IMG/VR virus record: IMGVR_UViG_3300050821_010487
Span: 18,336 to 82,335 of that record
Direction: 5' to 3' (one strand)
Origin: a virus
DNA: 64,000 nt
Under the pieces are notes generated by a model. That model saw only the letters and a program-made list of their open reading frames with translations. It did no database searches and was not told the DNA's origin. The stretch's first letter is position 1, and each line of letters begins with the position of its first letter. A program made the translations under genes and the position numbers. Below are positions 1-64,000 of this stretch, piece by piece.

Positions 1-2
1 CG

Positions 3-62
3 GTCCCCGGCCGTGGCCCCCGGATGGGCTGGAACATTCACGACCTCTGGGCGGTGCGATGA
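3..62 (+). CDS. C-terminal end of an upstream gene (partial)
   Basis: An open frame enters from the left edge and ends at TGA 60-62, encoding a tail that finishes WNIHDLWAVR. Its stop overlaps the ATG of the next gene (ATGA), the coupling used throughout this genome, which is the main reason to accept it. Only 19 residues are visible, so no function can be given. Confidence 0.4.
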   Translation, partial: VPGRGPRMGWNIHDLWAVR

Positions 63-295
63 CTCAGTACTGCGACTTTTCCGACCTGCCGGTGGCGTCA
101 TGCGCCCACTGCAAGGCAGGCGGCAGGGTCCTTCCCGCGGAAATCGAGATGACCGAGGCCGGCCCCGCCAGGGGGCCGTGGATCACCGCCCAGTACTCCG
201 GCCGGTGCGTGCTCAACCGGGGCCATCAGATCAAGCCCGGCGACCAGATCCGCTCCGACGGCGAGGGGGCGTGGCTGTGCGCTTCGTGTGGATGA
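59..295 (+). CDS. small cysteine-rich protein, probable zinc ribbon
   Basis: This 78-aa protein has four cysteine positions in zinc-ribbon style: CAHC near residues 15-18, a single Cys near 50, and a C-terminal CASC. The stretch around SGRCVLNRGHQIKPGD resembles small phage and actinobacterial proteins of the form 'C..C...I..GD.I....W.C..C', of unknown role. It overlaps the preceding frame by ATGA and sits just before the RecA-like gene. The zinc-binding call is inferred from the Cys pattern only. Confidence 0.6.
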   Translation: MTQYCDFSDLPVASCAHCKAGGRVLPAEIEMTEAGPARGPWITAQYSGRCVLNRGHQIKPGDQIRSDGEGAWLCASCG

Positions 296-317
296 ACCTC
301 AAAGGACGGTGGTAGCA

Positions 318-1388
318 GTGGCAAACCCCAAGCTGGCCGCGTTCGCGGCCAAGATGGTGACTGATTACGGCGCGGCGAAGGTCTCGAACGAGCCTCCCCC
401 GGTGATCGTGCCGACAGGCATCACAAGCATGGACTGGGCGCTGGCGATCGGCGGCTGGCAGCTCGGCCGGATCTACGAGATCGTCGGGCCGAAAGACGCC
501 GGGAAGACCCTGGTAGTCATCTACGCGCTGCGCGAGCACCGGAAGAAGTTCCCCGACCGGGGCGTGGTCTACGTCAACATCGAGAAGACCTTCTCGGGCA
601 AGTGGGCACGGCTCCACGGACTTGACTGTTCCGACGACGCCCGCAGTGCCGGGACGTGGCTGCCGCTGCAGGCCAGCACCAGCGAGGAAGCCAGCAACAT
701 GGCCCGTGATGCCATCGGCAGCGGCCTGTACTCCTGCCTTGCGATCGACTCCGTCGGCGCTATGGAGAGCGCCAAGGTCCTGGACCTGGAAGCCGGCAAG
801 GACACGATGGGCAAGAACGCCCAGGTGATCACCAAGCTGGTCAAGGCCCTGGCCGGCCTCGGCGCTGAGCACCAGTGCACGGTCCTGCTGGTCAACCAGC
901 CGCGCGCCAACTTCTCGATGTTCGGCGGCGACATCTCGGCCGGCCCGAAGGCGCTGACACACTCGACCACGGCCCAGATCAAGATGAGCAGCCTGAGCGG
1001 CGTGAAAGACGTCAGGAAGCTGCGGCTGCTCGGCGACGACGCGGCAGAACTCACGACCATCGGCGCCCGGTCGGTCGCGCGGGTGCCGAGGATGAAGAAC
1101 GGCACCCCCGGCCGTAAGGCCGACTGGTTCATCATGAAGCAGGCTTCGGCTGAGTTCGGGCCGGCGGGGGTGGACCTCGCCGACGACGCCCTGTCTCTCG
1201 GCATCAGGCTCCAGGTGATCGAGCGGTCCGGCAACAGCCACTACATCCTGCCTGGCGGCAAGAAGTTCAACGGCCGCGATGCCGTCGGCGCCTACCTCCG
1301 TAAGAACCCTGAGGCCATGGCGGAGATCCGCGCCGCGATCCCCTTCGAAGACCCGATCCTCGATCCGACGGAAGAGGCGACTGCCTGA
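318..1388 (+). CDS. recA: RecA-like recombinase
   Basis: Strand-exchange ATPase for homologous recombination and replication-linked repair of phage DNA. Numbered from GTG 318, Walker A is GPKDAGKT (57-64) and Walker B is LAIDSVG with D144. A catalytic-Glu segment VNIEKTF follows the first strand, a motif like VLLVNQPR matches RecA's INQ region, and SAGPKALTHS corresponds to loop L2. About 356 aa, close to bacterial RecA (about 350). GTG 318 is preferred to ATG 288 because AGGACGG precedes it and ATG 288 has no ribosome site and lies inside the previous gene. It heads a run with a RecB-like nuclease and a RuvC-like resolvase, consistent with a recombination module. Confidence 0.88.
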   Translation: MANPKLAAFAAKMVTDYGAAKVSNEPPPVIVPTGITSMDWALAIGGWQLGRIYEIVGPKDAGKTLVVIYALREHRKKFPDRGVVYVNIEKTFSGKWARLHGLDCSDDARSAGTWLPLQASTSEEASNMARDAIGSGLYSCLAIDSVGAMESAKVLDLEAGKDTMGKNAQVITKLVKALAGLGAEHQCTVLLVNQPRANFSMFGGDISAGPKALTHSTTAQIKMSSLSGVKDVRKLRLLGDDAAELTTIGARSVARVPRMKNGTPGRKADWFIMKQASAEFGPAGVDLADDALSLGIRLQVIERSGNSHYILPGGKKFNGRDAVGAYLRKNPEAMAEIRAAIPFEDPILDPTEEATA

Positions 1389-2260
1389 TGCCACCCACTC
1401 CGACCACCGCCGAGATGGGCGAGCGCCACGTGCGCCACGTCGCTGAGGTCCTGGGCGCTCACACGACCAAGGCCAGCGGCGCCACGGCCACCGACAAGGC
1501 TGACGGAGCCCACCACCACGACCTGCCATTCGCCTTCCGGTTCGACGGCAAGTCCACCAAGGGCCAGCAGATCGCCGTCACCCTGGCCATGGTCGAAAAG
1601 ATCTGCGAGCAGGCTGGCGGCGAGCGCCCGGCCCTGCCGCTGCGCTGGTACGGCAACGGGATGCTGACCCAGGTCCTGGCCGACTGGATCGCGGTGCAGC
1701 TCGTGGACTTCGCCGAGGTTTTGGCTTCGGCCCGCGCCTGGGCGGAGGTAGTACGCCGGCTGAACGATCCCCTCGCCGACCCGGGTGACGTTGCCGAGCG
1801 GGCCATGTCCGTACGGGACAAAGATGCTGCCCTGCAGCGCATAGCGGAATCTAACGAGAGCCAGGGCGACATCATCGGGGCGCTGGCGGAGGAGAATGAT
1901 CAGCTCCGGGAGCGCCTGGAGGCAGCGAACGCCTGGAAGGTGACCCAGGCGCAGATCCAGCCTGACCCCCGCGTCCTGGGCGGGCCCGCCATCCCCGGCT
2001 ATATCCCGGTACTGCCCTGGACCGTTATCCACCAGGTTCATACCGCTGGCACCGTCAAGAACGGCGGGGTTCATTACGACGAGCGCGGCTACCAGAGCAC
2101 GTTCAGTGCCGGCGAGGTCCGGGTGGAGCGGTCACCGGGCAGCACGAACCGGCCGAGGCTGATGGTCAACAACGTCAGGGTGCCCAAGGGGGCCATGTAC
2201 GTGGACGGGGTGCTGCGCGTCCTGGTCTGCGACAGCAACCGGGAGATCGAGGTCGGCTGA
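1388..2260 (+). CDS. hypothetical protein, 290 aa
   Basis: I do not recognise a family. The N-terminal part is His-rich (AHHHD near residue 43). The middle is strongly charged and helical and likely coiled coil (about residues 130-185, around ALAEENDQLRERLEA). The C-terminal third is beta-rich with several Gly turns. The start overlaps the recA stop as TGATG, so the two are translationally coupled, and the nuclease gene follows 2 bp later. A role as a recombination accessory protein is inferred from position alone. Confidence 0.75.
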   Translation: MPPTPTTAEMGERHVRHVAEVLGAHTTKASGATATDKADGAHHHDLPFAFRFDGKSTKGQQIAVTLAMVEKICEQAGGERPALPLRWYGNGMLTQVLADWIAVQLVDFAEVLASARAWAEVVRRLNDPLADPGDVAERAMSVRDKDAALQRIAESNESQGDIIGALAEENDQLRERLEAANAWKVTQAQIQPDPRVLGGPAIPGYIPVLPWTVIHQVHTAGTVKNGGVHYDERGYQSTFSAGEVRVERSPGSTNRPRLMVNNVRVPKGAMYVDGVLRVLVCDSNREIEVG

Positions 2261-2262
2261 CC

Positions 2263-3024
2263 ATGCCCACGTTCTCCGACACCAGCCACTGGGCGGCCGA
2301 CGGCTGCCTGATCAAGCCCCTGTTCTTCCGGTTCTTCAACGACCCCGACGTGCCGTTCGAGTTCAACTTGCGGGTGTCGCGGCCGGTGCGGCGCAAGCCC
2401 GACGGGTGGTTCCACGCCAGCACCCACCCGCTGGCCGACGAGCAGCAGCTCTGCCTCTACATGTCCGACCCGGAGAAGTACGCCCGCGAGCCCCTGGACT
2501 ACATCGGGGCGATGTCGGTGATGTTCGGGTCCCTCGGGCATGCGGTGATCGAGGCGTTCCTGGACAAGATCGGCGTGGCTGTGCCGCTGCCCGAGGGCCC
2601 GTGCCCGGCCTGTGGCCGCCCCCGGAGGCCGCTGCGGGCCCATCCGGACCCGGGCAAGTACTGCACCGAGCACGGCGCGGCCGACCTGGCGACGCGCTCC
2701 CGCTGCCACCTGGACTCGATCGTTGACTTCAGGCAGGCCGGGGTGTTCGGCTTCGATTTCAAGTCGATCAACCAGTTCGGGCTGAGCAAGGTCCCCGACA
2801 TGGACGAGCTGGCGTTCCGGGCGAAGTGGCCCGGCTACTGGGCGCAGATGCAGGAGTGCATGCGGCTGACCGGGCTGCGCCGCTACATCGTCTTCTTCCT
2901 GACCATGGGCCTGCCGTGGGAGACCAGGGAGTTTCACTTCGACTACGACCCGGCGTTCGCCGCGCAGACCGAGGCCAAGTACAGGCGGGTCATCCAGCGG
3001 GCCGGCCTGGAGGTGCCGGCATGA
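2263..3024 (+). CDS. PD-(D/E)XK nuclease, RecB/Cas4-like
   Basis: 253 aa. The core of the PD-(D/E)XK fold can be read: LDSIVDF with D151, then FGFDFKS with D165-x-K167, followed by a helix containing YWAQMQECMRLTG, which matches the Q-x-x-x-(Y/C) motif of RecB-like exonucleases. A CPAC...C pattern near residues 105-130 may bind metal; I do not see the four-Cys Fe-S arrangement of true Cas4. Probably a DNA end-processing exonuclease feeding the RecA-like protein upstream. It overlaps the RuvC-like gene by ATGA. Confidence 0.72.
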   Translation: MPTFSDTSHWAADGCLIKPLFFRFFNDPDVPFEFNLRVSRPVRRKPDGWFHASTHPLADEQQLCLYMSDPEKYAREPLDYIGAMSVMFGSLGHAVIEAFLDKIGVAVPLPEGPCPACGRPRRPLRAHPDPGKYCTEHGAADLATRSRCHLDSIVDFRQAGVFGFDFKSINQFGLSKVPDMDELAFRAKWPGYWAQMQECMRLTGLRRYIVFFLTMGLPWETREFHFDYDPAFAAQTEAKYRRVIQRAGLEVPA

Positions 3025-3653
3025 CCATCGCCCCCGGGGAGCTGCGCGGCCGTCTCCGCGAGCGCAGGAAGCCTGCCCCGCCGCCGTGGAAGCCGCCGCC
3101 GCTGCTGGCGTTCCGCGGCTTCCTGCGGCTCCTGGCGTGGGATGCCACCTTGTCCCATTGCGGGTACGTGCTGCTGGAGCGCACCCACCACCTGGTGGTG
3201 ATCCACGACCGTGGCACCATCCACCCGAAAACTGACCTGACCGGCTACCTGTCCACGTGGGAGAAGGGCCGGCTGCTGCAGGCCGAGATCCGCGGCGTCC
3301 AGGCTGACCACAAGGGCGTGACCCAGGTGGTCGAGAGCCCGTCCGTGGCTGGCAGCCGCCTGGAGTCGTCACTGGTCGCCGGGCTGCTGGTCTGGCTGGA
3401 AACCGTGGGCCCTGCCGGGACGGGCTGCGCCCAGGTCTCCGCCACCCACGTTTCGTCGGTGCTGCTCGGCAACCCCCGGATCAAGAGCGCCGAGCGGAAG
3501 AAGATGATCAAAGAGGCCGTGGCCCGGTACGTCCCCGGGAGCGAGGCCAGGCCCTGGAACGAGCACGAGCGTGACGCGCTCGCTGTCGGCCTCACCCATC
3601 TGTACGACCTGAACCAGCGGCTGGGCACCTTCACGATGCCCAGCTTCACCTGA
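3021..3653 (+). CDS. RuvC-like Holliday junction resolvase
   Basis: 210 aa from ATG 3021, which overlaps the upstream TGA. The RNase H-fold acidic residues are in order: LLAWDATLSHCGY with D41 (the RuvC GIDPG position), VVESPS with E105, and NEHERDALAVG with D185 (the terminal DAxxxA helix). A positively charged, Pro-rich N terminus of about 30 residues precedes the fold. It would cleave four-way junctions before packaging. The position after recA-like and recB-like genes supports this. Family membership is inferred from motif order, not from a search. Confidence 0.72.
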   Translation: MTIAPGELRGRLRERRKPAPPPWKPPPLLAFRGFLRLLAWDATLSHCGYVLLERTHHLVVIHDRGTIHPKTDLTGYLSTWEKGRLLQAEIRGVQADHKGVTQVVESPSVAGSRLESSLVAGLLVWLETVGPAGTGCAQVSATHVSSVLLGNPRIKSAERKKMIKEAVARYVPGSEARPWNEHERDALAVGLTHLYDLNQRLGTFTMPSFT

Positions 3654-3663
3654 GGAGATCCCC

Positions 3664-4356
3664 ATGAGCGACGCAAGAGATCAGGCGGACCGGGTACTGG
3701 CGGCGATCGACCGGCCGGAAGACCCGGCCGGCGAGAGCCCGATGGACCCGGCGATCCCCCCGGACCGCACCCGGCAGTTCAACGGCACCCAGCTATCCCG
3801 GATGAAGCGGAGCTGGGCCGGCGACGAGGCCATCGCGATGGGCGACATCAACTACGCCGCGGAGCAGGCCATCGAGGGCCTGTTCGGCCGCGCGATCCGG
3901 CTGATCGACCGGCTCCGGTCCATCGCCCAGACCCCCATCGAGATCAACGGCGAGATCCAGTACCACCTGAACGGGAAGCCGAAGGTCCGGGTGGACGAGT
4001 ACGGCGACCCGATCGAGGACTGGTCCCGGCTGGGTCCCGAGCAGGCGAAGAACTTCCTCTTCGTCATCAACACCAGCCTGTTCGAGTGGGAAGCCGTCAA
4101 GGTGCGGCTGTGGGGCGAGGCGATGTTCGCCAAGGGCCTGTGGGAGCAGGCATTCTCGTACGGTTTCCGCGTAAGGGGCGGAGAAGCCATTTCAGGCAAG
4201 CCCACCATTGATGACAAGACCCAGATGGGTCATCTCAATTCCGCCCAAGACCGGTTCTTCGGTATCTTCTGCGCAGTCCTCAGCCGGAGGGCAGACGTCC
4301 TGGTCATGCGCCTGGACCGCATCCAGTGGATGCTGGAGAAGACCCTGGATAGCTGA
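3664..4356 (+). CDS. hypothetical protein, 230 aa
   Basis: A good ribosome site (TGAGGAGATCCCC) precedes ATG 3664. The protein is acidic at its N terminus (Pro/Asp-rich, residues 1-40), then mostly helical, with a beta hairpin region near INGEIQYHLNGKPKVRVDEYGD. No motif I can name. It is the last gene before a 145-bp gap carrying a strong hairpin, so it probably ends this transcription unit. Confidence 0.78.
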   Translation: MSDARDQADRVLAAIDRPEDPAGESPMDPAIPPDRTRQFNGTQLSRMKRSWAGDEAIAMGDINYAAEQAIEGLFGRAIRLIDRLRSIAQTPIEINGEIQYHLNGKPKVRVDEYGDPIEDWSRLGPEQAKNFLFVINTSLFEWEAVKVRLWGEAMFAKGLWEQAFSYGFRVRGGEAISGKPTIDDKTQMGHLNSAQDRFFGIFCAVLSRRADVLVMRLDRIQWMLEKTLDS

Positions 4357-4368
4357 AACAGCTTTCCT

Positions 4369-4404
4369 TGACACGCCCGGGGAAGTGATTCCGCGGGCGT
4401 GTCA
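4369..4404 (+). terminator. hairpin after the 230-aa gene (terminator or attenuator)
   Basis: TGACACGCCC (4369-4378) pairs perfectly with GGGCGTGTCA (4395-4404), a 10-bp stem, and the loop holds a further GGAA/TTCC stem. It starts 13 bp past a stop codon and is not followed by a T tract, so factor-independent termination is uncertain. The rest of the 145-bp gap contains a TACAAT box near 4428 without a convincing -35. Confidence 0.5.
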
Positions 4405-4501
4405 GGCATTCCCTCCCTTCCATGCTTTACAATCCCGCCAGGACACTGGATGCCCTGGAGTTTTTTGGGGTGGAGCTGGGAGGTGCGCAGTAGACCACCG
4501 C

Positions 4502-4909
4502 GTGCTGAGAGAACTATTCCGGCATCTCCAGGCATTTGAGGCCCTATTCGAAACTGAGGGCAAAGATGCCATAACTGGACCGGACGGGACGACCTACTCA
4601 CTCCACGATCTGCGCCGCCTCTACGACATGAGGCACCGGGTGCTCCCCCCGCAGCGGGCCAGGGCCATCGAGTTCTTCCTCTACCGCGACATGCGTGAGC
4701 AGGACGCGGCGGTCGCGATGGGCCTGTCCGTGGCAACCCCGGTTGCCATCTACGCCACCCAGGGGCTCAGGCAGCTAGCGGACGAGTGGAACGCGACGTG
4801 CCAGGACGAGGAGGGCCGCGGGGATGACAGCCAGCACGATGAGGCTGCGGCACGGCGTCTGCCGGGAGCTGGAGTCGCAGGCAGACGAGCTGATACGGCA
4901 GTCGCTTAA
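4502..4909 (+). CDS. HTH protein resembling sigma-70 region 4
   Basis: About 135 aa if read from GTG 4502; the ribosome site is poor (GGGAGG lies about 19 bp upstream), so the start is uncertain. The core, LPPQRARAIEFFLYRDM then REQDAAVAMGLS and IYATQGLRQLADEW, follows the sigma region 4 pattern (LPxxxRxV, then helix-turn-helix, then LRxL). Region 4 contacts -35 boxes in true sigma factors; there is no visible region 2, so it is not a complete sigma. The last 86 bp overlap the next gene in another frame and encode an Ala/Arg-rich tail. It could be a phage transcription regulator or a small-terminase-like HTH protein. Confidence 0.55.
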   Translation: MLRELFRHLQAFEALFETEGKDAITGPDGTTYSLHDLRRLYDMRHRVLPPQRARAIEFFLYRDMREQDAAVAMGLSVATPVAIYATQGLRQLADEWNATCQDEEGRGDDSQHDEAAARRLPGAGVAGRRADTAVA

Positions 4910-5156
4910 AGGGGTCACCAGCCGCGAGGCGAAGTCGGACATCCTCACCGAGTGGAAGCAGCAGGACCGGCTCGACCACGAGGTCTACACGGCCGCGGGC
5001 GTCGCCGACCCGGCTGTCCGCCAGGGCATGTTCACCAGGGCGTGGAACTCGAAGTACCCGCACCTGAACAGCCGCGACGGCCACTACCCGGTGCGGCGGG
5101 CGCAGGACGGCCTGGACACCCATACCGGCGACGAGATCCACGACCTTGGCGAGTAA
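4824..5156 (+). CDS. hypothetical protein, 110 aa
   Basis: Acidic/basic helical protein without a motif I recognise. The N-terminal half looks like paired helices (RELESQADELIRQSLKG); the C-terminal half is polar with several His and Asp residues. It overlaps the HTH gene before it by 86 bp and the following TTG-started gene by 11 bp. It lies in the run leading to the large terminase. Confidence 0.62.
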   Translation: MTASTMRLRHGVCRELESQADELIRQSLKGVTSREAKSDILTEWKQQDRLDHEVYTAAGVADPAVRQGMFTRAWNSKYPHLNSRDGHYPVRRAQDGLDTHTGDEIHDLGE

Positions 5157-5754
5157 ACAGCTCACCCGCCGCGTCGTCATCGGCGGCCAGAGCTACGACA
5201 AGCCCTGGGACCCTTCCTGCGGCGCCTGCCGGTCGCCGTGGCTGCAGCAGATCGACGTGATGCTGGCCGAGGGCTACGCGCTGCTGCAGATCCGCAAGCA
5301 CCTGTCCGGGCTCAAGCCGGCCTGCCCGAACGCCGAGATCCTCCGCGCCCACATCCCGCACCTGGCCGGCCCGCACCGCAAGGCCCGGATGGCGTTCGAG
5401 GCCGAGGCAGAGGCCCGGGGCGACAACACCGACTCGGCGGGGGCGCAACTGACCGATGCGCTCCAGGCGATAGTCCGGGCGGGCAGCGAGCGGCTGGCGC
5501 TCGGCGACCTGGACATCCAGGCGAAGGACTCCCTCAAGGCCATCCAGCTTCTGCTGCAGCTACAGCGCTCCCAGGCTGCGGAAGGGGTGGAGGCGTCTGC
5601 GTGGCAGGCGGCCTTCATGGAGTTCTTCGAGATCGTCCGCAAGCACCTGACCCCGTCCCAGTGGAGGGCGTTCGTGACTGACGTCTATGACTCCCCGGCG
5701 ATCCGGGCGGTGCTCACCGGGCAGTCCCCAGCGATCCCCGGAGGGGCACCGTGA
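5146..5754 (+). CDS. hypothetical protein, candidate small terminase or HTH DNA-binding protein
   Basis: 202 aa from TTG 5146 (upstream GACGAG gives a modest ribosome site). Near the N terminus is CGAC followed by a helical pair (LQQIDVMLAEGYALLQIRKH) that looks like a resolvase-style helix-turn-helix. Residues 85-160 are predicted helical and could oligomerise. Its position a few genes before the large terminase suggests a DNA-recognition role in packaging. That is inference; no small-terminase signature is definitive. Confidence 0.6.
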   Translation: MASKQLTRRVVIGGQSYDKPWDPSCGACRSPWLQQIDVMLAEGYALLQIRKHLSGLKPACPNAEILRAHIPHLAGPHRKARMAFEAEAEARGDNTDSAGAQLTDALQAIVRAGSERLALGDLDIQAKDSLKAIQLLLQLQRSQAAEGVEASAWQAAFMEFFEIVRKHLTPSQWRAFVTDVYDSPAIRAVLTGQSPAIPGGAP

Positions 5755-6152
5755 CCACTGACATCCTGAACGTCCTCGACAGCGAGGTCCTGGCGATCGA
5801 GCGTGTGCACCTGGCGCTGCAGGACCGCGCCCGGGGCCGGAAGCTGAACTACGGCAACTTCGAGCGCGAGGCCACGGAGCGGTTCGCGGAGATCGGGTTC
5901 ACGATCGCGGTCAACTGGTACCGGTTCTCGGTGGACGGCGCCGAGCAGAAGGACGCCGCGATGCCGGAGATCACGATCAACGGCCGCACCGAGGCGAAAG
6001 CCTGGGACCCCGACCGGCAGGTCCACGAGGCCGTCCACAACATCCTGGAGCTGCCCGGCCAGGAGGGCTGGATCAAGACCGACCCGGATACCCTCAAGCG
6101 GTTCCTCGGCGACCAGGGAGGGCATGGACATGGCCACAAGCACCAGCACTGA
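5751..6152 (+). CDS. hypothetical protein, 133 aa, His-rich tail
   Basis: GTG 5751 overlaps the previous TGA. The protein is mixed alpha/beta and ends in a His-rich run (GHGHGHKHQH) that could bind metal. No recognised family. It sits between the candidate small-terminase gene and the large terminase. Confidence 0.7.
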   Translation: MTTDILNVLDSEVLAIERVHLALQDRARGRKLNYGNFEREATERFAEIGFTIAVNWYRFSVDGAEQKDAAMPEITINGRTEAKAWDPDRQVHEAVHNILELPGQEGWIKTDPDTLKRFLGDQGGHGHGHKHQH

Positions 6153-6405
6153 CCGGGGTGTCCCTGAGCCGCCCCGGCTGGCGGCGGCGGCTCATGCGAT
6201 CCATGCGATCTGGCAGCCACCAGCGGGCGACGGTGACGCCGTGGACGCTTACACGCTTGCGCGGGCCGCTCTTTCAGCTCAGCCCGACGGCCCCCTCGTC
6301 CAGGTCCTCGCTGAGGTCCGCGACGAGCTGCGCGCCCTGCGCGAGCTGATCCACGACGCCGTGGTGGGCGAGCTGGTGGACACTTCAGGCCCAGAAGGTA
6401 TGTGA
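6130..6405 (+). CDS. hypothetical protein, 91 aa
   Basis: ATG 6130 is chosen over ATG 6124 because GGGAGGG then lies at normal spacing. The protein is Ala-rich, with a helical C-terminal half (VLAEVRDELRALREL) suggesting a short coiled coil. It ends in an ATGTGA overlap with the next gene. Function unknown. Confidence 0.65.
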   Translation: MATSTSTDRGVPEPPRLAAAAHAIHAIWQPPAGDGDAVDAYTLARAALSAQPDGPLVQVLAEVRDELRALRELIHDAVVGELVDTSGPEGM

Positions 6406-6731
6406 CCACCTGGCCAGCTCGCCGCGTAGCGGACATGGACGCACTGGAGCGGCCCGGGGATTACTGCGGCCCGTTCCCCATCATCTACGGCCCGGGTGAC
6501 GAGCGAAAGGTCGTGTGGTTCCTGCTGCCCCTGCACGAAGGTGCCGGCAGGTTCGACCGGCCCACCCCGGGAAGCGGACTGCACGGCGTCTACGAGCCGC
6601 CGTGGACGTTCCGGGAGTGTGGGGGCGGCTCCCTGGAGATCCGGGCGTCGATCGCCTGCGGGCGCGGCTCCCCGGACGGCGAGTACTTCCATGGCTACCT
6701 CGATGAGGGCAACATCTGGCGGTCGGCCTGA
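6402..6731 (+). CDS. hypothetical protein, 109 aa
   Basis: Starts at GTG 6402, overlapping the previous stop, and its own stop overlaps the terminase start (TGATG). The pattern W.F....GSL.I..SI......HGYLD.G.IW is one I associate with small phage proteins of unknown function found near head genes. I do not assign a role. Confidence 0.7.
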   Translation: MTTWPARRVADMDALERPGDYCGPFPIIYGPGDERKVVWFLLPLHEGAGRFDRPTPGSGLHGVYEPPWTFRECGGGSLEIRASIACGRGSPDGEYFHGYLDEGNIWRSA

Positions 6732-8857
6732 TGGCGATCAGCCGCTGGCAGGCGCCGGATACCCAGGCGGCCGGGCCGCTGGACGTCCTGTCGTGGTTCG
6801 ATGGGCCCCCGGTGCCGGACCCGGTCACTTTCGTCATCGGTGAGGAGTGGCTGGGGAAGCCGAACCTGTATCCCCGCCAGGTGACGCTGCTGAAGCTCAT
6901 CTTCCTGCGCGACGACCTGTTCACCGACTACGACCGGGCGGTCATTGACGAGTGGTGCCAGCGGTTCGCCGACACCAACCCTGACGCCGAGGACAACAAG
7001 TTCTCCGCCCGGACCAAGGGCCTCCAGCCGGACATCTACGAGCGGATCGCCTACCTGAAGCGGCGCGGCTACAAGTGGTTCCCCGAGGTGATCCTTGCGA
7101 TCGGCCGGCGCGGCTCGAAGGGGTACCTGTCGGCGCTGTGCATGGCGTACGTGCTGTGGAACTACATCGCCAAGGGCAACCCGCAGGAGTTCTACGGCAT
7201 CGACCAGGAGAAGCCGCTGGCGGTCGCGATCTTCGCCGGCAAGAAGGAGCAGGCGAAGGAGAACCTGTGGGGTGACCTGTACTCGGTGCTGACCACCGCG
7301 CCGTGCTACACGTCCTACATCTCCGAGCCGCAGGCCGAGAGCCTGACGATCTACGCGCCGTACGACTTCGTCCGGATGCACAAGATGGCCCAGCGGGGCA
7401 TCTCCACGACCAAGGACGCGGCCAGCTTCCGGGTGGTTCCCCGGGAGTCCACGCCGCTGGCCCCCCGTGGCCCGGCCGGGTGCATCCTCGGCTTTGACGA
7501 GGCCGCGCACGTGAAAAACGCCGGCGTCACCCGGGAGTTCGGCATCGTCTACGGCGCGGCTAAGCCGTCCCTCGACCAGTTCGGCACCGACGGCTTCATC
7601 GTGCTGCCGTCCTCCACCTGGGAGATGATCGGCAAGTTCTACGAGCTGTGGAACCTGTCGCTGCAGCGCGAGCCGGGCCCCGAGCCCGGCGAGTACTTCC
7701 CGGCCTACCCCACCAAGTTCATGGTCCAGCTCGAATCGTGGGCGCCGTACGAGGACTGGGAGCGGGCCCCGCTGATCCCGCTGTTCCCGGCCGGTTACCG
7801 CGGCGACCTTGGCGAGTACGAGCCGGACGCGCTGCCGACCCTCCAGCCGCTCAAGGGCGCTATCCAGGCCTACGACGAGGAGATGGCGAGGGAGGAGAAG
7901 GCCAACCCCGACACATTTGCCGTAGAGAGAAGATCAGACTGGGCTACGGCGATGGACGCCTACCTGAACACCGCCAAGATCGATGCGATGTTCTCCCCAT
8001 GGGAGGGGCGGCTGCCGGACTACGGCCGGCCCGAGCTGATGATGCAGGTGTCCGGCCCGATGTCGATCGACTACTCCGCGCACGGCGACCCGGCCTCGGT
8101 CAACTGCCGCTTCGGTTTCGCGGTCGCGCACACCGAGCCGGGCCGCGACGGCCTGGACCACGCGGTGTTCGACCTGATCCACTTCTGGGACCCGGCCGAC
8201 TTCGAGGGCCACATCATCGACTACGACGAGGTCATCGGGTGGATCTACGACAACGTCGTGATGCGGTTCATGCCGGGGGAGCTGACCTTCGACCAGTTCA
8301 ACTCGGTCGCCTCGGTCCAGGCGCTGCAGAAGAAGGTCCGCGCATCCCGGCTGCCGAAGAACGTCCTGGTGTACGAGCGGACCGCGACGGCGCCGCTGAA
8401 CTGGTCCACCTGGGAGACGTTCAAGGCGGCGCTCAACATGGGGTTCGTGCACGCGCCGCTGCACGGCGAGGCCAAGGACGAGCTGAAGTTCGTGCAGAAG
8501 CCCGAGGGGGTCCAGAAGGTGGTCCCGGCCGACTCCGGGCCGGTGCAAACGAAGGACATTGCCGACTGCATCGCGATCGTGTCGGCGCGGCTGCTCGGCG
8601 AGCAGATGAAGGCCTACCTGGCCAAGGACCTGAAGAACCAGCGGCCTCACGTGGCGATGCAGGGCTACGACGCGATGGACCGGTTCTCCCCCGATGCCGG
8701 CAACCCGTATTCGGCGGCCCTGGGCGGTCTCGGCGGCCGTGGTGCGCTGTCGCGGGGGATGCGCCCGGGGATGCCGGGGGCGGCCGGGAGGATGGGCAGA
8801 GTCCCGGCTGGCCGGCTGGGCAACGGGCCCGCGGGGATGCGCCGGCATAGATCCTGA
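6731..8857 (+). CDS. terL: large terminase subunit
   Basis: DNA-packaging motor ATPase with a nuclease domain, 708 aa. The ATPase has a Walker A-like loop GRRGSKG (125-131), a variant of G-x-x-x-x-GK[ST], and Walker B CILGFDEA with D256 and E257. The C-terminal nuclease half starts near MSIDYSAHGD with D447 as a likely metal ligand, and later acidic residues (KDIADCIAI near 615) fit the RNase H-like fold. The last 60 residues are Gly/Arg/Met-rich. It is translated from ATG 6731 in a TGATG overlap. Unusually, the portal gene is not next to it but about 55 kb away. Confidence 0.9.
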   Translation: MAISRWQAPDTQAAGPLDVLSWFDGPPVPDPVTFVIGEEWLGKPNLYPRQVTLLKLIFLRDDLFTDYDRAVIDEWCQRFADTNPDAEDNKFSARTKGLQPDIYERIAYLKRRGYKWFPEVILAIGRRGSKGYLSALCMAYVLWNYIAKGNPQEFYGIDQEKPLAVAIFAGKKEQAKENLWGDLYSVLTTAPCYTSYISEPQAESLTIYAPYDFVRMHKMAQRGISTTKDAASFRVVPRESTPLAPRGPAGCILGFDEAAHVKNAGVTREFGIVYGAAKPSLDQFGTDGFIVLPSSTWEMIGKFYELWNLSLQREPGPEPGEYFPAYPTKFMVQLESWAPYEDWERAPLIPLFPAGYRGDLGEYEPDALPTLQPLKGAIQAYDEEMAREEKANPDTFAVERRSDWATAMDAYLNTAKIDAMFSPWEGRLPDYGRPELMMQVSGPMSIDYSAHGDPASVNCRFGFAVAHTEPGRDGLDHAVFDLIHFWDPADFEGHIIDYDEVIGWIYDNVVMRFMPGELTFDQFNSVASVQALQKKVRASRLPKNVLVYERTATAPLNWSTWETFKAALNMGFVHAPLHGEAKDELKFVQKPEGVQKVVPADSGPVQTKDIADCIAIVSARLLGEQMKAYLAKDLKNQRPHVAMQGYDAMDRFSPDAGNPYSAALGGLGGRGALSRGMRPGMPGAAGRMGRVPAGRLGNGPAGMRRHRS

Positions 8858-8924
8858 CTGCGATCGGTTGTCATGATCGGCTTACCATGGCAAGGAATGT
8901 GAACCTCCACGAACCGGGAGAATC

Positions 8925-9143
8925 ATGGCAACGACCGGTGGCACCGAGACGGCCAGCAAGATCGGCGGCCGGCCCACCGCGGCGGTGAGGTCGGGCTGCG
9001 GCGGGTGCGGGCACCCCCACGCCCTGCACAGCAACGGCAGAACCGCCTGCAAGGCCTGGGCTTGCAGGACTGGCCCCAACGGCAAGCCTTGCCAGGGCTT
9101 CGAGCCTGCCAGGGTGCATCAGGCGGCGTTAGTTACGGTCTGA
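8925..9143 (+). CDS. small Cys/His-rich protein, probable zinc finger
   Basis: 72 aa preceded by GGGAG. Six cysteines and two His occur in the order C..CGH....H.......C....C.......C..F (CGGCGHPHALHSNGRTAC and after), a pattern seen in many small actinophage proteins. It lies alone between the terminase and the first giant gene. Zinc binding is inferred. Confidence 0.7.
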   Translation: MATTGGTETASKIGGRPTAAVRSGCGGCGHPHALHSNGRTACKAWACRTGPNGKPCQGFEPARVHQAALVTV

Positions 9144-9148
9144 CGCCG

Positions 9149-9168
9149 GGGGAGAGAGGCCGCTCCCC
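9149..9168 (+). terminator. weak hairpin before the giant gene
   Basis: GGGGAG (9149-9154) can pair with CTCCCC (9163-9168) around an 8-nt loop, directly after the stop at 9143. The stem is short and there is no T tract. It may instead be a structure in the leader of the 1993-aa gene. Confidence 0.25.
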
Positions 9169-9209
9169 TGGCTTCGTGCTGCCCCCAGAAGGTCCAGGAG
9201 GGCACCCCC

Positions 9210-12200
9210 ATGGACCTGCTAGACCACTTCTCGCGTGATACAGGCTTTCTTGCTATCGTAGAAGCCATGGGCACGTCCTACCGGCTGTGGCGCGGCGAGG
9301 GGCCGCACGATCAGAAGCCGCTGTCGGACGAGCATGCGGGCCGGTGGTTCACCCCAGACCGGCTGACGGCCGAGGACTACGCCTACAAGAGCGGCGGTCA
9401 CCTGCTCCATCTCGACGTCACCGAAGCGGACAAGGAGCACATCACCAAGCCGGACAGCACCTGGCCTTCGGTGGTCAACGGTGACGCTTCGACCATTCAC
9501 GTGAGCCCGGAGCTGGCTGCCCGCAGCGAGCACCACCCCGGGGGCTGCCCGTCCTGCGACCCGGGCCATGACGAAACCCACCGGCACCAGCGGGAGTGGC
9601 TGAAGTCCCAGGCCGCCGCCGAGCCCGCGCGCTACTTCCACATCACTTCACCGGGCAACCGGGCTGGCATCCAGCACCGCGGCCTGGTCCCAGCCGAAGA
9701 CCTGCACGAGGATGAGCCCGGGGAGTCCGGGGGCGGAGACGCCAGCTCCACCTGGTTCCACGTTCTGCACAAGGCGCCTGAGCATCCCCGGCGCGACGTC
9801 TGGGAGCTGACGCACCCGCACCTGTACGACCTGGACGAGGACTCAAACTTCGAGAACGGCGCCAGCAACCCCTTCGTCCGCACTACGCGGGTGGACCCGG
9901 ATCATCTGCGCCTGGTGCACGAGGGCGCCGTTTCACGTGGAACATCGCTGGAGGCTGCTGCCCGCCCCGGCCGGGGCGAGAAGGTCTGCCCCTGCTGCCA
10001 GGGTGAGGGCGAGCACGGCGACGGCTCCGAATGCGACCCGTGCGACGGCCAGGGCATCGTCCACTCCAATGAGCCGGACCGTTACTGCCCCGGCCAGCCA
10101 CAGCCCCGCCGCCGCCACTGGAGGGAGGGAGCGGCCGTGGATGACGAGAAGAGCCCGGATCTCCTGGAGCACTTCCAGGTCGCGGCGATGGCATGGGAGA
10201 ACCAGAGCCCCCGGGACAAGACCCAGTACACCCCCATCAGTGTCCGCCACGCCGGGTTCGCTGGCCTAGTCGGCGACAGCGAGTATGACCGGGAACTGCG
10301 GGAGGATACCGGCGAGGAGCGCGCCGAGGACGGCCATTTTGATGAGGACCTCTACGACGACACGTCGCCCGAGCCGACTCACGAGGAGAAGGCCCACTAC
10401 GACGAGCACGACGAGTGGCCCGACAGTTTCTACGAGCGCCACGACCAGGCCTACGAGCAGGCGGTCAGCCAGCGCAAGAAGGCGGCCGAGGAGGAGGACA
10501 CCCCCGACCACGAGGACGAGGGGCTGATGCACTTCGTCCGCGAGCACGGCGGCAACACCGATCTGTGGAAGAAGCACGGCGAGTTCGGCCCGGTGGACAT
10601 CAAGCACCAGCCGGTCTACGCCACCCAGTCGCATGTCGCCAAGGAGCACATCGAGCGCTACCAGGGCGACCGCCAGGCCCCGAGCCACGCGGAGAGCCTG
10701 CACGGCGACCGGTCCCATGTGGGGTACCTCGGCGATAAGCACCCGCTGTTCGTCACTCACGAGGGCCGGGTGCACACGATCGAGGGCCACCACCGGGTTG
10801 CGACCGACATGGCGATGGGGCGGCACGAGACGCTCGGCTGGCATTTCAACCTGGACAAGCACCCGCGCCTGGCCGACCGCTGGGAGGAGGACCCGGAGGA
10901 CTGGGAAGGCAAGATCGCCGAGCATCACCAGCATCTGCAGGCCCAGGGCGGCTTCGAGCATCCACTGGCACCAGGTCACCTGGGCGAGCAGGGTTACCGG
11001 GTGCACGACGAGAACCGGGGCTTCTACGCCGAGCGCGACAACTGGTCCGGGCACCAGCCGCAGCAGACCTGGGGCACGCTGCACCTGCACCACCCGGATG
11101 GGACCGCTGTGGCTCATCTCGACTACGCCCAGGTCGGCAAGGACGAGGACCCCCATCACGAGATGCATGTCGAGGACCTGCGGTCTGGTGAGGGCGGCAA
11201 GGGCTATGCCTCGGCGCTGATGGACCACGTCTACGCCACCCACCCAGAGCCTGCCGAGGTCTCTCACTCGCTGCGCACCGACGAGGGCGGCGGCTGGTGG
11301 GAGCACTACATCGCCAAGCGGCCCGAGATCGCCGAGCGCGAGCGGCGCCAGGAAGAAGGCGGCGAAGGGCATGAGGTGGTCGCCCACTTCGAGGAAGAAG
11401 CAGCTCCAGCAGCCGGGCCGCGCCCCGCTGCCCTACCTTCCGAGGACTGGGAGGAGCATCTCCGGAAGCTGCGCTACCGCAAGCGCAACGAGCCCCTGAT
11501 GCACCGGGGCATGGCGATCGAGCTGCCGCCCGAGGTGCACGACTTCGTTCATGACCAGTGCCAGACCCGGGACAGGCAGGCTCAGGCGATCCTCGACCAC
11601 CTGAAGAGCCAGCCTCTCGGCATGCACTGGTCCACTGACGAGCGAGTTCCCCGGTTCTTCGCGGGCAAGGAGCGAAAGAACAACCTGCCGGGGTCCACGA
11701 AGGTCATCCTGCACGCGAAGCTGCCCGGGGCCAGCGACATCGAGACCGACCCGCAGAAGCTGCAGGAGGAGGCGGTCTTCCGGCACGACAACTGGATGGG
11801 CGGCGAGCACGAGATCCCGATGAAGGCCGGCGCCCCCGTCCACGTCACGGGGGTGACCTGGTACGGCTACGGCAACCGCAAGCGCACCGGTCATGTCTGG
11901 GGCGAGCAGCATCTCGCTGTCCGGGGCGGGGAACCGGAGCCCGAGATTGAGGTGGTTGCCCACTTCGAGGCCGAGGCGGCTCATCAAGGCCCCCTCACCA
12001 TGGAATACGCCCACAACACCGAAAAGGCTCCCGACATGGGCGAGATTTTCGGCCAGCACGTTGAGCCGCACGGCCGGTACATGGTGCAGCGGGAGCCGGG
12101 CGACTCCTACGGCCAGGACCCGAGGTGGGTGACCGGAACAGTCACCTTTCACAACCCGCTGCACGTTCCTTACGGCGGCCTGGCCAGCGAGCCCACCAAC

Positions 12201-15191
12201 TGGAAGCACCAGCTCAGTGAGCAGTTCGGAGGCAAGCGCGGCAAGGCCTTGTCCCGGGCGGTTACCAAGGCCGGTCACGATGCGATCGTCACGCATGACG
12301 AGGACGGATCGACCCGCGAGATCGTTGACCTGACGGGCTTCCACCGGCAGGGGACGGCCGAGCCGGACCCTGAGCCCGTGGCGGTGGTCGCCCATTTCGA
12401 GGAAGGGGGACATCGCCCCGTCGGCTTTCCGATCTACCGGGGGCTTATTGTCGGCCCCGAGCACCGGGACAACCCACTAGCTGGTGTCCGCACGAACGGG
12501 ATAGGCGAACACTGGACCGATGATGAAGAGGAGGCCCGCAACTGGGCTACGCCTGGTCACGACATCGGCAACCCGTTGCACGAACACGGCATCGGTGTGG
12601 TGCTGCACGCTGATCATCCCGGCGAAGAGCATGAGATGCCTGACTGGAGGAAAGCTGCCACGGGGGTGTATGACGAGGCCGAGGATGATGATGACGGCTG
12701 GGGAACCGAGCGCGAGATAGCCCTGGACGATGGTGCTCCGATCCATGTTCACCACGTGTCTTACGGTCCTGATTTCGAGACCGAACACCCGGTACACCTG
12801 CACGCCGAGGCTGCTGCTGGCGGTAATCCGGCGCGGCTTTGCGCCCACTTCGAGGCCACCGCCACCGAGCACACCGGGATGACTCACGACGAGCTGGACC
12901 AGCACCTGGAGACCTGGTTCCGCCCGCAGCGCCTGGATGCCGAACGGACTACGCATCCCCGCAGCGGCTACCAGGTCGAGACGGGCACTCAGCTCCGGCT
13001 GCACCAGCCGTCCCGCGACGACGAGGGCCCCGGCGAGGACGGCGTCGAAGGCCCGGTTCACTTCGAGGTCTGGGACCACGGCGACCCGCACACCCAGACC
13101 GGGCTGCAGGGGCTGCAGTACCCGAAGAAGACCGGTGAGACCCGGCCGGTCGAGCACGTCTACCGGGGGGTGTCCGCAGACGAGTGGCGGCAGGCCCAGC
13201 AGCGCGGCCACGTCCAGTCCGACGGCCGGGGCACGATCGGCTCCTGGGAGGGCACCAACGCCGACGTGGACCCGAAAGCGGCGGTGTCCTACCTGCCCCG
13301 CAACGCCACCGGCCACATCCTCAAGATCCGGGTGCACCCAGACGACGGCTGGTTCACCCACAGCGCAGACAGCTATGTCCGCACCCGCCACCCGGTCCCG
13401 CTGGACCGGGTGGAGGCGGTCTCCCCGGAGATCACCAAGGGCGGCAAGTACGGCGGCGAGATCACCGTCGGCAAGACCGCTTCGCTGCAGGCGACGGCCG
13501 CGCTGGAGAACCCCTACACCGGTCATGGTGTCTGGTACCACGGCACCCAGGCCGACCCGGAGGACATCAGGCAGCACGGCCTGTCGAACGCGGGCGAGCA
13601 TGCCACCGGCCGGTACCAGGTCCCGGAGAGCGAGTCCGACGATTCCGGCCACTGGAACGCGATGGTTGGCAGTCACTTCACCGCCGACCATGCCATCGCG
13701 GGGGAGTTCGCCAAAGGTGAGCACGAAGGCAGCGACAACGAGGGCTACTGGGGCGAGGACGAGCCTGAGCACCACGGGATCATCCACGCCTACGTGCACC
13801 TGAAGAACCCGAAGGTCTATTCCTCCGAGCACGACATGGACCACGAGGCCTACGAGCACGAGTTCGCCGCGGGCAATCACCCCTCGAACCATCATCCAGG
13901 CCTCGGCCGGGAAGGTGACGCCGACGAGCTGGCCGACGCCGAGGAGATGTGGCCGCACGCGCACCGGATCGCCCGGGATTACGGGCACAGCGAGATCCCC
14001 CGGAGCGTCTACGGCCATCACATGTCACCGTTCGAGCAGCACCCGATGCGGACCGCCTGGCTGAACACACACCCGGACAAGGTGGGGATCGCCGACCGGT
14101 TCAAGCAGCGGCTGATGGACGCCGGCCACGACGGCATCGTCTACGGCAACGAGTACGAGCGCAGCAACCGCGGTGCCGCCGCCAATTCCTCAGTCGTCGC
14201 CTTCCATCCGCATCAGGTCGAGATCACTCAGCACCACCACGTCGATGAGCCCCACGACCCGGACCCTGAGCCCAGCGGGCACCTGGCGGCCCTGGCCTCG
14301 CTGCCGGACGCCCCGGAGCAGAAGCCCGCGGTGGTGCAGCACTTCGGGGTGCAGGACGATCACGAGGAGTGGGAGCGCCGGGTGACGCCGCCGTACACCG
14401 GCCAGCCGCTGTTCCACGGCACCCGCTCGATCCTGGAGCCTGATGAGGAGCTGACCCACGAGCAGGCGGCGGAGCACGCGAACAACACCGACATCCATGC
14501 CGAGCCTTACGTGCACGCGACCAGCAGCGGCGCCGAGGCGCACGACTGGGGCAAGCGTGCCGATTCCTCTCAGGCCGCCTGGCGGATGGAGGAGCTGGGC
14601 CGCGCCCGCGATCTGCGGCCGGGCGAGAACGAGGATCAGGCCTATCCCTCGCGGGTCTACCAGGTGCATCCTCTCGGCGATGTCGAGCCCGACCCGCACA
14701 AGGAAGGCGCTTCCTACCGCTCGGCCAGCCCAATGCGGGTGATCAAGGAGGTGCGCCCGTTGTCCTGCTACGCCGAGGAGTGCGACAACGCCGAGCACTG
14801 GCCGGATCACCCGCACTACGAGCACCTGGCCCGGGACGAGGATGACGAGGACATGAATCACTACGCGGCGGCCCAGCCGGGTCAGTACATCGCTCAGCCT
14901 CCCCGCACCGCGGCCGTGGTCGCCCACTTCGACGCCGGGGCCCTGAGCGCCTCTGAGAGCCCCGGGTTCGCCCGGGGGGTCCTGGAGGGCATGCCGGCTC
15001 TCCACCACGCCGTGGCGGGCAGCCTGGAGGCCCTGGCGGGGAGTTTTGCGGAGTCCCCGGTGCACCCGCACCTGGTGGACCAGCTCATCGACATGGCGAG
15101 CGCGGCCCGCTCCGCGGAGAGCCACGCCAGGGACCTGGTGGCCCAGTTGCCGGCCGCAGAAGGTGTGTGCGAGCCAGCCCCAAAAGCGTGA
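9210..15191 (+). CDS. giant multidomain ADP-ribosyltransferase-type polyvalent protein (1993 aa)
   Basis: ATG 9210 has AGGAGGG upstream. Domains, read by motif: ART-like 20-110 (RLWRGEG, GRWFT); ART/RES-like 141-241 (YFHITSP); DnaJ-type zinc module about 259-286; ParB-like 456-537 (EGHHR 525-529); GNAT-like 594-701; ART 745-890 (MHRGM, HWSTD, EHEIP giving R-S-E); ART-like 920-1050; ART 1069-1188 (YRG, HWTDD, EREI); ART 1218-1421; ART 1438-1674 (WYHGT 1442-1446, YGNEYE); Arr-like 1723-1849 (PLFHGT, SYRSASPMRV). Most modules are preceded by a V[VL]xHF[ED]-type separator. Such concatenations match the class called polyvalent proteins, thought to enter the host with phage DNA. Individual enzyme activities are inferred. 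Confidence 0.82.
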   Translation: MDLLDHFSRDTGFLAIVEAMGTSYRLWRGEGPHDQKPLSDEHAGRWFTPDRLTAEDYAYKSGGHLLHLDVTEADKEHITKPDSTWPSVVNGDASTIHVSPELAARSEHHPGGCPSCDPGHDETHRHQREWLKSQAAAEPARYFHITSPGNRAGIQHRGLVPAEDLHEDEPGESGGGDASSTWFHVLHKAPEHPRRDVWELTHPHLYDLDEDSNFENGASNPFVRTTRVDPDHLRLVHEGAVSRGTSLEAAARPGRGEKVCPCCQGEGEHGDGSECDPCDGQGIVHSNEPDRYCPGQPQPRRRHWREGAAVDDEKSPDLLEHFQVAAMAWENQSPRDKTQYTPISVRHAGFAGLVGDSEYDRELREDTGEERAEDGHFDEDLYDDTSPEPTHEEKAHYDEHDEWPDSFYERHDQAYEQAVSQRKKAAEEEDTPDHEDEGLMHFVREHGGNTDLWKKHGEFGPVDIKHQPVYATQSHVAKEHIERYQGDRQAPSHAESLHGDRSHVGYLGDKHPLFVTHEGRVHTIEGHHRVATDMAMGRHETLGWHFNLDKHPRLADRWEEDPEDWEGKIAEHHQHLQAQGGFEHPLAPGHLGEQGYRVHDENRGFYAERDNWSGHQPQQTWGTLHLHHPDGTAVAHLDYAQVGKDEDPHHEMHVEDLRSGEGGKGYASALMDHVYATHPEPAEVSHSLRTDEGGGWWEHYIAKRPEIAERERRQEEGGEGHEVVAHFEEEAAPAAGPRPAALPSEDWEEHLRKLRYRKRNEPLMHRGMAIELPPEVHDFVHDQCQTRDRQAQAILDHLKSQPLGMHWSTDERVPRFFAGKERKNNLPGSTKVILHAKLPGASDIETDPQKLQEEAVFRHDNWMGGEHEIPMKAGAPVHVTGVTWYGYGNRKRTGHVWGEQHLAVRGGEPEPEIEVVAHFEAEAAHQGPLTMEYAHNTEKAPDMGEIFGQHVEPHGRYMVQREPGDSYGQDPRWVTGTVTFHNPLHVPYGGLASEPTNWKHQLSEQFGGKRGKALSRAVTKAGHDAIVTHDEDGSTREIVDLTGFHRQGTAEPDPEPVAVVAHFEEGGHRPVGFPIYRGLIVGPEHRDNPLAGVRTNGIGEHWTDDEEEARNWATPGHDIGNPLHEHGIGVVLHADHPGEEHEMPDWRKAATGVYDEAEDDDDGWGTEREIALDDGAPIHVHHVSYGPDFETEHPVHLHAEAAAGGNPARLCAHFEATATEHTGMTHDELDQHLETWFRPQRLDAERTTHPRSGYQVETGTQLRLHQPSRDDEGPGEDGVEGPVHFEVWDHGDPHTQTGLQGLQYPKKTGETRPVEHVYRGVSADEWRQAQQRGHVQSDGRGTIGSWEGTNADVDPKAAVSYLPRNATGHILKIRVHPDDGWFTHSADSYVRTRHPVPLDRVEAVSPEITKGGKYGGEITVGKTASLQATAALENPYTGHGVWYHGTQADPEDIRQHGLSNAGEHATGRYQVPESESDDSGHWNAMVGSHFTADHAIAGEFAKGEHEGSDNEGYWGEDEPEHHGIIHAYVHLKNPKVYSSEHDMDHEAYEHEFAAGNHPSNHHPGLGREGDADELADAEEMWPHAHRIARDYGHSEIPRSVYGHHMSPFEQHPMRTAWLNTHPDKVGIADRFKQRLMDAGHDGIVYGNEYERSNRGAAANSSVVAFHPHQVEITQHHHVDEPHDPDPEPSGHLAALASLPDAPEQKPAVVQHFGVQDDHEEWERRVTPPYTGQPLFHGTRSILEPDEELTHEQAAEHANNTDIHAEPYVHATSSGAEAHDWGKRADSSQAAWRMEELGRARDLRPGENEDQAYPSRVYQVHPLGDVEPDPHKEGASYRSASPMRVIKEVRPLSCYAEECDNAEHWPDHPHYEHLARDEDDEDMNHYAAAQPGQYIAQPPRTAAVVAHFDAGALSASESPGFARGVLEGMPALHHAVAGSLEALAGSFAESPVHPHLVDQLIDMASAARSAESHARDLVAQLPAAEGVCEPAPKA
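9238..9256 (-). promoter_or_regulatory. antisense copy of the spacer operator inside the giant gene
   Basis: The minus strand reads TAGCAAGAAAGCCTGTAT, matching the conserved spacer plus -10 of the promoter family found elsewhere here (15 of 18 positions against TAGCAAGAAACCCTGTAA). It lies 28 bp inside the coding sequence and faces against transcription. There is no good -35, so it resembles an isolated operator rather than a promoter. Confidence 0.5.
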
Positions 15192-18100
15192 GCCGCCAGG
15201 CCGAGGCGGCGGTCACTGAACCTGTTTATGGCGGCTACGCGCACCAGTGGGACGACTACGAAGATCCTGAGGACAACGAGGACGAGTACGACACCTGCTA
15301 CCACTGCCAGCGCAACCACAACCCGCACGAGCACGCGGGAGATCAGACGTTCAGCCCCGACTGGCACGAGGAGCTGCCAAAGATCCCCTCGATCCACCGG
15401 TCGGTCGGTGTCGTCCTGCCTGACGAGCTGGACAAGAAGGTCCACGACCCGGCGACCCCGCCGCACGAGGCCGCCTCGGCGCTGATGCACCACCTGACGA
15501 CCGCCTACCCCTACCAGGGCCACACCCACTGGTCGGCCCATCAGGGGCTGGAGCACGCCGAGAAGACCTTCGGCCATGCCCACCCGGAGGGCTACCACGG
15601 CCCATCGAGCAAGATCACCCGGGTGATGATGCACGCCAAGACCCCCCGCCCGGACGACATCGAGTACGACAACGACTCGCTGATCGAGGACGAGATCAGT
15701 CCCTACCGGCACCCTGAGTACGAGGTCCCGCTGCACCCGAATGCCCCCGTGCATCTCACGGGAGTGAGCTGGAGCCGCCCGCAGACCGGCCGCTGGAACG
15801 AGGGGGGCAGCAAGTGGCACAGTGACCCGGCGCCGGCCGTGCACCATCACATGTTCGGGAAGCCTTTCGAGCTGACTGCCGCCCTGGATAGGGCTGCGGC
15901 TCTCAAGCGTGCCACCGCCGCGATCGAGCACGAGCCCACCGGTGACGGCGCACACTGGTTCGAGCACTTCGATTCTGAGGGCAACTCCGCTGGCCACGCC
16001 ATCGTCCATGAGCGCCCCGATCACACCTGGGTCCAGTCGATGACGGTCAACCCGGGCGAGCGCGGCAAGGGCATCGGCGCCGGGCTGCTCGACCACGTCC
16101 AGAACCACTTCGGCAAGCCGCTGCGGCTCAAGCCCTACCCGATCGGGGAGCGCGAGGACGACCCGGGCGAGGAACAGCTCCGCGACTGGTACGGGCGCCG
16201 GGGCTTCACCGACTACGAGCGCCGCGAGGGCGACGACCTGGACGCGCACGACTGGATGGAGCGTCACGCGGCCGGCGAGATCCTCCGCAACCCGCACACT
16301 CAAGGCCGTGAGTGGTACCACGGCACCAAGGCCAGCAGCGAGCAGCTAGCGGGCGGCTTCCGCATCGCGGACAGCGACCCGGACCCCGACTGGCCGGCGC
16401 ACTGGTCCACCGGGGTGGGCGTGCACTTCGCCGCGCATCACTCAATGGCCAGCAAGTTCGCCGACCCGAACATTGGGGTCGGCGGCAAGGGCGGCGCGGC
16501 CGACCCGTGGCACAGCACCACTCCCTCGGTGGTGCATGCGCGGCTGCACATCACCAACCCGAAGGTGTATCCCAACGAAGACAGGATGGCCGACGACGTC
16601 TTCGAGCACGAGTACGACCACCGGAAGAACTACATCAGCAGGTACCTCGACGGGGGCGATAAGGAGGGCGATAAGGAGGCCCCCTACGCGGCCAGCGACT
16701 ACTTCTCCTACGACCACCACCCTTCGGAACGGCCCTCCCGGGGCGAGGACGAGCACTTCGATGACTGGGAAGACCACAGTGAATGGGGCGAGGAGCAGCC
16801 GGAGCCGGTCTACCGCCGCGAGCAGTGGCTGAACCTGCACCCGGACCAGGCGGGCATCGCCAAGCGGTACCGGGAGCGGCTCCAGTCCGAGGGCCACGAC
16901 GGCATCGTCTACGGCAACAGCGCGCCGGACGAACGAGTACGCTCCTCCAAGCCTGAGTCCAACATGGCGGCCATCGCTTTCCACCCGCACCAGATCGAGA
17001 TCACCAAGCACCACGTCCACGGCGACGAGCACAAGACCGCCGCCCGCTGGGAACCTAGCTCGGGCGTGTTCGGCCCGACGACCGGCCACGACCCCCGGCT
17101 GTTCGAGAACCACGAGCTGCGCCCGGAGGTCCGCCGCGACCTGATGGAGCGCCTCGACCGGGCGCTGCGGGTGGACACCGGCCTGGTGGGCAGCGACTGG
17201 CAGGACTGGACCCGGATCTACCTGGTCGGCGGGTCAGCGTCGGAGTGGGCTGGAGCGCGGCCGAACGACGCCGCCCAGGACCTGGACGTCGTCATCGGGG
17301 TGAACTTCTTCGAGGCACGGCGCCACCAGAGCCAGTCCGATGCCTTCCAGAACATGGACTCCGATCAGATCGCCACCGCGTTCAACTCGGCGCTGCGGGC
17401 GGCGTTCAACGACCCGGACTGGCACCCGGGCTTCGGGGGCACCTGGCAGCTCACCGCCTACGTCAACCCGCTGGCGTGGGACATCACCGCGATCAAGCCG
17501 TACGCGGCCTACGACGTCAGCGACATGAAGTGGGCGGTGCACCCGCCGCACCTGCCCGAGCACTCGGTGGCCGACTTCCACCCGGCGATCCTGGCGATAG
17601 CCCGCGCGGTGGCGACCGAGGTCCGCGCGGTCCTGCGGCTGCCCGAGCCCGCCCGCACCCGCGAGGCCCGCGCGCTGTGGGAGCGCATCCACTCCGACCG
17701 GAGCCGGGCGTTCTCCGGGGAGGGCGAGGGCTGGGAAGATCCTGGGAACCTGATCGAGAAGTACCTCGCTTACGCTCCCGGCAACATCCTCGGCCAGATC
17801 AAGGACCTGGTCTGGGCCCAGACGAAGACGGCCGACCTCCAGCAGCAGGTCAAGACGGCGGTGGCCACGGGCGTCTGGTACCACGGCACCCCCGACGACC
17901 GGAACTGGGAGCACGGCGCTGCCAACGGTTTGCATATCGGAACCGAGGAGGCGGCCCGCCAGGCACTGAACGCCCGGATCGGCAAGCCTCACGAGGGCGA
18001 GTGGGACGGCACCCGGCCGTACGGCAGGACGCTGCTGAGTCCTGCCCAGACCACGGGTGTCGAGCGGAACCTGACCATGCCCCGCTATCCGAGCGGCAGG

Positions 18101-20566
18101 GCGACCTATTCCGACGGCAAGCAGGTCCCGGCCGACGCCCGGCCGAACATCTTCCCGGTGCGGGTCAAAGGCGAGATGGCTAACACCCCGCACGATCCGG
18201 TGCACGACGACTACGCCAACAGCCGGATGCGTGGGCAGATCACCCGGGGACAGGCGCGTCGCGGCTACTACTACACCAACATCGGCGAGGACGCGGGGTC
18301 GCTGTCGGCGGTGGTCCCGTCGGCGGAACACCTGGAGCGGATCGAGCACGAGCCGAAGACGGCTTCGGCTGAGCCCCAGCTCGAAGCGCACGACTACGAG
18401 GGCACCGCCGGCGACCCGGCCCACATCACCCGGAACGAGAGCGGTCTGCTGCCGGTGGATTCGGTCCGGGACCTGCACGGCGTCAACGGCGAGCAGCCCG
18501 GCCACTCGGACTGGCACCGCACCGGGCAGGAGTGGGAGGACTTCAAGGGCGCGGTCGCCCGCGGCGAGGGCGGCGCCGGGGAGCCCATCTTCATCACGGT
18601 GGACCACGGCCAGGAGCCGAAGATCAGCGAGGGCAACCAGCGCCGCGACGCTTACGTGGAGAACGGCGCGTCTCACGTGCCGGTGGAGGTCCGCTACTTC
18701 GGGCATGCCGAGCAGCAGGGCACCGTCCACGAGCGCGCGATGCGCCGGACCGCTGCCGTGGAGCCGTTCGATGAAGAGACCGGAGAGCCCCGGCCGTGGC
18801 ATAAGCGCTGGGAAGGCGAAAGCGATCGGGAGACGTCCGACCGCCGCGAGCGGTATGTCCATCAGGTCGCTGAGCGTCACGGAGTAGGAGCCGAGGTAGC
18901 CAGGCACGCGATCACCCGGGTGGCGCAGGACGTCCGCACAGGCGAGCCTTTTACCGGTGTCCGTGGCTACGGCTACACCCGAAGCCCCGGCGACATGAAC
19001 GACAGCTTCTACACCGAGCGCCGGATCAAGGCCCTCAACGATCCGGAGACGTGGCGCGGCCGGAAGGTTCAGCACGTCTCTACCGATGAGGTTCATGCCT
19101 CCCAGCCATGGCTGAACCCGCCCAAACTCGCCCACAACCTGTTCCACCCTGGCAAGGACCTCCCGGCAATGGAGGGGGAGACCGGTCACCCGGACATCGA
19201 CCCGGATGAATCCTGGGAGGATGCCGGAGAGGAACGCCGCCACCAAGACTCGCTAGGCGCTACCACCCGGTTCGTGCGCCGCTCCGACGGCCGCCTCCAG
19301 GTCGGCGACGGGCACCACAGGGCCGCGATCGACATGCTGCTCGGCAAGGAGACTACCCCGGGGCTGGTGATCAACGAGCACGAGCTGGATTCACCCCCGG
19401 TACGGCTGCACGGCGAGGAGATGACCGCTCCGGAGCTGCACGCCCACATGCTGGAGCACCACGACCGCACCCGGTCCGAGCTGCCCGAGCCCAGGGATGC
19501 CAATCACCTGGACCTGGTGGACGAGCACGACCACAGCCACGAGTTCGATGACCCGAGCCACGTCCACGCTGTCCGCAAGACCGCTTCAGGCTCCGACGGT
19601 GATGACTACTTCACCTGCGCGAAGGGCCACGAGCACTGGGGCGAGCACGGCGCCGCTGGCCTGCTGATCCGGCACCGGGACGACGACGGCCTCTACCGGT
19701 ACCTGCTGCAGAAGCGGGGCCCGGACGGCACGGGCAAGGGCCAGGTTGACCACGGCGGGAAGTGGTCGATCCCGTCGGGGGCGATCGGCGAGGGCGAGGA
19801 GCCCCTGGATGGCGCCAAGCGGGAGTACCGCGAGGAGATGGGCTCGCTGCCCCAGGGCGTCACCCACCACCACTCGGTGACCTCGACAAATTGCGGGGAC
19901 TGGCGGTTCACCACCCACGTGATGGACGCCCCGGAGCGGTTCATGCCGCGCGGCCGGGGCGAGACCGAGGACGAGGTGGCCGGGGCCGCCTGGCACACCG
20001 CCAAAGAGGTCCAGGGCCTCAAGGACCGCGGCGAGCTGCACCCGGCGTTCGCCAAGTCCTGGGACGAGGTCCGGCGCTCGCGCGGCCAGAAGGAAGCCGT
20101 CAAGGGCTACGACCCGGAGCCCCGCACCGGCATGATCTACCTGGACGTCCCGCCTGAGCTGATCCACCAGGTGCCAGGCGGGGTGAACGATTCCCACATC
20201 ACACTGGTGTACCTCGGCAAGGGGCTGAGCGACGAGCAGTTCGGGGAGGCGTGCCGCCGCGCGGCCAAGGCAGCGGCCGGCGCCCAGCCCATGGAGGGCG
20301 TGCTGCGGGGCGTCGAGACCTTCCCGCCGAGCGACGGCAAGACCCCGGCGTTCGTCCCGGCCTACATCCCCGGGATCGGGGAACTGCGCCGCGGCCTGGA
20401 GGACCTGTCGGCGAGCGAGCACAAGGACTACCGTCCGCACCTCACGCTTGGATATCTGGAGCCCGGCGACGAGATGCCGCCGCCGCACCCGCCCGTCCAC
20501 CTGCGGTTCACCCACCTGCACGTGAAGCGCGGCGACCAGGTGGTAGCTTTCCCCCTGGGTGGTTAG
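15167..20566 (+). CDS. second giant multidomain protein: ART, NTase, ParB, NUDIX and 2H phosphoesterase modules (1799 aa)
   Basis: GTG 15167 follows AGAAGG; GTG 15188, overlapping the previous stop as GTGA, is an alternative. Domains by motif: ART 72-203 (HRSV, HWSAH, EYEVP); GNAT 260-367 (RGKGIGAG 299-306); ART 378-615 (WYHGT 383-387); nucleotidyltransferase-like 648-885 (GGS 688-690, D705-L-D707); ART 900-1062 (WYHGT 904-908); ParB-like 1082-1185 (EGNQR 1155-1159); a second ParB-like segment with GDGHHR 1380-1385; NUDIX 1487-1638 with an exact GX5EX7REUXEE box at 1538-1557; 2H phosphoesterase 1653-1799 with HIT 1677-1679 and HLT 1758-1760. KTA[AS]-type tetrapeptides sit at most borders. The combination suggests making and clearing ADP-ribose adducts. 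Confidence 0.83.
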   Translation: MRASPKSVSRQAEAAVTEPVYGGYAHQWDDYEDPEDNEDEYDTCYHCQRNHNPHEHAGDQTFSPDWHEELPKIPSIHRSVGVVLPDELDKKVHDPATPPHEAASALMHHLTTAYPYQGHTHWSAHQGLEHAEKTFGHAHPEGYHGPSSKITRVMMHAKTPRPDDIEYDNDSLIEDEISPYRHPEYEVPLHPNAPVHLTGVSWSRPQTGRWNEGGSKWHSDPAPAVHHHMFGKPFELTAALDRAAALKRATAAIEHEPTGDGAHWFEHFDSEGNSAGHAIVHERPDHTWVQSMTVNPGERGKGIGAGLLDHVQNHFGKPLRLKPYPIGEREDDPGEEQLRDWYGRRGFTDYERREGDDLDAHDWMERHAAGEILRNPHTQGREWYHGTKASSEQLAGGFRIADSDPDPDWPAHWSTGVGVHFAAHHSMASKFADPNIGVGGKGGAADPWHSTTPSVVHARLHITNPKVYPNEDRMADDVFEHEYDHRKNYISRYLDGGDKEGDKEAPYAASDYFSYDHHPSERPSRGEDEHFDDWEDHSEWGEEQPEPVYRREQWLNLHPDQAGIAKRYRERLQSEGHDGIVYGNSAPDERVRSSKPESNMAAIAFHPHQIEITKHHVHGDEHKTAARWEPSSGVFGPTTGHDPRLFENHELRPEVRRDLMERLDRALRVDTGLVGSDWQDWTRIYLVGGSASEWAGARPNDAAQDLDVVIGVNFFEARRHQSQSDAFQNMDSDQIATAFNSALRAAFNDPDWHPGFGGTWQLTAYVNPLAWDITAIKPYAAYDVSDMKWAVHPPHLPEHSVADFHPAILAIARAVATEVRAVLRLPEPARTREARALWERIHSDRSRAFSGEGEGWEDPGNLIEKYLAYAPGNILGQIKDLVWAQTKTADLQQQVKTAVATGVWYHGTPDDRNWEHGAANGLHIGTEEAARQALNARIGKPHEGEWDGTRPYGRTLLSPAQTTGVERNLTMPRYPSGRATYSDGKQVPADARPNIFPVRVKGEMANTPHDPVHDDYANSRMRGQITRGQARRGYYYTNIGEDAGSLSAVVPSAEHLERIEHEPKTASAEPQLEAHDYEGTAGDPAHITRNESGLLPVDSVRDLHGVNGEQPGHSDWHRTGQEWEDFKGAVARGEGGAGEPIFITVDHGQEPKISEGNQRRDAYVENGASHVPVEVRYFGHAEQQGTVHERAMRRTAAVEPFDEETGEPRPWHKRWEGESDRETSDRRERYVHQVAERHGVGAEVARHAITRVAQDVRTGEPFTGVRGYGYTRSPGDMNDSFYTERRIKALNDPETWRGRKVQHVSTDEVHASQPWLNPPKLAHNLFHPGKDLPAMEGETGHPDIDPDESWEDAGEERRHQDSLGATTRFVRRSDGRLQVGDGHHRAAIDMLLGKETTPGLVINEHELDSPPVRLHGEEMTAPELHAHMLEHHDRTRSELPEPRDANHLDLVDEHDHSHEFDDPSHVHAVRKTASGSDGDDYFTCAKGHEHWGEHGAAGLLIRHRDDDGLYRYLLQKRGPDGTGKGQVDHGGKWSIPSGAIGEGEEPLDGAKREYREEMGSLPQGVTHHHSVTSTNCGDWRFTTHVMDAPERFMPRGRGETEDEVAGAAWHTAKEVQGLKDRGELHPAFAKSWDEVRRSRGQKEAVKGYDPEPRTGMIYLDVPPELIHQVPGGVNDSHITLVYLGKGLSDEQFGEACRRAAKAAAGAQPMEGVLRGVETFPPSDGKTPAFVPAYIPGIGELRRGLEDLSASEHKDYRPHLTLGYLEPGDEMPPPHPPVHLRFTHLHVKRGDQVVAFPLGG

Positions 20567-20583
20567 CAAGCAAGGCTGTATCC
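20563..20583 (+). promoter_or_regulatory. spacer-operator promoter element (variant)
   Basis: TTAGCAAGCAAGGCTG followed by TATCC is a variant of the family core plus -10. The -35 position (TGGGTG) is poor. The TAG stop of the giant gene (20564-20566) is part of the operator. It lies just upstream of the AGGAGG site of the next gene and probably drives 20595-22324. Confidence 0.55.
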
Positions 20584-20594
20584 AGGAGGAATGG

Positions 20595-20834
20595 GTGGAA
20601 AAGGCCGAATACCCCCAGCGGCAGTGCCGGCAGCCGGTCACTGAGGACGGCCTGATCGACCACTTCTGCGACGGCCCCGACCTGCACCCCGGGCCCTGCG
20701 CCCCGTCCACCTCGGAGGCCGCACTGAAGCGCCGTCAGGCCTGGGAGGACGCCCATCCGGGATGGGAGAAGCTGATGAGGCCCGCCGACCCGTTCGCCGA
20801 GATAGGCGCCACCGTCCCCGAGGAGCGCAAGTGA
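20595..20834 (+). CDS. hypothetical protein, 79 aa
   Basis: GTG 20595 has AGGAGGA 4 bp upstream, which decides the start. It contains three Cys and two His in the first half (QCRQP...HFCDG...HPGPC), like small actinobacterial proteins with a C...HFC...H.GPC pattern, possibly metal-binding. First gene after the promoter element at 20563-20583. Confidence 0.66.
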   Translation: MEKAEYPQRQCRQPVTEDGLIDHFCDGPDLHPGPCAPSTSEAALKRRQAWEDAHPGWEKLMRPADPFAEIGATVPEERK

Positions 20835-21115
20835 CGCAGCCCAGCGAAGTGATGATCAGCCGCCTGGCCCCCGAGCCGGGCGCCCCTGCCCCCGCCGCGA
20901 GCGCGCCATCGCGCGGGCCGGAGTTCCTGATCGAGATCCTGGCCCCGTCCGACGGCGCACCGCTGCTGCGCATGTTCGAGCGCGGCGGCAGGCTGGCCGT
21001 CGAGTACGACGACAGCCGGCTGGAGGAGGGTGCCAGGGCGTTCGTCCACGAGATGATGCGCTGGTCCGGCCTGGCTGGCATCGACTGGAAGAACGAGGCT
21101 AAGGCGGCCGGGTGA
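20831..21115 (+). CDS. hypothetical protein, 94 aa
   Basis: GTG 20831 overlaps the previous stop (GTGA) and its own stop overlaps the next GTG. N-terminal 30 residues are Pro/Ala-rich; the rest is a compact alpha/beta unit (FLIEILAPSDGAPLLRMFERGG) ending in a basic tail. No family recognised. Confidence 0.65.
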   Translation: MTQPSEVMISRLAPEPGAPAPAASAPSRGPEFLIEILAPSDGAPLLRMFERGGRLAVEYDDSRLEEGARAFVHEMMRWSGLAGIDWKNEAKAAG

Positions 21116-21495
21116 GCGAGCCCGTCTTCGTCTGCCCGCGGTGCGCGCATTTCAGCCAGCACCCGCTGGAGGTCTACTTCCAGTGGTGCGCGGCCTGCAA
21201 GACCGTAACAGGCATCCCGCGGAAGTGTGTGCACGAGACCGAGCCTCAGCCCACGACCCCCTGGCGGGTCATCCGCGACAACCAGGACGACTGCCTGCTG
21301 GCGATCGAGCGCCGCAACCCGCTGCCGGTCAAGGCGCTCAAAGCGCTGCCGCCGTGGCGCGCGGTCATGATGGCCACGGTCGCCAACCGTGCCTGCATCT
21401 GCTTGGAGCGGGGGACCCTCGCCCAGATCCACGCCGAAGCCGCCGCGGTGGGTGGCACCGGCAAGCTCGGCGACTGGTGGGAGAGACCAGAATGA
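21112..21495 (+). CDS. zinc-ribbon protein, 127 aa
   Basis: Begins MSEPVFVCPRCAHF and has a second pair WCAAC about 20 residues later, a classical two-CxxC zinc ribbon. The C-terminal 80 residues are alpha-rich without a motif I know. Start GTG overlaps the upstream stop. Probably a nucleic-acid- or protein-binding small protein. Confidence 0.68.
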   Translation: MSEPVFVCPRCAHFSQHPLEVYFQWCAACKTVTGIPRKCVHETEPQPTTPWRVIRDNQDDCLLAIERRNPLPVKALKALPPWRAVMMATVANRACICLERGTLAQIHAEAAAVGGTGKLGDWWERPE

Positions 21496-22214
21496 AGATC
21501 GGTGTGCAGAACCTGTCCACGCTCGTCAGCGGCGAAGACGCTTACATCATGGCGATGCTGGTGGACAAGCAGCTCCGCGAGCACGCCGCGCCTGCCTGGG
21601 GGCTGCTGCCGCCGGCGGTCGCCTATCTCGGCACCGGCATCCGGGGCACGCCCTACCAGAACGCGATCATCGGCATTCTGGACGACGCCGACCAGGCGGG
21701 CGACCTCGGCTGGCACACCGAGGGGCCCGACGCCGACGTCTACGGCCGGGTGTTCGCCCGGCCGGTGCTCGGCAACGGCGGCAGCGCACTCGGCCCGGTG
21801 GGCCTGACGGTGTGCTCGGTGCTGAGCCACGAGTGCCTGGAGACGTTGCTCGACCCGGCGTGTGACTTGTGGGCCCAGGCTGCCGACGGCACGCTGTACG
21901 CCCGGGAGCTGGGTGACCCGGTGGAGTCCGACTCCTACTTGATCGAGATCACGGCGTCGGATACCAGCTCGGTCATGAGCACAGTCTCGGATTTCGTGCT
22001 GCCGTCATGGTTCGACCCGGACGCCGCGTCCGGGCAGACCGACTACATGGGCCTGACCACGGCCCCGTTCGAGGTCCGGTCCACCGGATACGTGATCGTG
22101 ATGCAGGACGGCGTGATCAGCTCGCAATGGGGTGACGAGTATCCCGAGTGGCGCAAGGCCACCAAGCTGACTCCCGCCGCCCGCACCGCCCGCCGCCTAC
22201 AGAGAGGAAGCTAG
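21492..22214 (+). CDS. hypothetical protein with HExxE-like motif, 240 aa
   Basis: ATG 21492 overlaps the previous stop. A segment VLSHECLETLLDP (around residues 113-125) has an H-E-x-x-E arrangement reminiscent of metal sites and of phage proteins carrying SHE..LE.L.DP; a catalytic role is not established. The C terminus is basic (ARTARRLQRGS). Upstream residues form an alpha/beta fold with several Gly-rich turns. Confidence 0.68.
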   Translation: MKIGVQNLSTLVSGEDAYIMAMLVDKQLREHAAPAWGLLPPAVAYLGTGIRGTPYQNAIIGILDDADQAGDLGWHTEGPDADVYGRVFARPVLGNGGSALGPVGLTVCSVLSHECLETLLDPACDLWAQAADGTLYARELGDPVESDSYLIEITASDTSSVMSTVSDFVLPSWFDPDAASGQTDYMGLTTAPFEVRSTGYVIVMQDGVISSQWGDEYPEWRKATKLTPAARTARRLQRGS

Positions 22215-22216
22215 TT

Positions 22217-22324
22217 ATGCATCTCTTCGAGCAATGTGCCGGAATCTTCGCGGGGCTAGTTGTCGGCAGCGTCCTGGTCCTGTGGCTTCGCCACTTCTCC
22301 TGGTGGCCGAAGCCCCGAGGTTGA
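22217..22324 (+). CDS. 35-aa single-pass membrane microprotein
   Basis: ATG 22217 follows AGAGAGGAAG. The short product has a hydrophobic segment (IFAGLVVGSVLVLWL, about residues 9-23) flanked by a short N terminus and a basic/aromatic tail (RHFSWWPKPRG). It is probably membrane-inserted. Its TGA overlaps the start of the next regulatory element. Its small size lowers certainty, but the ribosome site and hydrophobicity favour a real gene. Confidence 0.55.
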   Translation: MHLFEQCAGIFAGLVVGSVLVLWLRHFSWWPKPRG

Positions 22325-22346
22325 CTAGCAAGGAAAGCTGTATTAC
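22325..22346 (+). promoter_or_regulatory. spacer-operator promoter element (variant)
   Basis: CTAGCAAGGAAAGCTG followed by TATTAC matches the family core and -10; the best -35 (GGTTGA) is degenerate. A perfect inverted copy of the downstream half-site (GCTTGCAAGGAACC on the minus strand) lies at 22390-22403. Probably drives the uracil-DNA glycosylase unit. Confidence 0.55.
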
Positions 22347-22430
22347 CCTTGCTCGTGGTGAGATTGGTCTGCGAGAGCCTCCGGCTCACCGGTTCCTTGC
22401 AAGCAGTGGCCCCGATGGTCCCTGCCGCGC

Positions 22431-22462
22431 CGGGTGCACCCGAGCCACAACGGGTGCACCCG
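22431..22462. repeat. two copies of the palindrome CGGGTGCACCCG, 20 bp apart
   Basis: The 12-bp perfect palindrome occurs at 22431-22442 and 22451-22462 with the 8-bp spacer AGCCACAA. The 20-bp centre-to-centre distance is about two helical turns, so dimers could bind side by side on one DNA face. Alternatively the copies pair into a 12-bp RNA hairpin. They lie 25 bp before the glycosylase start. Confidence 0.6.
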
Positions 22463-22486
22463 GTTCGTCGTTGAGAGGGGAGAGCG

Positions 22487-23113
22487 GTGGACAGCAAAGA
22501 AGCCAGGCTCCAGGACTTGTACCAGGGCTACGCGGAAACCGAGATCCTGCAGCAGGTCAGGCACCGGGACGGCAAGCCCAAGACCCTGGTCATGCCCAAG
22601 GGCCCTCTCGACTCCCCGCTGGCCATCGTCGGCGAGGCACCGGGCCGCGACGAGGAGCAGACCGGTGAGCCGTTCACCGGCAACGCCGGCCGGCTGCTGC
22701 AGGAGCTGTTCGCGGAGGCCATGATCCCGTGGCAGTTCTGTTACCGGGCCAACGTGCTCCCGTGGCGCCCGTCGCTCGCCAACCGCACCCCCTACCCGTT
22801 TGAGATCGACGCCTCCGTGCTCCGTGTCCAGGCTGAGATCGCGCTCGTAGGCCCGCAGATCGTGATCGCGGCCGGGGCGGTCGCCTGGCAGGGGATCACC
22901 GCCCGGCAGATCATGCATTTCGCGGCTGCCCGCGGCCGGTGGGTCCGGAACTGGTCCCCCGGCTGGTACGCCCACTTCCAGTGTGACCTGCTCGCGATCT
23001 ACCACCCGGCCGCCCTGCTGCACGCCCCGGCGACCAGGCGCAGCGAGATGCGGGCCGAGACCGTGGCCGCCCTGCGCAGCGTCCTGGCAGGCGAGCGTGT
23101 CGCAGCCGCCTGA
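22487..23113 (+). CDS. uracil-DNA glycosylase superfamily protein (family 4/5-like)
   Basis: Removes uracil or deaminated bases from DNA. GTG 22487 follows GAGGGGAGAG. 208 aa, with motif 1 GEAPGRDEEQTGEPF (G49 to F63) and FTGNAGRLL, and motif 2 IYHPAALL with H173-P174. This matches the family 4/5 layout (GEAPG..E...G.PF.G.AG and HPA). I do not see the four spaced Cys of Fe-S family 4 enzymes, so family 5 or a phage variant is possible. The preceding palindromes may regulate it. Confidence 0.82.
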   Translation: MDSKEARLQDLYQGYAETEILQQVRHRDGKPKTLVMPKGPLDSPLAIVGEAPGRDEEQTGEPFTGNAGRLLQELFAEAMIPWQFCYRANVLPWRPSLANRTPYPFEIDASVLRVQAEIALVGPQIVIAAGAVAWQGITARQIMHFAAARGRWVRNWSPGWYAHFQCDLLAIYHPAALLHAPATRRSEMRAETVAALRSVLAGERVAAA

Positions 23114-23432
23114 GGAGGCCGGGGCCCCCGAGGTGGAGGGCCCCGACTTCAGCGACCTGCCTGACTCGCACGCGGAGCTGTGGAAGGTGGTGCTCGACAT
23201 CGAGCACCACGAGCGGCTGACGGCAGCGCTGAAAGGCCACGCGCCGGGGGAGCCGGCCCACTCCGAGGCGCTGAAGTTCATGCAGCAGCAGGGCGCGCAC
23301 CTGCGGGTGCTGCTGGCGGTGATGCTTCTGGACGCCTACGGCATCGAGGCGCCCGATACCGAAGCGTCACCGTACGGGCATGCGGGGAAGGCCCGCGCTT
23401 TCGGCAGTGACCTCAAGCCCCCGCCCGCGTAA
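23097..23432 (+). CDS. hypothetical protein, 111 aa
   Basis: GTG 23097 lies inside the glycosylase end (17-bp overlap). Acidic, Pro-rich N terminus, then a helical centre (ELWKVVLDIEHHERLTAAL) and a helix with VLLAVMLLDAYGIEAP. No known motif. Probably translated by coupling to the glycosylase gene. Confidence 0.6.
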   Translation: MSQPPEEAGAPEVEGPDFSDLPDSHAELWKVVLDIEHHERLTAALKGHAPGEPAHSEALKFMQQQGAHLRVLLAVMLLDAYGIEAPDTEASPYGHAGKARAFGSDLKPPPA

Positions 23433-23490
23433 CGTTTGACCCGCTGGGGACCCACCGGCTCGCCCTCCCTGCCTTCTGCCACCGGAAGGT

Positions 23491-23997
23491 ATGGAGGGCG
23501 AGTCTTTGTCTACGACCACTGTCTGGGAATCTGGCCTGACGTGCGATGGCTCCGAGTGCGGGCGGGAGTTCGTGCTCGGCGAGGAGTTCATCTTCTGGTA
23601 CGGGCAGAAGCTCTGCCAGCCCTGCGCCGCCAAGGACGCCGCCGGCCGCCGCGTGGCCGCCTGCGAGAGCGAGGACGTCCTGGACGTGGCCCGCCGTCAC
23701 CTGGACGCCGGAGGCCGCGTGATCCTCACCAGGCGCCAGCTCCGCGAGCTGATCGCCCTGGCGTGCGCCGGCCCCTCCTTCACTCCGGTGCGCAAGCCCG
23801 ACGCCGGCCATGGCCGCAAGCAGTGGTACGGCCGGCTGGCCGGGTGGGATGCGCGGCGGGTCGCCGCGGGCCTGTCCGCCGAAGAGGTGGCAGGCCTGTG
23901 GTCCGACTTCCTGGACGTCGGGCGCATGCCCCCGATCCGGCATTCCGACGTCGCGAGCCTTGTCACGGCGATCGGTGCTCCCGCCGCCGCCGCGTAA
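23491..23997 (+). CDS. hypothetical zinc-binding protein, 168 aa
   Basis: GGAAGG precedes ATG 23491. N-terminal Cys pairs (CDGSEC near 18-23 and CQPC near 42-45) make a likely treble-clef or ribbon. The remainder is helical and basic. It is followed by a 97-bp gap holding three GTGACCG repeats. Confidence 0.65.
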   Translation: MEGESLSTTTVWESGLTCDGSECGREFVLGEEFIFWYGQKLCQPCAAKDAAGRRVAACESEDVLDVARRHLDAGGRVILTRRQLRELIALACAGPSFTPVRKPDAGHGRKQWYGRLAGWDARRVAAGLSAEEVAGLWSDFLDVGRMPPIRHSDVASLVTAIGAPAAAA

Positions 23998-24010
23998 CCG
24001 AGCTGTGTTC

Positions 24011-24052
24011 GTGACCGTCCCGTGACCGCCTGGCTTTTGCGACCTGTGACCG
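24011..24052. repeat. three direct GTGACCG repeats
   Basis: GTGACCG occurs at 24011-24017, 24022-24028 and 24046-24052, in the leader of the 1114-aa gene. Offsets are 11 and 24 bp. It could be an operator array, but the repeat is short and GC-rich. Confidence 0.35.
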
Positions 24053-24094
24053 GGCCGCAGAAGAAATGAGACCAGCGACACGGAGGACGGCCCG

Positions 24095-27000
24095 ATGACT
24101 GACCGCAGCGACCTGGTGCGCGCGATCCACGCAGCCAAGACCGGCCGGGATATCTCCCGGGCCGTCGCGGCGCTCGACGCCCACGACCGGGCGGCCGTCC
24201 GCACGGCTGCCGCAGACAGAGAGCTGGACCTCGGCCACCGGATGGCCGCGAGCCGGCTGGACCCGGTCCCGGTGCACGAGCTGCACACCGCCGCGACCGA
24301 CTGGCTGGCCGACTTCCAGGAACCCCAGGGTGACGGCAACTTCCGGACCGCGATGATCGCCGAGGCATCCACCTGGTACTCCCGCCTCGACCCCGCGGTG
24401 CGCGAGGATGGCCAGGAGCTGACCGAGCAGGCACGCGGGCGCGCGCGCAGCCTCGCCTCCGCCTACGGCTCCCAGGCCCGTGCGGCCGAGCGCGAGTTCC
24501 TGCAGACCGTCGGCTACCTGCAGAGCCAGGCTGCCAGCGGCCTGCCACAGATCGACCAGACGATCGACCCGAACAACCAGCCGTCCGCGACGCCTTACCC
24601 CGCCGAGGTGTTCCCGACTTTCGGGGAGGAGCAGGACCAGTTCAACGGCGTCGAGACCAACAACCACGGCTCCGGCGCCGCCAGCACGGGGGCGCCGATG
24701 CTGCAGCAGCTCCAGCAGCAGCAGAACTCGGGCTCGGGCTTCGGCTCAGGACCTGAGAAGCCCGACGAGCACGGCACCGCGTTCGACACTTCGAACAGCT
24801 ACGCCGAGGTCCCGCTGGGCACCCCCGGACAGATCCCGACGGCGGCTCCGGGCCAGGGCCCCACGCAGCCGTCGAGCGCCCCGACCCCGATGGAGGGCCA
24901 GCCGCAGGACGAGGGTGCCGACCGGCGCCAGGCGGTGGCCGCGGTGCAGGGCTACAGCTTCCCGGACGCTTTCGGCTACCGGTGGGTGATGACCAGCGAG
25001 GTCATGCACCCGTTCCACGAGAAGTGCGCCGCCGCCCACTGGCCGGAGGAGGGATGCGGCGACCGGTCCCACACCGCTTCGGTGGCGATCGGCTACCAGA
25101 TGGACCTGGACAAGGCCCGCCTGCTGGCCGGGGCCGAGCGCCTGGGCGTCCAGGAGGGCCTGCGGGCCTTCCACGGGTCGAAGACCCTCGCCGACCTGGT
25201 CGTGGCCCACAACCGGTTCACGAGCGCCTGGGGCGAGAGCGACCGGTCGGATGCGGACAGCGCGGTGCTGCACGGCTTCATGGCCGTGGTGCGGCCGGTG
25301 ATGGCGGAGATGCTCCCGAACCACGCCTACCGCGGCGACGAGGAGCTGATGCGCCGTCACGCGGCTGGTGGCCTGGCGGCCGGCGGGGTTACCGAGCAGG
25401 AGCGCGCGGATGCCACGCACCACCTGCCGGGCACCGACAAGTTTCCGATCGACTCGGCGGCTGACGTCCGCAACGCCCTGCACGACGTGGGCCGCACCAA
25501 CGAGCCCCACGCCAAGGTCATGCATTACCTCCACGACATGGAGAACGAGTACCACGTCGGGGGCCTTCAGAGGATCGCCGCTAGCGGCGGGTGTGCCAAC
25601 TGCCAGCACGGTGACCACGAGGGGTGCCGGACCGGGCAGTGCGACTGCGCCAAGGCAGGGCACAAGGCCCACCAGGGGAGCCGCCTGGATTTTAGGGGAG
25701 GGGCCGCTGGGCCCCGCCAGGGCGCATCCAGCCTCACCCAGGTCCAGCAGATCACCGACCCGGACAACCAGCCCACCCCCCAGGATGACAGCCTGCCCGA
25801 GGGCGTGGCGTTCCCGCTGAACGAGGAGTACTCGGCGCAGTGGGTGACCGGCCCTGGCGGCGCCGCGCCTAAGGGCGCCACGCCCCAGGCCGAGGCCGGG
25901 GGGATGAAGGGCCTGCCCCAGAGCGCCGCCCAGATGTTCGGGCACATGGACGCGGTCGAGGGCAAGGAGCCGCACCACAAGGACCACTACCCGTACACGT
26001 CCCGGGCCCACGGCAGCTACCTGCGCGGCTGGAACAACACCAATGCCGTGATGACCGCGTACAACGGCACCGACCCGATCAACCGCGAGGCCTACAGCGG
26101 CCTGACCGGCCGGCCGGACCTGCACGCCCACTGGCGCGACGCCTACGACACCGCGGTGCGCAACTACTCGACCAACCAGGGGCACTCCAACGAGGCCAGC
26201 CTCCGCACCGCCGCCGACAGCGGCTCGGGCGTATCCTCCAGCACCGACCGGTGTGCCGACTGCGGGCACGAGCGCAGCCAGACCAGCGGGGGCTGTGTGC
26301 AGCACTGCCCGGGGTGCGCCTGCGATCCCAGTGCGCCGCCGAGGAAGCACGTCCCGCTGCGGCCCCGCCAGGCCGACGCCTGGAGCCAGCCGCGCCAGAC
26401 CACCGACGACTTCGCCCCGCCGTTCAGCCAGCCGGCCACCAACGCGCCGATGACCCAGAACCAGGGTGACTACGAGGCCGGGGCGGCTGCCGCGAAGGCG
26501 GACAAGGCCTCCGGGCAGCGCCCGGCGTTCGCCGACAACTCCTCGGCGGTCTCGCCTTATGTGAAGGGGTACGCCGAGACCTGGGGCGCCTCCAGCGAGC
26601 CCCAGGGCGCCCAGGACGTCCCGTACTCGATGGGCGGGGACTCCGGGCAGGCGATGAACGCCCAGGAGGCGCAGAGAGGCTTCCAGGCATCTCCGCTGTC
26701 GGAGATCTCGGCCGCGTTCGTGCCCGCGGAGCTGCGCGGCAACCCGGACTTCTCGAAGGCCTACCGGTACGCCCAGATCTGGGGCCCTGGCACGCCGCTG
26801 GTGAAGCGGGGCTCGGCCGCGTTCGAGGCCGGCCTGTACGCGGGGGTGACCGACCGGCCGCAGATCCAGCAGGTGTTCCTGGCCGAGCACGCGCTGCACG
26901 CCAAGGACCATCCTGACCTGGCTCAGCGGATCGCGCTGCACCGGTCGTTCAGCGTCAAGACCGCGGGCAAGACCCGTGGCCTGCGCACCGAGGGCGCGTA

Positions 27001-27439
27001 CCTGGTGCGCAAGGCGGGCACGACCACCGACCTGATCACCGACGGGCCGGGGACCTCCCCGGACCCGATGGGTGCTACCCCGCTGAACGGTCCCGGCACG
27101 CCGCCGCCGATGGGCGGGCTCAGCGAGCCGGCCGCCCCGGGCGGTGCCCCGCCGTACCAGGGGGCGCCGCCGCTGTCAGGCGGCCCGGTGGTCCCGGACG
27201 ACGTGATGGGGCACTCCCAGCAGGAGCCGCAGCCCGACGGGCCGTTCACCAGCACGTTCAGTGGTGACCACCCGGAGAACACCACCCTGGCGCCGGTCGC
27301 GCCGAACAGCGCTGACGAGCCGGGCTACTCGAACAAGGACGCCTACCAGGGCGGCCGTGGCCCCGACCGGGTGGCCATGAAGGAAGCGTTCCGCCGGCGG
27401 GTCCAGGCCGGACTGGCCCAGATGAGGGAGGCACAGTGA
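24095..27439 (+). CDS. large low-complexity protein with Cys-rich modules (1114 aa)
   Basis: GGAGGA precedes ATG 24095. A helical N-terminal domain (1-140) is followed by Pro/Gln/Gly linkers (LQQLQQQQ near 210; GPEKPDEH near 225), two Cys clusters (CANCQHGDHEGC near 510; CADCGHERS with CPGCAC near 720), and repeated helical modules of the type Y..G...G (PYVKGYAETW; AFEAGLYAG). The last 130 residues are Pro/Gly-rich. RTAA (704-707) and KTAG (955-958) resemble the border tetrapeptides of the giant proteins. Probably a virion or virion-delivered protein; no enzyme motif seen. Confidence 0.72.
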   Translation: MTDRSDLVRAIHAAKTGRDISRAVAALDAHDRAAVRTAAADRELDLGHRMAASRLDPVPVHELHTAATDWLADFQEPQGDGNFRTAMIAEASTWYSRLDPAVREDGQELTEQARGRARSLASAYGSQARAAEREFLQTVGYLQSQAASGLPQIDQTIDPNNQPSATPYPAEVFPTFGEEQDQFNGVETNNHGSGAASTGAPMLQQLQQQQNSGSGFGSGPEKPDEHGTAFDTSNSYAEVPLGTPGQIPTAAPGQGPTQPSSAPTPMEGQPQDEGADRRQAVAAVQGYSFPDAFGYRWVMTSEVMHPFHEKCAAAHWPEEGCGDRSHTASVAIGYQMDLDKARLLAGAERLGVQEGLRAFHGSKTLADLVVAHNRFTSAWGESDRSDADSAVLHGFMAVVRPVMAEMLPNHAYRGDEELMRRHAAGGLAAGGVTEQERADATHHLPGTDKFPIDSAADVRNALHDVGRTNEPHAKVMHYLHDMENEYHVGGLQRIAASGGCANCQHGDHEGCRTGQCDCAKAGHKAHQGSRLDFRGGAAGPRQGASSLTQVQQITDPDNQPTPQDDSLPEGVAFPLNEEYSAQWVTGPGGAAPKGATPQAEAGGMKGLPQSAAQMFGHMDAVEGKEPHHKDHYPYTSRAHGSYLRGWNNTNAVMTAYNGTDPINREAYSGLTGRPDLHAHWRDAYDTAVRNYSTNQGHSNEASLRTAADSGSGVSSSTDRCADCGHERSQTSGGCVQHCPGCACDPSAPPRKHVPLRPRQADAWSQPRQTTDDFAPPFSQPATNAPMTQNQGDYEAGAAAAKADKASGQRPAFADNSSAVSPYVKGYAETWGASSEPQGAQDVPYSMGGDSGQAMNAQEAQRGFQASPLSEISAAFVPAELRGNPDFSKAYRYAQIWGPGTPLVKRGSAAFEAGLYAGVTDRPQIQQVFLAEHALHAKDHPDLAQRIALHRSFSVKTAGKTRGLRTEGAYLVRKAGTTTDLITDGPGTSPDPMGATPLNGPGTPPPMGGLSEPAAPGGAPPYQGAPPLSGGPVVPDDVMGHSQQEPQPDGPFTSTFSGDHPENTTLAPVAPNSADEPGYSNKDAYQGGRGPDRVAMKEAFRRRVQAGLAQMREAQ

Positions 27440-28431
27440 GCGACGAGCTGTGGATCGAGGCGTCAGCCGACCACGAGGGCCTGGTCAGGGAGGCAGCGTT
27501 CGCGCGGGCCGACGCCGAGCTTGAGCCGGTGATGTCGTTCCTGCTCGGTGCCCGCTCCCCCCAGGAGTTCGCGCACCGCAGCGCGCTCGCCCAGGAGTCT
27601 GTGCGCTCTGTCGCCTCCCTCTGCGGCGTGGGCGAGGACGAGCTGATGGCCACGGCCCGGCGCCGCTTCGAGCTGTACCGGCAGGCTCTTGCCGAGGGCG
27701 TGGACCCGCTGCAGGAGGTCGTGGACTGCTCCCACGCCTCCGGTGGCCCGGAGAAGCCTGACGAGCATTCGACGGGCCCGGCGCCGGACGCCTACTCCGA
27801 GGTCCCCCCCGCCCCCCCGAGGGGCCCGGCCCCGCAGGTGACCCAGGTCCGGCCGCCGCAGATGGGCCCGGTGCAAGAGGCCACCGGCTCGCTGCGCCGG
27901 CGGGCCGACACGGGGGGCGCCGCGGACATGACGCCGTTCTACACCCCGCCGATGCCCCCGGACACCGGCACGGGGATGGGCTCGACTGACACCAGCGTCC
28001 CGGGTGCGAACACCAACGACATGACGCCGTCGCTGCCGAACAGCGGGCCGGCGGGCGCCAACGCCCCGATGCCTGAGATCGGCCAGGTGACGTCCTCGAA
28101 GGACCCGGTCCGGCGCCAGGTTCTGGCGACCGCGGCGCTGATCAGGCAGGCGAACCGGCACCTGCCCCCGGCCGAGTGCGAGCGCGTTGCCCGCCAGGTG
28201 GTCGGCCGTTACCTGACCGCCGACCTGGCGGGCTCGGTGATGGACGATGACCCCGGCAGCGGAGGCGGTGATGGCGGCGGCAGCCACGACAGCGGCACCG
28301 GCCCGTTCGGCCACATGCTTGAGTGGAAGGGACTCAACTCCATGATGCCGGGCGGCGGTGGCGGTGCTGCCGGCGAGGCTGCCGGAGCCGGTGAGGGGCT
28401 CGGGGAGCTGGCAGGACTCGCCGCGCTCTAG
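27436..28431 (+). CDS. structural-looking low-complexity protein, 331 aa
   Basis: GTG 27436 overlaps the upstream stop (GTGA). It shares GPEKPDEH followed by a Y[AS]EVP segment with the 1114-aa protein, showing common ancestry of that linker. Helical N terminus (1-95), Pro-rich middle, a helical unit near 210-260, then a Gly-rich C terminus (GGGGGAAGEAAGAGEG). Function unknown; paired with its larger neighbour. Confidence 0.7.
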   Translation: MSDELWIEASADHEGLVREAAFARADAELEPVMSFLLGARSPQEFAHRSALAQESVRSVASLCGVGEDELMATARRRFELYRQALAEGVDPLQEVVDCSHASGGPEKPDEHSTGPAPDAYSEVPPAPPRGPAPQVTQVRPPQMGPVQEATGSLRRRADTGGAADMTPFYTPPMPPDTGTGMGSTDTSVPGANTNDMTPSLPNSGPAGANAPMPEIGQVTSSKDPVRRQVLATAALIRQANRHLPPAECERVARQVVGRYLTADLAGSVMDDDPGSGGGDGGGSHDSGTGPFGHMLEWKGLNSMMPGGGGGAAGEAAGAGEGLGELAGLAAL

Positions 28432-28934
28432 CTGAACTGCAGCGCACCAAGGTGCAAGTCGCTACCTGGCATGACTACCTTGTGGACTTCGTAGGGTGGC
28501 CCGATCGGCTTCCCGTGGACGTCCCGTAGCTGCACGGTGTGGACAGTGCAGGAGGGCAGCCCCTTGAGGACAAGACCGCCCTCCCGGCTCCATTCTGAGA
28601 TGTAGCTCACCCCGGGCGGTTCAGAGGTTATGTCGGCGGTGTACGGCGGCTCAAATCCGAGGTCGCTGAGGCTGATCTTCCCCTCATCCTCAGCAGCTTC
28701 TGGCGAAGTGTCTCCGTTTGCGCAGCCGTAGAAGTATCCGGACCAGAAGTGGGCGAACGCCTTGTCCTGCTCATCAAGAGTGGGATCGTCGTGGATGACC
28801 TTCTGCGCCCTGGCGGCAGCGTTGGCATCTCCCGGGTCAAAACGAACGATCTCGCGCTCGGTGCCGTCCTCGAACAGGATGACCTCACCGCCGATCTGCT
28901 GGATGAGGAACAGTTCACTGGGCAGCCGTGCCAT
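28428..28934 (-). CDS. hypothetical protein, 168 aa
   Basis: CGGAGG precedes the ATG at 28934. Residues 1-75 (ELFLIQQIGGEVILFEDGTEREIVRF and a helical FAHFWSGYFYG segment) look like a family common in actinophage genomes with no known role; the C-terminal half is beta-rich. Its stop shares the tetranucleotide CTAG with the stop of the convergent plus-strand gene. Confidence 0.72.
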   Translation of the reverse strand: MARLPSELFLIQQIGGEVILFEDGTEREIVRFDPGDANAAARAQKVIHDDPTLDEQDKAFAHFWSGYFYGCANGDTSPEAAEDEGKISLSDLGFEPPYTADITSEPPGVSYISEWSREGGLVLKGLPSCTVHTVQLRDVHGKPIGPPYEVHKVVMPGSDLHLGALQFS

Positions 28935-28935
28935 G

Positions 28936-29202
28936 TCAGCCTCCGGGGGGTTGATCTTTGGGGAACCGGAACCCGCCCCAGCATGAGCAGCCGACGGACG
29001 GGTCAGAACAGTCGTGGGCATTGCGCAGCCAGCCGGCGAAGTTGGCCAGGTTCACCCGGGGCGAGTAATGCCGGCTCACGCCAGGGCCCGAAGGAGAGCG
29101 CCACGGCTTGCGCCAGAAGAGGTCGAGCACAGGCCCGTGCCAGCGGCGCATCCGCCGCTGCATCACGTGGATCACTTCGTCGTTACGGGTTTTGTACGGC
29201 AT
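28936..29202 (-). CDS. hypothetical protein, 88 aa
   Basis: AAGGAG upstream supports the ATG at 29202, which lies within the 3' end of the methyltransferase gene. Basic, Trp-rich N-terminal half (RRMRRWHGPVLDLFW) and a C-terminal CSDPSVGCSCWGG cluster with three Cys that might bind metal. No recognised family. Confidence 0.62.
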   Translation of the reverse strand: MPYKTRNDEVIHVMQRRMRRWHGPVLDLFWRKPWRSPSGPGVSRHYSPRVNLANFAGWLRNAHDCSDPSVGCSCWGGFRFPKDQPPGG

Positions 29203-30148
29203 GTCCCGGGTCTCCTTCCAGTGCATGCTTGATCTCGCGGCCGAAAGCCCGTGCGACGGGCGGCGGGAAGGCGTTGCCGATCTGCCGGTAGGCGGCCGTC
29301 TTGGTGCCTGAGAACCACCAGTCATCGGGGAAGCCCTGCAGCCGCGCGACCATGCGGAGCGTCAGCCGGGGGAGGTGGTCAGCGGGCTCGTCCGGGCCGG
29401 GGGCCAGCTCGGCGATCGAGCCGCCGTTGACGTGCAGCTCCCGCCATGCCGCCCTGGCCCGGGTCGGGCCGAGGTCGGGGCCGCCGTGCTTCTTGCTGCC
29501 GCCCACGATGGTGGGTGCGACTTTGTTGCAGAGTAGCGACCAGTGATGCGCCCACGGCCATCCGTTCTCTGCCATCAGGTCGTACAGCGCTTCCCCCGCG
29601 GTGGCGCCGGGGACGATGGTGTAGGGCCAGTGGAACCGTTGGCACCACGGTGCGCGCAGCGCCACCAGGACCAGGCGCGGCCGGAGCTGGGGAACGCCGA
29701 AGGTGCAGGCGTTGATGCCCTGCCACCAGCTCTGGGCGTAACCCAGTTTCCAGAGCCGCTCCGCCACCTGCCAGCGGTAGCCGGCGAACTTCTTCTGGCC
29801 GAGGCCCATGACGTTCTCCAGCAGCACCGCGCGGGGCTGGGCTTCCTCGATGATCCGCAGCGCCTCAGGGAACAGGTCGCGCTCGTCGGCGTGCCCGAGC
29901 TGCTTGCTGCCGACGGAGAACGGCTGGCACGGGACACCCCCGGCGACCAGGTCCACGCCGCGGAACTGGCGGCCGTCGAGGTTGCGGATGTCGTCCTCGA
30001 TGATTTTCGTGCCGCAGAGGTTGGTGCGCAGTGTGATGCAGGCGTCGGAGTCGATCTCGGCTAGCGCCACGTGCCGGAACCCGGCCTGGTCGAGTCCGAG
30101 CGCCTGGCCGCCGCCTCCCGCGCAGATCTCCACGGCTGTGAGGCTCAT
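29183..30148 (-). CDS. DNA C5-cytosine methyltransferase
   Basis: Transfers methyl from S-adenosylmethionine to C5 of cytosine. 321 aa from the ATG at 30148, with AGGAGG upstream. Motif I is EICAGGGGQALGL (7-19), motif IV is GGVPCQPFS with catalytic C74, motif VI is ENV (111-113), motif VIII is reduced to PQLRPRLVLV, and motif X is IGNAFPPPVA. Length and order fit a solitary phage Dcm-type enzyme; no restriction partner is visible. Likely protects phage DNA. The 20-bp overlap with the downstream gene suggests one transcript. Confidence 0.88.
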   Translation of the reverse strand: MSLTAVEICAGGGGQALGLDQAGFRHVALAEIDSDACITLRTNLCGTKIIEDDIRNLDGRQFRGVDLVAGGVPCQPFSVGSKQLGHADERDLFPEALRIIEEAQPRAVLLENVMGLGQKKFAGYRWQVAERLWKLGYAQSWWQGINACTFGVPQLRPRLVLVALRAPWCQRFHWPYTIVPGATAGEALYDLMAENGWPWAHHWSLLCNKVAPTIVGGSKKHGGPDLGPTRARAAWRELHVNGGSIAELAPGPDEPADHLPRLTLRMVARLQGFPDDWWFSGTKTAAYRQIGNAFPPPVARAFGREIKHALEGDPGHAVQNP

Positions 30149-30846
30149 ACGGACGTGACCTCCTCTGGGGTGGGTGCCCGCCAGGCCCATGCCTGCGACC
30201 GCTCAGCGCGCCTCTCGTGCAGCGCGCGGAGAGAGTAGTAGCGGCTCTGGATGTCAGCCTTGATGCCGTCCCGGACCCCGAGGTCGATCGTCGCCAGGGC
30301 GGCCTGGTAGGCCTTGTAGGAGCAGCGTGGCCGCAGACCCAGGGCAGCCTTCAAACGGCGCGTGTAGACCTCCTGGGCGCGCTCCATGAGGGTCCTGGTG
30401 TAGGCGCTGTACTTCGCCCGCAGAGGGTGCCCGTAGTAGCGACCGTGGCAGGCCTCGCAGTAGTGCCGGTACCTGCCTCCGCCGACCGAGGTGCCCCAGC
30501 CCTGGACCCCAGAGCCCTTGCAGCCAGGGCAATCGAGGTAGCCGGTGAAGTGCTCCCGGTCGCGGCGCCAGCTCGGGCAGTGCGGCGGGTAGTTCACGCT
30601 GCGGGCGCCGTCGAGAACCGCGATCTTCTCGACGTAGGGCCCGGCCGCGGTGCAGGCGTAGCACAGGCCGTTGCACGCTCCGGCGTGGACTTCAGCGGGG
30701 TGGTTGCCGTCGGCGTTCAGCAGCTTGTTACAGCGCAGGCAGTGCAGCTCGACCTGGAATAGGCCGTCGCTGCCCATCTGCAGATCCTTGAGCTGCTGCT
30801 GCCAGCGTTCTACCACTGCTGCGGCGGGGCCGCGTTCGCTGGTCAT
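30145..30846 (-). CDS. zinc-finger protein with DnaJ-like CxxCxGxG motif, 233 aa
   Basis: Contains CLRC, CNGLCYAC, CPGCKGSG and CEACHGRYYG between residues 36 and 140, i.e. several CxxC knuckles, one in the CxxCxGxG form of the DnaJ central domain. The C-terminal 90 residues are helical and basic. No J domain is present. It may act as a nucleic-acid or protein adaptor. Overlaps the methyltransferase start. Confidence 0.68.
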   Translation of the reverse strand: MTSERGPAAAVVERWQQQLKDLQMGSDGLFQVELHCLRCNKLLNADGNHPAEVHAGACNGLCYACTAAGPYVEKIAVLDGARSVNYPPHCPSWRRDREHFTGYLDCPGCKGSGVQGWGTSVGGGRYRHYCEACHGRYYGHPLRAKYSAYTRTLMERAQEVYTRRLKAALGLRPRCSYKAYQAALATIDLGVRDGIKADIQSRYYSLRALHERRAERSQAWAWRAPTPEEVTSV

Positions 30847-31235
30847 ATCCGGCCACCCCTCCAGTTGACGGGCCCGTGGACAGCCATCCGGGCACAGAAG
30901 ACGAGCACCCCAGCGCGCTTGATCACAAGCTGATAGGCCTCGCTGTCAAACGGCACCTTGGCCATGTCGAGCGCGACGTCGGTGAGCAGCCAGGCATAAC
31001 CACCCGGGGTGAGGATGTAGCGGGGGACCTCGCTGTCGTCCGGGTCCTTGACCGAGAGGAAGCCGCGGTGCACCAGGCTCTCGCAGATCTTCGAGGTGTC
31101 GTAGAGCGACCCCGCCAGGGGCGCCAGCGCCCGGGACCAGAATCCGGTGTCAGCGACGGCGCGCAGCACCTGCCGCTGCCGCCGGCCCATGCCGGAGCCG
31201 AGGTCGCGCTCGGTCATGACGACGATCCTGCTCAT
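30843..31235 (-). CDS. winged-helix-like protein, 130 aa
   Basis: From the ATG at 31235. The segment RRQRQVLRAVADTGFW... KICESLVHRGFLSVKD... PRYILTPGGYAWL follows the helix-helix-wing order of MarR/PadR-type domains, with LTPGG at the wing. Could bind DNA as a regulator. ATGA overlap with the zinc-finger gene downstream. Family call is inferential. Confidence 0.58.
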   Translation of the reverse strand: MSRIVVMTERDLGSGMGRRQRQVLRAVADTGFWSRALAPLAGSLYDTSKICESLVHRGFLSVKDPDDSEVPRYILTPGGYAWLLTDVALDMAKVPFDSEAYQLVIKRAGVLVFCARMAVHGPVNWRGGRI

Positions 31236-31236
31236 G

Positions 31237-31629
31237 TCAGGCCTTCTCTGCGTAGATGGTGCTGCCGAAGCCACCGCCGAGGCGGAAGTAGCCGACGATG
31301 GGGCAGGAGCCGCGGAGGACCATGGCCACCGGGCTGTCCTTGACAGGAGCCCGGTAGATGAAGATCCCCGGCAGCTCCCTGCTGACGATCCCGGCGTCGA
31401 GCAGGTTCTTGTCGGGGGTGCTGAGGTCTCCCTCCCGCCGCAGCTTGATCTCCCGCGCCAGGTGCCAGGCAAGCGAAGAGCTGGCACGGTCGGCGATCAT
31501 GCGCCCGGCCGCTGCCTTGTCGGGAGCCACCACCAGGACGTGGACCTGGTGGTGGCTGCCGGTCATCCCCAGGGCCCGGCACCAGTCGGTCGGCACCATG
31601 GCCACGGAGTTAGACGTGAAGATCTTCAT
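31237..31629 (-). CDS. hypothetical protein, 130 aa
   Basis: ATG at 31629 overlaps the end of the upstream gene by 20 bp. An alpha/beta protein with VHVLVVAPDKAAAGRMIADR early and a Gly-rich hydrophobic C terminus. No family recognised. Confidence 0.6.
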   Translation of the reverse strand: MKIFTSNSVAMVPTDWCRALGMTGSHHQVHVLVVAPDKAAAGRMIADRASSSLAWHLAREIKLRREGDLSTPDKNLLDAGIVSRELPGIFIYRAPVKDSPVAMVLRGSCPIVGYFRLGGGFGSTIYAEKA

Positions 31630-32290
31630 GCGGTGCCGCCAGGGGGGAGGAGGTGAAGTGGGTCAGAACGGTGCGCCGGCTGTAGGACTCGGCGCAGGAG
31701 GTGCACACCAGGGCGGTCTCCTGGGGGTCCTGGTTGCGGTAGTTGTAGCTGATCTTGCGGGTGGCCGGGGTGTGGCTGTGGCCGACGGTGTCGCACCGCT
31801 TCTGCTGCGGCAGCCGCATGCTCTTGAGCAGCGCGGCCATGGTGAACTCGGCCGGGCCGATGTGGAGGCCGCTGTCGAGGTCCGGGTCGGATGAGGTGAA
31901 CGCGACGTCGGTGACGCCCTGCTTCGACAGCTTGCGGATGTTCGACCAGCCGCCGTGCAGCTTGACGTCCACCCAGCCGCGGCCGGTGATGAACACCTGG
32001 GCGATGCGGACCTTGTGGTGACCGAAGTATTCGCGTACGGCCGGGGCGGTCGCCTCGTAGATGGGAACCGCGGTCACGTCCTGGGCGCCGTATCCCCAGC
32101 GGTTGGCGTAGGTGATGGCGCGGGAGCGGACCGAGTCGTAGGAGTTGCCGTGCGCCAGCTCGGCCCACTGGCCCTTGCTGTTGCGCGCGATCCCGGCCAC
32201 GCCCCACTTGTTCGGCGGGGAGGTGTAGGTGATCTCGGTGCCGTCGGGGGCGTACGCCGCTCCCCTGACCGTCTTGGTGGTGCTGGCCAT
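31610..32290 (-). CDS. hypothetical protein, 226 aa, first gene of a minus-strand operon
   Basis: AGGAGGACCAG precedes the ATG at 32290, directly downstream of the promoter at 32309-32356. Beta-rich N-terminal half (TVRGAAYAPDGTEITYTSP), a helical middle, and a C-terminal CTSC pair. I do not recognise the family. It probably leads a transcript running to 28428 that includes the methyltransferase. Confidence 0.7.
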   Translation of the reverse strand: MASTTKTVRGAAYAPDGTEITYTSPPNKWGVAGIARNSKGQWAELAHGNSYDSVRSRAITYANRWGYGAQDVTAVPIYEATAPAVREYFGHHKVRIAQVFITGRGWVDVKLHGGWSNIRKLSKQGVTDVAFTSSDPDLDSGLHIGPAEFTMAALLKSMRLPQQKRCDTVGHSHTPATRKISYNYRNQDPQETALVCTSCAESYSRRTVLTHFTSSPLAAPHEDLHV

Positions 32291-32308
32291 CTGGTCCTCC
32301 TGGCTGCC

Positions 32309-32356
32309 GGTTTCCTTGCTAAGAGGAACATTACAGCTTTTCTTGCTAACGCGCAA
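32309..32356 (-). promoter_or_regulatory. spacer-operator promoter
   Basis: Reading the minus strand: -35 TTGCGC (32356-32351), a 17-bp spacer holding TTAGCAAGAAAAGCTG, -10 TAATGT (32333-32328), then a second half-site CTTAGCAAGGAAACC ending at 32309. The two GCAAG cores are 27 bp apart. Drives 32290 and the genes below it. Confidence 0.75.
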
Positions 32357-32362
32357 CCCCGG

Positions 32363-32992
32363 TCAGGCAGCCAGGTCCCATCCGGCCCGGACCCAGCGGG
32401 CGGGGCTCAGCCGGTGCCATCGTTCGCACCGCAGGATCTCCGCGGCCACGGGCAGGTTCGGGGAGTTCAGTCCTGGCCTGTAGTGGACGTAGCCGTCGCG
32501 GTCGCGCCAGTAGTTGCATTTGAGGATGTTGCACTCCGAGCACAGCGTCATCAGGTTCCAGATTGCGGTCAGGCCGCCACCAGCCCACGGGCGGATGTGG
32601 TCGGCGTGCAGATCGCCTTTCACCACGCCGCCACCGCCGCACCAGACACACCGGTACCGGTCGGCCCGCATCACGGCCCGGTGCACCCGGGCGGGGATGT
32701 CCTGCGAGTTCTGCTGCAGGCGCGGAACGGGATCGCGCCACCTGGTTCCGTTGATCAGCCTGGCCCGGTGGCGGGCCCGTGTCTTAGGCGGGATCAGCAG
32801 CATCGGCACCTTGTTCAGCGACACCAGGAAGGCGGGCATCATGATGCCGGCGAGCGCGCCCAGGGAGAGCAGCACCAGCAGGCCCTTCCCCTCGAAAGGC
32901 TCGTGAAGGTACCCCCAGCCCGCCACGGCGGCCGTGGGCGGCACGAGAGAGGCCGCGGGGAATCCGCGGGCACGGCGGCGCCTCCTAGCCAT
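32363..32992 (-). CDS. HNH endonuclease with an N-terminal membrane segment
   Basis: 209 aa. The HNH unit is clear: CVWC (115-118), LHADHI with H129, D131 and H132, WNL with N146, and CSECN (151-155), i.e. the C..C...H.DH....N...LC..CN pattern. A hydrophobic stretch at about 37-58 (GLLVLLSLGALAGIMMPAFLV) is unusual for this family and suggests membrane attachment, with a very basic N terminus. HNH proteins cut DNA during packaging, homing or defence; the role here is open. Confidence 0.75.
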   Translation of the reverse strand: MARRRRRARGFPAASLVPPTAAVAGWGYLHEPFEGKGLLVLLSLGALAGIMMPAFLVSLNKVPMLLIPPKTRARHRARLINGTRWRDPVPRLQQNSQDIPARVHRAVMRADRYRCVWCGGGGVVKGDLHADHIRPWAGGGLTAIWNLMTLCSECNILKCNYWRDRDGYVHYRPGLNSPNLPVAAEILRCERWHRLSPARWVRAGWDLAA

Positions 32993-33257
32993 GGCGGCGC
33001 TCCTGGGGGCCCGCTTGCTGCACCCGGGCAGCCAGCTCAGCGAATTGCTCCTGCAGCGTTCTGATGTCTCCCTCCAGCTCGGCCACCCGGTTTTCCAGGG
33101 TGCGGACGAGCTGGAGGGTAGGCACCCCGCCTAGATCCCTGGCGGTGTGGGTGTGATCCTCGCGGGCAGCCCTGCTCACGTCCAGGATGTCGTGCTCGTG
33201 CCGGTCGGGTGCGGCACCGACGTCGCGGGCATCGTGGGTGTGGCCGTCGCAGCTCAC
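32985..33257 (-). CDS. coiled-coil protein, 90 aa
   Basis: GTG at 33257 overlaps the upstream stop. The N-terminal half is His/Asp-rich (HTHDARDVG, DHTHTARDLGG, two similar units). The second half is a heptad coiled coil (LVRTLENRVAELEGDIRTLQEQFAELA). The two HTxDARD-like repeats could bind metal. Function unknown. Confidence 0.6.
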   Translation of the reverse strand: MSCDGHTHDARDVGAAPDRHEHDILDVSRAAREDHTHTARDLGGVPTLQLVRTLENRVAELEGDIRTLQEQFAELAARVQQAGPQERRHG

Positions 33258-33538
33258 AGCACACCGTCCCGGTACCGCGCCTCGTGCAGCGCCCCGGCCC
33301 GCCAGAGGTCCCCCAGCGCGCTCAGGAGGGTGTGCAGCGAGACCTGGCCGGTGAGCCTGTTGTCGGGGAGTAGCTCGCGGGCCCGCGCCTCGATCACGGC
33401 GACAGCCGCGTCCGGCAGCTCGTTGCGCTGCCCCTCGCGGGTCATCGCCACCAGCTTGAGGCGTGCGTCGGCCTCCGCGACCATCGCGTCCCGCAAGCGC
33501 TCTGTCTGGTCTACCAGGTCGGTCAGGGAGTAGGTCAT
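33254..33538 (-). CDS. hypothetical helical protein, 94 aa
   Basis: GCAGGAGGAAGCC precedes the ATG at 33538. Almost entirely helical and charged, compatible with a small oligomeric coiled-coil protein. No family recognised. Overlaps both neighbours by 4 bp. Confidence 0.62.
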   Translation of the reverse strand: MTYSLTDLVDQTERLRDAMVAEADARLKLVAMTREGQRNELPDAAVAVIEARARELLPDNRLTGQVSLHTLLSALGDLWRAGALHEARYRDGVL

Positions 33539-34020
33539 GGCTTCCTCCTGCGGACGCTCGGGCAGTTCTCGGGCTTGCGGTGCTTGACCTTCTTCGCCTG
33601 GCTCAGCCACAGCCCCCATTGCGTCGAGCGGCCCCAGCACTCCACACAGAAGCCGTGCTTTCTGGCTTCGGCCGTGAACGCTTCCACGGCCTCGTGGCGG
33701 GCCTCTTCCCGGCTGGCGGCCTGCTGCTCGTTGAAGCGGTGCAGCCATGCTCGCTGGGAGGATGCCTCTTCGGCCTGCTGCCGTGCCAGGCGGATCTGCG
33801 CCACGCGCTCGGCGGTGCCGGCGCCGCCGACGATGCACGCCGGGCTGGCGCACGGGCCGGGCCAGGAGCGCAGCTTGTAGTACTGGCCGCTGGGGTCGCA
33901 GACGCCGCCGCAGAACGGGCAGTCCCACGAGCCATCCGGCCACGTGGTGGTGACGGGCCGGGTCTCCCCGTCGATCGTGGTGACCGACGGGGGCGGCAGG
34001 GTGACGACCGGAGTGGTCAC
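33535..34020 (-). CDS. zinc-ribbon protein, 161 aa
   Basis: GTG at 34020 with AAGGAG upstream. A Thr/Pro-rich start is followed by CPFCGGVC and CASPAC (metal site about residues 34-63), a long charged helix (RLARQQAEEASSQRAWLHRF), then CVEC and a very basic tail. Possible nucleic-acid-binding protein. Confidence 0.63.
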   Translation of the reverse strand: MTTPVVTLPPPSVTTIDGETRPVTTTWPDGSWDCPFCGGVCDPSGQYYKLRSWPGPCASPACIVGGAGTAERVAQIRLARQQAEEASSQRAWLHRFNEQQAASREEARHEAVEAFTAEARKHGFCVECWGRSTQWGLWLSQAKKVKHRKPENCPSVRRRKP

Positions 34021-34030
34021 GTACGGCTCC

Positions 34031-34894
34031 TTACTTGAAGTAGGCGAGCTGCTTGCGCTCGGCGTTGCGCTGGATCTTGTCGATCTCTGCCTGGGTGGCT
34101 CCGGTGCCGGGGTTGGCGGCCTCACGGGCCAGCAGGACGGCCTTGGCCTGCTCGGCTGCCACAAGGGTGGTCTCGTACCAGCAGTGGTGGTCGTTGGGGC
34201 CGCTGTAGTGCTTGAACTCCATCGCCTCGCGGAGGACCTCCTTGCAGCGGTACACGGTCTCGACCCAGTCGCCCCGGCCCCCGCGGCCGATGCGGCCGTC
34301 GGTGAAGCGCTGCTCGGGGGTGAGGGTCTTGGCGGCCTTCTTGGCGTCGCGCTCGGCCTTGGCAGCGTCACGTGCGCCCTTGGTCTTGTCGCGCTCGACC
34401 TGGCCGAGAGTCTTGCTGCGGTGCTCGACCGGGGCGCTGGGGAAGCAGACGCTGCACAGCGCCGGGCCCAGCTCGGCGACCGCGTCCTCGGCGGTCTTGC
34501 CGGACAGGTTCGGGTACCAACCCATCGGGGTGGTGGCGTAGACGGTGGAGCAGCCGCGCAGCGAGCTGTGGATGTGCCCGTCGGCATTGCGGCAGGGGAA
34601 GAAGCGGGTCCAGCGCTGCTCGCGGTAGATCTCCTCCATGGCGCCGATCTGCTCGCCGATGCGCTTGAAGGCGCGCTTGGCCTGGTCGTACTCGACTCGG
34701 GCAATCGGGCTGGACTTCTCGTAGGCCACGCTGGGCGCCATCCCCCAGGGGTGGTTGCGCTGGCAGTAGTCGCGCTTGTCGCCGGCGTCGTGGTGGACCT
34801 GGTCGGCTTTGTAGCGGAGAGTCCGCTCGGCCTTGGCCAGCTCATCGAACAGAGCGGCTTCGGCTTCGTCGTGGGCCTTGGGGCTGATGGTCAC
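34031..34894 (-). CDS. hypothetical protein, 287 aa, first gene of an operon
   Basis: GTG at 34894 with GGGAGG upstream, directly downstream of the promoter at 34909-34956. Helical N terminus, then Cys/His positions (DYCQRNHPWG; FPCRNADGHIHSSLRGC; CSVC) and WYPNLSGKTAEDAV, a layout I associate with widespread uncharacterised actinophage proteins. A Lys/Ala-rich helix at about 165-190. Unknown function. Confidence 0.7.
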   Translation of the reverse strand: MTISPKAHDEAEAALFDELAKAERTLRYKADQVHHDAGDKRDYCQRNHPWGMAPSVAYEKSSPIARVEYDQAKRAFKRIGEQIGAMEEIYREQRWTRFFPCRNADGHIHSSLRGCSTVYATTPMGWYPNLSGKTAEDAVAELGPALCSVCFPSAPVEHRSKTLGQVERDKTKGARDAAKAERDAKKAAKTLTPEQRFTDGRIGRGGRGDWVETVYRCKEVLREAMEFKHYSGPNDHHCWYETTLVAAEQAKAVLLAREAANPGTGATQAEIDKIQRNAERKQLAYFK

Positions 34895-34908
34895 TGTGCC
34901 TCCCTGGT

Positions 34909-34956
34909 TCGGTTCCTTGCAGAACCAACATTACAGGGTTTCTTGCTAACGGTCAA
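34909..34956 (-). promoter_or_regulatory. spacer-operator promoter
   Basis: Minus strand: -35 TTGACC (34956-34951), 17-bp spacer with TTAGCAAGAAACCCTG, -10 TAATGT (34933-34928), then half-site CTGCAAGGAACCGA. GCAAG cores 26 bp apart. The -35 overlaps the TGA stop of the DpdA-like gene upstream. Confidence 0.8.
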
Positions 34957-35768
34957 TCCATCCAGCCCAGCTTCGCCAGCATTCCCTCGCGCCAGAGAAG
35001 AGCAAAGCCGAGGCAGTTGTTGCAGTGCTGGTGGGTGTGCCCCGGCAGCGGCAGCTCCCGGCACGCCGTCAAGGACCAGGACGTCGAGTCCGAGCTGACC
35101 AGGCAGTCGCCGAACAGCTCCAGGCCGGTGGTCTTCACGCCGAAGCCGTGCAGCCGGATGCCGTGGCTGGCGAGGTCGCTGGCGATGATCCCGGCCATCG
35201 TCGTGCTCTGCCGCCGGCAGAAGGTGCCGAGCCCCACCGTCTTGAAGCTGGCCAGGTCCACGCCCGCGTCCTCGTACATCTCCCGGCATCGCAGGTAGTC
35301 GAACCGGCGCTTGCCCTGGAGCGTGGGGATGACCGGGCACGGCCCGTCGCCCCCGGACGGCCACAGCTCCACCAGGCGCAGGTAGTTGTCCACGGTGCGG
35401 CGCAGGTGGTCGTGGACCTGCAGCCCGGTCGCGGCGAGGATCTCGTCCTCATTCATGAAATCCATGCCCGCGGCCCACTGCAGGCTGCCGATCTCCGCCT
35501 GGTAGCGCGCGACGTTCGCGAGGTACTGCTGCTCGGTGAACTGCCAGCGGCCGGTGTGCTTGAGCTGCATGTAGCCGCCCGAGTCCAGCGCCCAGGGGCC
35601 GATCGCCCGGGGAAGGGTCTTGCGGTCGCGCAGGTGCTGGTCGGCGACGAACAGCGGGACGTCTGTCTGCTCCAGCCATGCGGGCTTGTGGGTACCGAGG
35701 TAGAACACAGGGGCCTGAGAGGCCACCGGCCCGGTGGTTAGCCGGGCCGGTGTGGTCGTGGTGGTCAT
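34953..35768 (-). CDS. DpdA-like 7-deazaguanine DNA transglycosylase (tRNA-guanine transglycosylase fold)
   Basis: 271 aa from the ATG at 35768. The transglycosylase signature LDSGGY (61-66) contains the first catalytic Asp (D62); FKTVGLGTFCRR and LHGFGVK resemble later barrel strands; HQHCNNC near the C terminus could supply the zinc ligands. Phage DpdA proteins of this length exchange guanine in DNA for a 7-deazaguanine base supplied as preQ0 or a derivative. No preQ0 biosynthesis gene is in view, so the base may come from the host or from elsewhere in the genome. A tRNA-type substrate cannot be excluded. Starts in a TGATG overlap with the upstream gene. Confidence 0.75.
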   Translation of the reverse strand: MTTTTTPARLTTGPVASQAPVFYLGTHKPAWLEQTDVPLFVADQHLRDRKTLPRAIGPWALDSGGYMQLKHTGRWQFTEQQYLANVARYQAEIGSLQWAAGMDFMNEDEILAATGLQVHDHLRRTVDNYLRLVELWPSGGDGPCPVIPTLQGKRRFDYLRCREMYEDAGVDLASFKTVGLGTFCRRQSTTMAGIIASDLASHGIRLHGFGVKTTGLELFGDCLVSSDSTSWSLTACRELPLPGHTHQHCNNCLGFALLWREGMLAKLGWMD

Positions 35769-36160
35769 CAGATGTCCATCGGGTAGTGCTGCGGGCCCGC
35801 GCACAGTTCGAGCGCCATCTGGTGCTCGCACAGCTTGCCGCTGAACTCCATGGCGCCGATCCCGCCGTCCCAGGTGCCGCCCGAGGCGACCACCGCGGCG
35901 TAGCGCCCGGCGTCCTCGGGGCTGCCGCCGCCGGCGACCCAGGACATGACCCCTTCGGCGTAGATCTCGTCGGCCTGCTGAGAGGCCAGCTCCTCGCTCA
36001 CCTCGTAGCAGGCGCGGACCGCGGCGGGGTTCTCGTGCCGGACGCGGACTTCGAACCGCGGGTGGTTGCCGCACAGGATGCCGTGCGGGGCGGTGTCCTC
36101 GGGGAGCCCGAAGCTGCCGGAGTTGTAGCCCTCTGCCTCGCGGACCAGGTCTTGTGTCAT
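35768..36160 (-). CDS. hypothetical protein, 130 aa, upstream partner of dpdA-like gene
   Basis: GGGAGG precedes the ATG at 36160; the promoter at 36183-36227 is just upstream. Acidic protein without known motif, alternating helical and beta segments. Its TGATG overlap couples it to the transglycosylase gene, so the two form a dedicated two-gene unit. Confidence 0.66.
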   Translation of the reverse strand: MTQDLVREAEGYNSGSFGLPEDTAPHGILCGNHPRFEVRVRHENPAAVRACYEVSEELASQQADEIYAEGVMSWVAGGGSPEDAGRYAAVVASGGTWDGGIGAMEFSGKLCEHQMALELCAGPQHYPMDI

Positions 36161-36182
36161 GTTCGCTGCCTCCCTGTAGCCG

Positions 36183-36227
36183 TCCCTTGCAAGACAGAAC
36201 ATTACAGGGTTTCTTGCTAATGCGCAA
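36183..36227 (-). promoter_or_regulatory. spacer-operator promoter
   Basis: Minus strand: -35 TTGCGC (36227-36222), 17-bp spacer with TTAGCAAGAAACCCTG, -10 TAATGT (36204-36199), then half-site CTTGCAAGGGA. GCAAG cores 27 bp apart. Drives the two-gene DpdA-like unit. Confidence 0.8.
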
Positions 36228-36426
36228 CCTGGACGTTATGCGGGTGGGCGTTGAGGTAGGCTCCGGCTTCCTTCTGCCAGTAGGGGTGCACCAGCACCGA
36301 CGGGCCCAGGAGTGAGCCGAAGGCGGGCAGGCCGCAGACGCAGCGCTGGCCGCCCCACCAGCCGTTCTCCGCCAGCGCCTCAGCCGGCGCAGGTGTGATC
36401 TCGTTTGCAGGTGCGGTCTCGTTCAT
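36217..36426 (-). CDS. hypothetical protein, 69 aa
   Basis: AGGAGA lies upstream of the ATG at 36426. Pro/Ala-rich start and a CVCG pair in the middle. Its 3' end overlaps the promoter at 36183-36227, so transcription of this gene runs into that operator. Function unknown. Confidence 0.58.
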   Translation of the reverse strand: MNETAPANEITPAPAEALAENGWWGGQRCVCGLPAFGSLLGPSVLVHPYWQKEAGAYLNAHPHNVQVAH

Positions 36427-36689
36427 TGCCTGGTTCTCTCCTGGGCGGTGATCGTGAGCAAGTTGACGGCGTGCTGGAGCTGCCCGGCAAGTGTCTGCGC
36501 TGCCCTCTCGTTCCCGGTGCAGGCGCGGGCGACTGCGAGCAGCAGGGGGAAGCAGTCGGTCTCCGCGTTCGCTGCCGCCAGGATGGCCGACTTCATTATC
36601 GAGATCTTCCGGTCGGTGAAGCCGCCGAGCTGCCAGTGGGCGAGGACCTCGTCGTGGAGGATTTCGTCCAGGGTGGCCGGTGCGGTCAT
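36423..36689 (-). CDS. hypothetical helical protein, 88 aa
   Basis: From the ATG at 36689, ATGA overlap with the next gene. Predicted all-helical (ILHDEVLAHWQL; LLLAVARACTGNERAAQTLAGQL). No family recognised. Confidence 0.6.
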   Translation of the reverse strand: MTAPATLDEILHDEVLAHWQLGGFTDRKISIMKSAILAAANAETDCFPLLLAVARACTGNERAAQTLAGQLQHAVNLLTITAQERTRQ

Positions 36690-36958
36690 TGCCGGCACTT
36701 CCCCTCGTGGCCCTCGGCCAACGCACGGCCCGGCTTGCACGTGACGCACCGGTTGTAGAGCGGGATGCCGGCGGTGTCCTCGTGCTGGTCCAGGTTGGTG
36801 GCGGCGGCTTTCCACTCGTCGTCCAGGGCCTGCAACTGCTGTCGTAGTTCTGCCCGCCTCACCGCGTAGGTGGAGGAGATGGCGTTGTAGCGGTCGCAGG
36901 CCTTCTCGTAAGCCTCTTCGCTGGTCGCGGCGATCTGCGCGCGGCGCGTCTCAGTCAT
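36686..36958 (-). CDS. hypothetical coiled-coil protein with C-terminal CxxC, 90 aa
   Basis: A long charged helix (residues 1-60) is followed by CVTC and a final Cys, possibly a small metal site. ATGA overlaps on both sides. Unknown function. Confidence 0.6.
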   Translation of the reverse strand: MTETRRAQIAATSEEAYEKACDRYNAISSTYAVRRAELRQQLQALDDEWKAAATNLDQHEDTAGIPLYNRCVTCKPGRALAEGHEGKCRQ

Positions 36959-37323
36959 GCCGACGGCCCCCGCTGCGCGAGCAGTTCTTCGGTGACCTTC
37001 TGCGCGAGGATGTGCGAGTCGAACGCCGCGAACACGGCGACACGCACCTCGGGCGGCGCGTCCATGTCGCCGCCGAACCGCTGCCAGAACGACAGCGCCA
37101 GGCGGATCAGCTCGTCAAGCTGGTCGCTGCCGTAGGGGACCGCGAACCGGATGAACCGCTTGGTCTCGTAGGTCACCTCGATCGAGCGCTTGCGGTAGAC
37201 CAGGCCGCGCTTTCCCGCTACCAGGTTGTTCACCCGCAGCCCGCTGGCCTTGGCCCACGGGTCCCAGGCGTTGCGGCGGACGCCCTCATCGAGCTGGTGG
37301 AAGCCGAACCTGATGGTGATCAT
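36955..37323 (-). CDS. hypothetical protein, 122 aa
   Basis: ATG at 37323. Basic alpha/beta N terminus (LVYRKRSIEVTYETKRFIRFAV) and helical C terminus. No motif recognised. Part of the tightly overlapped run below the 38653-38698 promoter. Confidence 0.62.
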   Translation of the reverse strand: MITIRFGFHQLDEGVRRNAWDPWAKASGLRVNNLVAGKRGLVYRKRSIEVTYETKRFIRFAVPYGSDQLDELIRLALSFWQRFGGDMDAPPEVRVAVFAAFDSHILAQKVTEELLAQRGPSA

Positions 37324-37586
37324 GGCGTGTCCTCGGGAGTGAGGTAGTAGCGGACGGCGCCAACACGGGTGTCGGCCTGGATGTAGCCCTCGGTGCGCAG
37401 CATTGCTGCCCACGCCTGGGTGTCGTTGGAGTTGGCCGGCAAGCCGTGGTCAGTGAGATACCAGGCCAGGTCTGCCAGCCCTATGGCGCCGCCTGGGGCG
37501 TTGTTGTTGACCGGCAGAAGCGCCTGGATGATGAGCGCCTGGCCATCCCGGGCCCTGTCCACGTGGCGCTGGTCGTACGGGGTCAT
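37320..37586 (-). CDS. winged-helix-like small protein, 88 aa
   Basis: ATG at 37586. Helices DGQALIIQALLPVN and LADLAWYLTDHG followed by WAAMLRTEGYIQAD and a terminal strand RYYLTPED fit a winged-helix layout with LTPE in the wing. Possibly DNA-binding; inferred from pattern only. Confidence 0.55.
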   Translation of the reverse strand: MTPYDQRHVDRARDGQALIIQALLPVNNNAPGGAIGLADLAWYLTDHGLPANSNDTQAWAAMLRTEGYIQADTRVGAVRYYLTPEDTP

Positions 37587-37855
37587 GACGCCTCCTGAGC
37601 GGGCAGGTAGCGCTTGGCGGCGGCGCCGAGCAGATCCGCGACCGCGTCGGTGCGGCGCCTGCGGCTCCTGGTCCGGTGCCCGGTGATGGGCCCTGCTGAC
37701 CAGCTCTGGCACGAGGGGAGGCTGCCGAACCGCTCCACGGTGCCGATGTAGTGCCACGTGCCGCCCGTCTGGGTCTGTACCTCGACGCGGTAGCTGCGCC
37801 GGGTCGTGCCACGGCCGTTCGGGATGACGCGGTGGTTGACGATCTCGGTGTTCAT
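37583..37855 (-). CDS. hypothetical basic protein, 90 aa
   Basis: CAGGGAGG precedes the ATG at 37855. Beta-rich first half (SYRVEVQTQTGGTWHYIGTV) then a strongly basic stretch (HRTRSRRRRTD) and a helix. Could bind nucleic acid. Confidence 0.58.
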   Translation of the reverse strand: MNTEIVNHRVIPNGRGTTRRSYRVEVQTQTGGTWHYIGTVERFGSLPSCQSWSAGPITGHRTRSRRRRTDAVADLLGAAAKRYLPAQEAS

Positions 37856-37986
37856 CTCGTGGCCTCCCTGATCGCCTGGCGCTTGCGGTTGGCGCGGCCG
37901 GTGCGGCCAGGCCGCACGTCGGGCCGGCGGGCACGGGCCCGGAGCGCCATGATCTCGGCGCCCCGCTTGCCCTTGCTCCTCTTCAC
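37852..37986 (-). CDS. 44-aa arginine/lysine-rich microprotein
   Basis: Open frame from GTG 37986 to TGA 37854-37852, which overlaps the next ATG (ATGA). The product begins VKRSKGKRGAEIMALRAR, is about 40% Arg/Lys and has no acidic core, suggesting nucleic-acid binding. GGGGGAG upstream gives a plausible ribosome site. A similar 52-aa basic gene lies at 57457-57615. Confidence 0.5.
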   Translation of the reverse strand: MKRSKGKRGAEIMALRARARRPDVRPGRTGRANRKRQAIREATR

Positions 37987-37991
37987 GGTGC

Positions 37992-38270
37992 TCACTCCCC
38001 CAGCGCTGATGCGATGGCGTCCATGGCGGTCTCGGCGCTGACCAGGCCGCGCCGGTAGTTGCCGGCCAGCTCACGCACCAGGGCGGTGTAGCTGCCGGCC
38101 AGGAACTCGTCCCGCAGCCGCATGGCCTCGTCGTAGTGGTCCTGCTCGCTGTACCGGACGTGACTGCCGGCTCGCGCATCCCGTACGAGCACGGCCAGCT
38201 CCGCGGTCGCTTGGTCGATCTGGTGGTTGCCGGTGACCTTGACCCCGCGGGTACCCATCTGGTCTGTCAT
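37992..38270 (-). CDS. hypothetical helical protein, 92 aa
   Basis: ATG at 38270. Helical throughout, with a repeated E/R-rich surface (DEAMRLRDEFLAGSYTALVREL). No known motif. Confidence 0.58.
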   Translation of the reverse strand: MTDQMGTRGVKVTGNHQIDQATAELAVLVRDARAGSHVRYSEQDHYDEAMRLRDEFLAGSYTALVRELAGNYRRGLVSAETAMDAIASALGE

Positions 38271-38275
38271 CGTGC

Positions 38276-38635
38276 TCACTCCCCGAACGGTCCGTTTTCG
38301 AAGCAGGATGCGCGGTAGGCGACTTCGCCCAGGTTCTCGGCGTAGACGCCGGTCACCTCGCCGTGCAGGTAGGCCCGGAAGCCCTTGATCCGGATGCGGC
38401 GGACGGTGTACTCGTCGTTCCACTGCAGGTCGATCGTGACCTTGTAGCCGTGGCCGACGGGAAGGATGACGCCGTGGTCGTTGTAGAACATCCGGCCGCC
38501 CGAGATCGCCAGGAAGTTCATCCGGCCGAGCTGCTGCATGAGCAGGCCGATGTCGCAGCGGTCACTGAACCGGCGCTTGTCCTCGGCGAGGAATGACTCG
38601 TCCATCTCGCGGGGCGTGGTCTGCGTGATGGTCAT
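38276..38635 (-). CDS. hypothetical protein, 119 aa, first gene of an operon
   Basis: CCAGGGAGG precedes the ATG at 38635, downstream of the promoter at 38653-38698. The core (LGRMNFLAISGGRMFYND then a beta-rich VTIDLQWNDEYTVRRI) resembles a conserved actinophage protein of unknown role. Confidence 0.68.
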   Translation of the reverse strand: MTITQTTPREMDESFLAEDKRRFSDRCDIGLLMQQLGRMNFLAISGGRMFYNDHGVILPVGHGYKVTIDLQWNDEYTVRRIRIKGFRAYLHGEVTGVYAENLGEVAYRASCFENGPFGE

Positions 38636-38652
38636 CTGGTGCCTCCCTGGCT

Positions 38653-38698
38653 CGGTTCCTTGCGAGTCCTACGTTACAGGGTTTCTTGCTAATGTCAA
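38653..38698 (-). promoter_or_regulatory. spacer-operator promoter
   Basis: Minus strand: consensus -35 TTGACA (38698-38693), 16-bp spacer TTAGCAAGAAACCCTG, -10 TAACGT (38676-38671), half-site CTCGCAAGGAACCG. GCAAG cores 26 bp apart. Just beyond the -35, on the plus strand, CTAGCAAGAGG (38700-38710) forms an inverted copy of the core. Drives the 38635-36217 gene run. Confidence 0.8.
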
Positions 38699-38721
38699 TC
38701 TAGCAAGAGGCACCGACAGAA

Positions 38722-38931
38722 CTACTCCGTGGTGAGGTCCAGGAGCGGGACTTCGCGGGGAGGCCGCTTGGCCACGCCGTCGTCACAGCGCAAGATCCGC
38801 AGCCCCTCAGGCAGCAGCGGCTGGCCTCTCCGCAGCAGGTGCAGCCATGTGACCAGCTCGTGCTTGACGGTGAAGGCCGCGGGGTCCTCGCCTGGCCTGG
38901 TCACGATGAAGATGGTCCGGGCGCGTGCCAT
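38722..38931 (-). CDS. hypothetical protein, 69 aa
   Basis: ATG at 38931 overlaps the upstream stop. Small alpha/beta protein (TIFIVTRPGEDPAAFTVKHELVTW). No family recognised. Confidence 0.55.
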   Translation of the reverse strand: MARARTIFIVTRPGEDPAAFTVKHELVTWLHLLRRGQPLLPEGLRILRCDDGVAKRPPREVPLLDLTTE

Positions 38932-39344
38932 CAGAGCCGCTCCTGCAGCGGCACCCCGGCAGCGGCCTGGAGTACCGAGTAGGCCAGGTGGCGCTGCCAC
39001 TCCTCGACGGTGCTGCCCTCGAACCTGCGGCACGAGCAAGCGACAAAGTCGCCCAGCACACCTGGAACGCCGAGCACGCCACGCGGCCTGTGGTGGCTCA
39101 CCTCGTCGGCTGCACGCCTGAGGCCGTCGTCGCCGAGGATCTCCCCCGAGCGGTCCTCCCGGCCGCCCTCGTAGGCACGCCGGAGCGCCTGGAGGGCATC
39201 CTCGGGCGAGTCCAGCTTGTACCCGGGGCCCAGCCACAGCACGGGCGTGGGCGGGGCGTCAGGCGCGGTCCGCTCGCGGATCTCGTAGCCGAGCTGCCCG
39301 CGGGGCAGCATGGCGAGTTTGTAGGTGCGCTGGGTCATCGCCAT
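38931..39344 (-). CDS. hypothetical protein, 137 aa
   Basis: Start is either 39344 or the next ATG at 39338. N-terminal beta-strand repeats, then charged helical segments and a CSCRRF site. Unknown function. Confidence 0.58.
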   Translation of the reverse strand: MAMTQRTYKLAMLPRGQLGYEIRERTAPDAPPTPVLWLGPGYKLDSPEDALQALRRAYEGGREDRSGEILGDDGLRRAADEVSHHRPRGVLGVPGVLGDFVACSCRRFEGSTVEEWQRHLAYSVLQAAAGVPLQERL

Positions 39345-39593
39345 TCACTCCAGCCCTGCCGCCTTGTAGACCTGCTCGATGATGTCCCGTGCGTCGTCAC
39401 GCTCCACGCTGATGCTGATGCCTGCTTTGAACACCAGCGACTCGATGTCCTCCAGCAGGTCGGCGCGGATGTTCTCATCCAGCGAGTCGAACGCCTTCAG
39501 CAGCTTCACCCGGCGTGCTGCGGATGCCTCCCGGTTGTTCGGGTTCATGGCCAGGCACGAGGGGCGCCCGGCGTCCCTGGATGGCTTCATCAT
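39345..39593 (-). CDS. hypothetical protein, 82 aa
   Basis: GGGAGAG precedes the ATG at 39593. Basic start, then two helices (LLKAFDSLDENIRADLLEDIE and DDARDIIEQVYKAAG) flanking a short strand pair. Compatible with a small dimeric protein. Confidence 0.57.
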   Translation of the reverse strand: MMKPSRDAGRPSCLAMNPNNREASAARRVKLLKAFDSLDENIRADLLEDIESLVFKAGISISVERDDARDIIEQVYKAAGLE

Positions 39594-39868
39594 GTTTGCT
39601 CTCCCGTTTCCATCGCGCTGTCGTAGATCAGTTTGTCCAGGGCGTCCAGCAGGCCGCGCAGGCTGCCGCGCTGCTCAGGCGTGAACAGCCCCCAGGCGGC
39701 CGGTGTGGCCTCGTCGCGCAGGATCTTGAGCATGTCCAGGGACTCGCCCCGGTGGGTGTCTATGACCAGTTGGTAGCGCTTGACGTAAGCCCGGTCGTAG
39801 CCATGGCGCAGCGCCGGGTGGATCTCATGGACTGATCCACCCGGCTGCTCGGCTGGCTGGCTGGTCAC
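39590..39868 (-). CDS. hypothetical protein, 92 aa
   Basis: GTG at 39868 with a poor ribosome site. Helical C terminus (GSLRGLLDALDKLIYDSAM). No motif recognised. Overlaps the next gene by ATGA. Confidence 0.52.
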   Translation of the reverse strand: MTSQPAEQPGGSVHEIHPALRHGYDRAYVKRYQLVIDTHRGESLDMLKILRDEATPAAWGLFTPEQRGSLRGLLDALDKLIYDSAMETGEQT

Positions 39869-39883
39869 TAGATTTCGTCCATG

Positions 39884-40366
39884 TCAGTGTTCCTCGTCTT
39901 CTACCAGCGTCAGGCTGTAAACCTTGTAGGCCGGGACCTTGAGGCCCTCGTTGCGCCTGGCCGCGAACGCCTTAGCTCCCTCGACGGTGAATGCCAGGCC
40001 GTCCTCGGCATTACGGAAGACATAGCCGCAGGAAGTGTCTACGGCTACCGCGTCAGGCACCGCGACGAGGCGGCGGGTCGCGGGGTCGGGTTCGGGGATG
40101 ACGAACGTCTTGCGCGGGTACTGGGCCAGGGTCCTCCAGGCGCGCACCGTGAGTCCGCGGGCGGTCTTCTCGCGGTCGATGCGGCGGCCGTGCTCGTCCA
40201 GGACGTGGACCTGGCCGCGGGCGATCAGGAGGACGCCGTAGTCCCGCCAGCCGTGGCAGATGCGGGCGCCGTTGCTGCGGTACAGCCAGCCGCCCGCGCG
40301 GCCGGTCACGCCGTGCGCCTTGCCGAAAGCCTTGGCGGCTGCTTCGAGGTTCTTGTACGTGGCCAT
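39884..40366 (-). CDS. hypothetical protein, 160 aa
   Basis: ATG at 40366. The N-terminal helix (YKNLEAAAKAFGKAHG) is followed by antiparallel strands (GGWLYRSNGARICHGWRDYGVLLIARG) and a basic middle. No family recognised. Confidence 0.62.
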   Translation of the reverse strand: MATYKNLEAAAKAFGKAHGVTGRAGGWLYRSNGARICHGWRDYGVLLIARGQVHVLDEHGRRIDREKTARGLTVRAWRTLAQYPRKTFVIPEPDPATRRLVAVPDAVAVDTSCGYVFRNAEDGLAFTVEGAKAFAARRNEGLKVPAYKVYSLTLVEDEEH

Positions 40367-40367
40367 G

Positions 40368-40706
40368 TCAGGCACCCTTCCTCGTGAGCGTGGCGACCGC
40401 GGCGGCGAAGTGGGAGACGATCTCGGGGCGCTTGGTGACGGCCCAGGTGGGGCGGCCGATCGTGATGCTGTCGGCGCCCTCGGTGGTGACGGTCCAGCCG
40501 TACCACTTGCCCATCCGGCCGTACTTGTCGCGGACGTCCACGCAGCCGAGGAACTCACCGGCAGCGTCGCGCACCTGGTAGGCGATCGAGTAGGTGTCCG
40601 GCCCGCCACTGAGGACCTGGCCGCGGGGGTTGGTGCTGACCTTGACGTTGAATCCCGCCGCCTTGAGTTCTTCCGCGAGTCGGCCCCAGCCTGCCTCTGA
40701 TGCCAT
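40368..40706 (-). CDS. hypothetical protein, 112 aa, first gene of an operon
   Basis: ACAGGAGG precedes the ATG at 40706; the promoter at 40728-40772 lies just upstream. Beta-rich protein with WYGWTVTTEG and a C-terminal helix. Unknown function. Confidence 0.64.
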   Translation of the reverse strand: MASEAGWGRLAEELKAAGFNVKVSTNPRGQVLSGGPDTYSIAYQVRDAAGEFLGCVDVRDKYGRMGKWYGWTVTTEGADSITIGRPTWAVTKRPEIVSHFAAAVATLTRKGA

Positions 40707-40727
40707 TCCCGTGCCTCCTGTCGTCCG

Positions 40728-40772
40728 GTCCCTTGCAAGACCAACATTACAGGGTTTCTTGCTAACGCACAA
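40728..40772 (-). promoter_or_regulatory. spacer-operator promoter
   Basis: Minus strand: -35 TTGTGC (40772-40767), 17-bp spacer with TTAGCAAGAAACCCTG, -10 TAATGT (40749-40744), half-site TCTTGCAAGGGAC. GCAAG cores 26 bp apart. Drives 40706 to 38722. Confidence 0.8.
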
Positions 40773-40814
40773 CCCCAGGGAGGTGCTTTCGCTTCCTCCC
40801 TAGGGTTGCCTGGA

Positions 40815-41537
40815 TCAGGCGGCCGGGACGACCTCGAAGTCCATTTCGCGCCAGTCACGGATGTTGTAGCGGCCGTAGCCTGGCACCCCGAACGTGTTGC
40901 CCTTGATGAAGTCGAACTCGGCCCACTTGGTGCCGTCGGTGAACTCGATCGCCCGGGGGAACTTCACCGTGGTGCCCGGGGTCACCGTACGGGCCAGTGC
41001 CACGCGCTCCAGCCGCTGGCGGCAGGCGGTGCGCCACTCGCGCGCCGACTCGTTCGAGCAGTAGCCGTGGCCGCCTGGCACGTGGAACGGTGCGCTGCCG
41101 TCGGCCTGGCGGGCGCTCTCGGGGAAGTGGTAGCAGTGCGGGCCGGTGCACTCGCTGCGCACCTTCCCGGGGTCAGCTTCGTACACCCACTGGCCATCGC
41201 GCACGGTCAGCTCCTGGTTGCAGAGCTGGCAGTAGGTCTCGTCGTGGTGGCACTCGGGGATCGGCGAGAGCAGGTCCAGGACCTGAGCCGAGGCGCCGAA
41301 GTCACCGGGGCCGCACTCTTCGCTGCACGCCTTGTAGGTGAAGTTGAAGTACCCCCGGCTGCGCCAGGTCAGCGTGACAAGCGCTTCCACGTTGCCGGTG
41401 CGGTTGTCGCGTACCGCGGCGTAGTGGGTGGTGCCGGTCATGTTGCTGGCGATGATCGTGTAGTGCTCGTCCAGCTCGCCCTGCATGACCTGGGTGGTCG
41501 TCTGGCCGGGCTCCCGGTGGAAACTCGTTGCGCCCAC
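40815..41537 (-). CDS. zinc-binding hypothetical protein, 240 aa
   Basis: GAGGAGG precedes the GTG at 41537. An N-terminal beta-rich domain (YAAVRDNRTGNVEALVTLT, YFNFTYKACSEECGPG) resembles a conserved domain in plasmid and phage proteins. The middle holds CHHDETYCQLC and CTGPHCYHF, a likely zinc site. The C terminus is beta-rich (FPRAIEFTDGTKWAEFDF). No enzyme motif seen. Confidence 0.68.
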   Translation of the reverse strand: MGATSFHREPGQTTTQVMQGELDEHYTIIASNMTGTTHYAAVRDNRTGNVEALVTLTWRSRGYFNFTYKACSEECGPGDFGASAQVLDLLSPIPECHHDETYCQLCNQELTVRDGQWVYEADPGKVRSECTGPHCYHFPESARQADGSAPFHVPGGHGYCSNESAREWRTACRQRLERVALARTVTPGTTVKFPRAIEFTDGTKWAEFDFIKGNTFGVPGYGRYNIRDWREMDFEVVPAA

Positions 41538-41564
41538 TGTCTGCCTCCTCTGTGGTTCGGTCCC

Positions 41565-41585
41565 TTAGCAAGAAACATTGTAACA
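41565..41585 (+). promoter_or_regulatory. degenerate, inverted spacer operator
   Basis: Plus strand reads TTAGCAAGAAACATTGTAACA, a good core match, but both neighbouring genes are on the minus strand. Reading the minus strand there is a TACAAT box in the same place. It may be an operator in reversed orientation over a weak promoter for 41537. Confidence 0.45.
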
Positions 41586-41609
41586 GAGGGGGTCCGACAG
41601 TTTGGAGGG

Positions 41610-42008
41610 TCAGGCCGGCAAACTGCCCTCAGCCTCCAGGTTTGCCTCGGCGGAGCGCACCCGCGGCGGGATCGTGCCGTCGGCCACGAGCTGCGCGTGG
41701 CGCTCCAGCAGCGAGGAGCTGGCGGCCATATGGCGCTCGGTCCACCGGGCGCGGTAGTCGCAGATCCGGCACAGGTCCAGCCACACCATGAGTCCACCGG
41801 TCAGGGGCGACGGCTCGACCAGGTGGGAGACGAAGATGCGCCGCCTGGTGCACAGGGAACACTTGCGGTCGTCGCGGTTGAGCATCGCGGCGCGGGCGTC
41901 TGCGACGTCGCACCACTGGCCGTAGAAGGCGGCCCAGTCGGGGTCGAACTCGGGCGCTGTGGCCAGGACCACAATCAGCCGGTCCACGTGCCTGGGGCTG
42001 ACGTTCAT
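41610..42008 (-). CDS. zinc-binding hypothetical protein, 132 aa
   Basis: GGAGGAGGGC precedes the ATG at 42008. CSLC (near 50) and CRIC (near 81) make a two-pair zinc site resembling HNH-type or treble-clef scaffolds, without the HH/N catalytic residues. Helical C terminus. Upstream is a 131-bp gap with an operator and direct repeats. Confidence 0.62.
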   Translation of the reverse strand: MNVSPRHVDRLIVVLATAPEFDPDWAAFYGQWCDVADARAAMLNRDDRKCSLCTRRRIFVSHLVEPSPLTGGLMVWLDLCRICDYRARWTERHMAASSSLLERHAQLVADGTIPPRVRSAEANLEAEGSLPA

Positions 42009-42056
42009 GTCAGGATGCCCTCCTCCGTCTGCGGCTGTTCCTCTGCGAAGGGCAGC

Positions 42057-42078
42057 TTAGCAAGGAAAGCTGTATGCA
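42057..42078 (+). promoter_or_regulatory. spacer-operator element (variant)
   Basis: TTAGCAAGGAAAGCTG followed by TATGCA matches the core and -10, but there is no -35 and no plus-strand gene follows. It may act as a regulatory site for the minus-strand gene starting at 42008. Confidence 0.45.
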
Positions 42079-42093
42079 TGCAACGCAGCCGGT

Positions 42094-42109
42094 TATACGC
42101 ATATACGCA
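42094..42109. repeat. tandem 8-bp repeat TATACGCA x2
   Basis: Two perfect head-to-tail copies in an AT-rich island between the genes ending at 42140 and starting at 42008. With the adjacent TGCATGCA palindrome it makes the most AT-rich spot in this strand block, compatible with an operator or promoter. Confidence 0.45.
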
Positions 42110-42139
42110 TACTTGATGATCTTGCCAGGCGTCTGGCAC

Positions 42140-42505
42140 TCAGCCGGAACGCTGTGCCGCCTCTCCTGGCACAGGCTGTGCCAGGAGCTGGCTCACGAAC
42201 ATCAGGCACTGGCACCCCGGCACCTGGCACGGCCCCAGCCTGCCGGAACGCCCCTTGTGCCAGACCTTGGCGTGCCAGCACGTGAACGGCACGCTGGCAC
42301 AGGCCGAGCCGTGGGCTGGCACGCTCTCGCCGCGTGCCAGCCTGTCCACCAGGACGCCCTCGTCAGGCGTCATCGGGTGCGCGCCACGGCCGCCGCGGAA
42401 CGCGCGCCAGAACCTGGTGGCCTCAGGGTGCAGCCGGCACTCCTCGCTGCCGGGGTAGCCGGCCTGGTGCAGCTCGGCGCAGCGGGGGCAGACAGGCTTG
42501 GTCAT
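42140..42505 (-). CDS. Cys/His-rich hypothetical protein, 121 aa
   Basis: ATG at 42505 overlaps the upstream stop. CPRC near the start, then an RFWRAFRGGRG segment, and a C-terminal CHAK...CQVPGCQC cluster. The CQVPGCQC form is typical of small actinobacterial zinc-binding proteins. Role unknown. Confidence 0.6.
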   Translation of the reverse strand: MTKPVCPRCAELHQAGYPGSEECRLHPEATRFWRAFRGGRGAHPMTPDEGVLVDRLARGESVPAHGSACASVPFTCWHAKVWHKGRSGRLGPCQVPGCQCLMFVSQLLAQPVPGEAAQRSG

Positions 42506-42786
42506 CGCGCGGCCTGGTCCACCATGCGGGCGTTGTCGAGGACCTGCTGGCGGTTGGCCTGCTTGGTGGCGGCCTCCAGCTCCCGGCTCAGCCTGCTGAT
42601 GATCGCGCGCTGGCTCTCGATGTGATCGGCCAGGAGCATGACCCGGCCTCCGGTGTAGGCCAGCTTGCAGGTCTTCCTGCGGCCGTCGATGGTGTAGAGC
42701 TTCGTGCCGTCGGGACCGACGAGCACCCAGTGGGTCAGCGTCCAGTGCAGCCGCCGCCTCCTCGCCGGCGGGTGAACAAGCCTCAT
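42502..42786 (-). CDS. hypothetical protein with coiled coil, 94 aa
   Basis: ATG at 42786. Basic first 20 residues, a short beta unit (HWVLVGPDGTKLYTIDGRRK), then a long helix (residues 50-94) with heptad character. Unknown function. Confidence 0.57.
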   Translation of the reverse strand: MRLVHPPARRRRLHWTLTHWVLVGPDGTKLYTIDGRRKTCKLAYTGGRVMLLADHIESQRAIISRLSRELEAATKQANRQQVLDNARMVDQAAR

Positions 42787-42794
42787 GACAGGAA

Positions 42795-43088
42795 CTACCT
42801 TCTTCTCTTGATCTCTCCGTGGATGAACATGAACACGGTGCCCGCGGCGATGAACCAGGGCCCGACAATGTCCGCGCCGCCTCCGGGCCAAAACCAGCTC
42901 ATGACCCAGATCGTGGCCCCCAGGGCGATGAGCGCGGTGCCCAGGAGACTCGCCATGCTGTCGCGGTGCGGCCGGGTGCTCAGGAGCCTCAGGACGTCCC
43001 GGGCCCGCACCCGTCCCCGGTACACCAGCTCCCGCTTGCGGAGCGCTGTCCGGGCCTCCTGGAGCGCCTTGGGCAGGTTCCTGGGCAT
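42795..43088 (-). CDS. two-pass membrane protein, 97 aa
   Basis: A basic cytoplasmic-looking N terminus (1-45) is followed by hydrophobic segments at about 47-66 (SLLGTALIALGATIWVMSWF) and 73-90 (IVGPWFIAAGTVFMFIHG), then KRRR. Positive-inside charge predicts both ends in the cytoplasm. One of several small membrane proteins in this operon. Confidence 0.62.
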   Translation of the reverse strand: MPRNLPKALQEARTALRKRELVYRGRVRARDVLRLLSTRPHRDSMASLLGTALIALGATIWVMSWFWPGGGADIVGPWFIAAGTVFMFIHGEIKRRR

Positions 43089-43127
43089 GGGTCTCCAAAG
43101 CGGTATCCGGGGGATGAGTCAATGGTG

Positions 43128-44009
43128 TCAGTCCGGGGGCGGTGCTGTGTAGGTGACGCCCTGGTACTTGATGGTTTCTTCACCTGTCAGGTTCCGGTGC
43201 GCCTGCACGATCAGGCCGGTGATCTGCTGGGCGAGCTGGACGGCGAGCCTCAGCCGCACCGCGATGTCATCCCGGCCTTCCCGCGAGCCCAGTGCGCCCT
43301 GGAGCGCGCTCTTCAGGTCCGAGGCCTTGATGATCGATTCGATGAGCGGCTTGCCGTCGGGCAGGGGCGCTTCCTCCGGCCTGGGACTGGCCTCGCTCTC
43401 ACTGTTGCGTGCTACAACTTTGGCCGGCCACTTGTTGCCCGGGAACACGTTCGACAGCGGCCCACCGGTCGTCACCCGGAAGCACCTGCCGGGCTTGCAC
43501 ACCCCGCTGCCTACCTCCAGGTTGCTGCCGTGGCAGTAGCCGCCGTCGGGGCAGCGGCCAGCTCGGGCCCTGCGGGCATCCGGGCAGGCGGGGCACGGCA
43601 CGACAGGCTCGCCGTGCATCTCGGTGGCGTCCTCCATGCGCAGGCAGACCCGGCAGCGCCGCGAGCATGCCATGGTGCTGCAGTGGTTGCGGCATTCCTG
43701 GCCGTCGTGGCAGTGGCCAGCTAGCCGGTGGTTCTCGGGCCCCCGGTCGGCCTCCGGAAGGTTCCGGTCGTGCCCGAACGGCAGCACGCAGCCGGGGCTC
43801 TCTTCGCAGTATCCGGGTGTGTGCTCGTCAGCGTGGGTGTGGTCGTCATCCAGGACGCCTTCGGTGGCTTTTGCGAACTGGTGCCAGGGGTGCTCGCAAC
43901 CGGTCTTCGGCAGCCAGGGCGAGCGGCACTCCGGGCACGAGCGTGCCTTGGCGTCGAACACGTACAGCTCTTCATCGCTGGAGACGCTGAATCCTTCTGC
44001 GGGGGTCAT
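43128..44009 (-). CDS. cysteine-rich zinc protein, 293 aa
   Basis: ATG at 44009. At least eighteen Cys fall between residues 25 and 180 in repeated pairs (CPEC, CHDGQEC, CSTMAC, CRVC, CPAC, CPDGGYC), with many His (DDDHTHADEHTPGYC). This indicates several zinc knuckles or one extended metal-binding domain. The last 80 residues are helical. No RING or PHD spacing fits cleanly; function unknown. Confidence 0.65.
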   Translation of the reverse strand: MTPAEGFSVSSDEELYVFDAKARSCPECRSPWLPKTGCEHPWHQFAKATEGVLDDDHTHADEHTPGYCEESPGCVLPFGHDRNLPEADRGPENHRLAGHCHDGQECRNHCSTMACSRRCRVCLRMEDATEMHGEPVVPCPACPDARRARAGRCPDGGYCHGSNLEVGSGVCKPGRCFRVTTGGPLSNVFPGNKWPAKVVARNSESEASPRPEEAPLPDGKPLIESIIKASDLKSALQGALGSREGRDDIAVRLRLAVQLAQQITGLIVQAHRNLTGEETIKYQGVTYTAPPPD

Positions 44010-44239
44010 CTGGGCTCCTCGTGTTTGGGTGGCTTGCGGCGGCTGCTGATCGTGGCGTCGCCCATGAAATGCAGGAGCCGGAATGCCGTGACGATGAACA
44101 GCAGCGCCCCCACCGCGGTGGCTATCAGCCCGTAGCGGGTGGGGAGGAACGATCCGGTGATGAAGGCTCCCGCGGTGCACAAGGCAAAGACCGCTACCTC
44201 GATCGGCGGCCGGGGACCGGGGTGCTCGGGCTCTGTCAT
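44006..44239 (-). CDS. two-pass membrane protein, 77 aa
   Basis: Hydrophobic helices at about 13-30 (IEVAVFALCTAGAFITGSF) and 36-54 (GLIATAVGALLFIVTAF), followed by a basic tail (SSRRKPPKHEEPR). ATGA overlap with the zinc protein below. Confidence 0.6.
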   Translation of the reverse strand: MTEPEHPGPRPPIEVAVFALCTAGAFITGSFLPTRYGLIATAVGALLFIVTAFRLLHFMGDATISSRRKPPKHEEPR

Positions 44240-44565
44240 CGCTGCCGCCCCCGTTTGGCGGTGGCGGCTGCGTAGTGCATGGTCGCTTCTCCCGCGAACG
44301 CGGCCATCCGGTCCCACTTCTGCCTGCGTTTACAGAACGGGATCATTGCCGCCGCCTCGTCTCCGGCCGCGATGTGTTCGTCCGGGGTCATGCTCCCGAG
44401 GCCGGGAGGTTCATCGAATTGGTGCTCCGGGAGGTCGTGGTACTCCTGCGCCGCTTCCTCGGCGGTCATGGGGAGCCGGGCGTCTTCCGCATCCTGGCTG
44501 CCGCCTCCCGTCGTGGCGTACGTCTCGCCATCGTCTCGCCGCGCGCCCATCCACCGGCCGCTCAC
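44236..44565 (-). CDS. hypothetical acidic protein, 109 aa
   Basis: GTG at 44565 overlaps the upstream stop as GTGA; an ATG at 44550 is an alternative. Acidic helical middle (TAEEAAQEYHDLPEHQFDEP) and a basic C terminus. No family recognised. Confidence 0.55.
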   Translation of the reverse strand: MSGRWMGARRDDGETYATTGGGSQDAEDARLPMTAEEAAQEYHDLPEHQFDEPPGLGSMTPDEHIAAGDEAAAMIPFCKRRQKWDRMAAFAGEATMHYAAATAKRGRQR

Positions 44566-44972
44566 AGCTTGGTCCCGGGGGCGTGTGCCCGCAGCATCTG
44601 GTGGCAGCGGTGGTTCTCGGGGATGCCGTCGGGCGCGGGAGCGTGGTACCACCAGGTGGGCGACGGCTCCCATATGACTCGGCGGCGGTGCGCGATGCAC
44701 CAGCTCACATGGATGGTGCTGTCGAGCGTCATGGCCTCCTGCCGGGGCGCGGCTTCCCTCTGGCGGTTTATGGCTTCGGTGAACGCGAGATGGGCGGGGA
44801 AGGCCTGGAGGTAGTCGGCGAGGACCTGGGCGGTGGCTTCGTCGGCAGCGATCAGGGTCCCGAGTGCTAGCCCGTTGGTGCCTGGTTCCGGTGAGACGTA
44901 AACGGCCCACCGGCCGATTTCGGAGGCGGGACGTTCTACGGCCACGGCCCGCAGGCCCGGCTCGCTCATCAT
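44562..44972 (-). CDS. hypothetical protein, 136 aa
   Basis: GGGGAG precedes the ATG at 44972 (a second ATG is at 44969). Mixed alpha/beta. C-terminal half carries WCIAHRRRVIWEPSPTWWYH and an NHRCHQM segment; the Cys/His set could bind zinc. Unknown function. Confidence 0.57.
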   Translation of the reverse strand: MMSEPGLRAVAVERPASEIGRWAVYVSPEPGTNGLALGTLIAADEATAQVLADYLQAFPAHLAFTEAINRQREAAPRQEAMTLDSTIHVSWCIAHRRRVIWEPSPTWWYHAPAPDGIPENHRCHQMLRAHAPGTKL

Positions 44973-45316
44973 GTGGGCTCCCCGGGCACGCAGACCAGCT
45001 CGAAGATCGCCTGCGGGATGACGAAGAATCCCCCGGGGAAGGTGCGGATGACCCAGTCGCCTGGCTTGGCGGTCTGCTCGCCCGCGGCGGTCTGTATGGC
45101 CAGGGTGGTCTCGTCTCCCATGCCGCCCGGGTGGTGGAAGTCTGCCGCGTTGACCATCAGCCACCCGGCCATTCCCCCGGCCTGGATCAGGTCGCCGGGG
45201 AGCCACTGCATCGCTTCAACCCCGGGGACCTTGAGGCGGTACAGCGCGGGCATCCCGTATCCGGGGCGGAGGAGCGGGAGCCCCTTGCCCTGTCTCCTGC
45301 CTGCTGCTCTCGTCAC
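44969..45316 (-). CDS. hypothetical protein, 115 aa
   Basis: GTG at 45316 overlaps the upstream stop. Central segment LKVPGVEAMQWLPGDLIQAGG then KPGDWVIRTFPGGFFVIPQAIFEL resembles small phage proteins with a PGDW[VI] turn. Role unknown. Confidence 0.57.
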   Translation of the reverse strand: MTRAAGRRQGKGLPLLRPGYGMPALYRLKVPGVEAMQWLPGDLIQAGGMAGWLMVNAADFHHPGGMGDETTLAIQTAAGEQTAKPGDWVIRTFPGGFFVIPQAIFELVCVPGEPT

Positions 45317-45534
45317 TGCGCATCCTCCTTGGTGTGGTTGTCCTGCTGTTTCCGGCCGGTGTAGACGAGCACGTGGGCGTAGATGACGGCCCCGGTGGCA
45401 CCGGTCAGGGCGCGGGCCCACGTGGGGAGCGGGGTCAGGTGCGGGAAGGTGCTCAGCGTCATCATGGCGATGGACACCAGGCCGGACCAGAAGAGGAGTT
45501 CCTTCTTCCAGCGCGGCCGGTGGTCTGCTGCCAT
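45313..45534 (-). CDS. two-pass membrane protein, 73 aa
   Basis: ATG at 45534 in a TGATG overlap. Basic start (HRPRWKKE), hydrophobic segments at about 13-30 and 40-58 (ALTGATGAVIYAHVLVY), basic tail. One of a group of small membrane proteins in this operon. Confidence 0.58.
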   Translation of the reverse strand: MAADHRPRWKKELLFWSGLVSIAMMTLSTFPHLTPLPTWARALTGATGAVIYAHVLVYTGRKQQDNHTKEDAQ

Positions 45535-45695
45535 CACGTCTCCTCCAGCCTCATGTAGCGCACGGTCACTTCGTCCGTGCCGTGCTGGGGGCAGCGGTAG
45601 GACGGCTCCACGATGCCGCCACGGATCTGGCGGCGGAAGGTGTGCCCGCACGCGAGTTCGACCCGGTAGGTGTCGCTACCTGCCGTTCGTCCCAT
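45534..45695 (-). CDS. hypothetical protein, 53 aa
   Basis: GGGAGGA precedes the ATG at 45695. CGHTFRR and CPQH give a possible zinc pair in a small beta-rich protein (TYRVELACGHTFRRQI). Unknown. Confidence 0.57.
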   Translation of the reverse strand: MGRTAGSDTYRVELACGHTFRRQIRGGIVEPSYRCPQHGTDEVTVRYMRLEET

Positions 45696-45735
45696 CTGCC
45701 CTATTCCTCCCTCGCGCACCCGCGCCCGCGACCGT

Positions 45736-46158
45736 CTAACGCGCGCCCGCGCGCACGGCCTCGGGCAGCCTCTCGAAGTCGAGCAGCGGCCAGCAGTAGT
45801 GCTGCTCGCCGTCGCTGGCCTGGATGATGATCGTGCCGTCGGCGCTGGTGCCGAGCATGATGCCTTCGCAGACGAGCCTTTCGTCCTTGCCGTAGGTGGC
45901 CCGGACCAGTGCACCGAGGTGCGAACTGTCGGTGACCTGGGCGGTTATGACGAACCGCGGCTTGTCCCGCAGCAGGCGCTTGGGGTGGTCGCTGGCCACC
46001 AGGTACTTCCGCACCGCCCAGTCGTAGGCGACGATCTGCTCGAACCTCGACCACCGCCCGATAGACGCCTGGCCGATGGTGACGCCGACCATCTCCAGGA
46101 CGTCGTGGAGCTGCTCGGCATCGAAGTGGCCTGGCACCATGAACTCCGGTCTCATCAT
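45736..46158 (-). CDS. hypothetical protein, 140 aa
   Basis: GGGGAGGG precedes the ATG at 46158. Helical N-terminal third then alpha/beta (FVITAQVTDSSHLGALVRATYG), with a beta-rich C terminus. No known motif. Confidence 0.62.
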   Translation of the reverse strand: MMRPEFMVPGHFDAEQLHDVLEMVGVTIGQASIGRWSRFEQIVAYDWAVRKYLVASDHPKRLLRDKPRFVITAQVTDSSHLGALVRATYGKDERLVCEGIMLGTSADGTIIIQASDGEQHYCWPLLDFERLPEAVRAGAR

Positions 46159-46198
46159 CTTCTTGTCCCTCCCCTTGGTGGTGCTGTTGTGCGGGTGT

Positions 46199-46513
46199 TC
46201 AGACAGCCGGCACTTCGTGCATCGAGCTGGTACCGTCGCTGGATTCCTGCAGCAGCTCAGGAAGCGGCACAGCCTGCTCGGCCTCCTCGGCCTGCCAGCG
46301 GTAGAACGCGGCGAGCGACTGGTGGGCCTGGGCGAGTTTCCTGAGGTCCGGCCTACTGCTGGCGCCTCTTTGCACGTAGCGCTCAAGCGATGTGATGGCT
46401 AGCGGGTCGCTGGCCCGGAGCACGAAGACGTGCTCGCCGGGCGGGATGGCCACGCCGTCGGGCCCGATGATCTTCCCGTCGCTGATCTGGTAGCCATTTG
46501 ATAGCTGGTTCAT
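46199..46513 (-). CDS. hypothetical protein, 104 aa
   Basis: The ATG at 46513 is preferred to 46519 because GGAGG then has normal spacing. The N-terminal beta unit carries DGKIIGPDGVAIPPGEHVFVLR and the C terminus is helical. The 72-bp gap upstream holds a weak TAGCAAG match (46566-46572) without promoter boxes. Confidence 0.58.
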   Translation of the reverse strand: MNQLSNGYQISDGKIIGPDGVAIPPGEHVFVLRASDPLAITSLERYVQRGASSRPDLRKLAQAHQSLAAFYRWQAEEAEQAVPLPELLQESSDGTSSMHEVPAV

Positions 46514-46585
46514 GATCATCCTCCGTTTAGTGTTGCGAGCATTCGCCCTGGTCAGACTCGGGGGGTAGCAAGGGGGCTGAGCGGC

Positions 46586-46723
46586 CTACTTCGCTGGCGG
46601 CCTCCGGTTAGCGCGGTGCCTGGGTGCGGTGCTGTTCCGGCCCACGCGGTAGCCGATGTAGAGACACGCAACGGCCAGGACGAGTTCGCCGGTAATCAGC
46701 CACGCCCAGTGCTGCCAGCTCAT
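46586..46723 (-). CDS. 45-aa membrane microprotein
   Basis: GCAGGAGAG precedes the ATG at 46723. One hydrophobic segment (WAWLITGELVLAVACLYIGY, residues 6-25) followed by a basic tail (HRANRRPPAK). ATGA overlap with the upstream membrane protein gene. Confidence 0.57.
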   Translation of the reverse strand: MSWQHWAWLITGELVLAVACLYIGYRVGRNSTAPRHRANRRPPAK

Positions 46724-47130
46724 CGTGCTCTCCTGCCGGTCGCGGCCCACTGCAGCACGAACGACCACACCATGGCGGCGAACCCTATGGATGCCACCCA
46801 GCGGCCGGGCCCGTGCCACATCACCAGGACCCACAGCAGGACCCCGGCCATGAACAGGGTCAGGACCATCGAGGACCACAGCAGCGCGACCCGGTCGATC
46901 GTGTACCGGCCTGCCTTGCGCTCGTGCAGCCCGAACGCGCCTGCTACCGCGCCCCACGGGGTGCGGTAGGACCAGACGGCGCAGCATCCCGGCGTGCCCG
47001 CGTTCCATACGGCGAGCGAGCGCGGCCTGGGCAGCCGTGCCCAGCAGTTGCGCTGCAGCCATGGCCGCAGGCCCCGGCCCAGTTTGGGGTCCATCACCAG
47101 CACGATCGGCTCACCTGGAGGAGTCGTCAT
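46720..47130 (-). CDS. membrane protein, 136 aa
   Basis: ATG at 47130 with CGGAGG at good spacing. Residues 1-80 are soluble with aromatic and Gly-rich stretches; two membrane segments follow at about 83-103 (VALLWSSMVLTLFMAGVLLW) and 110-128 (WVASIGFAAMVWSFVLQW). Pairs with the microprotein below. Confidence 0.58.
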   Translation of the reverse strand: MTTPPGEPIVLVMDPKLGRGLRPWLQRNCWARLPRPRSLAVWNAGTPGCCAVWSYRTPWGAVAGAFGLHERKAGRYTIDRVALLWSSMVLTLFMAGVLLWVLVMWHGPGRWVASIGFAAMVWSFVLQWAATGRRAR

Positions 47131-47449
47131 CGCCATCCTCCGGGGGCGCGATGATCGTGTATCCGTGGTCGCCCAGGATCTCCGCCATAGCGTCGAGGCG
47201 CCGGCCGCGGAGCAGCTCGGCCTCGGCTTCGGTGATGACGCTCTGGCTGAGGGTGAGGTCATTGAGCGCCAGTCCGTCGAATGCGCTCTCGACCACCACG
47301 TGGCGCTCGATCGTGGGGGTGCCGAACGCGGTGTCCTTGACCTCGACCACCAGCTTCAGGGGGATCTCGCCCCGCTGGAGCTGGGGCAGGCCCTTGGTCA
47401 TGCGCTCGACCTTGCCGCGGCTGATGACCAGGTAGACGGTGTCTTTCAC
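47111..47449 (-). CDS. hypothetical protein, 112 aa, first gene of the largest minus-strand operon
   Basis: GAGGAGG precedes the GTG at 47449; the promoter at 47473-47501 is just upstream. Beta-rich first half (TVYLVISRGKVERM, LKLVVEVKDTAFGTP) and an acidic C-terminal tail (PPEDGDDDSS). No family recognised. Confidence 0.64.
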   Translation of the reverse strand: MKDTVYLVISRGKVERMTKGLPQLQRGEIPLKLVVEVKDTAFGTPTIERHVVVESAFDGLALNDLTLSQSVITEAEAELLRGRRLDAMAEILGDHGYTIIAPPEDGDDDSSR

Positions 47450-47472
47450 GGGTTCCTCCTCATTCAGCCGCC

Positions 47473-47501
47473 ATGCTACAGGCTTTCTTGCTAACGCGCG
47501 A
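47473..47501 (-). promoter_or_regulatory. spacer-operator promoter (divergent pair, left)
   Basis: Minus strand: weak -35 TCGCGC (47501-47496), 17-bp spacer with TTAGCAAGAAAGCCTG, -10 TAGCAT (47478-47473). It is 21 bp from the -35 of the plus-strand promoter, so the two operators face away from each other over a short shared control region. Confidence 0.65.
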
Positions 47502-47522
47502 GACTAGAAAGCCACAATCGTG

Positions 47523-47570
47523 TTGCCTGTTAGCAAGAAACCCTGTAATGTTGCTCTTGCAAGGGAACGA
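47523..47570 (+). promoter_or_regulatory. spacer-operator promoter (divergent pair, right)
   Basis: -35 TTGCCT (47523-47528), 17-bp spacer with TTAGCAAGAAACCCTG, -10 TAATGT (47546-47551), then half-site CTTGCAAGGGAACGA (47556-47570). GCAAG cores 26 bp apart. Drives the plus-strand genes from 47591. Confidence 0.82.
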
Positions 47571-47590
47571 GCTACCAGGAGGCGTGCAGG

Positions 47591-47716
47591 ATGAAGCTCA
47601 AGCACTCAAAGAGCCGGGTTGCTGTATGGGGCATCTGGCCCGAGCGCACCCCCGGTGGGCGCGTCTGCATCGCCATGGCGTTCGGGCACCACTGGTTCGA
47701 CCTGTGGGTTGGCTGA
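47591..47716 (+). CDS. 41-aa protein, first gene of a plus-strand operon
   Basis: CCAGGAGG precedes ATG 47591. Short basic start (MKLKHSKSR) followed by a beta-rich aromatic stretch (VAVWGIWPERTPGG, HHWFDLWVG). The spacing from the promoter and the strong ribosome site support it. Unknown function. Confidence 0.6.
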   Translation: MKLKHSKSRVAVWGIWPERTPGGRVCIAMAFGHHWFDLWVG

Positions 47717-47726
47717 GGAGGCCACG

Positions 47727-47993
47727 ATGAGCAGCTACCGGTTCACATACGCCACCGACGGGGCGGGTGCCTCCATCTCCCGCGACGAGGCCGTTGACCG
47801 GCTGTCCAGTAAAGCGGGGAGCGTGGTCGTGACCTTGTACCCCGGGCCCACGTCGGTGCAGATCGAGCCAGGTGGCCTGGGCTCTCCCTACGTGGTGCCC
47901 CCGGGCTGGGGCCACCTGCCTGCTTCACGCGCTGAGAAGGCGGGGCACCTGATGATCGAGGCCGCGGCGCTCGCTGCGGAAGCGGAGGAGTAA
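47727..47993 (+). CDS. hypothetical protein, 88 aa
   Basis: GAGGAG precedes ATG 47727. Beta-rich first half (YRFTYATDGAGASISRDEAV) and an Ala/Glu helix at the C terminus. No known motif. Confidence 0.6.
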   Translation: MSSYRFTYATDGAGASISRDEAVDRLSSKAGSVVVTLYPGPTSVQIEPGGLGSPYVVPPGWGHLPASRAEKAGHLMIEAAALAAEAEE

Positions 47994-47997
47994 CGAG

Positions 47998-48459
47998 ATG
48001 TGCACCGAACCACGCGACCTGAGCGCCACCGAGTACGAGATAGCCGACAAGCTGACCGGCGCAGGCTGGAAGGCACACCGCTGCATGGACGCCTGGACCG
48101 CCTTCGAGAAGGACGGCCGCCAGGTCCTCATCAACTGGGACTCCGCGGGCGAGATCGAGTCCGTCGAGGGCATCCCCGCGGCCGAGCTGCTCGGCTTGCT
48201 GACCGGCACCCCGGAGCGCCCCGCCAAGGACACACCCGCCTACGGCCTGTGGCTGGCCGCGATCGAGGTGGCCATCCACGCGCCATGGCGCCAGAACACC
48301 AGCACCGGCACCGCCTCAGCCAAGATCCCCTGGGGCGACATCCACGCGCTGCGGCGCGTCCTGGACCGGCTGGGCATCGACTGGACCGCGGCCAAGCGCA
48401 AGAACGACGCCAGGCGCCGGGACCGCGCGCTGCAGGGATGGCAGGGCAGCGGGTCATGA
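47998..48459 (+). CDS. hypothetical protein, 153 aa
   Basis: GGAGGAGTAACGAG precedes ATG 47998. An N-terminal alpha/beta segment (TGAGWKAHRCMDAW, GRQVLINWDSAGEIESVEGI) and a helical, basic C-terminal half. No family recognised. Confidence 0.62.
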   Translation: MCTEPRDLSATEYEIADKLTGAGWKAHRCMDAWTAFEKDGRQVLINWDSAGEIESVEGIPAAELLGLLTGTPERPAKDTPAYGLWLAAIEVAIHAPWRQNTSTGTASAKIPWGDIHALRRVLDRLGIDWTAAKRKNDARRRDRALQGWQGSGS

Positions 48460-48833
48460 GCTACGGCCACGCACACGAGCTACTCGCTAACGGTGCTAAG
48501 AGCCCGGCCGCCGAGCTGCGTGTGGCTGTGCGCAAGCTGAAGGCGTGGGCCGACCTGAACCCGCGCCTCGTGGAGCTGTACCTGGACTTCGAGGCGTGCC
48601 TGCGTGATATCGATGCCCACCTCCAGGAGCACACCAGCCCGATCCCCGAGGAAGACCTGGAGGTAGAGGTGTTCCGTCGTGGCAAGCATGCTGTGGGAGT
48701 GCGTCTCACCCACCTGCCCACCGGCCTGGTGACCTCGGCTTTTCGCGCGTCTGCGATCCAGGCGAAGACCCACGCGCTCACCGAGCTGCGAGCCAAGATT
48801 TCGGGCCATGCTGGAGAGCCTCGGGAGCACTGA
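48456..48833 (+). CDS. protein with degenerate RF-1-like domain, 125 aa
   Basis: After a helical N terminus, residues about 72-120 read EVEVFRRGKHAVGVRLTHLPTG then SAFRASAIQAKTHALTEL. The second half resembles the RF-1 domain (VR.TH.PTG....SQ....NR..AL..L) but the catalytic GGQ is absent. It could be a decayed release-factor relative or a ribosome- or RNA-binding protein. Start overlaps the previous stop by ATGA. Confidence 0.5.
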   Translation: MSYGHAHELLANGAKSPAAELRVAVRKLKAWADLNPRLVELYLDFEACLRDIDAHLQEHTSPIPEEDLEVEVFRRGKHAVGVRLTHLPTGLVTSAFRASAIQAKTHALTELRAKISGHAGEPREH

Positions 48834-49246
48834 TGGCTAAGAATCAGCCGCACATCAAAGCGGCGCTCAGCCCGCACCCCGACGGCGACCGCATCGTCTT
48901 GTGGATCAAGAACACCCCCCGCGAGGACTTCCCGGACATGCTCGTCAAGGTGCGCGCGATCCACGGCACCCGGTTCGACTGGGACGAGAAGGTCTGGCAC
49001 ATGCCCCTCACCAGGCCGAACGCCGACCGGGTACTCGCCCTGGCATCTCACGAGAACGTCGAGATCGCCCCGGCCCTCGGCGCCTGGATGGCTGACCGCG
49101 CCTTCCTGGAGCGGATCGTCGCCCTGGAGGCCGGGCTCGCCGCCGTCCGGCAGCACCTGGGCCTCGACGTCCCCGATCCCGAGCGGCAGGCGGACGAGCT
49201 GCTGCGTGCGCTCACCCCCGGCGAGGCTGACAAGCCCCCGTTCTGA
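48833..49246 (+). CDS. hypothetical protein, 137 aa
   Basis: TGATG overlap with the upstream gene. FDWDEKVWHMPLTRPNADRVLALA resembles the short domain found beside some SNF2-type helicases (HARP-like: a substitution-tolerant W..P pattern), but no helicase is present. Helical C terminus. Low certainty on family. Confidence 0.6.
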   Translation: MAKNQPHIKAALSPHPDGDRIVLWIKNTPREDFPDMLVKVRAIHGTRFDWDEKVWHMPLTRPNADRVLALASHENVEIAPALGAWMADRAFLERIVALEAGLAAVRQHLGLDVPDPERQADELLRALTPGEADKPPF

Positions 49247-49247
49247 C

Positions 49248-49276
49248 ATTGACCGTTAGCAAGAAACCCTGTAACC
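49248..49276 (+). promoter_or_regulatory. spacer-operator promoter
   Basis: -35 TTGACC (49248-49253), 17-bp spacer with TTAGCAAGAAACCCTG, -10 TAACCT (49271-49276). No clear second half-site downstream, unlike most family members. Drives 49320 onward, including the topoisomerase-like gene. Confidence 0.75.
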
Positions 49277-49319
49277 TCTGCACGAGTCCTAAAACACCCA
49301 AGCAAGGACGGAGAGCACC

Positions 49320-49700
49320 ATGAACGACAGCGCCAAGTACACCCAGATGCACGACAAGCTGGACGGCTCGATCGAGCAGATGATCGAGGCGATCGACAAC
49401 GCCGGCACCGGCTTCACCCCCGCGCCGTTCGCCGGGGTCTGCACGGCCAAGGTCCTGCTGGCTCACGCCCAGTACACCGAGCTGGGCGATGAGCGTGCCG
49501 GTGGCTGGCAGCTCTTCCGCCAGCGCCTGCAGACCGCGGTCCAGGCCGTCACCCGCTCCTACGACAGCGGCCAGCCCACCCAGTTCGGCCTGTGGGACGG
49601 CCTGCACTTCGCGGCGGTCGAGGCCGGCAAGATCGACGGCGAGCAGGTGGCCATGAACGGGGAGACGGTGGCCCAGGAAGCGCAGGACTCCGGTGCCTAA
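49320..49700 (+). CDS. hypothetical protein, 126 aa
   Basis: GGAGAG precedes ATG 49320. Helical protein with a central Gly/Pro loop (AGTGFTPAPFAGVC). Precedes and overlaps the topoisomerase-like gene by 8 bp, so the two may work together. Unknown family. Confidence 0.62.
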   Translation: MNDSAKYTQMHDKLDGSIEQMIEAIDNAGTGFTPAPFAGVCTAKVLLAHAQYTELGDERAGGWQLFRQRLQTAVQAVTRSYDSGQPTQFGLWDGLHFAAVEAGKIDGEQVAMNGETVAQEAQDSGA

Positions 49701-50652
49701 GATCGCCTACGCCCGCACCAACTTCAGCAAGTCCTCGGTCGAGGTCATCTCACGGGCTATCACCATCTGCGAGGCCTACGCCCAGCAGGGCTACAACCTG
49801 ACGCTGCGCCAGTTGTATTACCAGTTCGTTTCCCGCGACTGGCTGCCAAACACCCAGCAGAGCTACAAGCGCCTCGGCTCGATCGTCAACGACGCCCGCG
49901 TGGCCGGGCTGATCGACTGGGACCACCTGGAAGACCGCACCCGCAACCTCGAACGGCTGGCCCAGTGGGACAGCCCCGAGAACGCCATGGATGCCATCGC
50001 GGCCCAGTTCCGGCTGCCGCTGTGGGCCGAACAGCCCGAGTACGTCGAGGTGTGGGTCGAGAAGGAAGCCCTCGCCGACGTCGTGTCCAGGCCCGCCGAG
50101 CGCTGGTTCGTGCCCTACTTCCCGTGCCGCGGGTATGTCTCGCAGTCGGAGATGTGGCGGGCCGCCCAGCGCATCCGCAGGCAGGAGCGTAACGGCAAGA
50201 AGGCCGTGATCATCCACCTCGGCGACCACGACCCGTCCGGGATCGACATGACCCGCGACATCGAGGACCGGTTGTGGCAGTTCGGTTCCCAGGTCCACGT
50301 CGAGCGGATCGCCCTCAACCTGGACCAGATCAGCCGGTACAGGCCGCCGCCGAACCCGGCCAAGCTTACCGACGCCCGGCATTCGGGATATGTGGACCAG
50401 TTCGGTGACGCGGTGCTTGACGAGAACGGCGAGGCGATGTCCTGGGAGCTGGACGCGCTCGACCCGGCCACCCTGGACACGCTGATCGAAGACACGATCC
50501 TGGCGCACCTCGACCGGGACCAGTGGGATGGCGACTACGCGGTCATGGAGCAGGAGCGCGCGGTCCTGACTGCGATCTCGGAGAACTGGCGCGAGCTGGC
50601 CGGGTTCGTCCGCAGCTCGGGCTGGGTGCAGCAGGGAGAGGACGAGGACTGA
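49693..50652 (+). CDS. Spo11/topoisomerase VI subunit A-like protein (Mini-A type)
   Basis: 319 aa from GTG 49693. The winged-helix catalytic segment TLRQLYYQF (37-45) matches the T.RE.YY motif whose Tyr forms the DNA-cleaving bond in type IIB topoisomerases (Y42 or Y43 here). The TOPRIM domain shows VEKEAL with E123 and HLGDHDPSG with D178 and D180. No B subunit (ATPase) is in view. Stand-alone A-like proteins are known from mobile elements as Mini-A. It may make double-strand breaks for recombination, relieve topological stress, or act in conflict. JetD-type relatives share parts of the fold but these motifs fit topoisomerase VI A better. Confidence 0.78.
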   Translation: MPKIAYARTNFSKSSVEVISRAITICEAYAQQGYNLTLRQLYYQFVSRDWLPNTQQSYKRLGSIVNDARVAGLIDWDHLEDRTRNLERLAQWDSPENAMDAIAAQFRLPLWAEQPEYVEVWVEKEALADVVSRPAERWFVPYFPCRGYVSQSEMWRAAQRIRRQERNGKKAVIIHLGDHDPSGIDMTRDIEDRLWQFGSQVHVERIALNLDQISRYRPPPNPAKLTDARHSGYVDQFGDAVLDENGEAMSWELDALDPATLDTLIEDTILAHLDRDQWDGDYAVMEQERAVLTAISENWRELAGFVRSSGWVQQGEDED

Positions 50653-50906
50653 TGGCGCTGACCATAACCACCCTGGCGTTGCTGCAGGCCGAGGTTGAGC
50701 AGATGGACGATGCTGCCGACCTGGCCAGGGTGCTTGCTGCTGTCGGCAGCTTTGCGCTGGAGAGGCTGGGCTTCACCCCGGGCGCTCCCGCGGATGTGAA
50801 GATCGACATCGGTGACGAGGACCCGGACCGGATGTCGATCAAGATCATCTGGCCGGTGCCTGACAGCTCAGATCCTGACACCGAAGCGCCTACCGAGGAG
50901 AACTGA
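50652..50906 (+). CDS. hypothetical acidic protein, 84 aa
   Basis: TGATG overlap with the topoisomerase-like gene. Leu-rich helical first half and an acidic tail (DSSDPDTEAPTEEN). No motif. Confidence 0.58.
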   Translation: MALTITTLALLQAEVEQMDDAADLARVLAAVGSFALERLGFTPGAPADVKIDIGDEDPDRMSIKIIWPVPDSSDPDTEAPTEEN

Positions 50907-51205
50907 TGGACCAGGCGAAGATCGAGGAGATCACCGCCCTGATTGACAGGGCCAGCGAGAACGAGGCGCTCAGCGCTCTGGGGGAGATGCTGCCCAGAGA
51001 GCTGCCCAGTGACGCCCGCAGCTCGATCCTTTTCGCTGCGGAAGCGGCCAAGAGTGCCCGGCAGACACTGGCTGACGCCATCGCCGCCGCGACCGACGGG
51101 AAGCTGGCCATCGCCGCCGCGATAGCCCAGGAGGCGCACAGCTCCGCTGCCTTGGTAACCGGACGGCTCAAGAACGCCGAGATGATGCGGAGAGCCGGGA
51201 GATGA
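50906..51205 (+). CDS. hypothetical helical protein, 99 aa
   Basis: TGATG overlap. Almost entirely Ala-rich helices (SILFAAEAAKSARQTLADAIAAA), possibly a helical bundle. No family recognised. Confidence 0.58.
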   Translation: MDQAKIEEITALIDRASENEALSALGEMLPRELPSDARSSILFAAEAAKSARQTLADAIAAATDGKLAIAAAIAQEAHSSAALVTGRLKNAEMMRRAGR

Positions 51206-51567
51206 TCGCTAGCCCGCCCCCGCCCGGACCGGGCACCTGCCACTCGACCTGGACCGCCAGCCTGAACACCAGCGGCGACGGCGGCACGGGCCTGTGGGAG
51301 GACAACGACTGCGGCTTCCAGGGCCGTATCCGCCTGGTGTGCCGCCAGCTCTCCGGATCGGGCACCTCGATCGCCCGCGGCGACTGGGAGGTAGCCGATC
51401 AGCTCAAGGACTCGGCTGCCTGCCCGAACGGCATGCCCGAGGTGATCAACGGCTCGTGGCAGAAGCGCAAGGCCGCGGGCGATACCGTCCGCACCTGCCG
51501 GTTCTACCCCGTCACCAAGCCGTGCACGACTACCAGCTACCCGGTCCGGCTGACGGTGCTGTCATGA
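51202..51567 (+). CDS. hypothetical protein with six cysteines, 121 aa
   Basis: ATGA overlap with its predecessor. Pro-rich start, then a beta-rich body with CHSTWTASLNTSGDG, CGFQGRIRLVC, CPNG, CRFYPVTKPC. Cysteines are spread widely, more like disulfides than a zinc ribbon, yet no signal peptide is seen. Unknown. Confidence 0.58.
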   Translation: MIASPPPPGPGTCHSTWTASLNTSGDGGTGLWEDNDCGFQGRIRLVCRQLSGSGTSIARGDWEVADQLKDSAACPNGMPEVINGSWQKRKAAGDTVRTCRFYPVTKPCTTTSYPVRLTVLS

Positions 51568-51845
51568 CCGGCTTCAGCAAGAGCTGGCCTGACGCCGAGG
51601 ACCTCACCACCCAGTACGCCTGGCCTGACCTCATCGAGCCGCCCCCGATCATCAAGCCGGCGCCTATCGAGGTTCGGCCGATCGACCAGGCGGCTGTCAC
51701 CAGGATTCTGGGTGCCAGCTCACCCGGCCTCTACTACGACGAGGCGGCTCAGTTCGGCCGCCTTGACCCTCATCTGCTGGAAGACCTGCTGCTCAAGGGC
51801 CGCAAGACCGGCCTGGCTGAGGAGGACCAATGCCCAGATACCTGA
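51564..51845 (+). CDS. hypothetical protein, 93 aa
   Basis: ATGA overlap. Pro-rich (IEPPPIIKPAPIEVRP) then helical. No family recognised. Its end overlaps the next gene by 16 bp. Confidence 0.55.
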   Translation: MTGFSKSWPDAEDLTTQYAWPDLIEPPPIIKPAPIEVRPIDQAAVTRILGASSPGLYYDEAAQFGRLDPHLLEDLLLKGRKTGLAEEDQCPDT

Positions 51846-52345
51846 TCAGCCTGACCGACGAGAACGCGGCCAAGCTGGAGAGCAGGCTCGGTGGCGCCTT
51901 GCGCATCATCCCCGCCTGGGGCGACTCGTTCTCGGGCCCGCTCATCGCCAGCCTCGACGCCGTCGCCGACAAGGAGCTGGAGCCCGTCCTCGACCGCCTG
52001 GCCGCGGGCGTCTCCATGTACCACCACGGCGGCCCGCCCGGATCGCGCGGCAAGATTCATCGCGCCGGGTGCGACGAGCTGTGCACCGCCAGCGGCCCCG
52101 AGGCCGCGCTGAAGCGCTACGCGGAGAAGCTGGCGGAGCGCGCAGGCCCCGACCCCTACGGCGGCCGTGGCATCCGCGTGGGTGACCACTGGGAGCCACC
52201 GATCGGTGCCATGCCCGGCGACCGGCTGCTGATGGGCTACAACGGCACCTGCACAGCCAATGCCAGGCGCGGCACCGGCACCGGGATCTGCGACCGCCCC
52301 CTGGACGAGCTGGGCCAGTGCGACCGGGCCAGCGACCACATCTAG
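51830..52345 (+). CDS. hypothetical protein, 171 aa
   Basis: GAGGAGG precedes ATG 51830. An alpha/beta N-terminal half (ALRIIPAWGDSFSG) and a C terminus with spaced Cys (CDELC; CTANARRGTGTGICDRPL; CDRASDH), possibly zinc-binding. Unknown function. Confidence 0.6.
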   Translation: MPRYLISLTDENAAKLESRLGGALRIIPAWGDSFSGPLIASLDAVADKELEPVLDRLAAGVSMYHHGGPPGSRGKIHRAGCDELCTASGPEAALKRYAEKLAERAGPDPYGGRGIRVGDHWEPPIGAMPGDRLLMGYNGTCTANARRGTGTGICDRPLDELGQCDRASDHI

Positions 52346-52355
52346 GAGGCGCCTG

Positions 52356-52628
52356 GTGGATCGTGATGCCGCGCTTGAATGCGCCGTTGAGGCGATGCAG
52401 GCCCATGGCAACACGGGGCTGACTGACCAGTGGTGGCGCAGGTGGCTGCCGGAGGATTATGCCGCTAACACCGCTATGCACCTGCGGAGATGCGCGGGCT
52501 GCTGTGGCTGGCACGGAGGCCGGATGGGGCACCATCTGCCGGGGCTGCCGACCACCGTCCAGATGAGCCTGTCTTGCTTTCTGATGGAGCGGGCCGTGCG
52601 GCTGATTTCGGCGAGTGATACCGATTAG
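52356..52628 (+). CDS. hypothetical protein, 90 aa
   Basis: TAGGAGG precedes GTG 52356. Helical start (ALECAVEAMQAHG), Trp-rich middle and a CAGCCGWHGG site that may bind metal. No family recognised. Confidence 0.57.
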   Translation: MDRDAALECAVEAMQAHGNTGLTDQWWRRWLPEDYAANTAMHLRRCAGCCGWHGGRMGHHLPGLPTTVQMSLSCFLMERAVRLISASDTD

Positions 52629-52635
52629 GAGACAC

Positions 52636-52836
52636 ATGCTGAACCTGTACCGAATCCCCCACCGCGCCCGGGTCGTTGTGTGCCGGTGGCTGCTGATAGG
52701 CGCCGGGATGTGCTACGGCGCGGGGCTCATGGGCGCTAGCTGGCTCACGCTGGCGGGTGGCATCACCTGCTCCGCGGCATGGTGGGCCATCCCCGAGCGC
52801 ACGACCCGGCCCGAGCGCCAGGAGATCAGGCGATGA
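52636..52836 (+). CDS. membrane microprotein, 66 aa
   Basis: TAGGAGACAC precedes ATG 52636. Basic start (YRIPHRARVVVCR), two hydrophobic stretches (about 16-32 and 35-50), basic tail with ERTTRPERQEIRR. Probably two short membrane passes. Confidence 0.57.
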   Translation: MLNLYRIPHRARVVVCRWLLIGAGMCYGAGLMGASWLTLAGGITCSAAWWAIPERTTRPERQEIRR

Positions 52837-53270
52837 CCGCCTACGAGGCCATCGCCGAGTTCATCCAGAAGTGCTGGGACGAGGACAGGGCCACGCTGCA
52901 GGCCGCGGGGCCCGGCGAGATCGCCTGGCTGACCTACCTCTGCCCCGATGGTCAGATGGGCTATACAACTGTCGCGCACCGGCACCACGAAGAAGGCCCG
53001 TGGGTCGCGAACGGCAAGGAGCTGAAGGAGCCCGCCTCGTTCCGGGTGATCTTCAACCGGGGGCGGGAGCTGCACCGTCTCACGCAGAACCGGATGATCC
53101 TGCAAGAGCACCGCCCGGACCGCAGCGACCCCACGCGGTGCCGGGTCTGCACGTCGGCCGCCCAGGGCTTCCACACCCGGTTCCGGCACCCGTGCCGGAC
53201 GGTGCGGCTGCTGGCTTCGGAGTACGACGACCGCCCCGGCTACCAGTACAGCCTGTGGGCTCCGGATTGA
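52833..53270 (+). CDS. hypothetical protein, 145 aa
   Basis: ATGA overlap. Contains HRHHEEGPW and a CRVCTSAAQGFHTRFRHPC site (C..C...H...H..C) consistent with zinc. Its TGA is part of the -35 of the promoter that follows. Confidence 0.6.
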   Translation: MTAYEAIAEFIQKCWDEDRATLQAAGPGEIAWLTYLCPDGQMGYTTVAHRHHEEGPWVANGKELKEPASFRVIFNRGRELHRLTQNRMILQEHRPDRSDPTRCRVCTSAAQGFHTRFRHPCRTVRLLASEYDDRPGYQYSLWAPD

Positions 53271-53315
53271 CCGTTAGCAAGGAACCCTGTATTCTGGGCT
53301 GAGCAAGGAAACGGA
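53267..53315 (+). promoter_or_regulatory. spacer-operator promoter
   Basis: -35 TTGACC (53267-53272), 17-bp spacer with TTAGCAAGGAACCCTG, -10 TATTCT (53290-53295), half-site GAGCAAGGAAACGGA (53301-53315). GCAAG cores 25 bp apart. Drives 53333 to the MFS gene. Confidence 0.82.
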
Positions 53316-53332
53316 CCCCAACGGAGGCCCCA

Positions 53333-53503
53333 GTGACTAACCAGCCCCAGCCTGTGCCCCTCGCGGTGCAGCGCCGGCGTGCCGAGACCCGCAACGCGCT
53401 CAGGTCCATTCTCGGCCCGGCCATCGACGTCACCGAAGAGATGGTTGACGTCTTCATCGCCGAGGCTGACGCCGAGCGCGCCCTCGAAAGCCGGGTGAGC
53501 TGA
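53333..53503 (+). CDS. 56-aa protein, first gene of an operon
   Basis: CGGAGG precedes GTG 53333. Basic start (VQRRRAETRNAL), then helices with an acidic C terminus. Ends 1 bp before the next GTG. Unknown function. Confidence 0.55.
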   Translation: MTNQPQPVPLAVQRRRAETRNALRSILGPAIDVTEEMVDVFIAEADAERALESRVS

Positions 53504-53504
53504 C

Positions 53505-53774
53505 GTGGCCAGAACCAGGCGGAAGATCCTAACCCAGCACCCGGCGACCTACAGCTCACCCGCGGCTCCGCACCCATTCGCGGTCGTGATGAACATCGAT
53601 GCCACCGGCCCGGCTTTCGCCAAGGACCGAGAAGTGCTCGTCCGCTTCGACGCGGTCGCGCTCAGCCGCCTCCTCGGCGCGATCCCCGCCTCCCGGTTCG
53701 ACGGTGCGACCGGCACCGAGGACTACGCGGCCTTCACCCGGCTGCTCCGCTGGCTCGCAAGGCAGCGGGGCTGA
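53505..53774 (+). CDS. hypothetical protein, 89 aa
   Basis: GTG 53505 directly follows the previous stop. Basic first ten residues, then an alpha/beta unit (HPFAVVMNIDATGPAFAKDRE). No family recognised. Confidence 0.56.
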   Translation: MARTRRKILTQHPATYSSPAAPHPFAVVMNIDATGPAFAKDREVLVRFDAVALSRLLGAIPASRFDGATGTEDYAAFTRLLRWLARQRG

Positions 53775-53775
53775 C

Positions 53776-54219
53776 ATGGCCCCCCTGCCTGTGGTCCGCC
53801 GCGACGGCGGCCGGGCCGCTGCCGGGTACAAGGGCGCGGCCAGCGACTGCGCGTGCCGGGCTATCGCCATCGCCACTGAGAGCGACTACCAGATGGTCTA
53901 CGACATGATCATCCGGTTCGCGGCCAAGTACGAGCGGCCGTCGGCCCGCAAGCGCCCGTCCCACCCGCGGACCGGCGTCCACCGGGCGCTGATGATGAAG
54001 ATCATGTCCACCAGGGGCTTCGGCTGGAACTGGCACCCCACCATGGGCATCGGGACCGGCTGCAAGGTGCACCTGGCCGAGGGCGAGCTGCCCAGCGGCC
54101 GGCTGATCACCAGTGTCTCCCGCCACTATGTCGCCGTGATCAACGGCATCGTGTTCGACAGCCACGACCCGACCCGCGGCGGCACCCGCTGCGTCTACGG
54201 CTACTGGACCAGGGATTAG
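53776..54219 (+). CDS. papain-fold-like hypothetical protein, 147 aa
   Basis: DCACRAIAIATESDYQMVY (Cys26 region), then RHYVAVINGIVFDSHDP with His and Asp, gives a Cys...His...Asp order like cysteine peptidases. This family is common in phages and has no established function. Whether the triad is active is unknown. Confidence 0.62.
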   Translation: MAPLPVVRRDGGRAAAGYKGAASDCACRAIAIATESDYQMVYDMIIRFAAKYERPSARKRPSHPRTGVHRALMMKIMSTRGFGWNWHPTMGIGTGCKVHLAEGELPSGRLITSVSRHYVAVINGIVFDSHDPTRGGTRCVYGYWTRD

Positions 54220-54221
54220 CC

Positions 54222-54776
54222 GTGGCGAGATACAAGCCTGTCGGGGACCAGCTCCTGAAGCGGCTGCGCGCCGACGGCATCGTGCCGTTCGGCCACCGCG
54301 CCACCATCGACCGCCTCCACCCGAACCAGCGGGACCGCTACGCGGGAGCCTGGATGTGGTCAGCCGCCTGGCAGCAGGGCGGCACCGGATACACCGCGGG
54401 ATCGCGGTCGTCTATGAAGGCCTGCCTGGAGGCATCGCTGCTGGTGCTCGACCGCGAGCCGGGTGGCGTCATCCACGTCACGCCGAAAAACCTCACCCCA
54501 GGCGGCCCGCCACCTCCTCCCGCGAAGCAGCCTTGCCCGGTGTGCGGGCGCACCACGATCATCCGCGCTGACGGGCGGCTCCGGATGCACCGCCTGGCCC
54601 CCGGCAGCCGCACGCAGTGCCCAGGTGGCCAGCACACCCCGGGAGAGGCCGCCGGCCTCTCCCTGGAGCGGCACGAACTGTCTGTGCTGATCGACCGGTG
54701 GACGCTGCTGCCGGACAGCGTGATGGATGCCGTTGACCGCTACGTGCGTCACGAGCAACAAGAGAGGCAACGATGA
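54222..54776 (+). CDS. hypothetical zinc-finger protein, 184 aa
   Basis: GTG 54222. Residues about 1-85 are alpha/beta, with a GWMWSAAW-like aromatic patch (residues 45-51). A Pro-rich linker leads to CPVCG...H...C (near 108-130), a CCHC-type zinc site. Helical C terminus. No family recognised. Confidence 0.6.
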   Translation: MARYKPVGDQLLKRLRADGIVPFGHRATIDRLHPNQRDRYAGAWMWSAAWQQGGTGYTAGSRSSMKACLEASLLVLDREPGGVIHVTPKNLTPGGPPPPPAKQPCPVCGRTTIIRADGRLRMHRLAPGSRTQCPGGQHTPGEAAGLSLERHELSVLIDRWTLLPDSVMDAVDRYVRHEQQERQR

Positions 54777-55402
54777 CCGAACCCAGGGCGATGGCTTCCC
54801 CCTCAGCCAGCGGCAAGCGCATCCTGCTCGGCGAGGGCGTCCTGGAGGTCGCCCGCGAAGAGCGCGGCACAGGCCGCTGGGGGAGCGTGATGCTCAACGT
54901 GCCTGGCAACACCTGCGCGTCCTACCCGGGCGCTCCTGAGGGCACCTGGGGCGCCCTGCGGGCAATCGTTCAGCGCATCCCTGCTGGCATTGTCCTGCGT
55001 ACCCCCTGGCGAGCTGGCGAGGAGGTTGCGCTCGGCTCCGGCTACCTGTTCACCACCGAGTTCGGCGGCTTCCCCGCGGTTGGCGTGCGTCCGCACAATG
55101 CGACTCATGCTCCCTGGCTGCATCAGCCCAGGGTCGAGAGCCTGCTGCATATGCAGGTGGCGCTGGTGTTCGACCCGGACCCGGTGAAGGCGACTCTGCG
55201 CCTGGACGAAGAGGCAGAGCCGGCCGTCCTGCCCCCGGATCACCCGGCAAGGTTCGCGACGCAGCCGGCCAGGGCCACATCCGAGCAACTCGGCGCATTC
55301 TGGGCGGAGTACTACGGCCGGCTGAGCCAGGAGGAACGCGACGCCATCGTGATCGCCCGCGGTGCGCTGACCCGGATCGCGGTAGAAGACCGCCATGGAT
55401 GA
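54773..55402 (+). CDS. hypothetical protein, 209 aa
   Basis: ATGA overlap. Beta-rich N-terminal half (GEGVLEVAREERGTG, GSVMLNVPGN) and an acidic middle, with a helical C terminus (LGAFWAEYYGRLSQEERDAI). No known motif. Confidence 0.6.
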   Translation: MTEPRAMASPSASGKRILLGEGVLEVAREERGTGRWGSVMLNVPGNTCASYPGAPEGTWGALRAIVQRIPAGIVLRTPWRAGEEVALGSGYLFTTEFGGFPAVGVRPHNATHAPWLHQPRVESLLHMQVALVFDPDPVKATLRLDEEAEPAVLPPDHPARFATQPARATSEQLGAFWAEYYGRLSQEERDAIVIARGALTRIAVEDRHG

Positions 55403-55655
55403 GATCCAGCAGGCCGTACTGAGGGGCATCGCTACCCAGCAGGGCACGGCTACTCCCCAGGGAGTCGCCCACCACCTGAACACCAGTGGCGACGGCAGCA
55501 TCTACCCGCCGACTACCCACTACTCCTGGCAGGGCGTGGCCCGCGTGGCCGGCGAACTGGCCCGGAAGGGCCTGGTCAAGCGCCATTCCCTGCCCAAAAT
55601 GACCTGGTACGAGATCACTTCAGCCGGCCGCGAGGAGCTGGACGGCCATGGCTGA
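55395..55655 (+). CDS. winged-helix-like protein, 86 aa
   Basis: Helices IQQAVLRGIATQQGTAT and VARVAGELARKGLVKRHS followed by TWYEITSAGREEL fit a winged-helix DNA-binding domain. Possible local regulator. Overlaps both neighbours by 8 bp. Confidence 0.58.
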   Translation: MDEIQQAVLRGIATQQGTATPQGVAHHLNTSGDGSIYPPTTHYSWQGVARVAGELARKGLVKRHSLPKMTWYEITSAGREELDGHG

Positions 55656-56070
55656 CCCAGCAGCCGTCATCCCCTGGCTCGATGACAGCGGCGAGGTGAT
55701 CATCAACGGCCGCCACTACGTGATTGCGATCAACGAGTTCGACTGCACCGCCGTCAAGCACTACCACTACGACAGGCACGCCGACGGCAGCCTCGGCAAC
55801 GAGCGCCACCACCACCACTCCAGCCGGTGCGCCGACATCCCCCGCCAGGCGACGCTGTACCCGCTGGACGCTGACGAGCGGCACGAGCACGAGTTCGGGC
55901 CCGGCGAGCAGCAGCCCCACACATGCACGTGCGGCGCCTGGCGCGAGCGGGCCGCGGTACGGGACGGCTCCAGCCGCAACGACGGCCGGATGTTCGCCTA
56001 CCACATGCCGCCCGACCAGGATCACCCGCAGGGCTGGAGCTACAAGCGGCGGCTCCGGGAGGACGAGTAA
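55648..56070 (+). CDS. His-rich hypothetical protein, 140 aa
   Basis: Contains KHYHYDRHADGSLGNERHHHHSSRC and ERHEHEFGPGE, then HTCTCG, so metal binding is likely. TAATG overlap with the next gene. Unknown function. Confidence 0.6.
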   Translation: MADPAAVIPWLDDSGEVIINGRHYVIAINEFDCTAVKHYHYDRHADGSLGNERHHHHSSRCADIPRQATLYPLDADERHEHEFGPGEQQPHTCTCGAWRERAAVRDGSSRNDGRMFAYHMPPDQDHPQGWSYKRRLREDE

Positions 56071-56210
56071 TGATCATCAGCAGCACGCTCATTCCCCGCT
56101 GCTTCGAGTGCGGGGAAAAGATGTGGCAGTGGAAGTTCCTCACCGTCGGGGGCCTCCCCATCCACTGGCGCCACCTGATCGGCTTCCGCCCGTTCGAGGA
56201 GTCACGATGA
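56070..56210 (+). CDS. 46-aa protein with CxxC
   Basis: TAATG overlap upstream and ATGA overlap with the MFS gene. CFECGEKMWQW forms half a zinc ribbon. Small size limits further statement. Confidence 0.52.
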   Translation: MIISSTLIPRCFECGEKMWQWKFLTVGGLPIHWRHLIGFRPFEESR

Positions 56211-57403
56211 CCGCAACCACGTTCCGTAGCGTGCTCGCCGAGCGCGAGTACCGGGCGGTGTGGGCCGCGCAGCTCGTGAGCATCGCCGGGGACCAGTTCG
56301 CCCGGATCGCCGTGAGCGTCCTGGTCTACCAGCGGACCCGCTCGCCCCTGCTGGCCGCTGCCGCGTTTGCCGCGACGGTCCTGGCGTCGTTCGCGGGCGG
56401 CCTGCTGCTCGGCTGGGTGGCCGACCGTTACCCGAAGCGGGCGGTCATGGTCACCTCTGACGTGGCCTGCACGGGGATCGTGCTGATCATGGCCATCCCT
56501 GGGGTGCCGCTGTGGGCGCTGCTGGCCCTGCTCGGCGTGGTGTCGCTGGCGTTCCAGCCGTTCCTCGCCGCGCGGATGGCAACCAACCGGGAGATCCTCG
56601 GCAAGGACCGCTTCCAGGCCGGCGTCGCCATCACGACCAGCACCTACCAGGTGGGGCAGCTCATCGGCTACAGCCTCGGCGGCGTGATCACCGCGGTGGC
56701 CGGGGTGCACGTAGCGCTGCTGATCGACGCGGCCTCGTTCGCCACCTCGGCGGTGCTGATCCGTGCCTGGGTGCGCCCCCGGCCGCCAGAAGAGCCGGCC
56801 GCCCGGCTGGAGCGGCCGGGGCTGTGGGATGGCGTGCGGCAGGTGTTCTCCTCCCCCGTGGCCCGGACCGCGCTGGCGCTGATGTGCATGGCCGCGTTCT
56901 TCGTCGTCCCGGAGGGGGTGTCGGTGCCGCTGGCCCACCAGCTCGGCGGCGGTGCTGCCACGGCCGGGCTGCTGCTGGCCGCGATGACCGCTGGCGCCGC
57001 GGCGGGGCTGCTCGGCTGGACGCGGCTTGTCCCACCGGGCACGCTGAGTCAGTTCGCCGCGCTGCTGGCGCTGACCGCCTGCGCCATGCTGGTCCCGTTT
57101 GCCTTCTCGCCGCCGCTGGGCCCGGCACTGGCCCTGCTCGCGGCCTCGGGCATCTACGCGGGGTACATCCCGTCGGTGGCCAGCTCTCTGTTCGGCGCGG
57201 TTCCCGCCGAGCACCGGGGCAAGGTGTCCGGGGTGGTCGGCGCGGGCATGGATCTCGGCCAGGGCGTCATGATCCTGGTGGCGGGCGCGGTAGCTCAGCG
57301 GCTCAGCGCTTCGGTGACGATCGCGATCATCGGCGCGGCCGGGACGGTCGTGGCGGTGCCGCTCGCCCTGGCATGGAGGAGAGTCAGCTCTCTTGCTCAT
57401 TAG
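56207..57403 (+). CDS. MFS transporter, probable drug or metabolite exporter
   Basis: 398 aa with about twelve hydrophobic segments. The first loop carries GWVADRYPKRAVM, the MFS G-x-x-x-D-R/K-x-G-R-like signature between helices 2 and 3. N-terminal FRSVLAEREYRAVWAAQLVS resembles the MFS_3-type exporters found with siderophore and antibiotic clusters. It is translated from ATG 56207 in an ATGA overlap inside a phage operon, so it is expressed with phage genes. A full-length transporter is uncommon in phage genomes. Substrate unknown; export of an aminocyclitol or antibiotic is a guess from the cyclase gene 2 kb away. Its TAG stop lies within the next operator. Confidence 0.85.
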   Translation: MTATTFRSVLAEREYRAVWAAQLVSIAGDQFARIAVSVLVYQRTRSPLLAAAAFAATVLASFAGGLLLGWVADRYPKRAVMVTSDVACTGIVLIMAIPGVPLWALLALLGVVSLAFQPFLAARMATNREILGKDRFQAGVAITTSTYQVGQLIGYSLGGVITAVAGVHVALLIDAASFATSAVLIRAWVRPRPPEEPAARLERPGLWDGVRQVFSSPVARTALALMCMAAFFVVPEGVSVPLAHQLGGGAATAGLLLAAMTAGAAAGLLGWTRLVPPGTLSQFAALLALTACAMLVPFAFSPPLGPALALLAASGIYAGYIPSVASSLFGAVPAEHRGKVSGVVGAGMDLGQGVMILVAGAVAQRLSASVTIAIIGAAGTVVAVPLALAWRRVSSLAH

Positions 57404-57440
57404 CAAGAAACCCTGTAATGTTCCTCTTGTAAGGAACCGA
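57393..57440 (+). promoter_or_regulatory. spacer-operator promoter
   Basis: -35 TTGCTC (57393-57398), 17-bp spacer with TTAGCAAGAAACCCTG, -10 TAATGT (57416-57421), half-site CTTGTAAGGAACCGA (57426-57440). GCAAG/GTAAG cores 26 bp apart. The MFS stop codon is inside the spacer. Drives 57457-59583. Confidence 0.82.
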
Positions 57441-57456
57441 CGACAGGGAGGCCGAG

Positions 57457-57615
57457 ATGCGCCCGTGCACCAACGGTGACGAGACCGACGCCTTTGACTC
57501 CGGCCGCACCAAGCTCAAGTGGAACCACGGCGACCGCAAGAAGATCAAGCGCCGCGCGAACCGCCGCGAGCGCCACAGCACCCGCCAGGCCCTCCGCTCC
57601 GGCCGGGAGGCCTGA
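57457..57615 (+). CDS. 52-aa basic microprotein, first gene of an operon
   Basis: CAGGGAGG precedes ATG 57457. After a polar start the chain is very basic (KWNHGDRKKIKRRANRRERH), suggesting nucleic-acid binding. Comparable to the 44-aa basic product at 37852-37986. Confidence 0.58.
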   Translation: MRPCTNGDETDAFDSGRTKLKWNHGDRKKIKRRANRRERHSTRQALRSGREA

Positions 57616-57618
57616 CCG

Positions 57619-57990
57619 ATGACTACCCTCTTCCAGCACCTGGCCCGGATGACCCCCACCAGCCTCTACCCCGCCTCGCACTCCGCCGAGCGCGTCTACT
57701 GGGCGATCAGCCAGCTCCAGGACCCCCACGCCGAGGTGCTCCGCTGGGCCTCGAACGACAGTTGCCCGATGGACGACATGCTTGCCGCCTGGGTCACCAT
57801 CGGCGAGATCACCATCGAGCAGGCCATGGCCACCTCCGACGCCCGCGCCGGGGAGACCCAGGCCTTCCTGGCCGCCTACCGCGCGAATCCGCCGCAGCCA
57901 GACGCCGAGCAGCTCGCCGAGATGCGCAACGCCTTCGGGCCTGGCGCCATCGTCGTCAACGCCGTCACCGGCCAGAGCTGGAGGGTCTGA
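57619..57990 (+). CDS. hypothetical protein, 123 aa
   Basis: Helical protein; residues 20-70 (AERVYWAISQLQDPHAEVL) and an acidic C-terminal helix. No family recognised. Three base pairs after the basic microprotein. Confidence 0.6.
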   Translation: MTTLFQHLARMTPTSLYPASHSAERVYWAISQLQDPHAEVLRWASNDSCPMDDMLAAWVTIGEITIEQAMATSDARAGETQAFLAAYRANPPQPDAEQLAEMRNAFGPGAIVVNAVTGQSWRV

Positions 57991-57991
57991 C

Positions 57992-58189
57992 ATGGAGCAG
58001 CTCGCATTGTTCGAGGCTGACCGTCCCGTCTCCATGGAGGAGCTGCGGGCGCTGTGGGCCAAGCTGGAAACGCGCGGCGAGCTGTGGAACGGCATGACCG
58101 GTCACTACCTGGCCGAGAAGTACGGCGCCCGCCTGTATCGGGTGCGGGGCATCGGCTGGTTCGTCCGCCCAGAGAATCAGGTGGCCTGA
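57992..58189 (+). CDS. hypothetical protein, 65 aa
   Basis: Helix SMEELRALWAKLETRG then a short beta unit (GARLYRVRGIGWFVRPE). Possibly a mini winged helix. Unknown. Confidence 0.56.
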   Translation: MEQLALFEADRPVSMEELRALWAKLETRGELWNGMTGHYLAEKYGARLYRVRGIGWFVRPENQVA

Positions 58190-58190
58190 C

Positions 58191-58679
58191 ATGGCCCAGC
58201 GCCAGAGGTACACCCCCCTGCAGCTCCGCATCCTCAAGATGCTCACCGAGCGCGGCCCGATGAGCTGCGCCCAGATGGGCGTCTCCGCCAGGGCGCTGTG
58301 GTGGCTGCGCAGCCACGGCTTCGTCAAGGCCGCGGGGAACGCCAGCGGCCTGTGGGAGGTTACTGACGCTGGCCGCGAGATCTCCCCCAAGCCCGCCACC
58401 TGGCCCGAAGGCTTGGAGGAGGGCGGCTACCACGACATCTCGTGCCGGTGCAGCCGCCATTGCCGCAACTGCTTCGAGGACCTGGACAAGGTCCGGGCCC
58501 TGCAGATCCAGATGATCGAGGACCAGCGCCCCGGCGCCCCCGCCGAGCCGCTGAGCAAGCGTGCCGGGTACTGCTGTGGCTGGTGCCAGGGCCGGGCCCA
58601 GCGCGACCGCCAGCTCGACCGGCACCTGGCCCAGCAAGTTCCCGGCAGCCGCCCGGAAGGGCAGAGAGCCTCCCCGTGA
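58191..58679 (+). CDS. winged-helix plus zinc-site protein, 162 aa
   Basis: N-terminal LQLRILKMLTERGPMSCAQMG... ALWWLRSHGFVKAAG... LWEVTDAGRE matches a winged-helix domain. A Cys-rich C terminus follows: CRCSRHCRNCF and CCGWC. Could be a metal-dependent DNA-binding regulator. Confidence 0.62.
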   Translation: MAQRQRYTPLQLRILKMLTERGPMSCAQMGVSARALWWLRSHGFVKAAGNASGLWEVTDAGREISPKPATWPEGLEEGGYHDISCRCSRHCRNCFEDLDKVRALQIQMIEDQRPGAPAEPLSKRAGYCCGWCQGRAQRDRQLDRHLAQQVPGSRPEGQRASP

Positions 58680-58689
58680 GGCTGGAAGG

Positions 58690-59298
58690 ATGACCGTGAT
58701 GAAGGAGCCCACCTCCCGCGAGCTGGCAGAGAAGATCACCGCGGGCATCCACGAGGCTGTCGTGCTCCGGATGCCCGAGGGCGCCAGCCTCACCCAGATC
58801 CACGCCCACCTGATCGCCAGCAACCTGATGGTGTCCCGCGACACGGTCGTCTTCTGGGTCCGGTCTCTCCACGACTCCGGGAAGCTCGCCTACTCTGTCC
58901 ACCATTTCTGGGTGCTCGGGCCGAACGCCTCGATCCTGCGGTGGGACAAGCCCCCGCCCGAGCTGCCCTACGAGCAGTGGGCCGCCTACCAGGCCGACAG
59001 CACGCCTCCCGGCACCTACCAGCCGAACATGAGCCCGGAGTGGATGGGCCGCTGGAAGGCGAAGATGGCCGGCCAGCGCTCGAAGAACCTCAGCGAGCTG
59101 CAGGTGGTGATCCGCAAGACCGCTGGCGGCGTCCAGGTCAAGATCATCGTCTTCCACAGCGGCGAGATGTCGATGAGCATGAACGGCACCGCACAGTTCT
59201 ACGAAACGGAGGTCGCCGAGCTGCCCCTCGTGGTCGATGAGGCCCGCCAGGCGATGAGGTTGTATGTCCGCCACCACCCTGTCAAGGAAACGGCATAG
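58690..59298 (+). CDS. hypothetical protein with N-terminal HTH, 202 aa
   Basis: ATG 58690 or the downstream ATG 58699, which has better spacing to GAAGGA. Residues 18-75 (ASLTQIHAHLIASNLMVSRD, FWVRSLHDSGKLAY) resemble a winged helix. The C-terminal half is beta-rich (LQVVIRKTAGGVQVKIIVF). Unknown role. Confidence 0.6.
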   Translation: MTVMKEPTSRELAEKITAGIHEAVVLRMPEGASLTQIHAHLIASNLMVSRDTVVFWVRSLHDSGKLAYSVHHFWVLGPNASILRWDKPPPELPYEQWAAYQADSTPPGTYQPNMSPEWMGRWKAKMAGQRSKNLSELQVVIRKTAGGVQVKIIVFHSGEMSMSMNGTAQFYETEVAELPLVVDEARQAMRLYVRHHPVKETA

Positions 59299-59583
59299 AT
59301 GAACCGCAAGCCCAAGCCGGTACTTCCCCCCACCCGCCACCGGAAGCGCTGGCTCGCGGTGCTGCTCTCCGGCGCGTCCAACATCGGCATCATCACGCCC
59401 TGGCTCATCGCTGGCGGCCCGGCCGGGGACGTCCACGTGATGTTCAGCCAGATGCAGAAGATCGGCTGGCTCATCACCCACACCGAGCCCGACCCCGGCC
59501 TCCAGCCGCCGCGGAAGTTCTTCGGCCTGACTCCCGAGGGACGCAGCGAGGTCATGAAGCTGCTGCACCTCGAAGAGGGCTAA
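59299..59583 (+). CDS. hypothetical winged-helix-like protein, 94 aa
   Basis: Basic start, then GASNIGIITPWLIAGGP, VMFSQMQKIGWLI and KFFGLTPEGRSEV, a winged-helix-like layout with LTPEG as wing. Its TAA stop shares bases with the TAG stop of the convergent cyclase gene. Confidence 0.56.
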   Translation: MNRKPKPVLPPTRHRKRWLAVLLSGASNIGIITPWLIAGGPAGDVHVMFSQMQKIGWLITHTEPDPGLQPPRKFFGLTPEGRSEVMKLLHLEEG

Positions 59584-60752
59584 ACCATCTCCGTGACCCT
59601 CGGCCGCAGCGGCAGCGGTGGCATGATCAGCTCGATCGCCCGCCCGGCGATCTTGTCCGGAACCCGCGCCAGGCGGCTGCCTTCCTCGGTGTGCACGGTC
59701 CCCAGGCTGTCGAGGAGGACCATGTCCACCGAACCCTGCTCCGGCATGCGGTAGCCCCGCTTGTTGTCCTTGTGCACGGCCGCCAGGACATCCCGGGGCG
59801 GTATCCGGTGTTCCAGGGTCATCGGTGCGCCCACCTTGGCCAGGATCAGCCGGTGGGCATGCTCGCCGGAGGCGGCGAGGTACCCCATCTCCGCGGAGAT
59901 GCGGGCAGCGGCGAGCATGCCCAGCGCGACCGCCAGGCCGTGAGGAATCCCGCCCGGGGCGAGCAGCTCGATCGCATGGCCGATCGTGTGCCCGTACTCC
60001 AGGGCGAGGCCTGGCCCGGTTTCCCGGGGGTCCTGGCGCATCACCTTCTGCTTGGCGGTGATGCACAGCGAGATGAAGTCCGACAGCTCCCAGATGCTGT
60101 AGTCCACCTCCGGCCGCAGCCGGGCCATGGCCCACTTCATCCGCTCCGGCTCGATCGCCAGGACGTTCTTGGCCATCTCGCACAGAGCTGAACGGATCTC
60201 GTCGTCCGGCAGCGTCTTGAGGAAGTTCAGGTCCGCCCAGATGAACTCGGGTGCGTGGAACGCGCCGAGGTGGTTCTTGCCCTCGGGAGAGTTGACCGCC
60301 TGCTTGAGGCTGAGCACCGAGTCGGACATGGCCAGCAGGGTGGTGGGGATGTGGACGAGCCGGGCGCCGCGCAGGAACAGGTGGGCCAGCAGCCCGGCGA
60401 CGTTGCCGACAAGGCCGCCGCCGAGCGCGACCACGACCGACCGCCTGGTGCACCCGTCCCGGAGCGCTGCCCCGGCCAGCTCACCGACCGCTTCGAGGGT
60501 CTTCGCCTGCTCCCTGGTGGTGATCGAGTAGACGCCTGTGGGCGCGTGCAGGGTGAGGATCTCGTAGACCCTGGCCGTGTGCTTCGGGGGGAGCTTGCGG
60601 TCAACCACCAGGATGAACCGGTCGGCGTCCAGGCGCCGCAGGAGCCCGCAGAGGGTGCGGCTGTCGTTGCGGGCCCGCAGGTGGTAGCTGAACGCATGCG
60701 TCCCGAACTCGATGTGCTGGTCGAACTCGGCGGTGAGCTGAACGGTGGTCAT
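59580..60752 (-). CDS. sugar-phosphate cyclase resembling 2-deoxy-scyllo-inosose synthase
   Basis: 390 aa, dehydroquinate-synthase fold. NAD+-binding GGGLVGNVAG (111-120), DSVLSLKQAVN with K150, CEMAKN with E192, EYGHTIGHAIE with H255, and IPHGLAV with H271; E192, H255 and H271 are the expected zinc ligands. The SLKQAVN and EYGHT forms fit 2-deoxy-scyllo-inosose synthases, which convert glucose 6-phosphate to the aminoglycoside ring precursor, better than dehydroquinate synthase (which has GGKTAVN and LGHTFGHAIE). The related 2-epi-5-epi-valiolone synthases are another possibility. ATG 60752 follows GGGAAGAGG. No aminotransferase or other ring-tailoring gene is in view. Confidence 0.78.
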   Translation of the reverse strand: MTTVQLTAEFDQHIEFGTHAFSYHLRARNDSRTLCGLLRRLDADRFILVVDRKLPPKHTARVYEILTLHAPTGVYSITTREQAKTLEAVGELAGAALRDGCTRRSVVVALGGGLVGNVAGLLAHLFLRGARLVHIPTTLLAMSDSVLSLKQAVNSPEGKNHLGAFHAPEFIWADLNFLKTLPDDEIRSALCEMAKNVLAIEPERMKWAMARLRPEVDYSIWELSDFISLCITAKQKVMRQDPRETGPGLALEYGHTIGHAIELLAPGGIPHGLAVALGMLAAARISAEMGYLAASGEHAHRLILAKVGAPMTLEHRIPPRDVLAAVHKDNKRGYRMPEQGSVDMVLLDSLGTVHTEEGSRLARVPDKIAGRAIELIMPPLPLRPRVTEMV

Positions 60753-60857
60753 CGGGCGCCTCTTCCCGGTAGCTGGCAACTCCTGCCGAGCATGCGCCCG
60801 TGACCTTGCGGACAACCTTGCAGTTTTGTTGATGCCCAGGCCAGGCCCGGGAAAGGC

Positions 60858-60890
60858 CAGGGCCCCAGCCATATGCCGGCCGGGGCCCTG
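60858..60890 (-). terminator. strong GC hairpin downstream of the 63-aa gene
   Basis: CAGGGCCCC (60858-60866) pairs with GGGGCCCTG (60882-60890); inner bases extend this to about 13 bp with one G-T pair. It follows the 63-aa minus-strand gene by 17 bp and precedes the cyclase gene. The minus-strand sequence continues GCCTTTCC, a weak T-run. Confidence 0.6.
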
Positions 60891-60907
60891 ATGATCGAGA
60901 GCGGCTC

Positions 60908-61099
60908 TTAGCTGCTGTCCTCCGTCTCGCACTCGGCACGCAGCCGGGCACCTGAGCAGAGGGCCGTGAACTGAGCCCTGGAAACTGTTCTGCCCCGGCG
61001 ATCTTGTGGCCTGATGAGCATTCTGAGCACAGGCTGGGTGCAGATCGCCGGCCTCCCCTCCGAGATGAGGTAGCGTTCCGCGGTCAGGTCGGGTGGCAT
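60908..61099 (-). CDS. hypothetical protein, 63 aa
   Basis: CAGGAGG precedes the ATG at 61099. Basic middle (RMLIRPQDRRGRTVSR) and two Cys near the end. No family recognised. Lies between the hydrolase and cyclase genes. Confidence 0.52.
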   Translation of the reverse strand: MPPDLTAERYLISEGRPAICTQPVLRMLIRPQDRRGRTVSRAQFTALCSGARLRAECETEDSS

Positions 61100-61182
61100 T
61101 GGCGCCTCCTGATCCACCTGGGGGACCACTCCCCACTGGCATGCTCAGCCGGAGACCGGCCTAAACCAGGACCAACCGGGGG

Positions 61183-62355
61183 TTACTCTGCGCAAGCGCC
61201 CGCCGGCAGCGCCTCGTGGTGGAAGTACCGCCAGAAGATTCGCCCGGCCCCCTCGGGCTCGGACACCGCGCTCGTCAGGTCGGCGGTGGCGATCATGATC
61301 CCCGGCTGCAGGCTCCAGGCGACCACCCCGATGCCCCACTGGTGCAGGCACCGCAGGTAGTTCCCCATGGTCTCGGTCGAGCGGGACCAGTCGTAGCCGC
61401 CCCGGTAGTTGGTCATCTCGCCGTTGACCACCGGGACCCCCGCTTCGGCGAGGTAGCCGAACTGGTGCCACCAGACGCGCTCGGTGGGTGCGCACTTGTT
61501 CGGCCATGGGCAGCCGGGCTTGTGAAAGGAATACACCAGGCCCTGGCACCACGCCACCCGCTGCTGGCAGGGGACCAGCGGAACGCCGCCGAGCTGGCTG
61601 CCCCAGGCCTTGCCCTCCAGCCAGAGCTGGTTCTGCGAGCCGATCGAGCGGACGTAACGGGCCAGCGGCCACATCTTCGCCTGCCACACCGCCCAGCCGC
61701 AGACCTTGGTCTGGTTCCCCTGGTTGTGCGGCTCGCAGCGGGGTTCGTTGAACAGGTCGAAGACGACCCGCGGATTGTGCCCGTAGCTCCGGGTGAAGTG
61801 GCGCCAGAAGCTGTAGGTCGCCGCGGTCGGGCCCTGCTCGTTCTCGGGGAAGCCGGTGGCGGGCTCGGTCTGCGCGTTCACGATCACGGCCAGGTGGCGG
61901 TGCAGCGCGTAGCCGATGATGTGCTGGACCGAGTGGTAGTAGCCCGGCGACCACAGGTTGCCCTTCGGGCCGACCAGCTTGTCCTGGAGGATCTGCAGCC
62001 GGATCGCGTTGCCGTGCCAGCTCTTCCACCGGGGGTGCCCTGGCGTGCTGACCGCGCGGATCTGCGACTCGGCGGACCGGGTGAACAGCAGCCAGTTCTC
62101 CAGGGAGGACAAGGCGATGGCCCGGATGCCGCCCGGCCGGGGATAGCGGGAGCAGTCGGCGACGGGGCAGATGCGGAAGCCCGCCGCGGGCGCTGTCACC
62201 GCGGGTGGAGCGAGCCTGGCAGCGGGGGAGCGGAGCACGAACGGCGTGACCGCGAAGGCGGCCAGCGCGAAGGCGACGGTGAGCCAGGCCCATCCCCCGA
62301 ACTGGCCTTTGCGGCGATGGCGGACGCGCGGCAGTGGCGCAGTGATGTCAGTCAT
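61183..62355 (-). CDS. membrane-anchored GH5-like glycoside hydrolase
   Basis: 390 aa from the ATG at 62355. A basic N terminus and a single hydrophobic helix (about 22-41) form a signal anchor, so the enzyme domain would be outside the cell membrane. The barrel shows the GH5 catalytic pair: FDLFNEPR with acid/base E204 and VVNGEMTNY with nucleophile E313, plus YSFHKP and AWSLQPG typical of the later strands. GH5 enzymes retain configuration and cleave beta-linked glycans such as cellulose. Substrate is unclear; host capsule or mycelial glycan is possible. A phage gene of this type is unusual, and it lies beside the cyclase in a host-like block. Confidence 0.78.
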   Translation of the reverse strand: MTDITAPLPRVRHRRKGQFGGWAWLTVAFALAAFAVTPFVLRSPAARLAPPAVTAPAAGFRICPVADCSRYPRPGGIRAIALSSLENWLLFTRSAESQIRAVSTPGHPRWKSWHGNAIRLQILQDKLVGPKGNLWSPGYYHSVQHIIGYALHRHLAVIVNAQTEPATGFPENEQGPTAATYSFWRHFTRSYGHNPRVVFDLFNEPRCEPHNQGNQTKVCGWAVWQAKMWPLARYVRSIGSQNQLWLEGKAWGSQLGGVPLVPCQQRVAWCQGLVYSFHKPGCPWPNKCAPTERVWWHQFGYLAEAGVPVVNGEMTNYRGGYDWSRSTETMGNYLRCLHQWGIGVVAWSLQPGIMIATADLTSAVSEPEGAGRIFWRYFHHEALPAGACAE

Positions 62356-62396
62356 GTTCCCCGCTTGAACTGGCCGAGATACGGTCACCAAATACC

Positions 62397-62418
62397 TTAG
62401 TAAGGAACCCTGCATTAA
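62397..62418 (+). promoter_or_regulatory. spacer-operator element (variant) before the portal unit
   Basis: TTAGTAAGGAACCCTG followed by CATTAA; no convincing -35. It lies 55 bp before ATG 62473 and probably regulates the 62473-portal transcript, or the divergent hydrolase gene. Confidence 0.5.
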
Positions 62419-62472
62419 GTGACCGGGACCGCCCGCCTGGTGTCCGCCCCACGGAAGAAGTGGGAGGCGAGC

Positions 62473-63531
62473 ATGGCTGACGACCTGTATCCGGTGGCGC
62501 AAAAGGGCGTAGGCGTCCGTATTGCGCATGATCCGGGCGATCCTCTCATTACCTCCCATTGCCCATTTTGCGGGTCGGGACAGGTCGTAGGGCGCAGCGA
62601 TGGAACAATTAGCTGCGATTTCTGTGGGCAGGTCTATATTGTCCGGGTTCAGCCCGCGTTCCCCGGCATGCCCCAGGCACCGATGGGCCCCGGCGCCCCC
62701 TCAGACATCGGCCCCGACGGCGGCGTGCTGCCCCCCGACGCGATGGGCCCCGACGGCCTGCCCATGGGCGGCGCGGAGATGGGCCCAGACGGCGAGCCCC
62801 TGGACGACGAGGGCTTCCCGCCCGATGAGATGGACGACGAGGAGGGCGGGCCGCCCGAGGACCTCTCAGGGCCTCCTGGAGCCGCGGACGACGAGGATGC
62901 AGACGACGAGCCGCCCCCGCCCAAGAAGAAGGACAAGGGCAAGTCCAAGAAGGGCTCCCTCACCACCTACCACGGCCTCAACGGCGAGGTGCTGACCGAG
63001 AGCCAGTTCATCAGGCACCTGGCCGCAACCTTGTCCGGTGGCCACCCGGCCGTGATGGCCCAGCTCCGTGCCGAGGCAGAGGTCGGCCCGCACGCTCACT
63101 ACCCGAGCGGCCCAGAGCCGGGAGCCGGCCACTACTGCCAGCGCTGCGGCCAGGGCATCGAGCAGTCCCCCGCGGGCCACTGGGTTCCCCGCCTGAGCAA
63201 GGTGCCTCTCGACCCATCCGGGTACGCGCCGGTGTCTCCCGCGGACCGCAAGCCACGGGCTACGCCGGCACCGCAGCTCCCCCTGGCGCCGATGCACAAC
63301 CCCCGGAGAACAGCCGCGTTCCACCAGGACGCCCGCGGCCATGGCTCCGGCGCCAGCAACCCCGACCAGTGGCCGACCCAGGGCGAGGTCGTGCATCACG
63401 TCCTCCAGCGGCACCCCGAGATCCACGACGCCTTCACCCCCGAGGCCGCTGACGCCGCGCACCGGTCGATCCACGAGCACGTCCCCGAGTACCTCGACCA
63501 CGCCCACCACGACCAGGCGGCCGTGGCCTGA
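62473..63531 (+). CDS. zinc-ribbon protein with acidic Pro/Gly linker, portal-adjacent (352 aa)
   Basis: GGGAGG precedes ATG 62473. CPFC and CDFC (30-33 and 48-51) make an N-terminal zinc ribbon, then a long Gly/Pro/Asp linker with MGPDG repeats (65-150), a Lys-rich segment, a helical domain, CQRCG (near 219) and a C-terminal His-rich helix. RTAA at 279-282 matches the border tetrapeptide of the giant proteins. Its stop overlaps the portal start (TGATG). Possibly a virion accessory or scaffold; unproven. Confidence 0.68.
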   Translation: MADDLYPVAQKGVGVRIAHDPGDPLITSHCPFCGSGQVVGRSDGTISCDFCGQVYIVRVQPAFPGMPQAPMGPGAPSDIGPDGGVLPPDAMGPDGLPMGGAEMGPDGEPLDDEGFPPDEMDDEEGGPPEDLSGPPGAADDEDADDEPPPPKKKDKGKSKKGSLTTYHGLNGEVLTESQFIRHLAATLSGGHPAVMAQLRAEAEVGPHAHYPSGPEPGAGHYCQRCGQGIEQSPAGHWVPRLSKVPLDPSGYAPVSPADRKPRATPAPQLPLAPMHNPRRTAAFHQDARGHGSGASNPDQWPTQGEVVHHVLQRHPEIHDAFTPEAADAAHRSIHEHVPEYLDHAHHDQAAVA

Positions 63532-64000
63532 TGCGCGTCGTCTACAGCCCCGGGGCCGCGCAGCGCGAGCAGGCGCACATCGCCAGCCTCTCGCGCGGCT
63601 TCGCGTTCGGCTCCCGCGGCCTGCGCGACGAGCAGATGACCGACGAGGTCCGCGAGGCGCGCAAGAACAGGCGGATCAACGCCCGCACCTCGATGCTCGG
63701 CCGGCGCACCGCGGCCTACGGCGCCGGCTCGGCTGGCGGGGCCGGCGGCTCGGACATCCAGTTCGCGACCGGACGCCCCCGCGATCCGCTGTTCTACTGG
63801 CGGCAGAACAACCTTCCCTATGACTTTTCCCAGAACGAGGAGCTGGCGAAGGTCCGGGCATTCTGCCGCCTGCTGTACCAGACCGATCCTATCGTCGGGT
63901 CCTGCGTCGATATCTTTTCGAAGTTCCCGGTGGTCGGCGCGCATCTGCAGTGCAAAGATTCCCGGCTGGAGGAGTTCTACGGCGGTCTGTTCTTCGATGA
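63531..64000 (+). CDS. portal protein (N-terminal part, cut by window edge)
   Basis: The visible 156 residues include a basic, disordered N terminus (ARKNRRINARTSML) with RTAA at 59-62, and then DPLFYWRQNNLPYDFSQNEELAKVRAFCRLLYQTDPIVGSCVDIFSKFPVVG, the classical start of large-phage portals. It would form the dodecameric ring that joins head and packaging motor. The C terminus is outside the window. Confidence 0.82.
   Translation, partial: MRVVYSPGAAQREQAHIASLSRGFAFGSRGLRDEQMTDEVREARKNRRINARTSMLGRRTAAYGAGSAGGAGGSDIQFATGRPRDPLFYWRQNNLPYDFSQNEELAKVRAFCRLLYQTDPIVGSCVDIFSKFPVVGAHLQCKDSRLEEFYGGLFFD

What the first reader, a model, noticed from the sequence alone, without database searches (positions are those of the whole stretch)
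59580..60752. Phage-borne 2-deoxy-scyllo-inosose synthase-like enzyme
The cyclase has intact zinc ligands (E192, H255, H271), the NAD loop and the SLKQAVN / EYGHTIGH signatures that separate 2-deoxy-scyllo-inosose synthases from dehydroquinate synthases. That reaction starts aminoglycoside ring formation. I know no established phage role. It could be antibiotic-pathway cargo, supply a cyclitol for DNA or capsid modification, or alter host metabolism.
Basis: partly seen in the sequence, partly recalled or inferred. Interest (0 to 1): 0.86.

Follow-up and report, generated by a model that had tools for sequence, protein, structure and literature searches.

The report
Phage-borne 2-deoxy-scyllo-inosose synthase
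A large soil phage of actinobacteria carries a gene for the enzyme that, in bacteria, makes the first ring of aminoglycoside antibiotics; sequence, family tree and predicted structure all say the enzyme is intact, it has no counterpart in any other virus searched, and why a phage keeps it without the rest of the pathway is unknown.

Summary
Window 59580-60752 (-) encodes a 390-aa sugar-phosphate cyclase with intact NAD loop, metal ligands (E192, H255, H271) and the DOI-synthase signatures. It keeps all 50 columns that are at least 97% conserved in 68 DOIS-like proteins, including those that separate them from dehydroquinate synthase (DHQS). In the careful tree it lies inside the DOIS clade (split from DHQS, aDHQS, EEVS and DDGS 100/100), with ten uncharacterised bacterial homologues (100/98); grouping it with DHQS is rejected (AU p 5e-48). 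The AlphaFold model (pLDDT 94) fits BtrC DOI synthase best. The gene is truly phage-borne: both flanks hold genes shared with a soil actinophage lineage of about 160 kb. It is unique: 2.9 million IMG/VR contigs, 50,697 phage records and BFVD gave no other, and 21 portal-relative records lack the domain. It is also an orphan: bacterial homologues sit with DegT aminotransferase (67 of 84), or cupin + SDR; the 82-kb record has none. Best reading: a working DOI synthase acquired as metabolic cargo, turning host glucose-6-phosphate into DOI. Activity is inferred. The role is open: feeding a host aminocyclitol pathway, acting through DOI itself, or supplying genes on the unseen half of the genome.

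The parts
59580..60752 (-). 2-deoxy-scyllo-inosose synthase-type cyclase, 390 aa (P0001); NAD loop G111-G113/N117, K150, metal ligands E192/H255/H271, DOIS-specific E252, N330, G333-Y334
60753..61182 (-). 430-bp non-coding leader between the cyclase start and the GH5 stop; Shine-Dalgarno-like GGGAAGAGG just before the ATG; no sigma-70 promoter found by consensus scan
61183..62355 (-). neighbouring cargo gene: GH5 cellulase-family glycosidase with an N-terminal hydrophobic segment; 82.5% identical over 332 aa to a gene in an otherwise unrelated integrase-bearing IMG/VR phage (L132)
56207..57403 (+). MFS exporter-like transporter (MFS_1; best NCBIfam H+ antiporter / EntS-like, below cut-offs); no other viral copy found; link to the cyclase not shown
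58191..58679 (+). left flank phage gene (g113), homologue 44% in portal-relatives L092/L093
58690..59298 (+). left flank phage gene (g114), homologue 51% over 102 aa in portal-relative L090 (165-kb phage)
59299..59583 (+). 94-aa ORF, weak PadR-like C-terminal match below cut-off; its stop overlaps the cyclase stop by 4 bases (convergent)
62473..63531 (+). right flank phage gene (g118): conserved CPFCGSGQVVGRSDG zinc-ribbon protein found next to the portal gene in 21 related viral loci
63531..64000 (+). portal protein, N-terminal part, cut by the record's end; up to 81% identical to a soil phage group, about 30-40% to Gordonia, Rhodococcus and Mycobacterium phages of 135-156 kb

Best explanation
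A functional 2-deoxy-scyllo-inosose (DOI) synthase, picked up by a large actinobacterial tailed phage as a single cargo (moron / auxiliary metabolic) gene. Shown by computation: the gene is intact, phage-embedded, in the DOIS clade, with every DOIS-conserved residue and the DOIS fold. Inferred from the family's established chemistry: with NAD+ and a divalent metal it oxidises C4 of glucose 6-phosphate, eliminates phosphate, re-reduces C4 and closes the ring by aldol addition, giving DOI and phosphate. Inferred: one such enzyme suffices to make DOI in a cell, as lone btrC, kanC or tobC do in B. subtilis (PMC6170601), so an infected host would turn part of its G6P into DOI. Conjecture for the role (about 0.3): DOI enters a host-encoded aminocyclitol pathway whose product helps the infected cell or excludes rivals. 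The alternatives are G6P diversion itself, or phage genes on the unsequenced part of the genome. The confidence given is for the enzyme identity and its phage location, not for the role.
For: phmmer: BtrC 235 bits against at most 138 bits for DHQS. Foldseek: 2gru/2d2x DOIS first (TM 0.84-0.88, 34-35% id), DHQS after; model pLDDT 94.4. 50 of 50 DOIS-conserved columns kept, including N117, S148, Q151, E252, N330 and the G333-Y334 insertion absent from DHQS. Careful tree: DOIS-like / other cyclases split 100/100; phage + near clade 100/98; BtrC's group is the next sister; DHQS placement rejected, p-AU 5e-48, and all non-DOIS cyclases p 0.0015. DOI production was measured for BtrC and for TobC of DSM 40477, the strain of L045/L069 (PMC6170601). 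Phage context: g113, g114 on the left and g118, portal on the right have homologues in the same viral lineage; codon use typical of the phage. Orphan state: no DegT, GT2, cupin or SDR against DegT in 67 of 84 bacterial loci.
Against: No activity data. The closest clade is uncharacterised, with companions (cupin, SDR) unlike classical 2-deoxystreptamine clusters, and the phage branch is long (0.9-0.95), so a changed substrate or product cannot be excluded. In the 95-row quick tree the AU test against grouping with all non-DOIS cyclases gave only p = 0.06, though the careful 44-row tree gave 0.0015. The role is unsupported: no partner enzymes, host unknown, the record is a fragment (82 kb; relatives reach about 160-166 kb).
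Confidence: 0.8

Rival explanations
1. A DOIS-clade cyclase whose substrate or product has shifted (another hexose 6-phosphate, or a differently configured carbocycle), as may also hold for the uncharacterised cyclase-cupin-SDR clade that is its nearest kin.
For: Near clade has conserved cupin and SDR companions not typical of 2-deoxystreptamine clusters; phage branch length 0.95, only 50% identity to the nearest.
Against: All 50 DOIS-conserved columns are unchanged, and the characterised BtrC and TobC-strain enzymes bracket the near clade and the phage protein in the tree.
Confidence: 0.13
2. An AroB-type dehydroquinate synthase boosting aromatic amino acid synthesis, the more ordinary auxiliary metabolic gene.
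For: Scores 235 bits on the aroB equivalog model, but so does a cyclase from a tobramycin producer (212 bits), both under the cut-off of 305; 3-dehydroquinate synthase has been listed among gut-virome AMGs (PMC12927239).
Against: DHQS-conserved D, G, N, K at the positions of N117, S148, E252, N330 are replaced by the DOIS residues; AU test p 5e-48.
Confidence: 0.02
3. Assembly chimera or bacterial flank: the gene belongs to a host chromosome, not to the phage.
For: Only one record is known to carry it, though near-identical records may be hidden; the record is a linear fragment.
Against: Genes with homologues in the same viral lineage lie on both sides (g113, g114 / g118, portal); tight convergent packing with g115; phage-like codon use; no bacterial gene cluster around it.
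Confidence: 0.04
4. The phage uses the cyclitol for itself: DOI or a derivative is attached to its DNA or virion, with enzymes coded on the unsequenced half. (A role within the best explanation; confidence is for this role.)
For: The phage encodes a DNA-base-modifying enzyme, DpdA, and a DNA methyltransferase-like gene, so it modifies its DNA; half of the genome is unseen.
Against: No glycosyltransferase family 2, aminotransferase, QueC or QueD in the 82 kb; no known cyclitol-modified DNA (own knowledge).
Confidence: 0.08
5. Recently acquired, non-functional passenger in decay.
For: Unique to one record; no function needed for phage growth known.
Against: Open frame and 50 of 50 conserved columns kept at about 50% identity to the nearest kin, i.e. 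long divergence under purifying selection.
Confidence: 0.03

Closest known systems
BtrC, 2-deoxy-scyllo-inosose synthase of Niallia (Bacillus) circulans (PDB 2d2x, 2gru)
   Same: Fold (TM 0.84-0.88), all DOIS-conserved residues, length; next sister group in the tree
   Different: BtrC-like genes lie with DegT aminotransferase, radical SAM and glycosyltransferase genes (L050); the phage gene is alone; about 34% identity
Uncharacterised near clade (Streptomyces lycii, Umezawaea, Pseudoduganella, Lysobacter, Mycobacterium europaeum, Nocardia; L007-L018)
   Same: 47-51% identity, same clade 100/98
   Different: Those genes head clusters with a cupin and an SDR in all 12 of L007-L018, mostly also DegT aminotransferase; some with L-amino acid ligase, WelO5-like oxygenase and glutamine synthetase-like genes
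Orphan DOIS + MFS on a Streptomyces sp. NBC_00015 linear plasmid (L005)
   Same: DOIS without other listed pathway genes, transporter nearby
   Different: In the aminoglycoside-type branch of the tree; its MFS is unrelated to the phage's
Soil-virus glycoside hydrolase AMGs, e.g. the viral chitosanase of PMC9485262
   Same: Metabolic cargo in soil phages; the GH5 next door is of this kind
   Different: Those degrade polymers; the cyclase is a small-molecule biosynthesis enzyme

Membership tests
[quoted passage not shown]
   G111-G113, E192, H255, H271 aligned; model pLDDT 94, best PDB match DOIS
[quoted passage not shown]
   N117, S148, Q151, E252, N330, G333, Y334 all as in 68 DOIS-like rows
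[quoted passage not shown]
   100/100 split; near clade 100/98; BtrC's group next; strain of TobC outside (PMC6170601)
[quoted passage not shown]
   needs an assay
Aminoglycoside / aminocyclitol gene cluster | Scyllo-inosose aminotransferase (DegT) and other pathway genes nearby | tested here: not met
   none in 82 kb; 67 of 84 bacterial DOIS-like loci have DegT within 10 kb
3-dehydroquinate synthase (AroB) | GGG..GD loop, GGK[TV], LNxGHT, D-K-K motif and place in the DHQS clade | tested here: not met
EEVS / DDGS | GHTxSP signature and EEVS/DDGS clade | tested here: not met
   P0001 has GHTIGH; EEVS/DDGS rows have SP at that place
Phage auxiliary metabolic (moron) gene | Cellular-type metabolic gene flanked on both sides by genes of one viral lineage | tested here: met
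   g113, g114 left; g118, portal right
Phage auxiliary metabolic (moron) gene | Expressed and beneficial during infection | not testable with these tools
   needs transcriptome / knockout

The most novel reading that the evidence does not exclude
The phage makes an aminocyclitol building block in its host on purpose: phage-made DOI feeds the host's aminoglycoside-type pathway, raising compounds that are known to block an early step of phage infection (PMC9239200), so that the first phage shuts out competing phages; or it is exported as a signal or toxin by the phage-coded MFS protein. This would be the first virus to encode the committed step of antibiotic ring formation as a weapon.
Probability: 0.12. 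Interest if true: 0.9.

Novelty: new variant of a known kind. Interest (0 to 1): 0.62.

Why it matters
It is, in everything searched here, the only virus-borne enzyme of the sugar-phosphate cyclase class outside the shikimate pathway, and the committed step of 2-deoxystreptamine formation. It makes a direct question testable: do phages manipulate antibiotic-type metabolism of soil actinobacteria? It also points to an uncharacterised bacterial cyclase-cupin-SDR cluster family that is its nearest kin.

Tried and rejected
Search for other viral copies: three IMG/VR scans (single sequence, five-sequence alignment, EYGHTxGH DNA pattern) gave none; the one pattern hit (L173) is a chance match in a phosphoesterase-like ORF. 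tblastn of the phage collection gave only 28-35% AroB-like matches, several in bacterial or unannotated contigs labelled as phage. Pairing with the MFS gene by analogy to the Streptomyces NBC_00015 plasmid: the two MFS proteins are unrelated. Direct repeats as insertion footprints: only 14-35-bp imperfect pairs with no consistent flank. Promoter scan: nothing above chance. Searching for a linked pathway (DegT, GT2, cupin, SDR, QueC, QueD) in the record: none. Host assignment through the GH5 on plasmids: no match.

Full report
What it is. The window is 18336-82335 of an 82,335-bp linear IMG/VR virus record. At 59580-60752 on the minus strand lies a 390-codon gene. Pfam gives the two domains of dehydroquinate synthase-type cyclases. 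The NCBIfam aroB model scores 235 bits, under its cut-off of 305, just as a cyclase from a tobramycin producer does (212 bits). Against solved structures the first match is DOI synthase BtrC (E 2e-68); DHQS follow at 3e-39 or worse.

Residues. In an alignment of P0001 with 68 DOIS-like proteins and 26 other cyclases, 50 columns are at least 97% conserved in the DOIS group, and the phage protein keeps all 50. They include the metal ligands E192/H255/H271, the lysine K150 in SLKQAVN, and the positions that differ from DHQS: N117 (D in DHQS), S148 (G), Q151 (mostly T), E252 (N), N330 (K) and G333-Y334 (absent in DHQS).

Tree. Reference rows were BtrC, ValA (EEVS) and the PDB 5tpr cyclase (DDGS, so identified from my own knowledge) taken from PDB alignments; AHBA-cluster aDHQS from a Streptomyces plasmid (L135); DHQS from 14 genomes and from plasmids; and 84 DOIS-like loci. 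The 95-row quick tree separates DOIS-like from all others (100) and puts the phage in a 15-row set with the near clade (95). The 44-row careful tree gives 100/100 for that split, 100/98 for phage + near clade, and BtrC's group next (90/78, not firm). Holding the phage with DHQS and aDHQS costs 81 log units (p-AU 5e-48); holding it with all non-DOIS cyclases costs 35 (p 0.0015). The larger quick tree gave p 0.06 for the latter, so this test is sensitive to sampling, but no analysis favours the DHQS side. BtrC and TobC of strain DSM 40477 are proven DOI producers when expressed alone in B. subtilis (PMC6170601); the two cyclases of that strain are L045 and L069 (which of them is TobC was not settled).

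Structure. AlphaFold2 with the 36-row alignment gives pLDDT 94.4. Foldseek ranks the two DOIS entries, one with carbaglucose-6-phosphate, first (TM 0.84-0.88, 34-35% identity), then DHQS. Nothing in the viral structure library reaches E 0.001.

Is it on a phage? Yes, with high confidence. The record has primase, UvsX-like recombinase, DNA methyltransferase, topoisomerase-like and DpdA genes and ends in a portal gene. The portal is up to 81% identical to a soil phage group with records of 160-166 kb and distantly related to Gordonia, Rhodococcus and Mycobacterium phages of 135-156 kb. Left of the cyclase, g113 and g114 have homologues in that group; on the right, beyond the GH5 gene, the zinc-ribbon gene g118 sits by the portal as in 21 related loci. 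Codon use is that of the phage's other large genes. The cyclase and the GH5 gene are both on the minus strand among plus-strand genes, the usual look of cargo genes. The GH5 gene has an 83%-identical DNA copy in an otherwise unrelated, integrase-bearing phage, so cargo moves between phages here.

How rare? Three IMG/VR scans found no second copy; 21 portal-relative records, several of 160 kb or more, have no DHQ_synthase domain; phage GenBank records give only weak AroB-like matches. The tool warns that near-identical records may be left out. No paper was found that holds both '2-deoxy-scyllo-inosose' and 'phage', but the library holds open-licence papers only.

Orphan state. The nearest bacterial homologues carry a cupin and an SDR beside the cyclase in all 12 of L007-L018 (and in the Chloroflexota locus L041), mostly with a DegT aminotransferase; some add L-amino acid ligase, WelO5-like oxygenase and a glutamine synthetase-like gene. 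DegT is found within 10 kb in 67 of 84 loci. The phage record has no DegT, cupin, SDR or GT2. A lone DOIS is enough to make DOI in a cell (PMC6170601), so the gene alone could act.

Role. Not shown. Three readings remain: feeding a host aminocyclitol pathway, which gains interest because aminoglycosides block early phage infection (PMC9239200) and so could exclude rivals; diversion of G6P or an effect of DOI itself; or supply to phage genes on the unseen part. I put the first at about 0.3, the others lower or undefined. The superinfection-exclusion form of the first is about 0.1.

Verdict. Observation confirmed; enzyme class supported; activity inferred; role open. A known enzyme family in a new and unexplained setting.

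Noticed in passing
window 34953-35708 (-): DpdA (PF23859, 267 bits): predicted insertion of 7-deazaguanine into DNA; one of 18 portal-relative records (G001, the phage of L090) has it too, with an in-frame TGA. No QueC or PTPS/QueD in the record.
   Followed up: partly
window 61183-62355 (-) and L132:5785-6963: GH5 cellulase-family gene shared (83% DNA identity over 983 bp) between this phage and an otherwise unrelated integrase-bearing phage contig: recent exchange of a secreted glycosidase.
   Followed up: partly
window 15188-20566 and 9210-15191 (+): Two giant proteins (1792 and 1993 aa); the first carries GNAT, NUDIX and 2'-5' RNA ligase-like domains in one chain, an unusual mixture for a phage protein.
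   Followed up: partly
L007-L018 (about 5-20 kb in each): Uncharacterised bacterial cluster family: DOIS-like cyclase, cupin, SDR, often DegT, ATP-grasp/L-amino acid ligase, MFS, GATase, glutamylputrescine synthetase-like and WelO5-like genes; in Actinomycetota and Pseudomonadota. May be a bacilysin-like assembly of an amino-cyclitol dipeptide.
   Followed up: partly
L005:9896-12609: Orphan 2-deoxy-scyllo-inosose synthase plus MFS transporter on a Streptomyces linear plasmid with no other listed pathway genes within 10 kb.
   Followed up: partly
L087-L130: A soil group of about 160-kb actinophages sharing a portal gene and an adjacent CPFCGSGQVVGRSDG zinc-ribbon protein, distant from known Gordonia, Rhodococcus and Mycobacterium phages.
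   Followed up: partly
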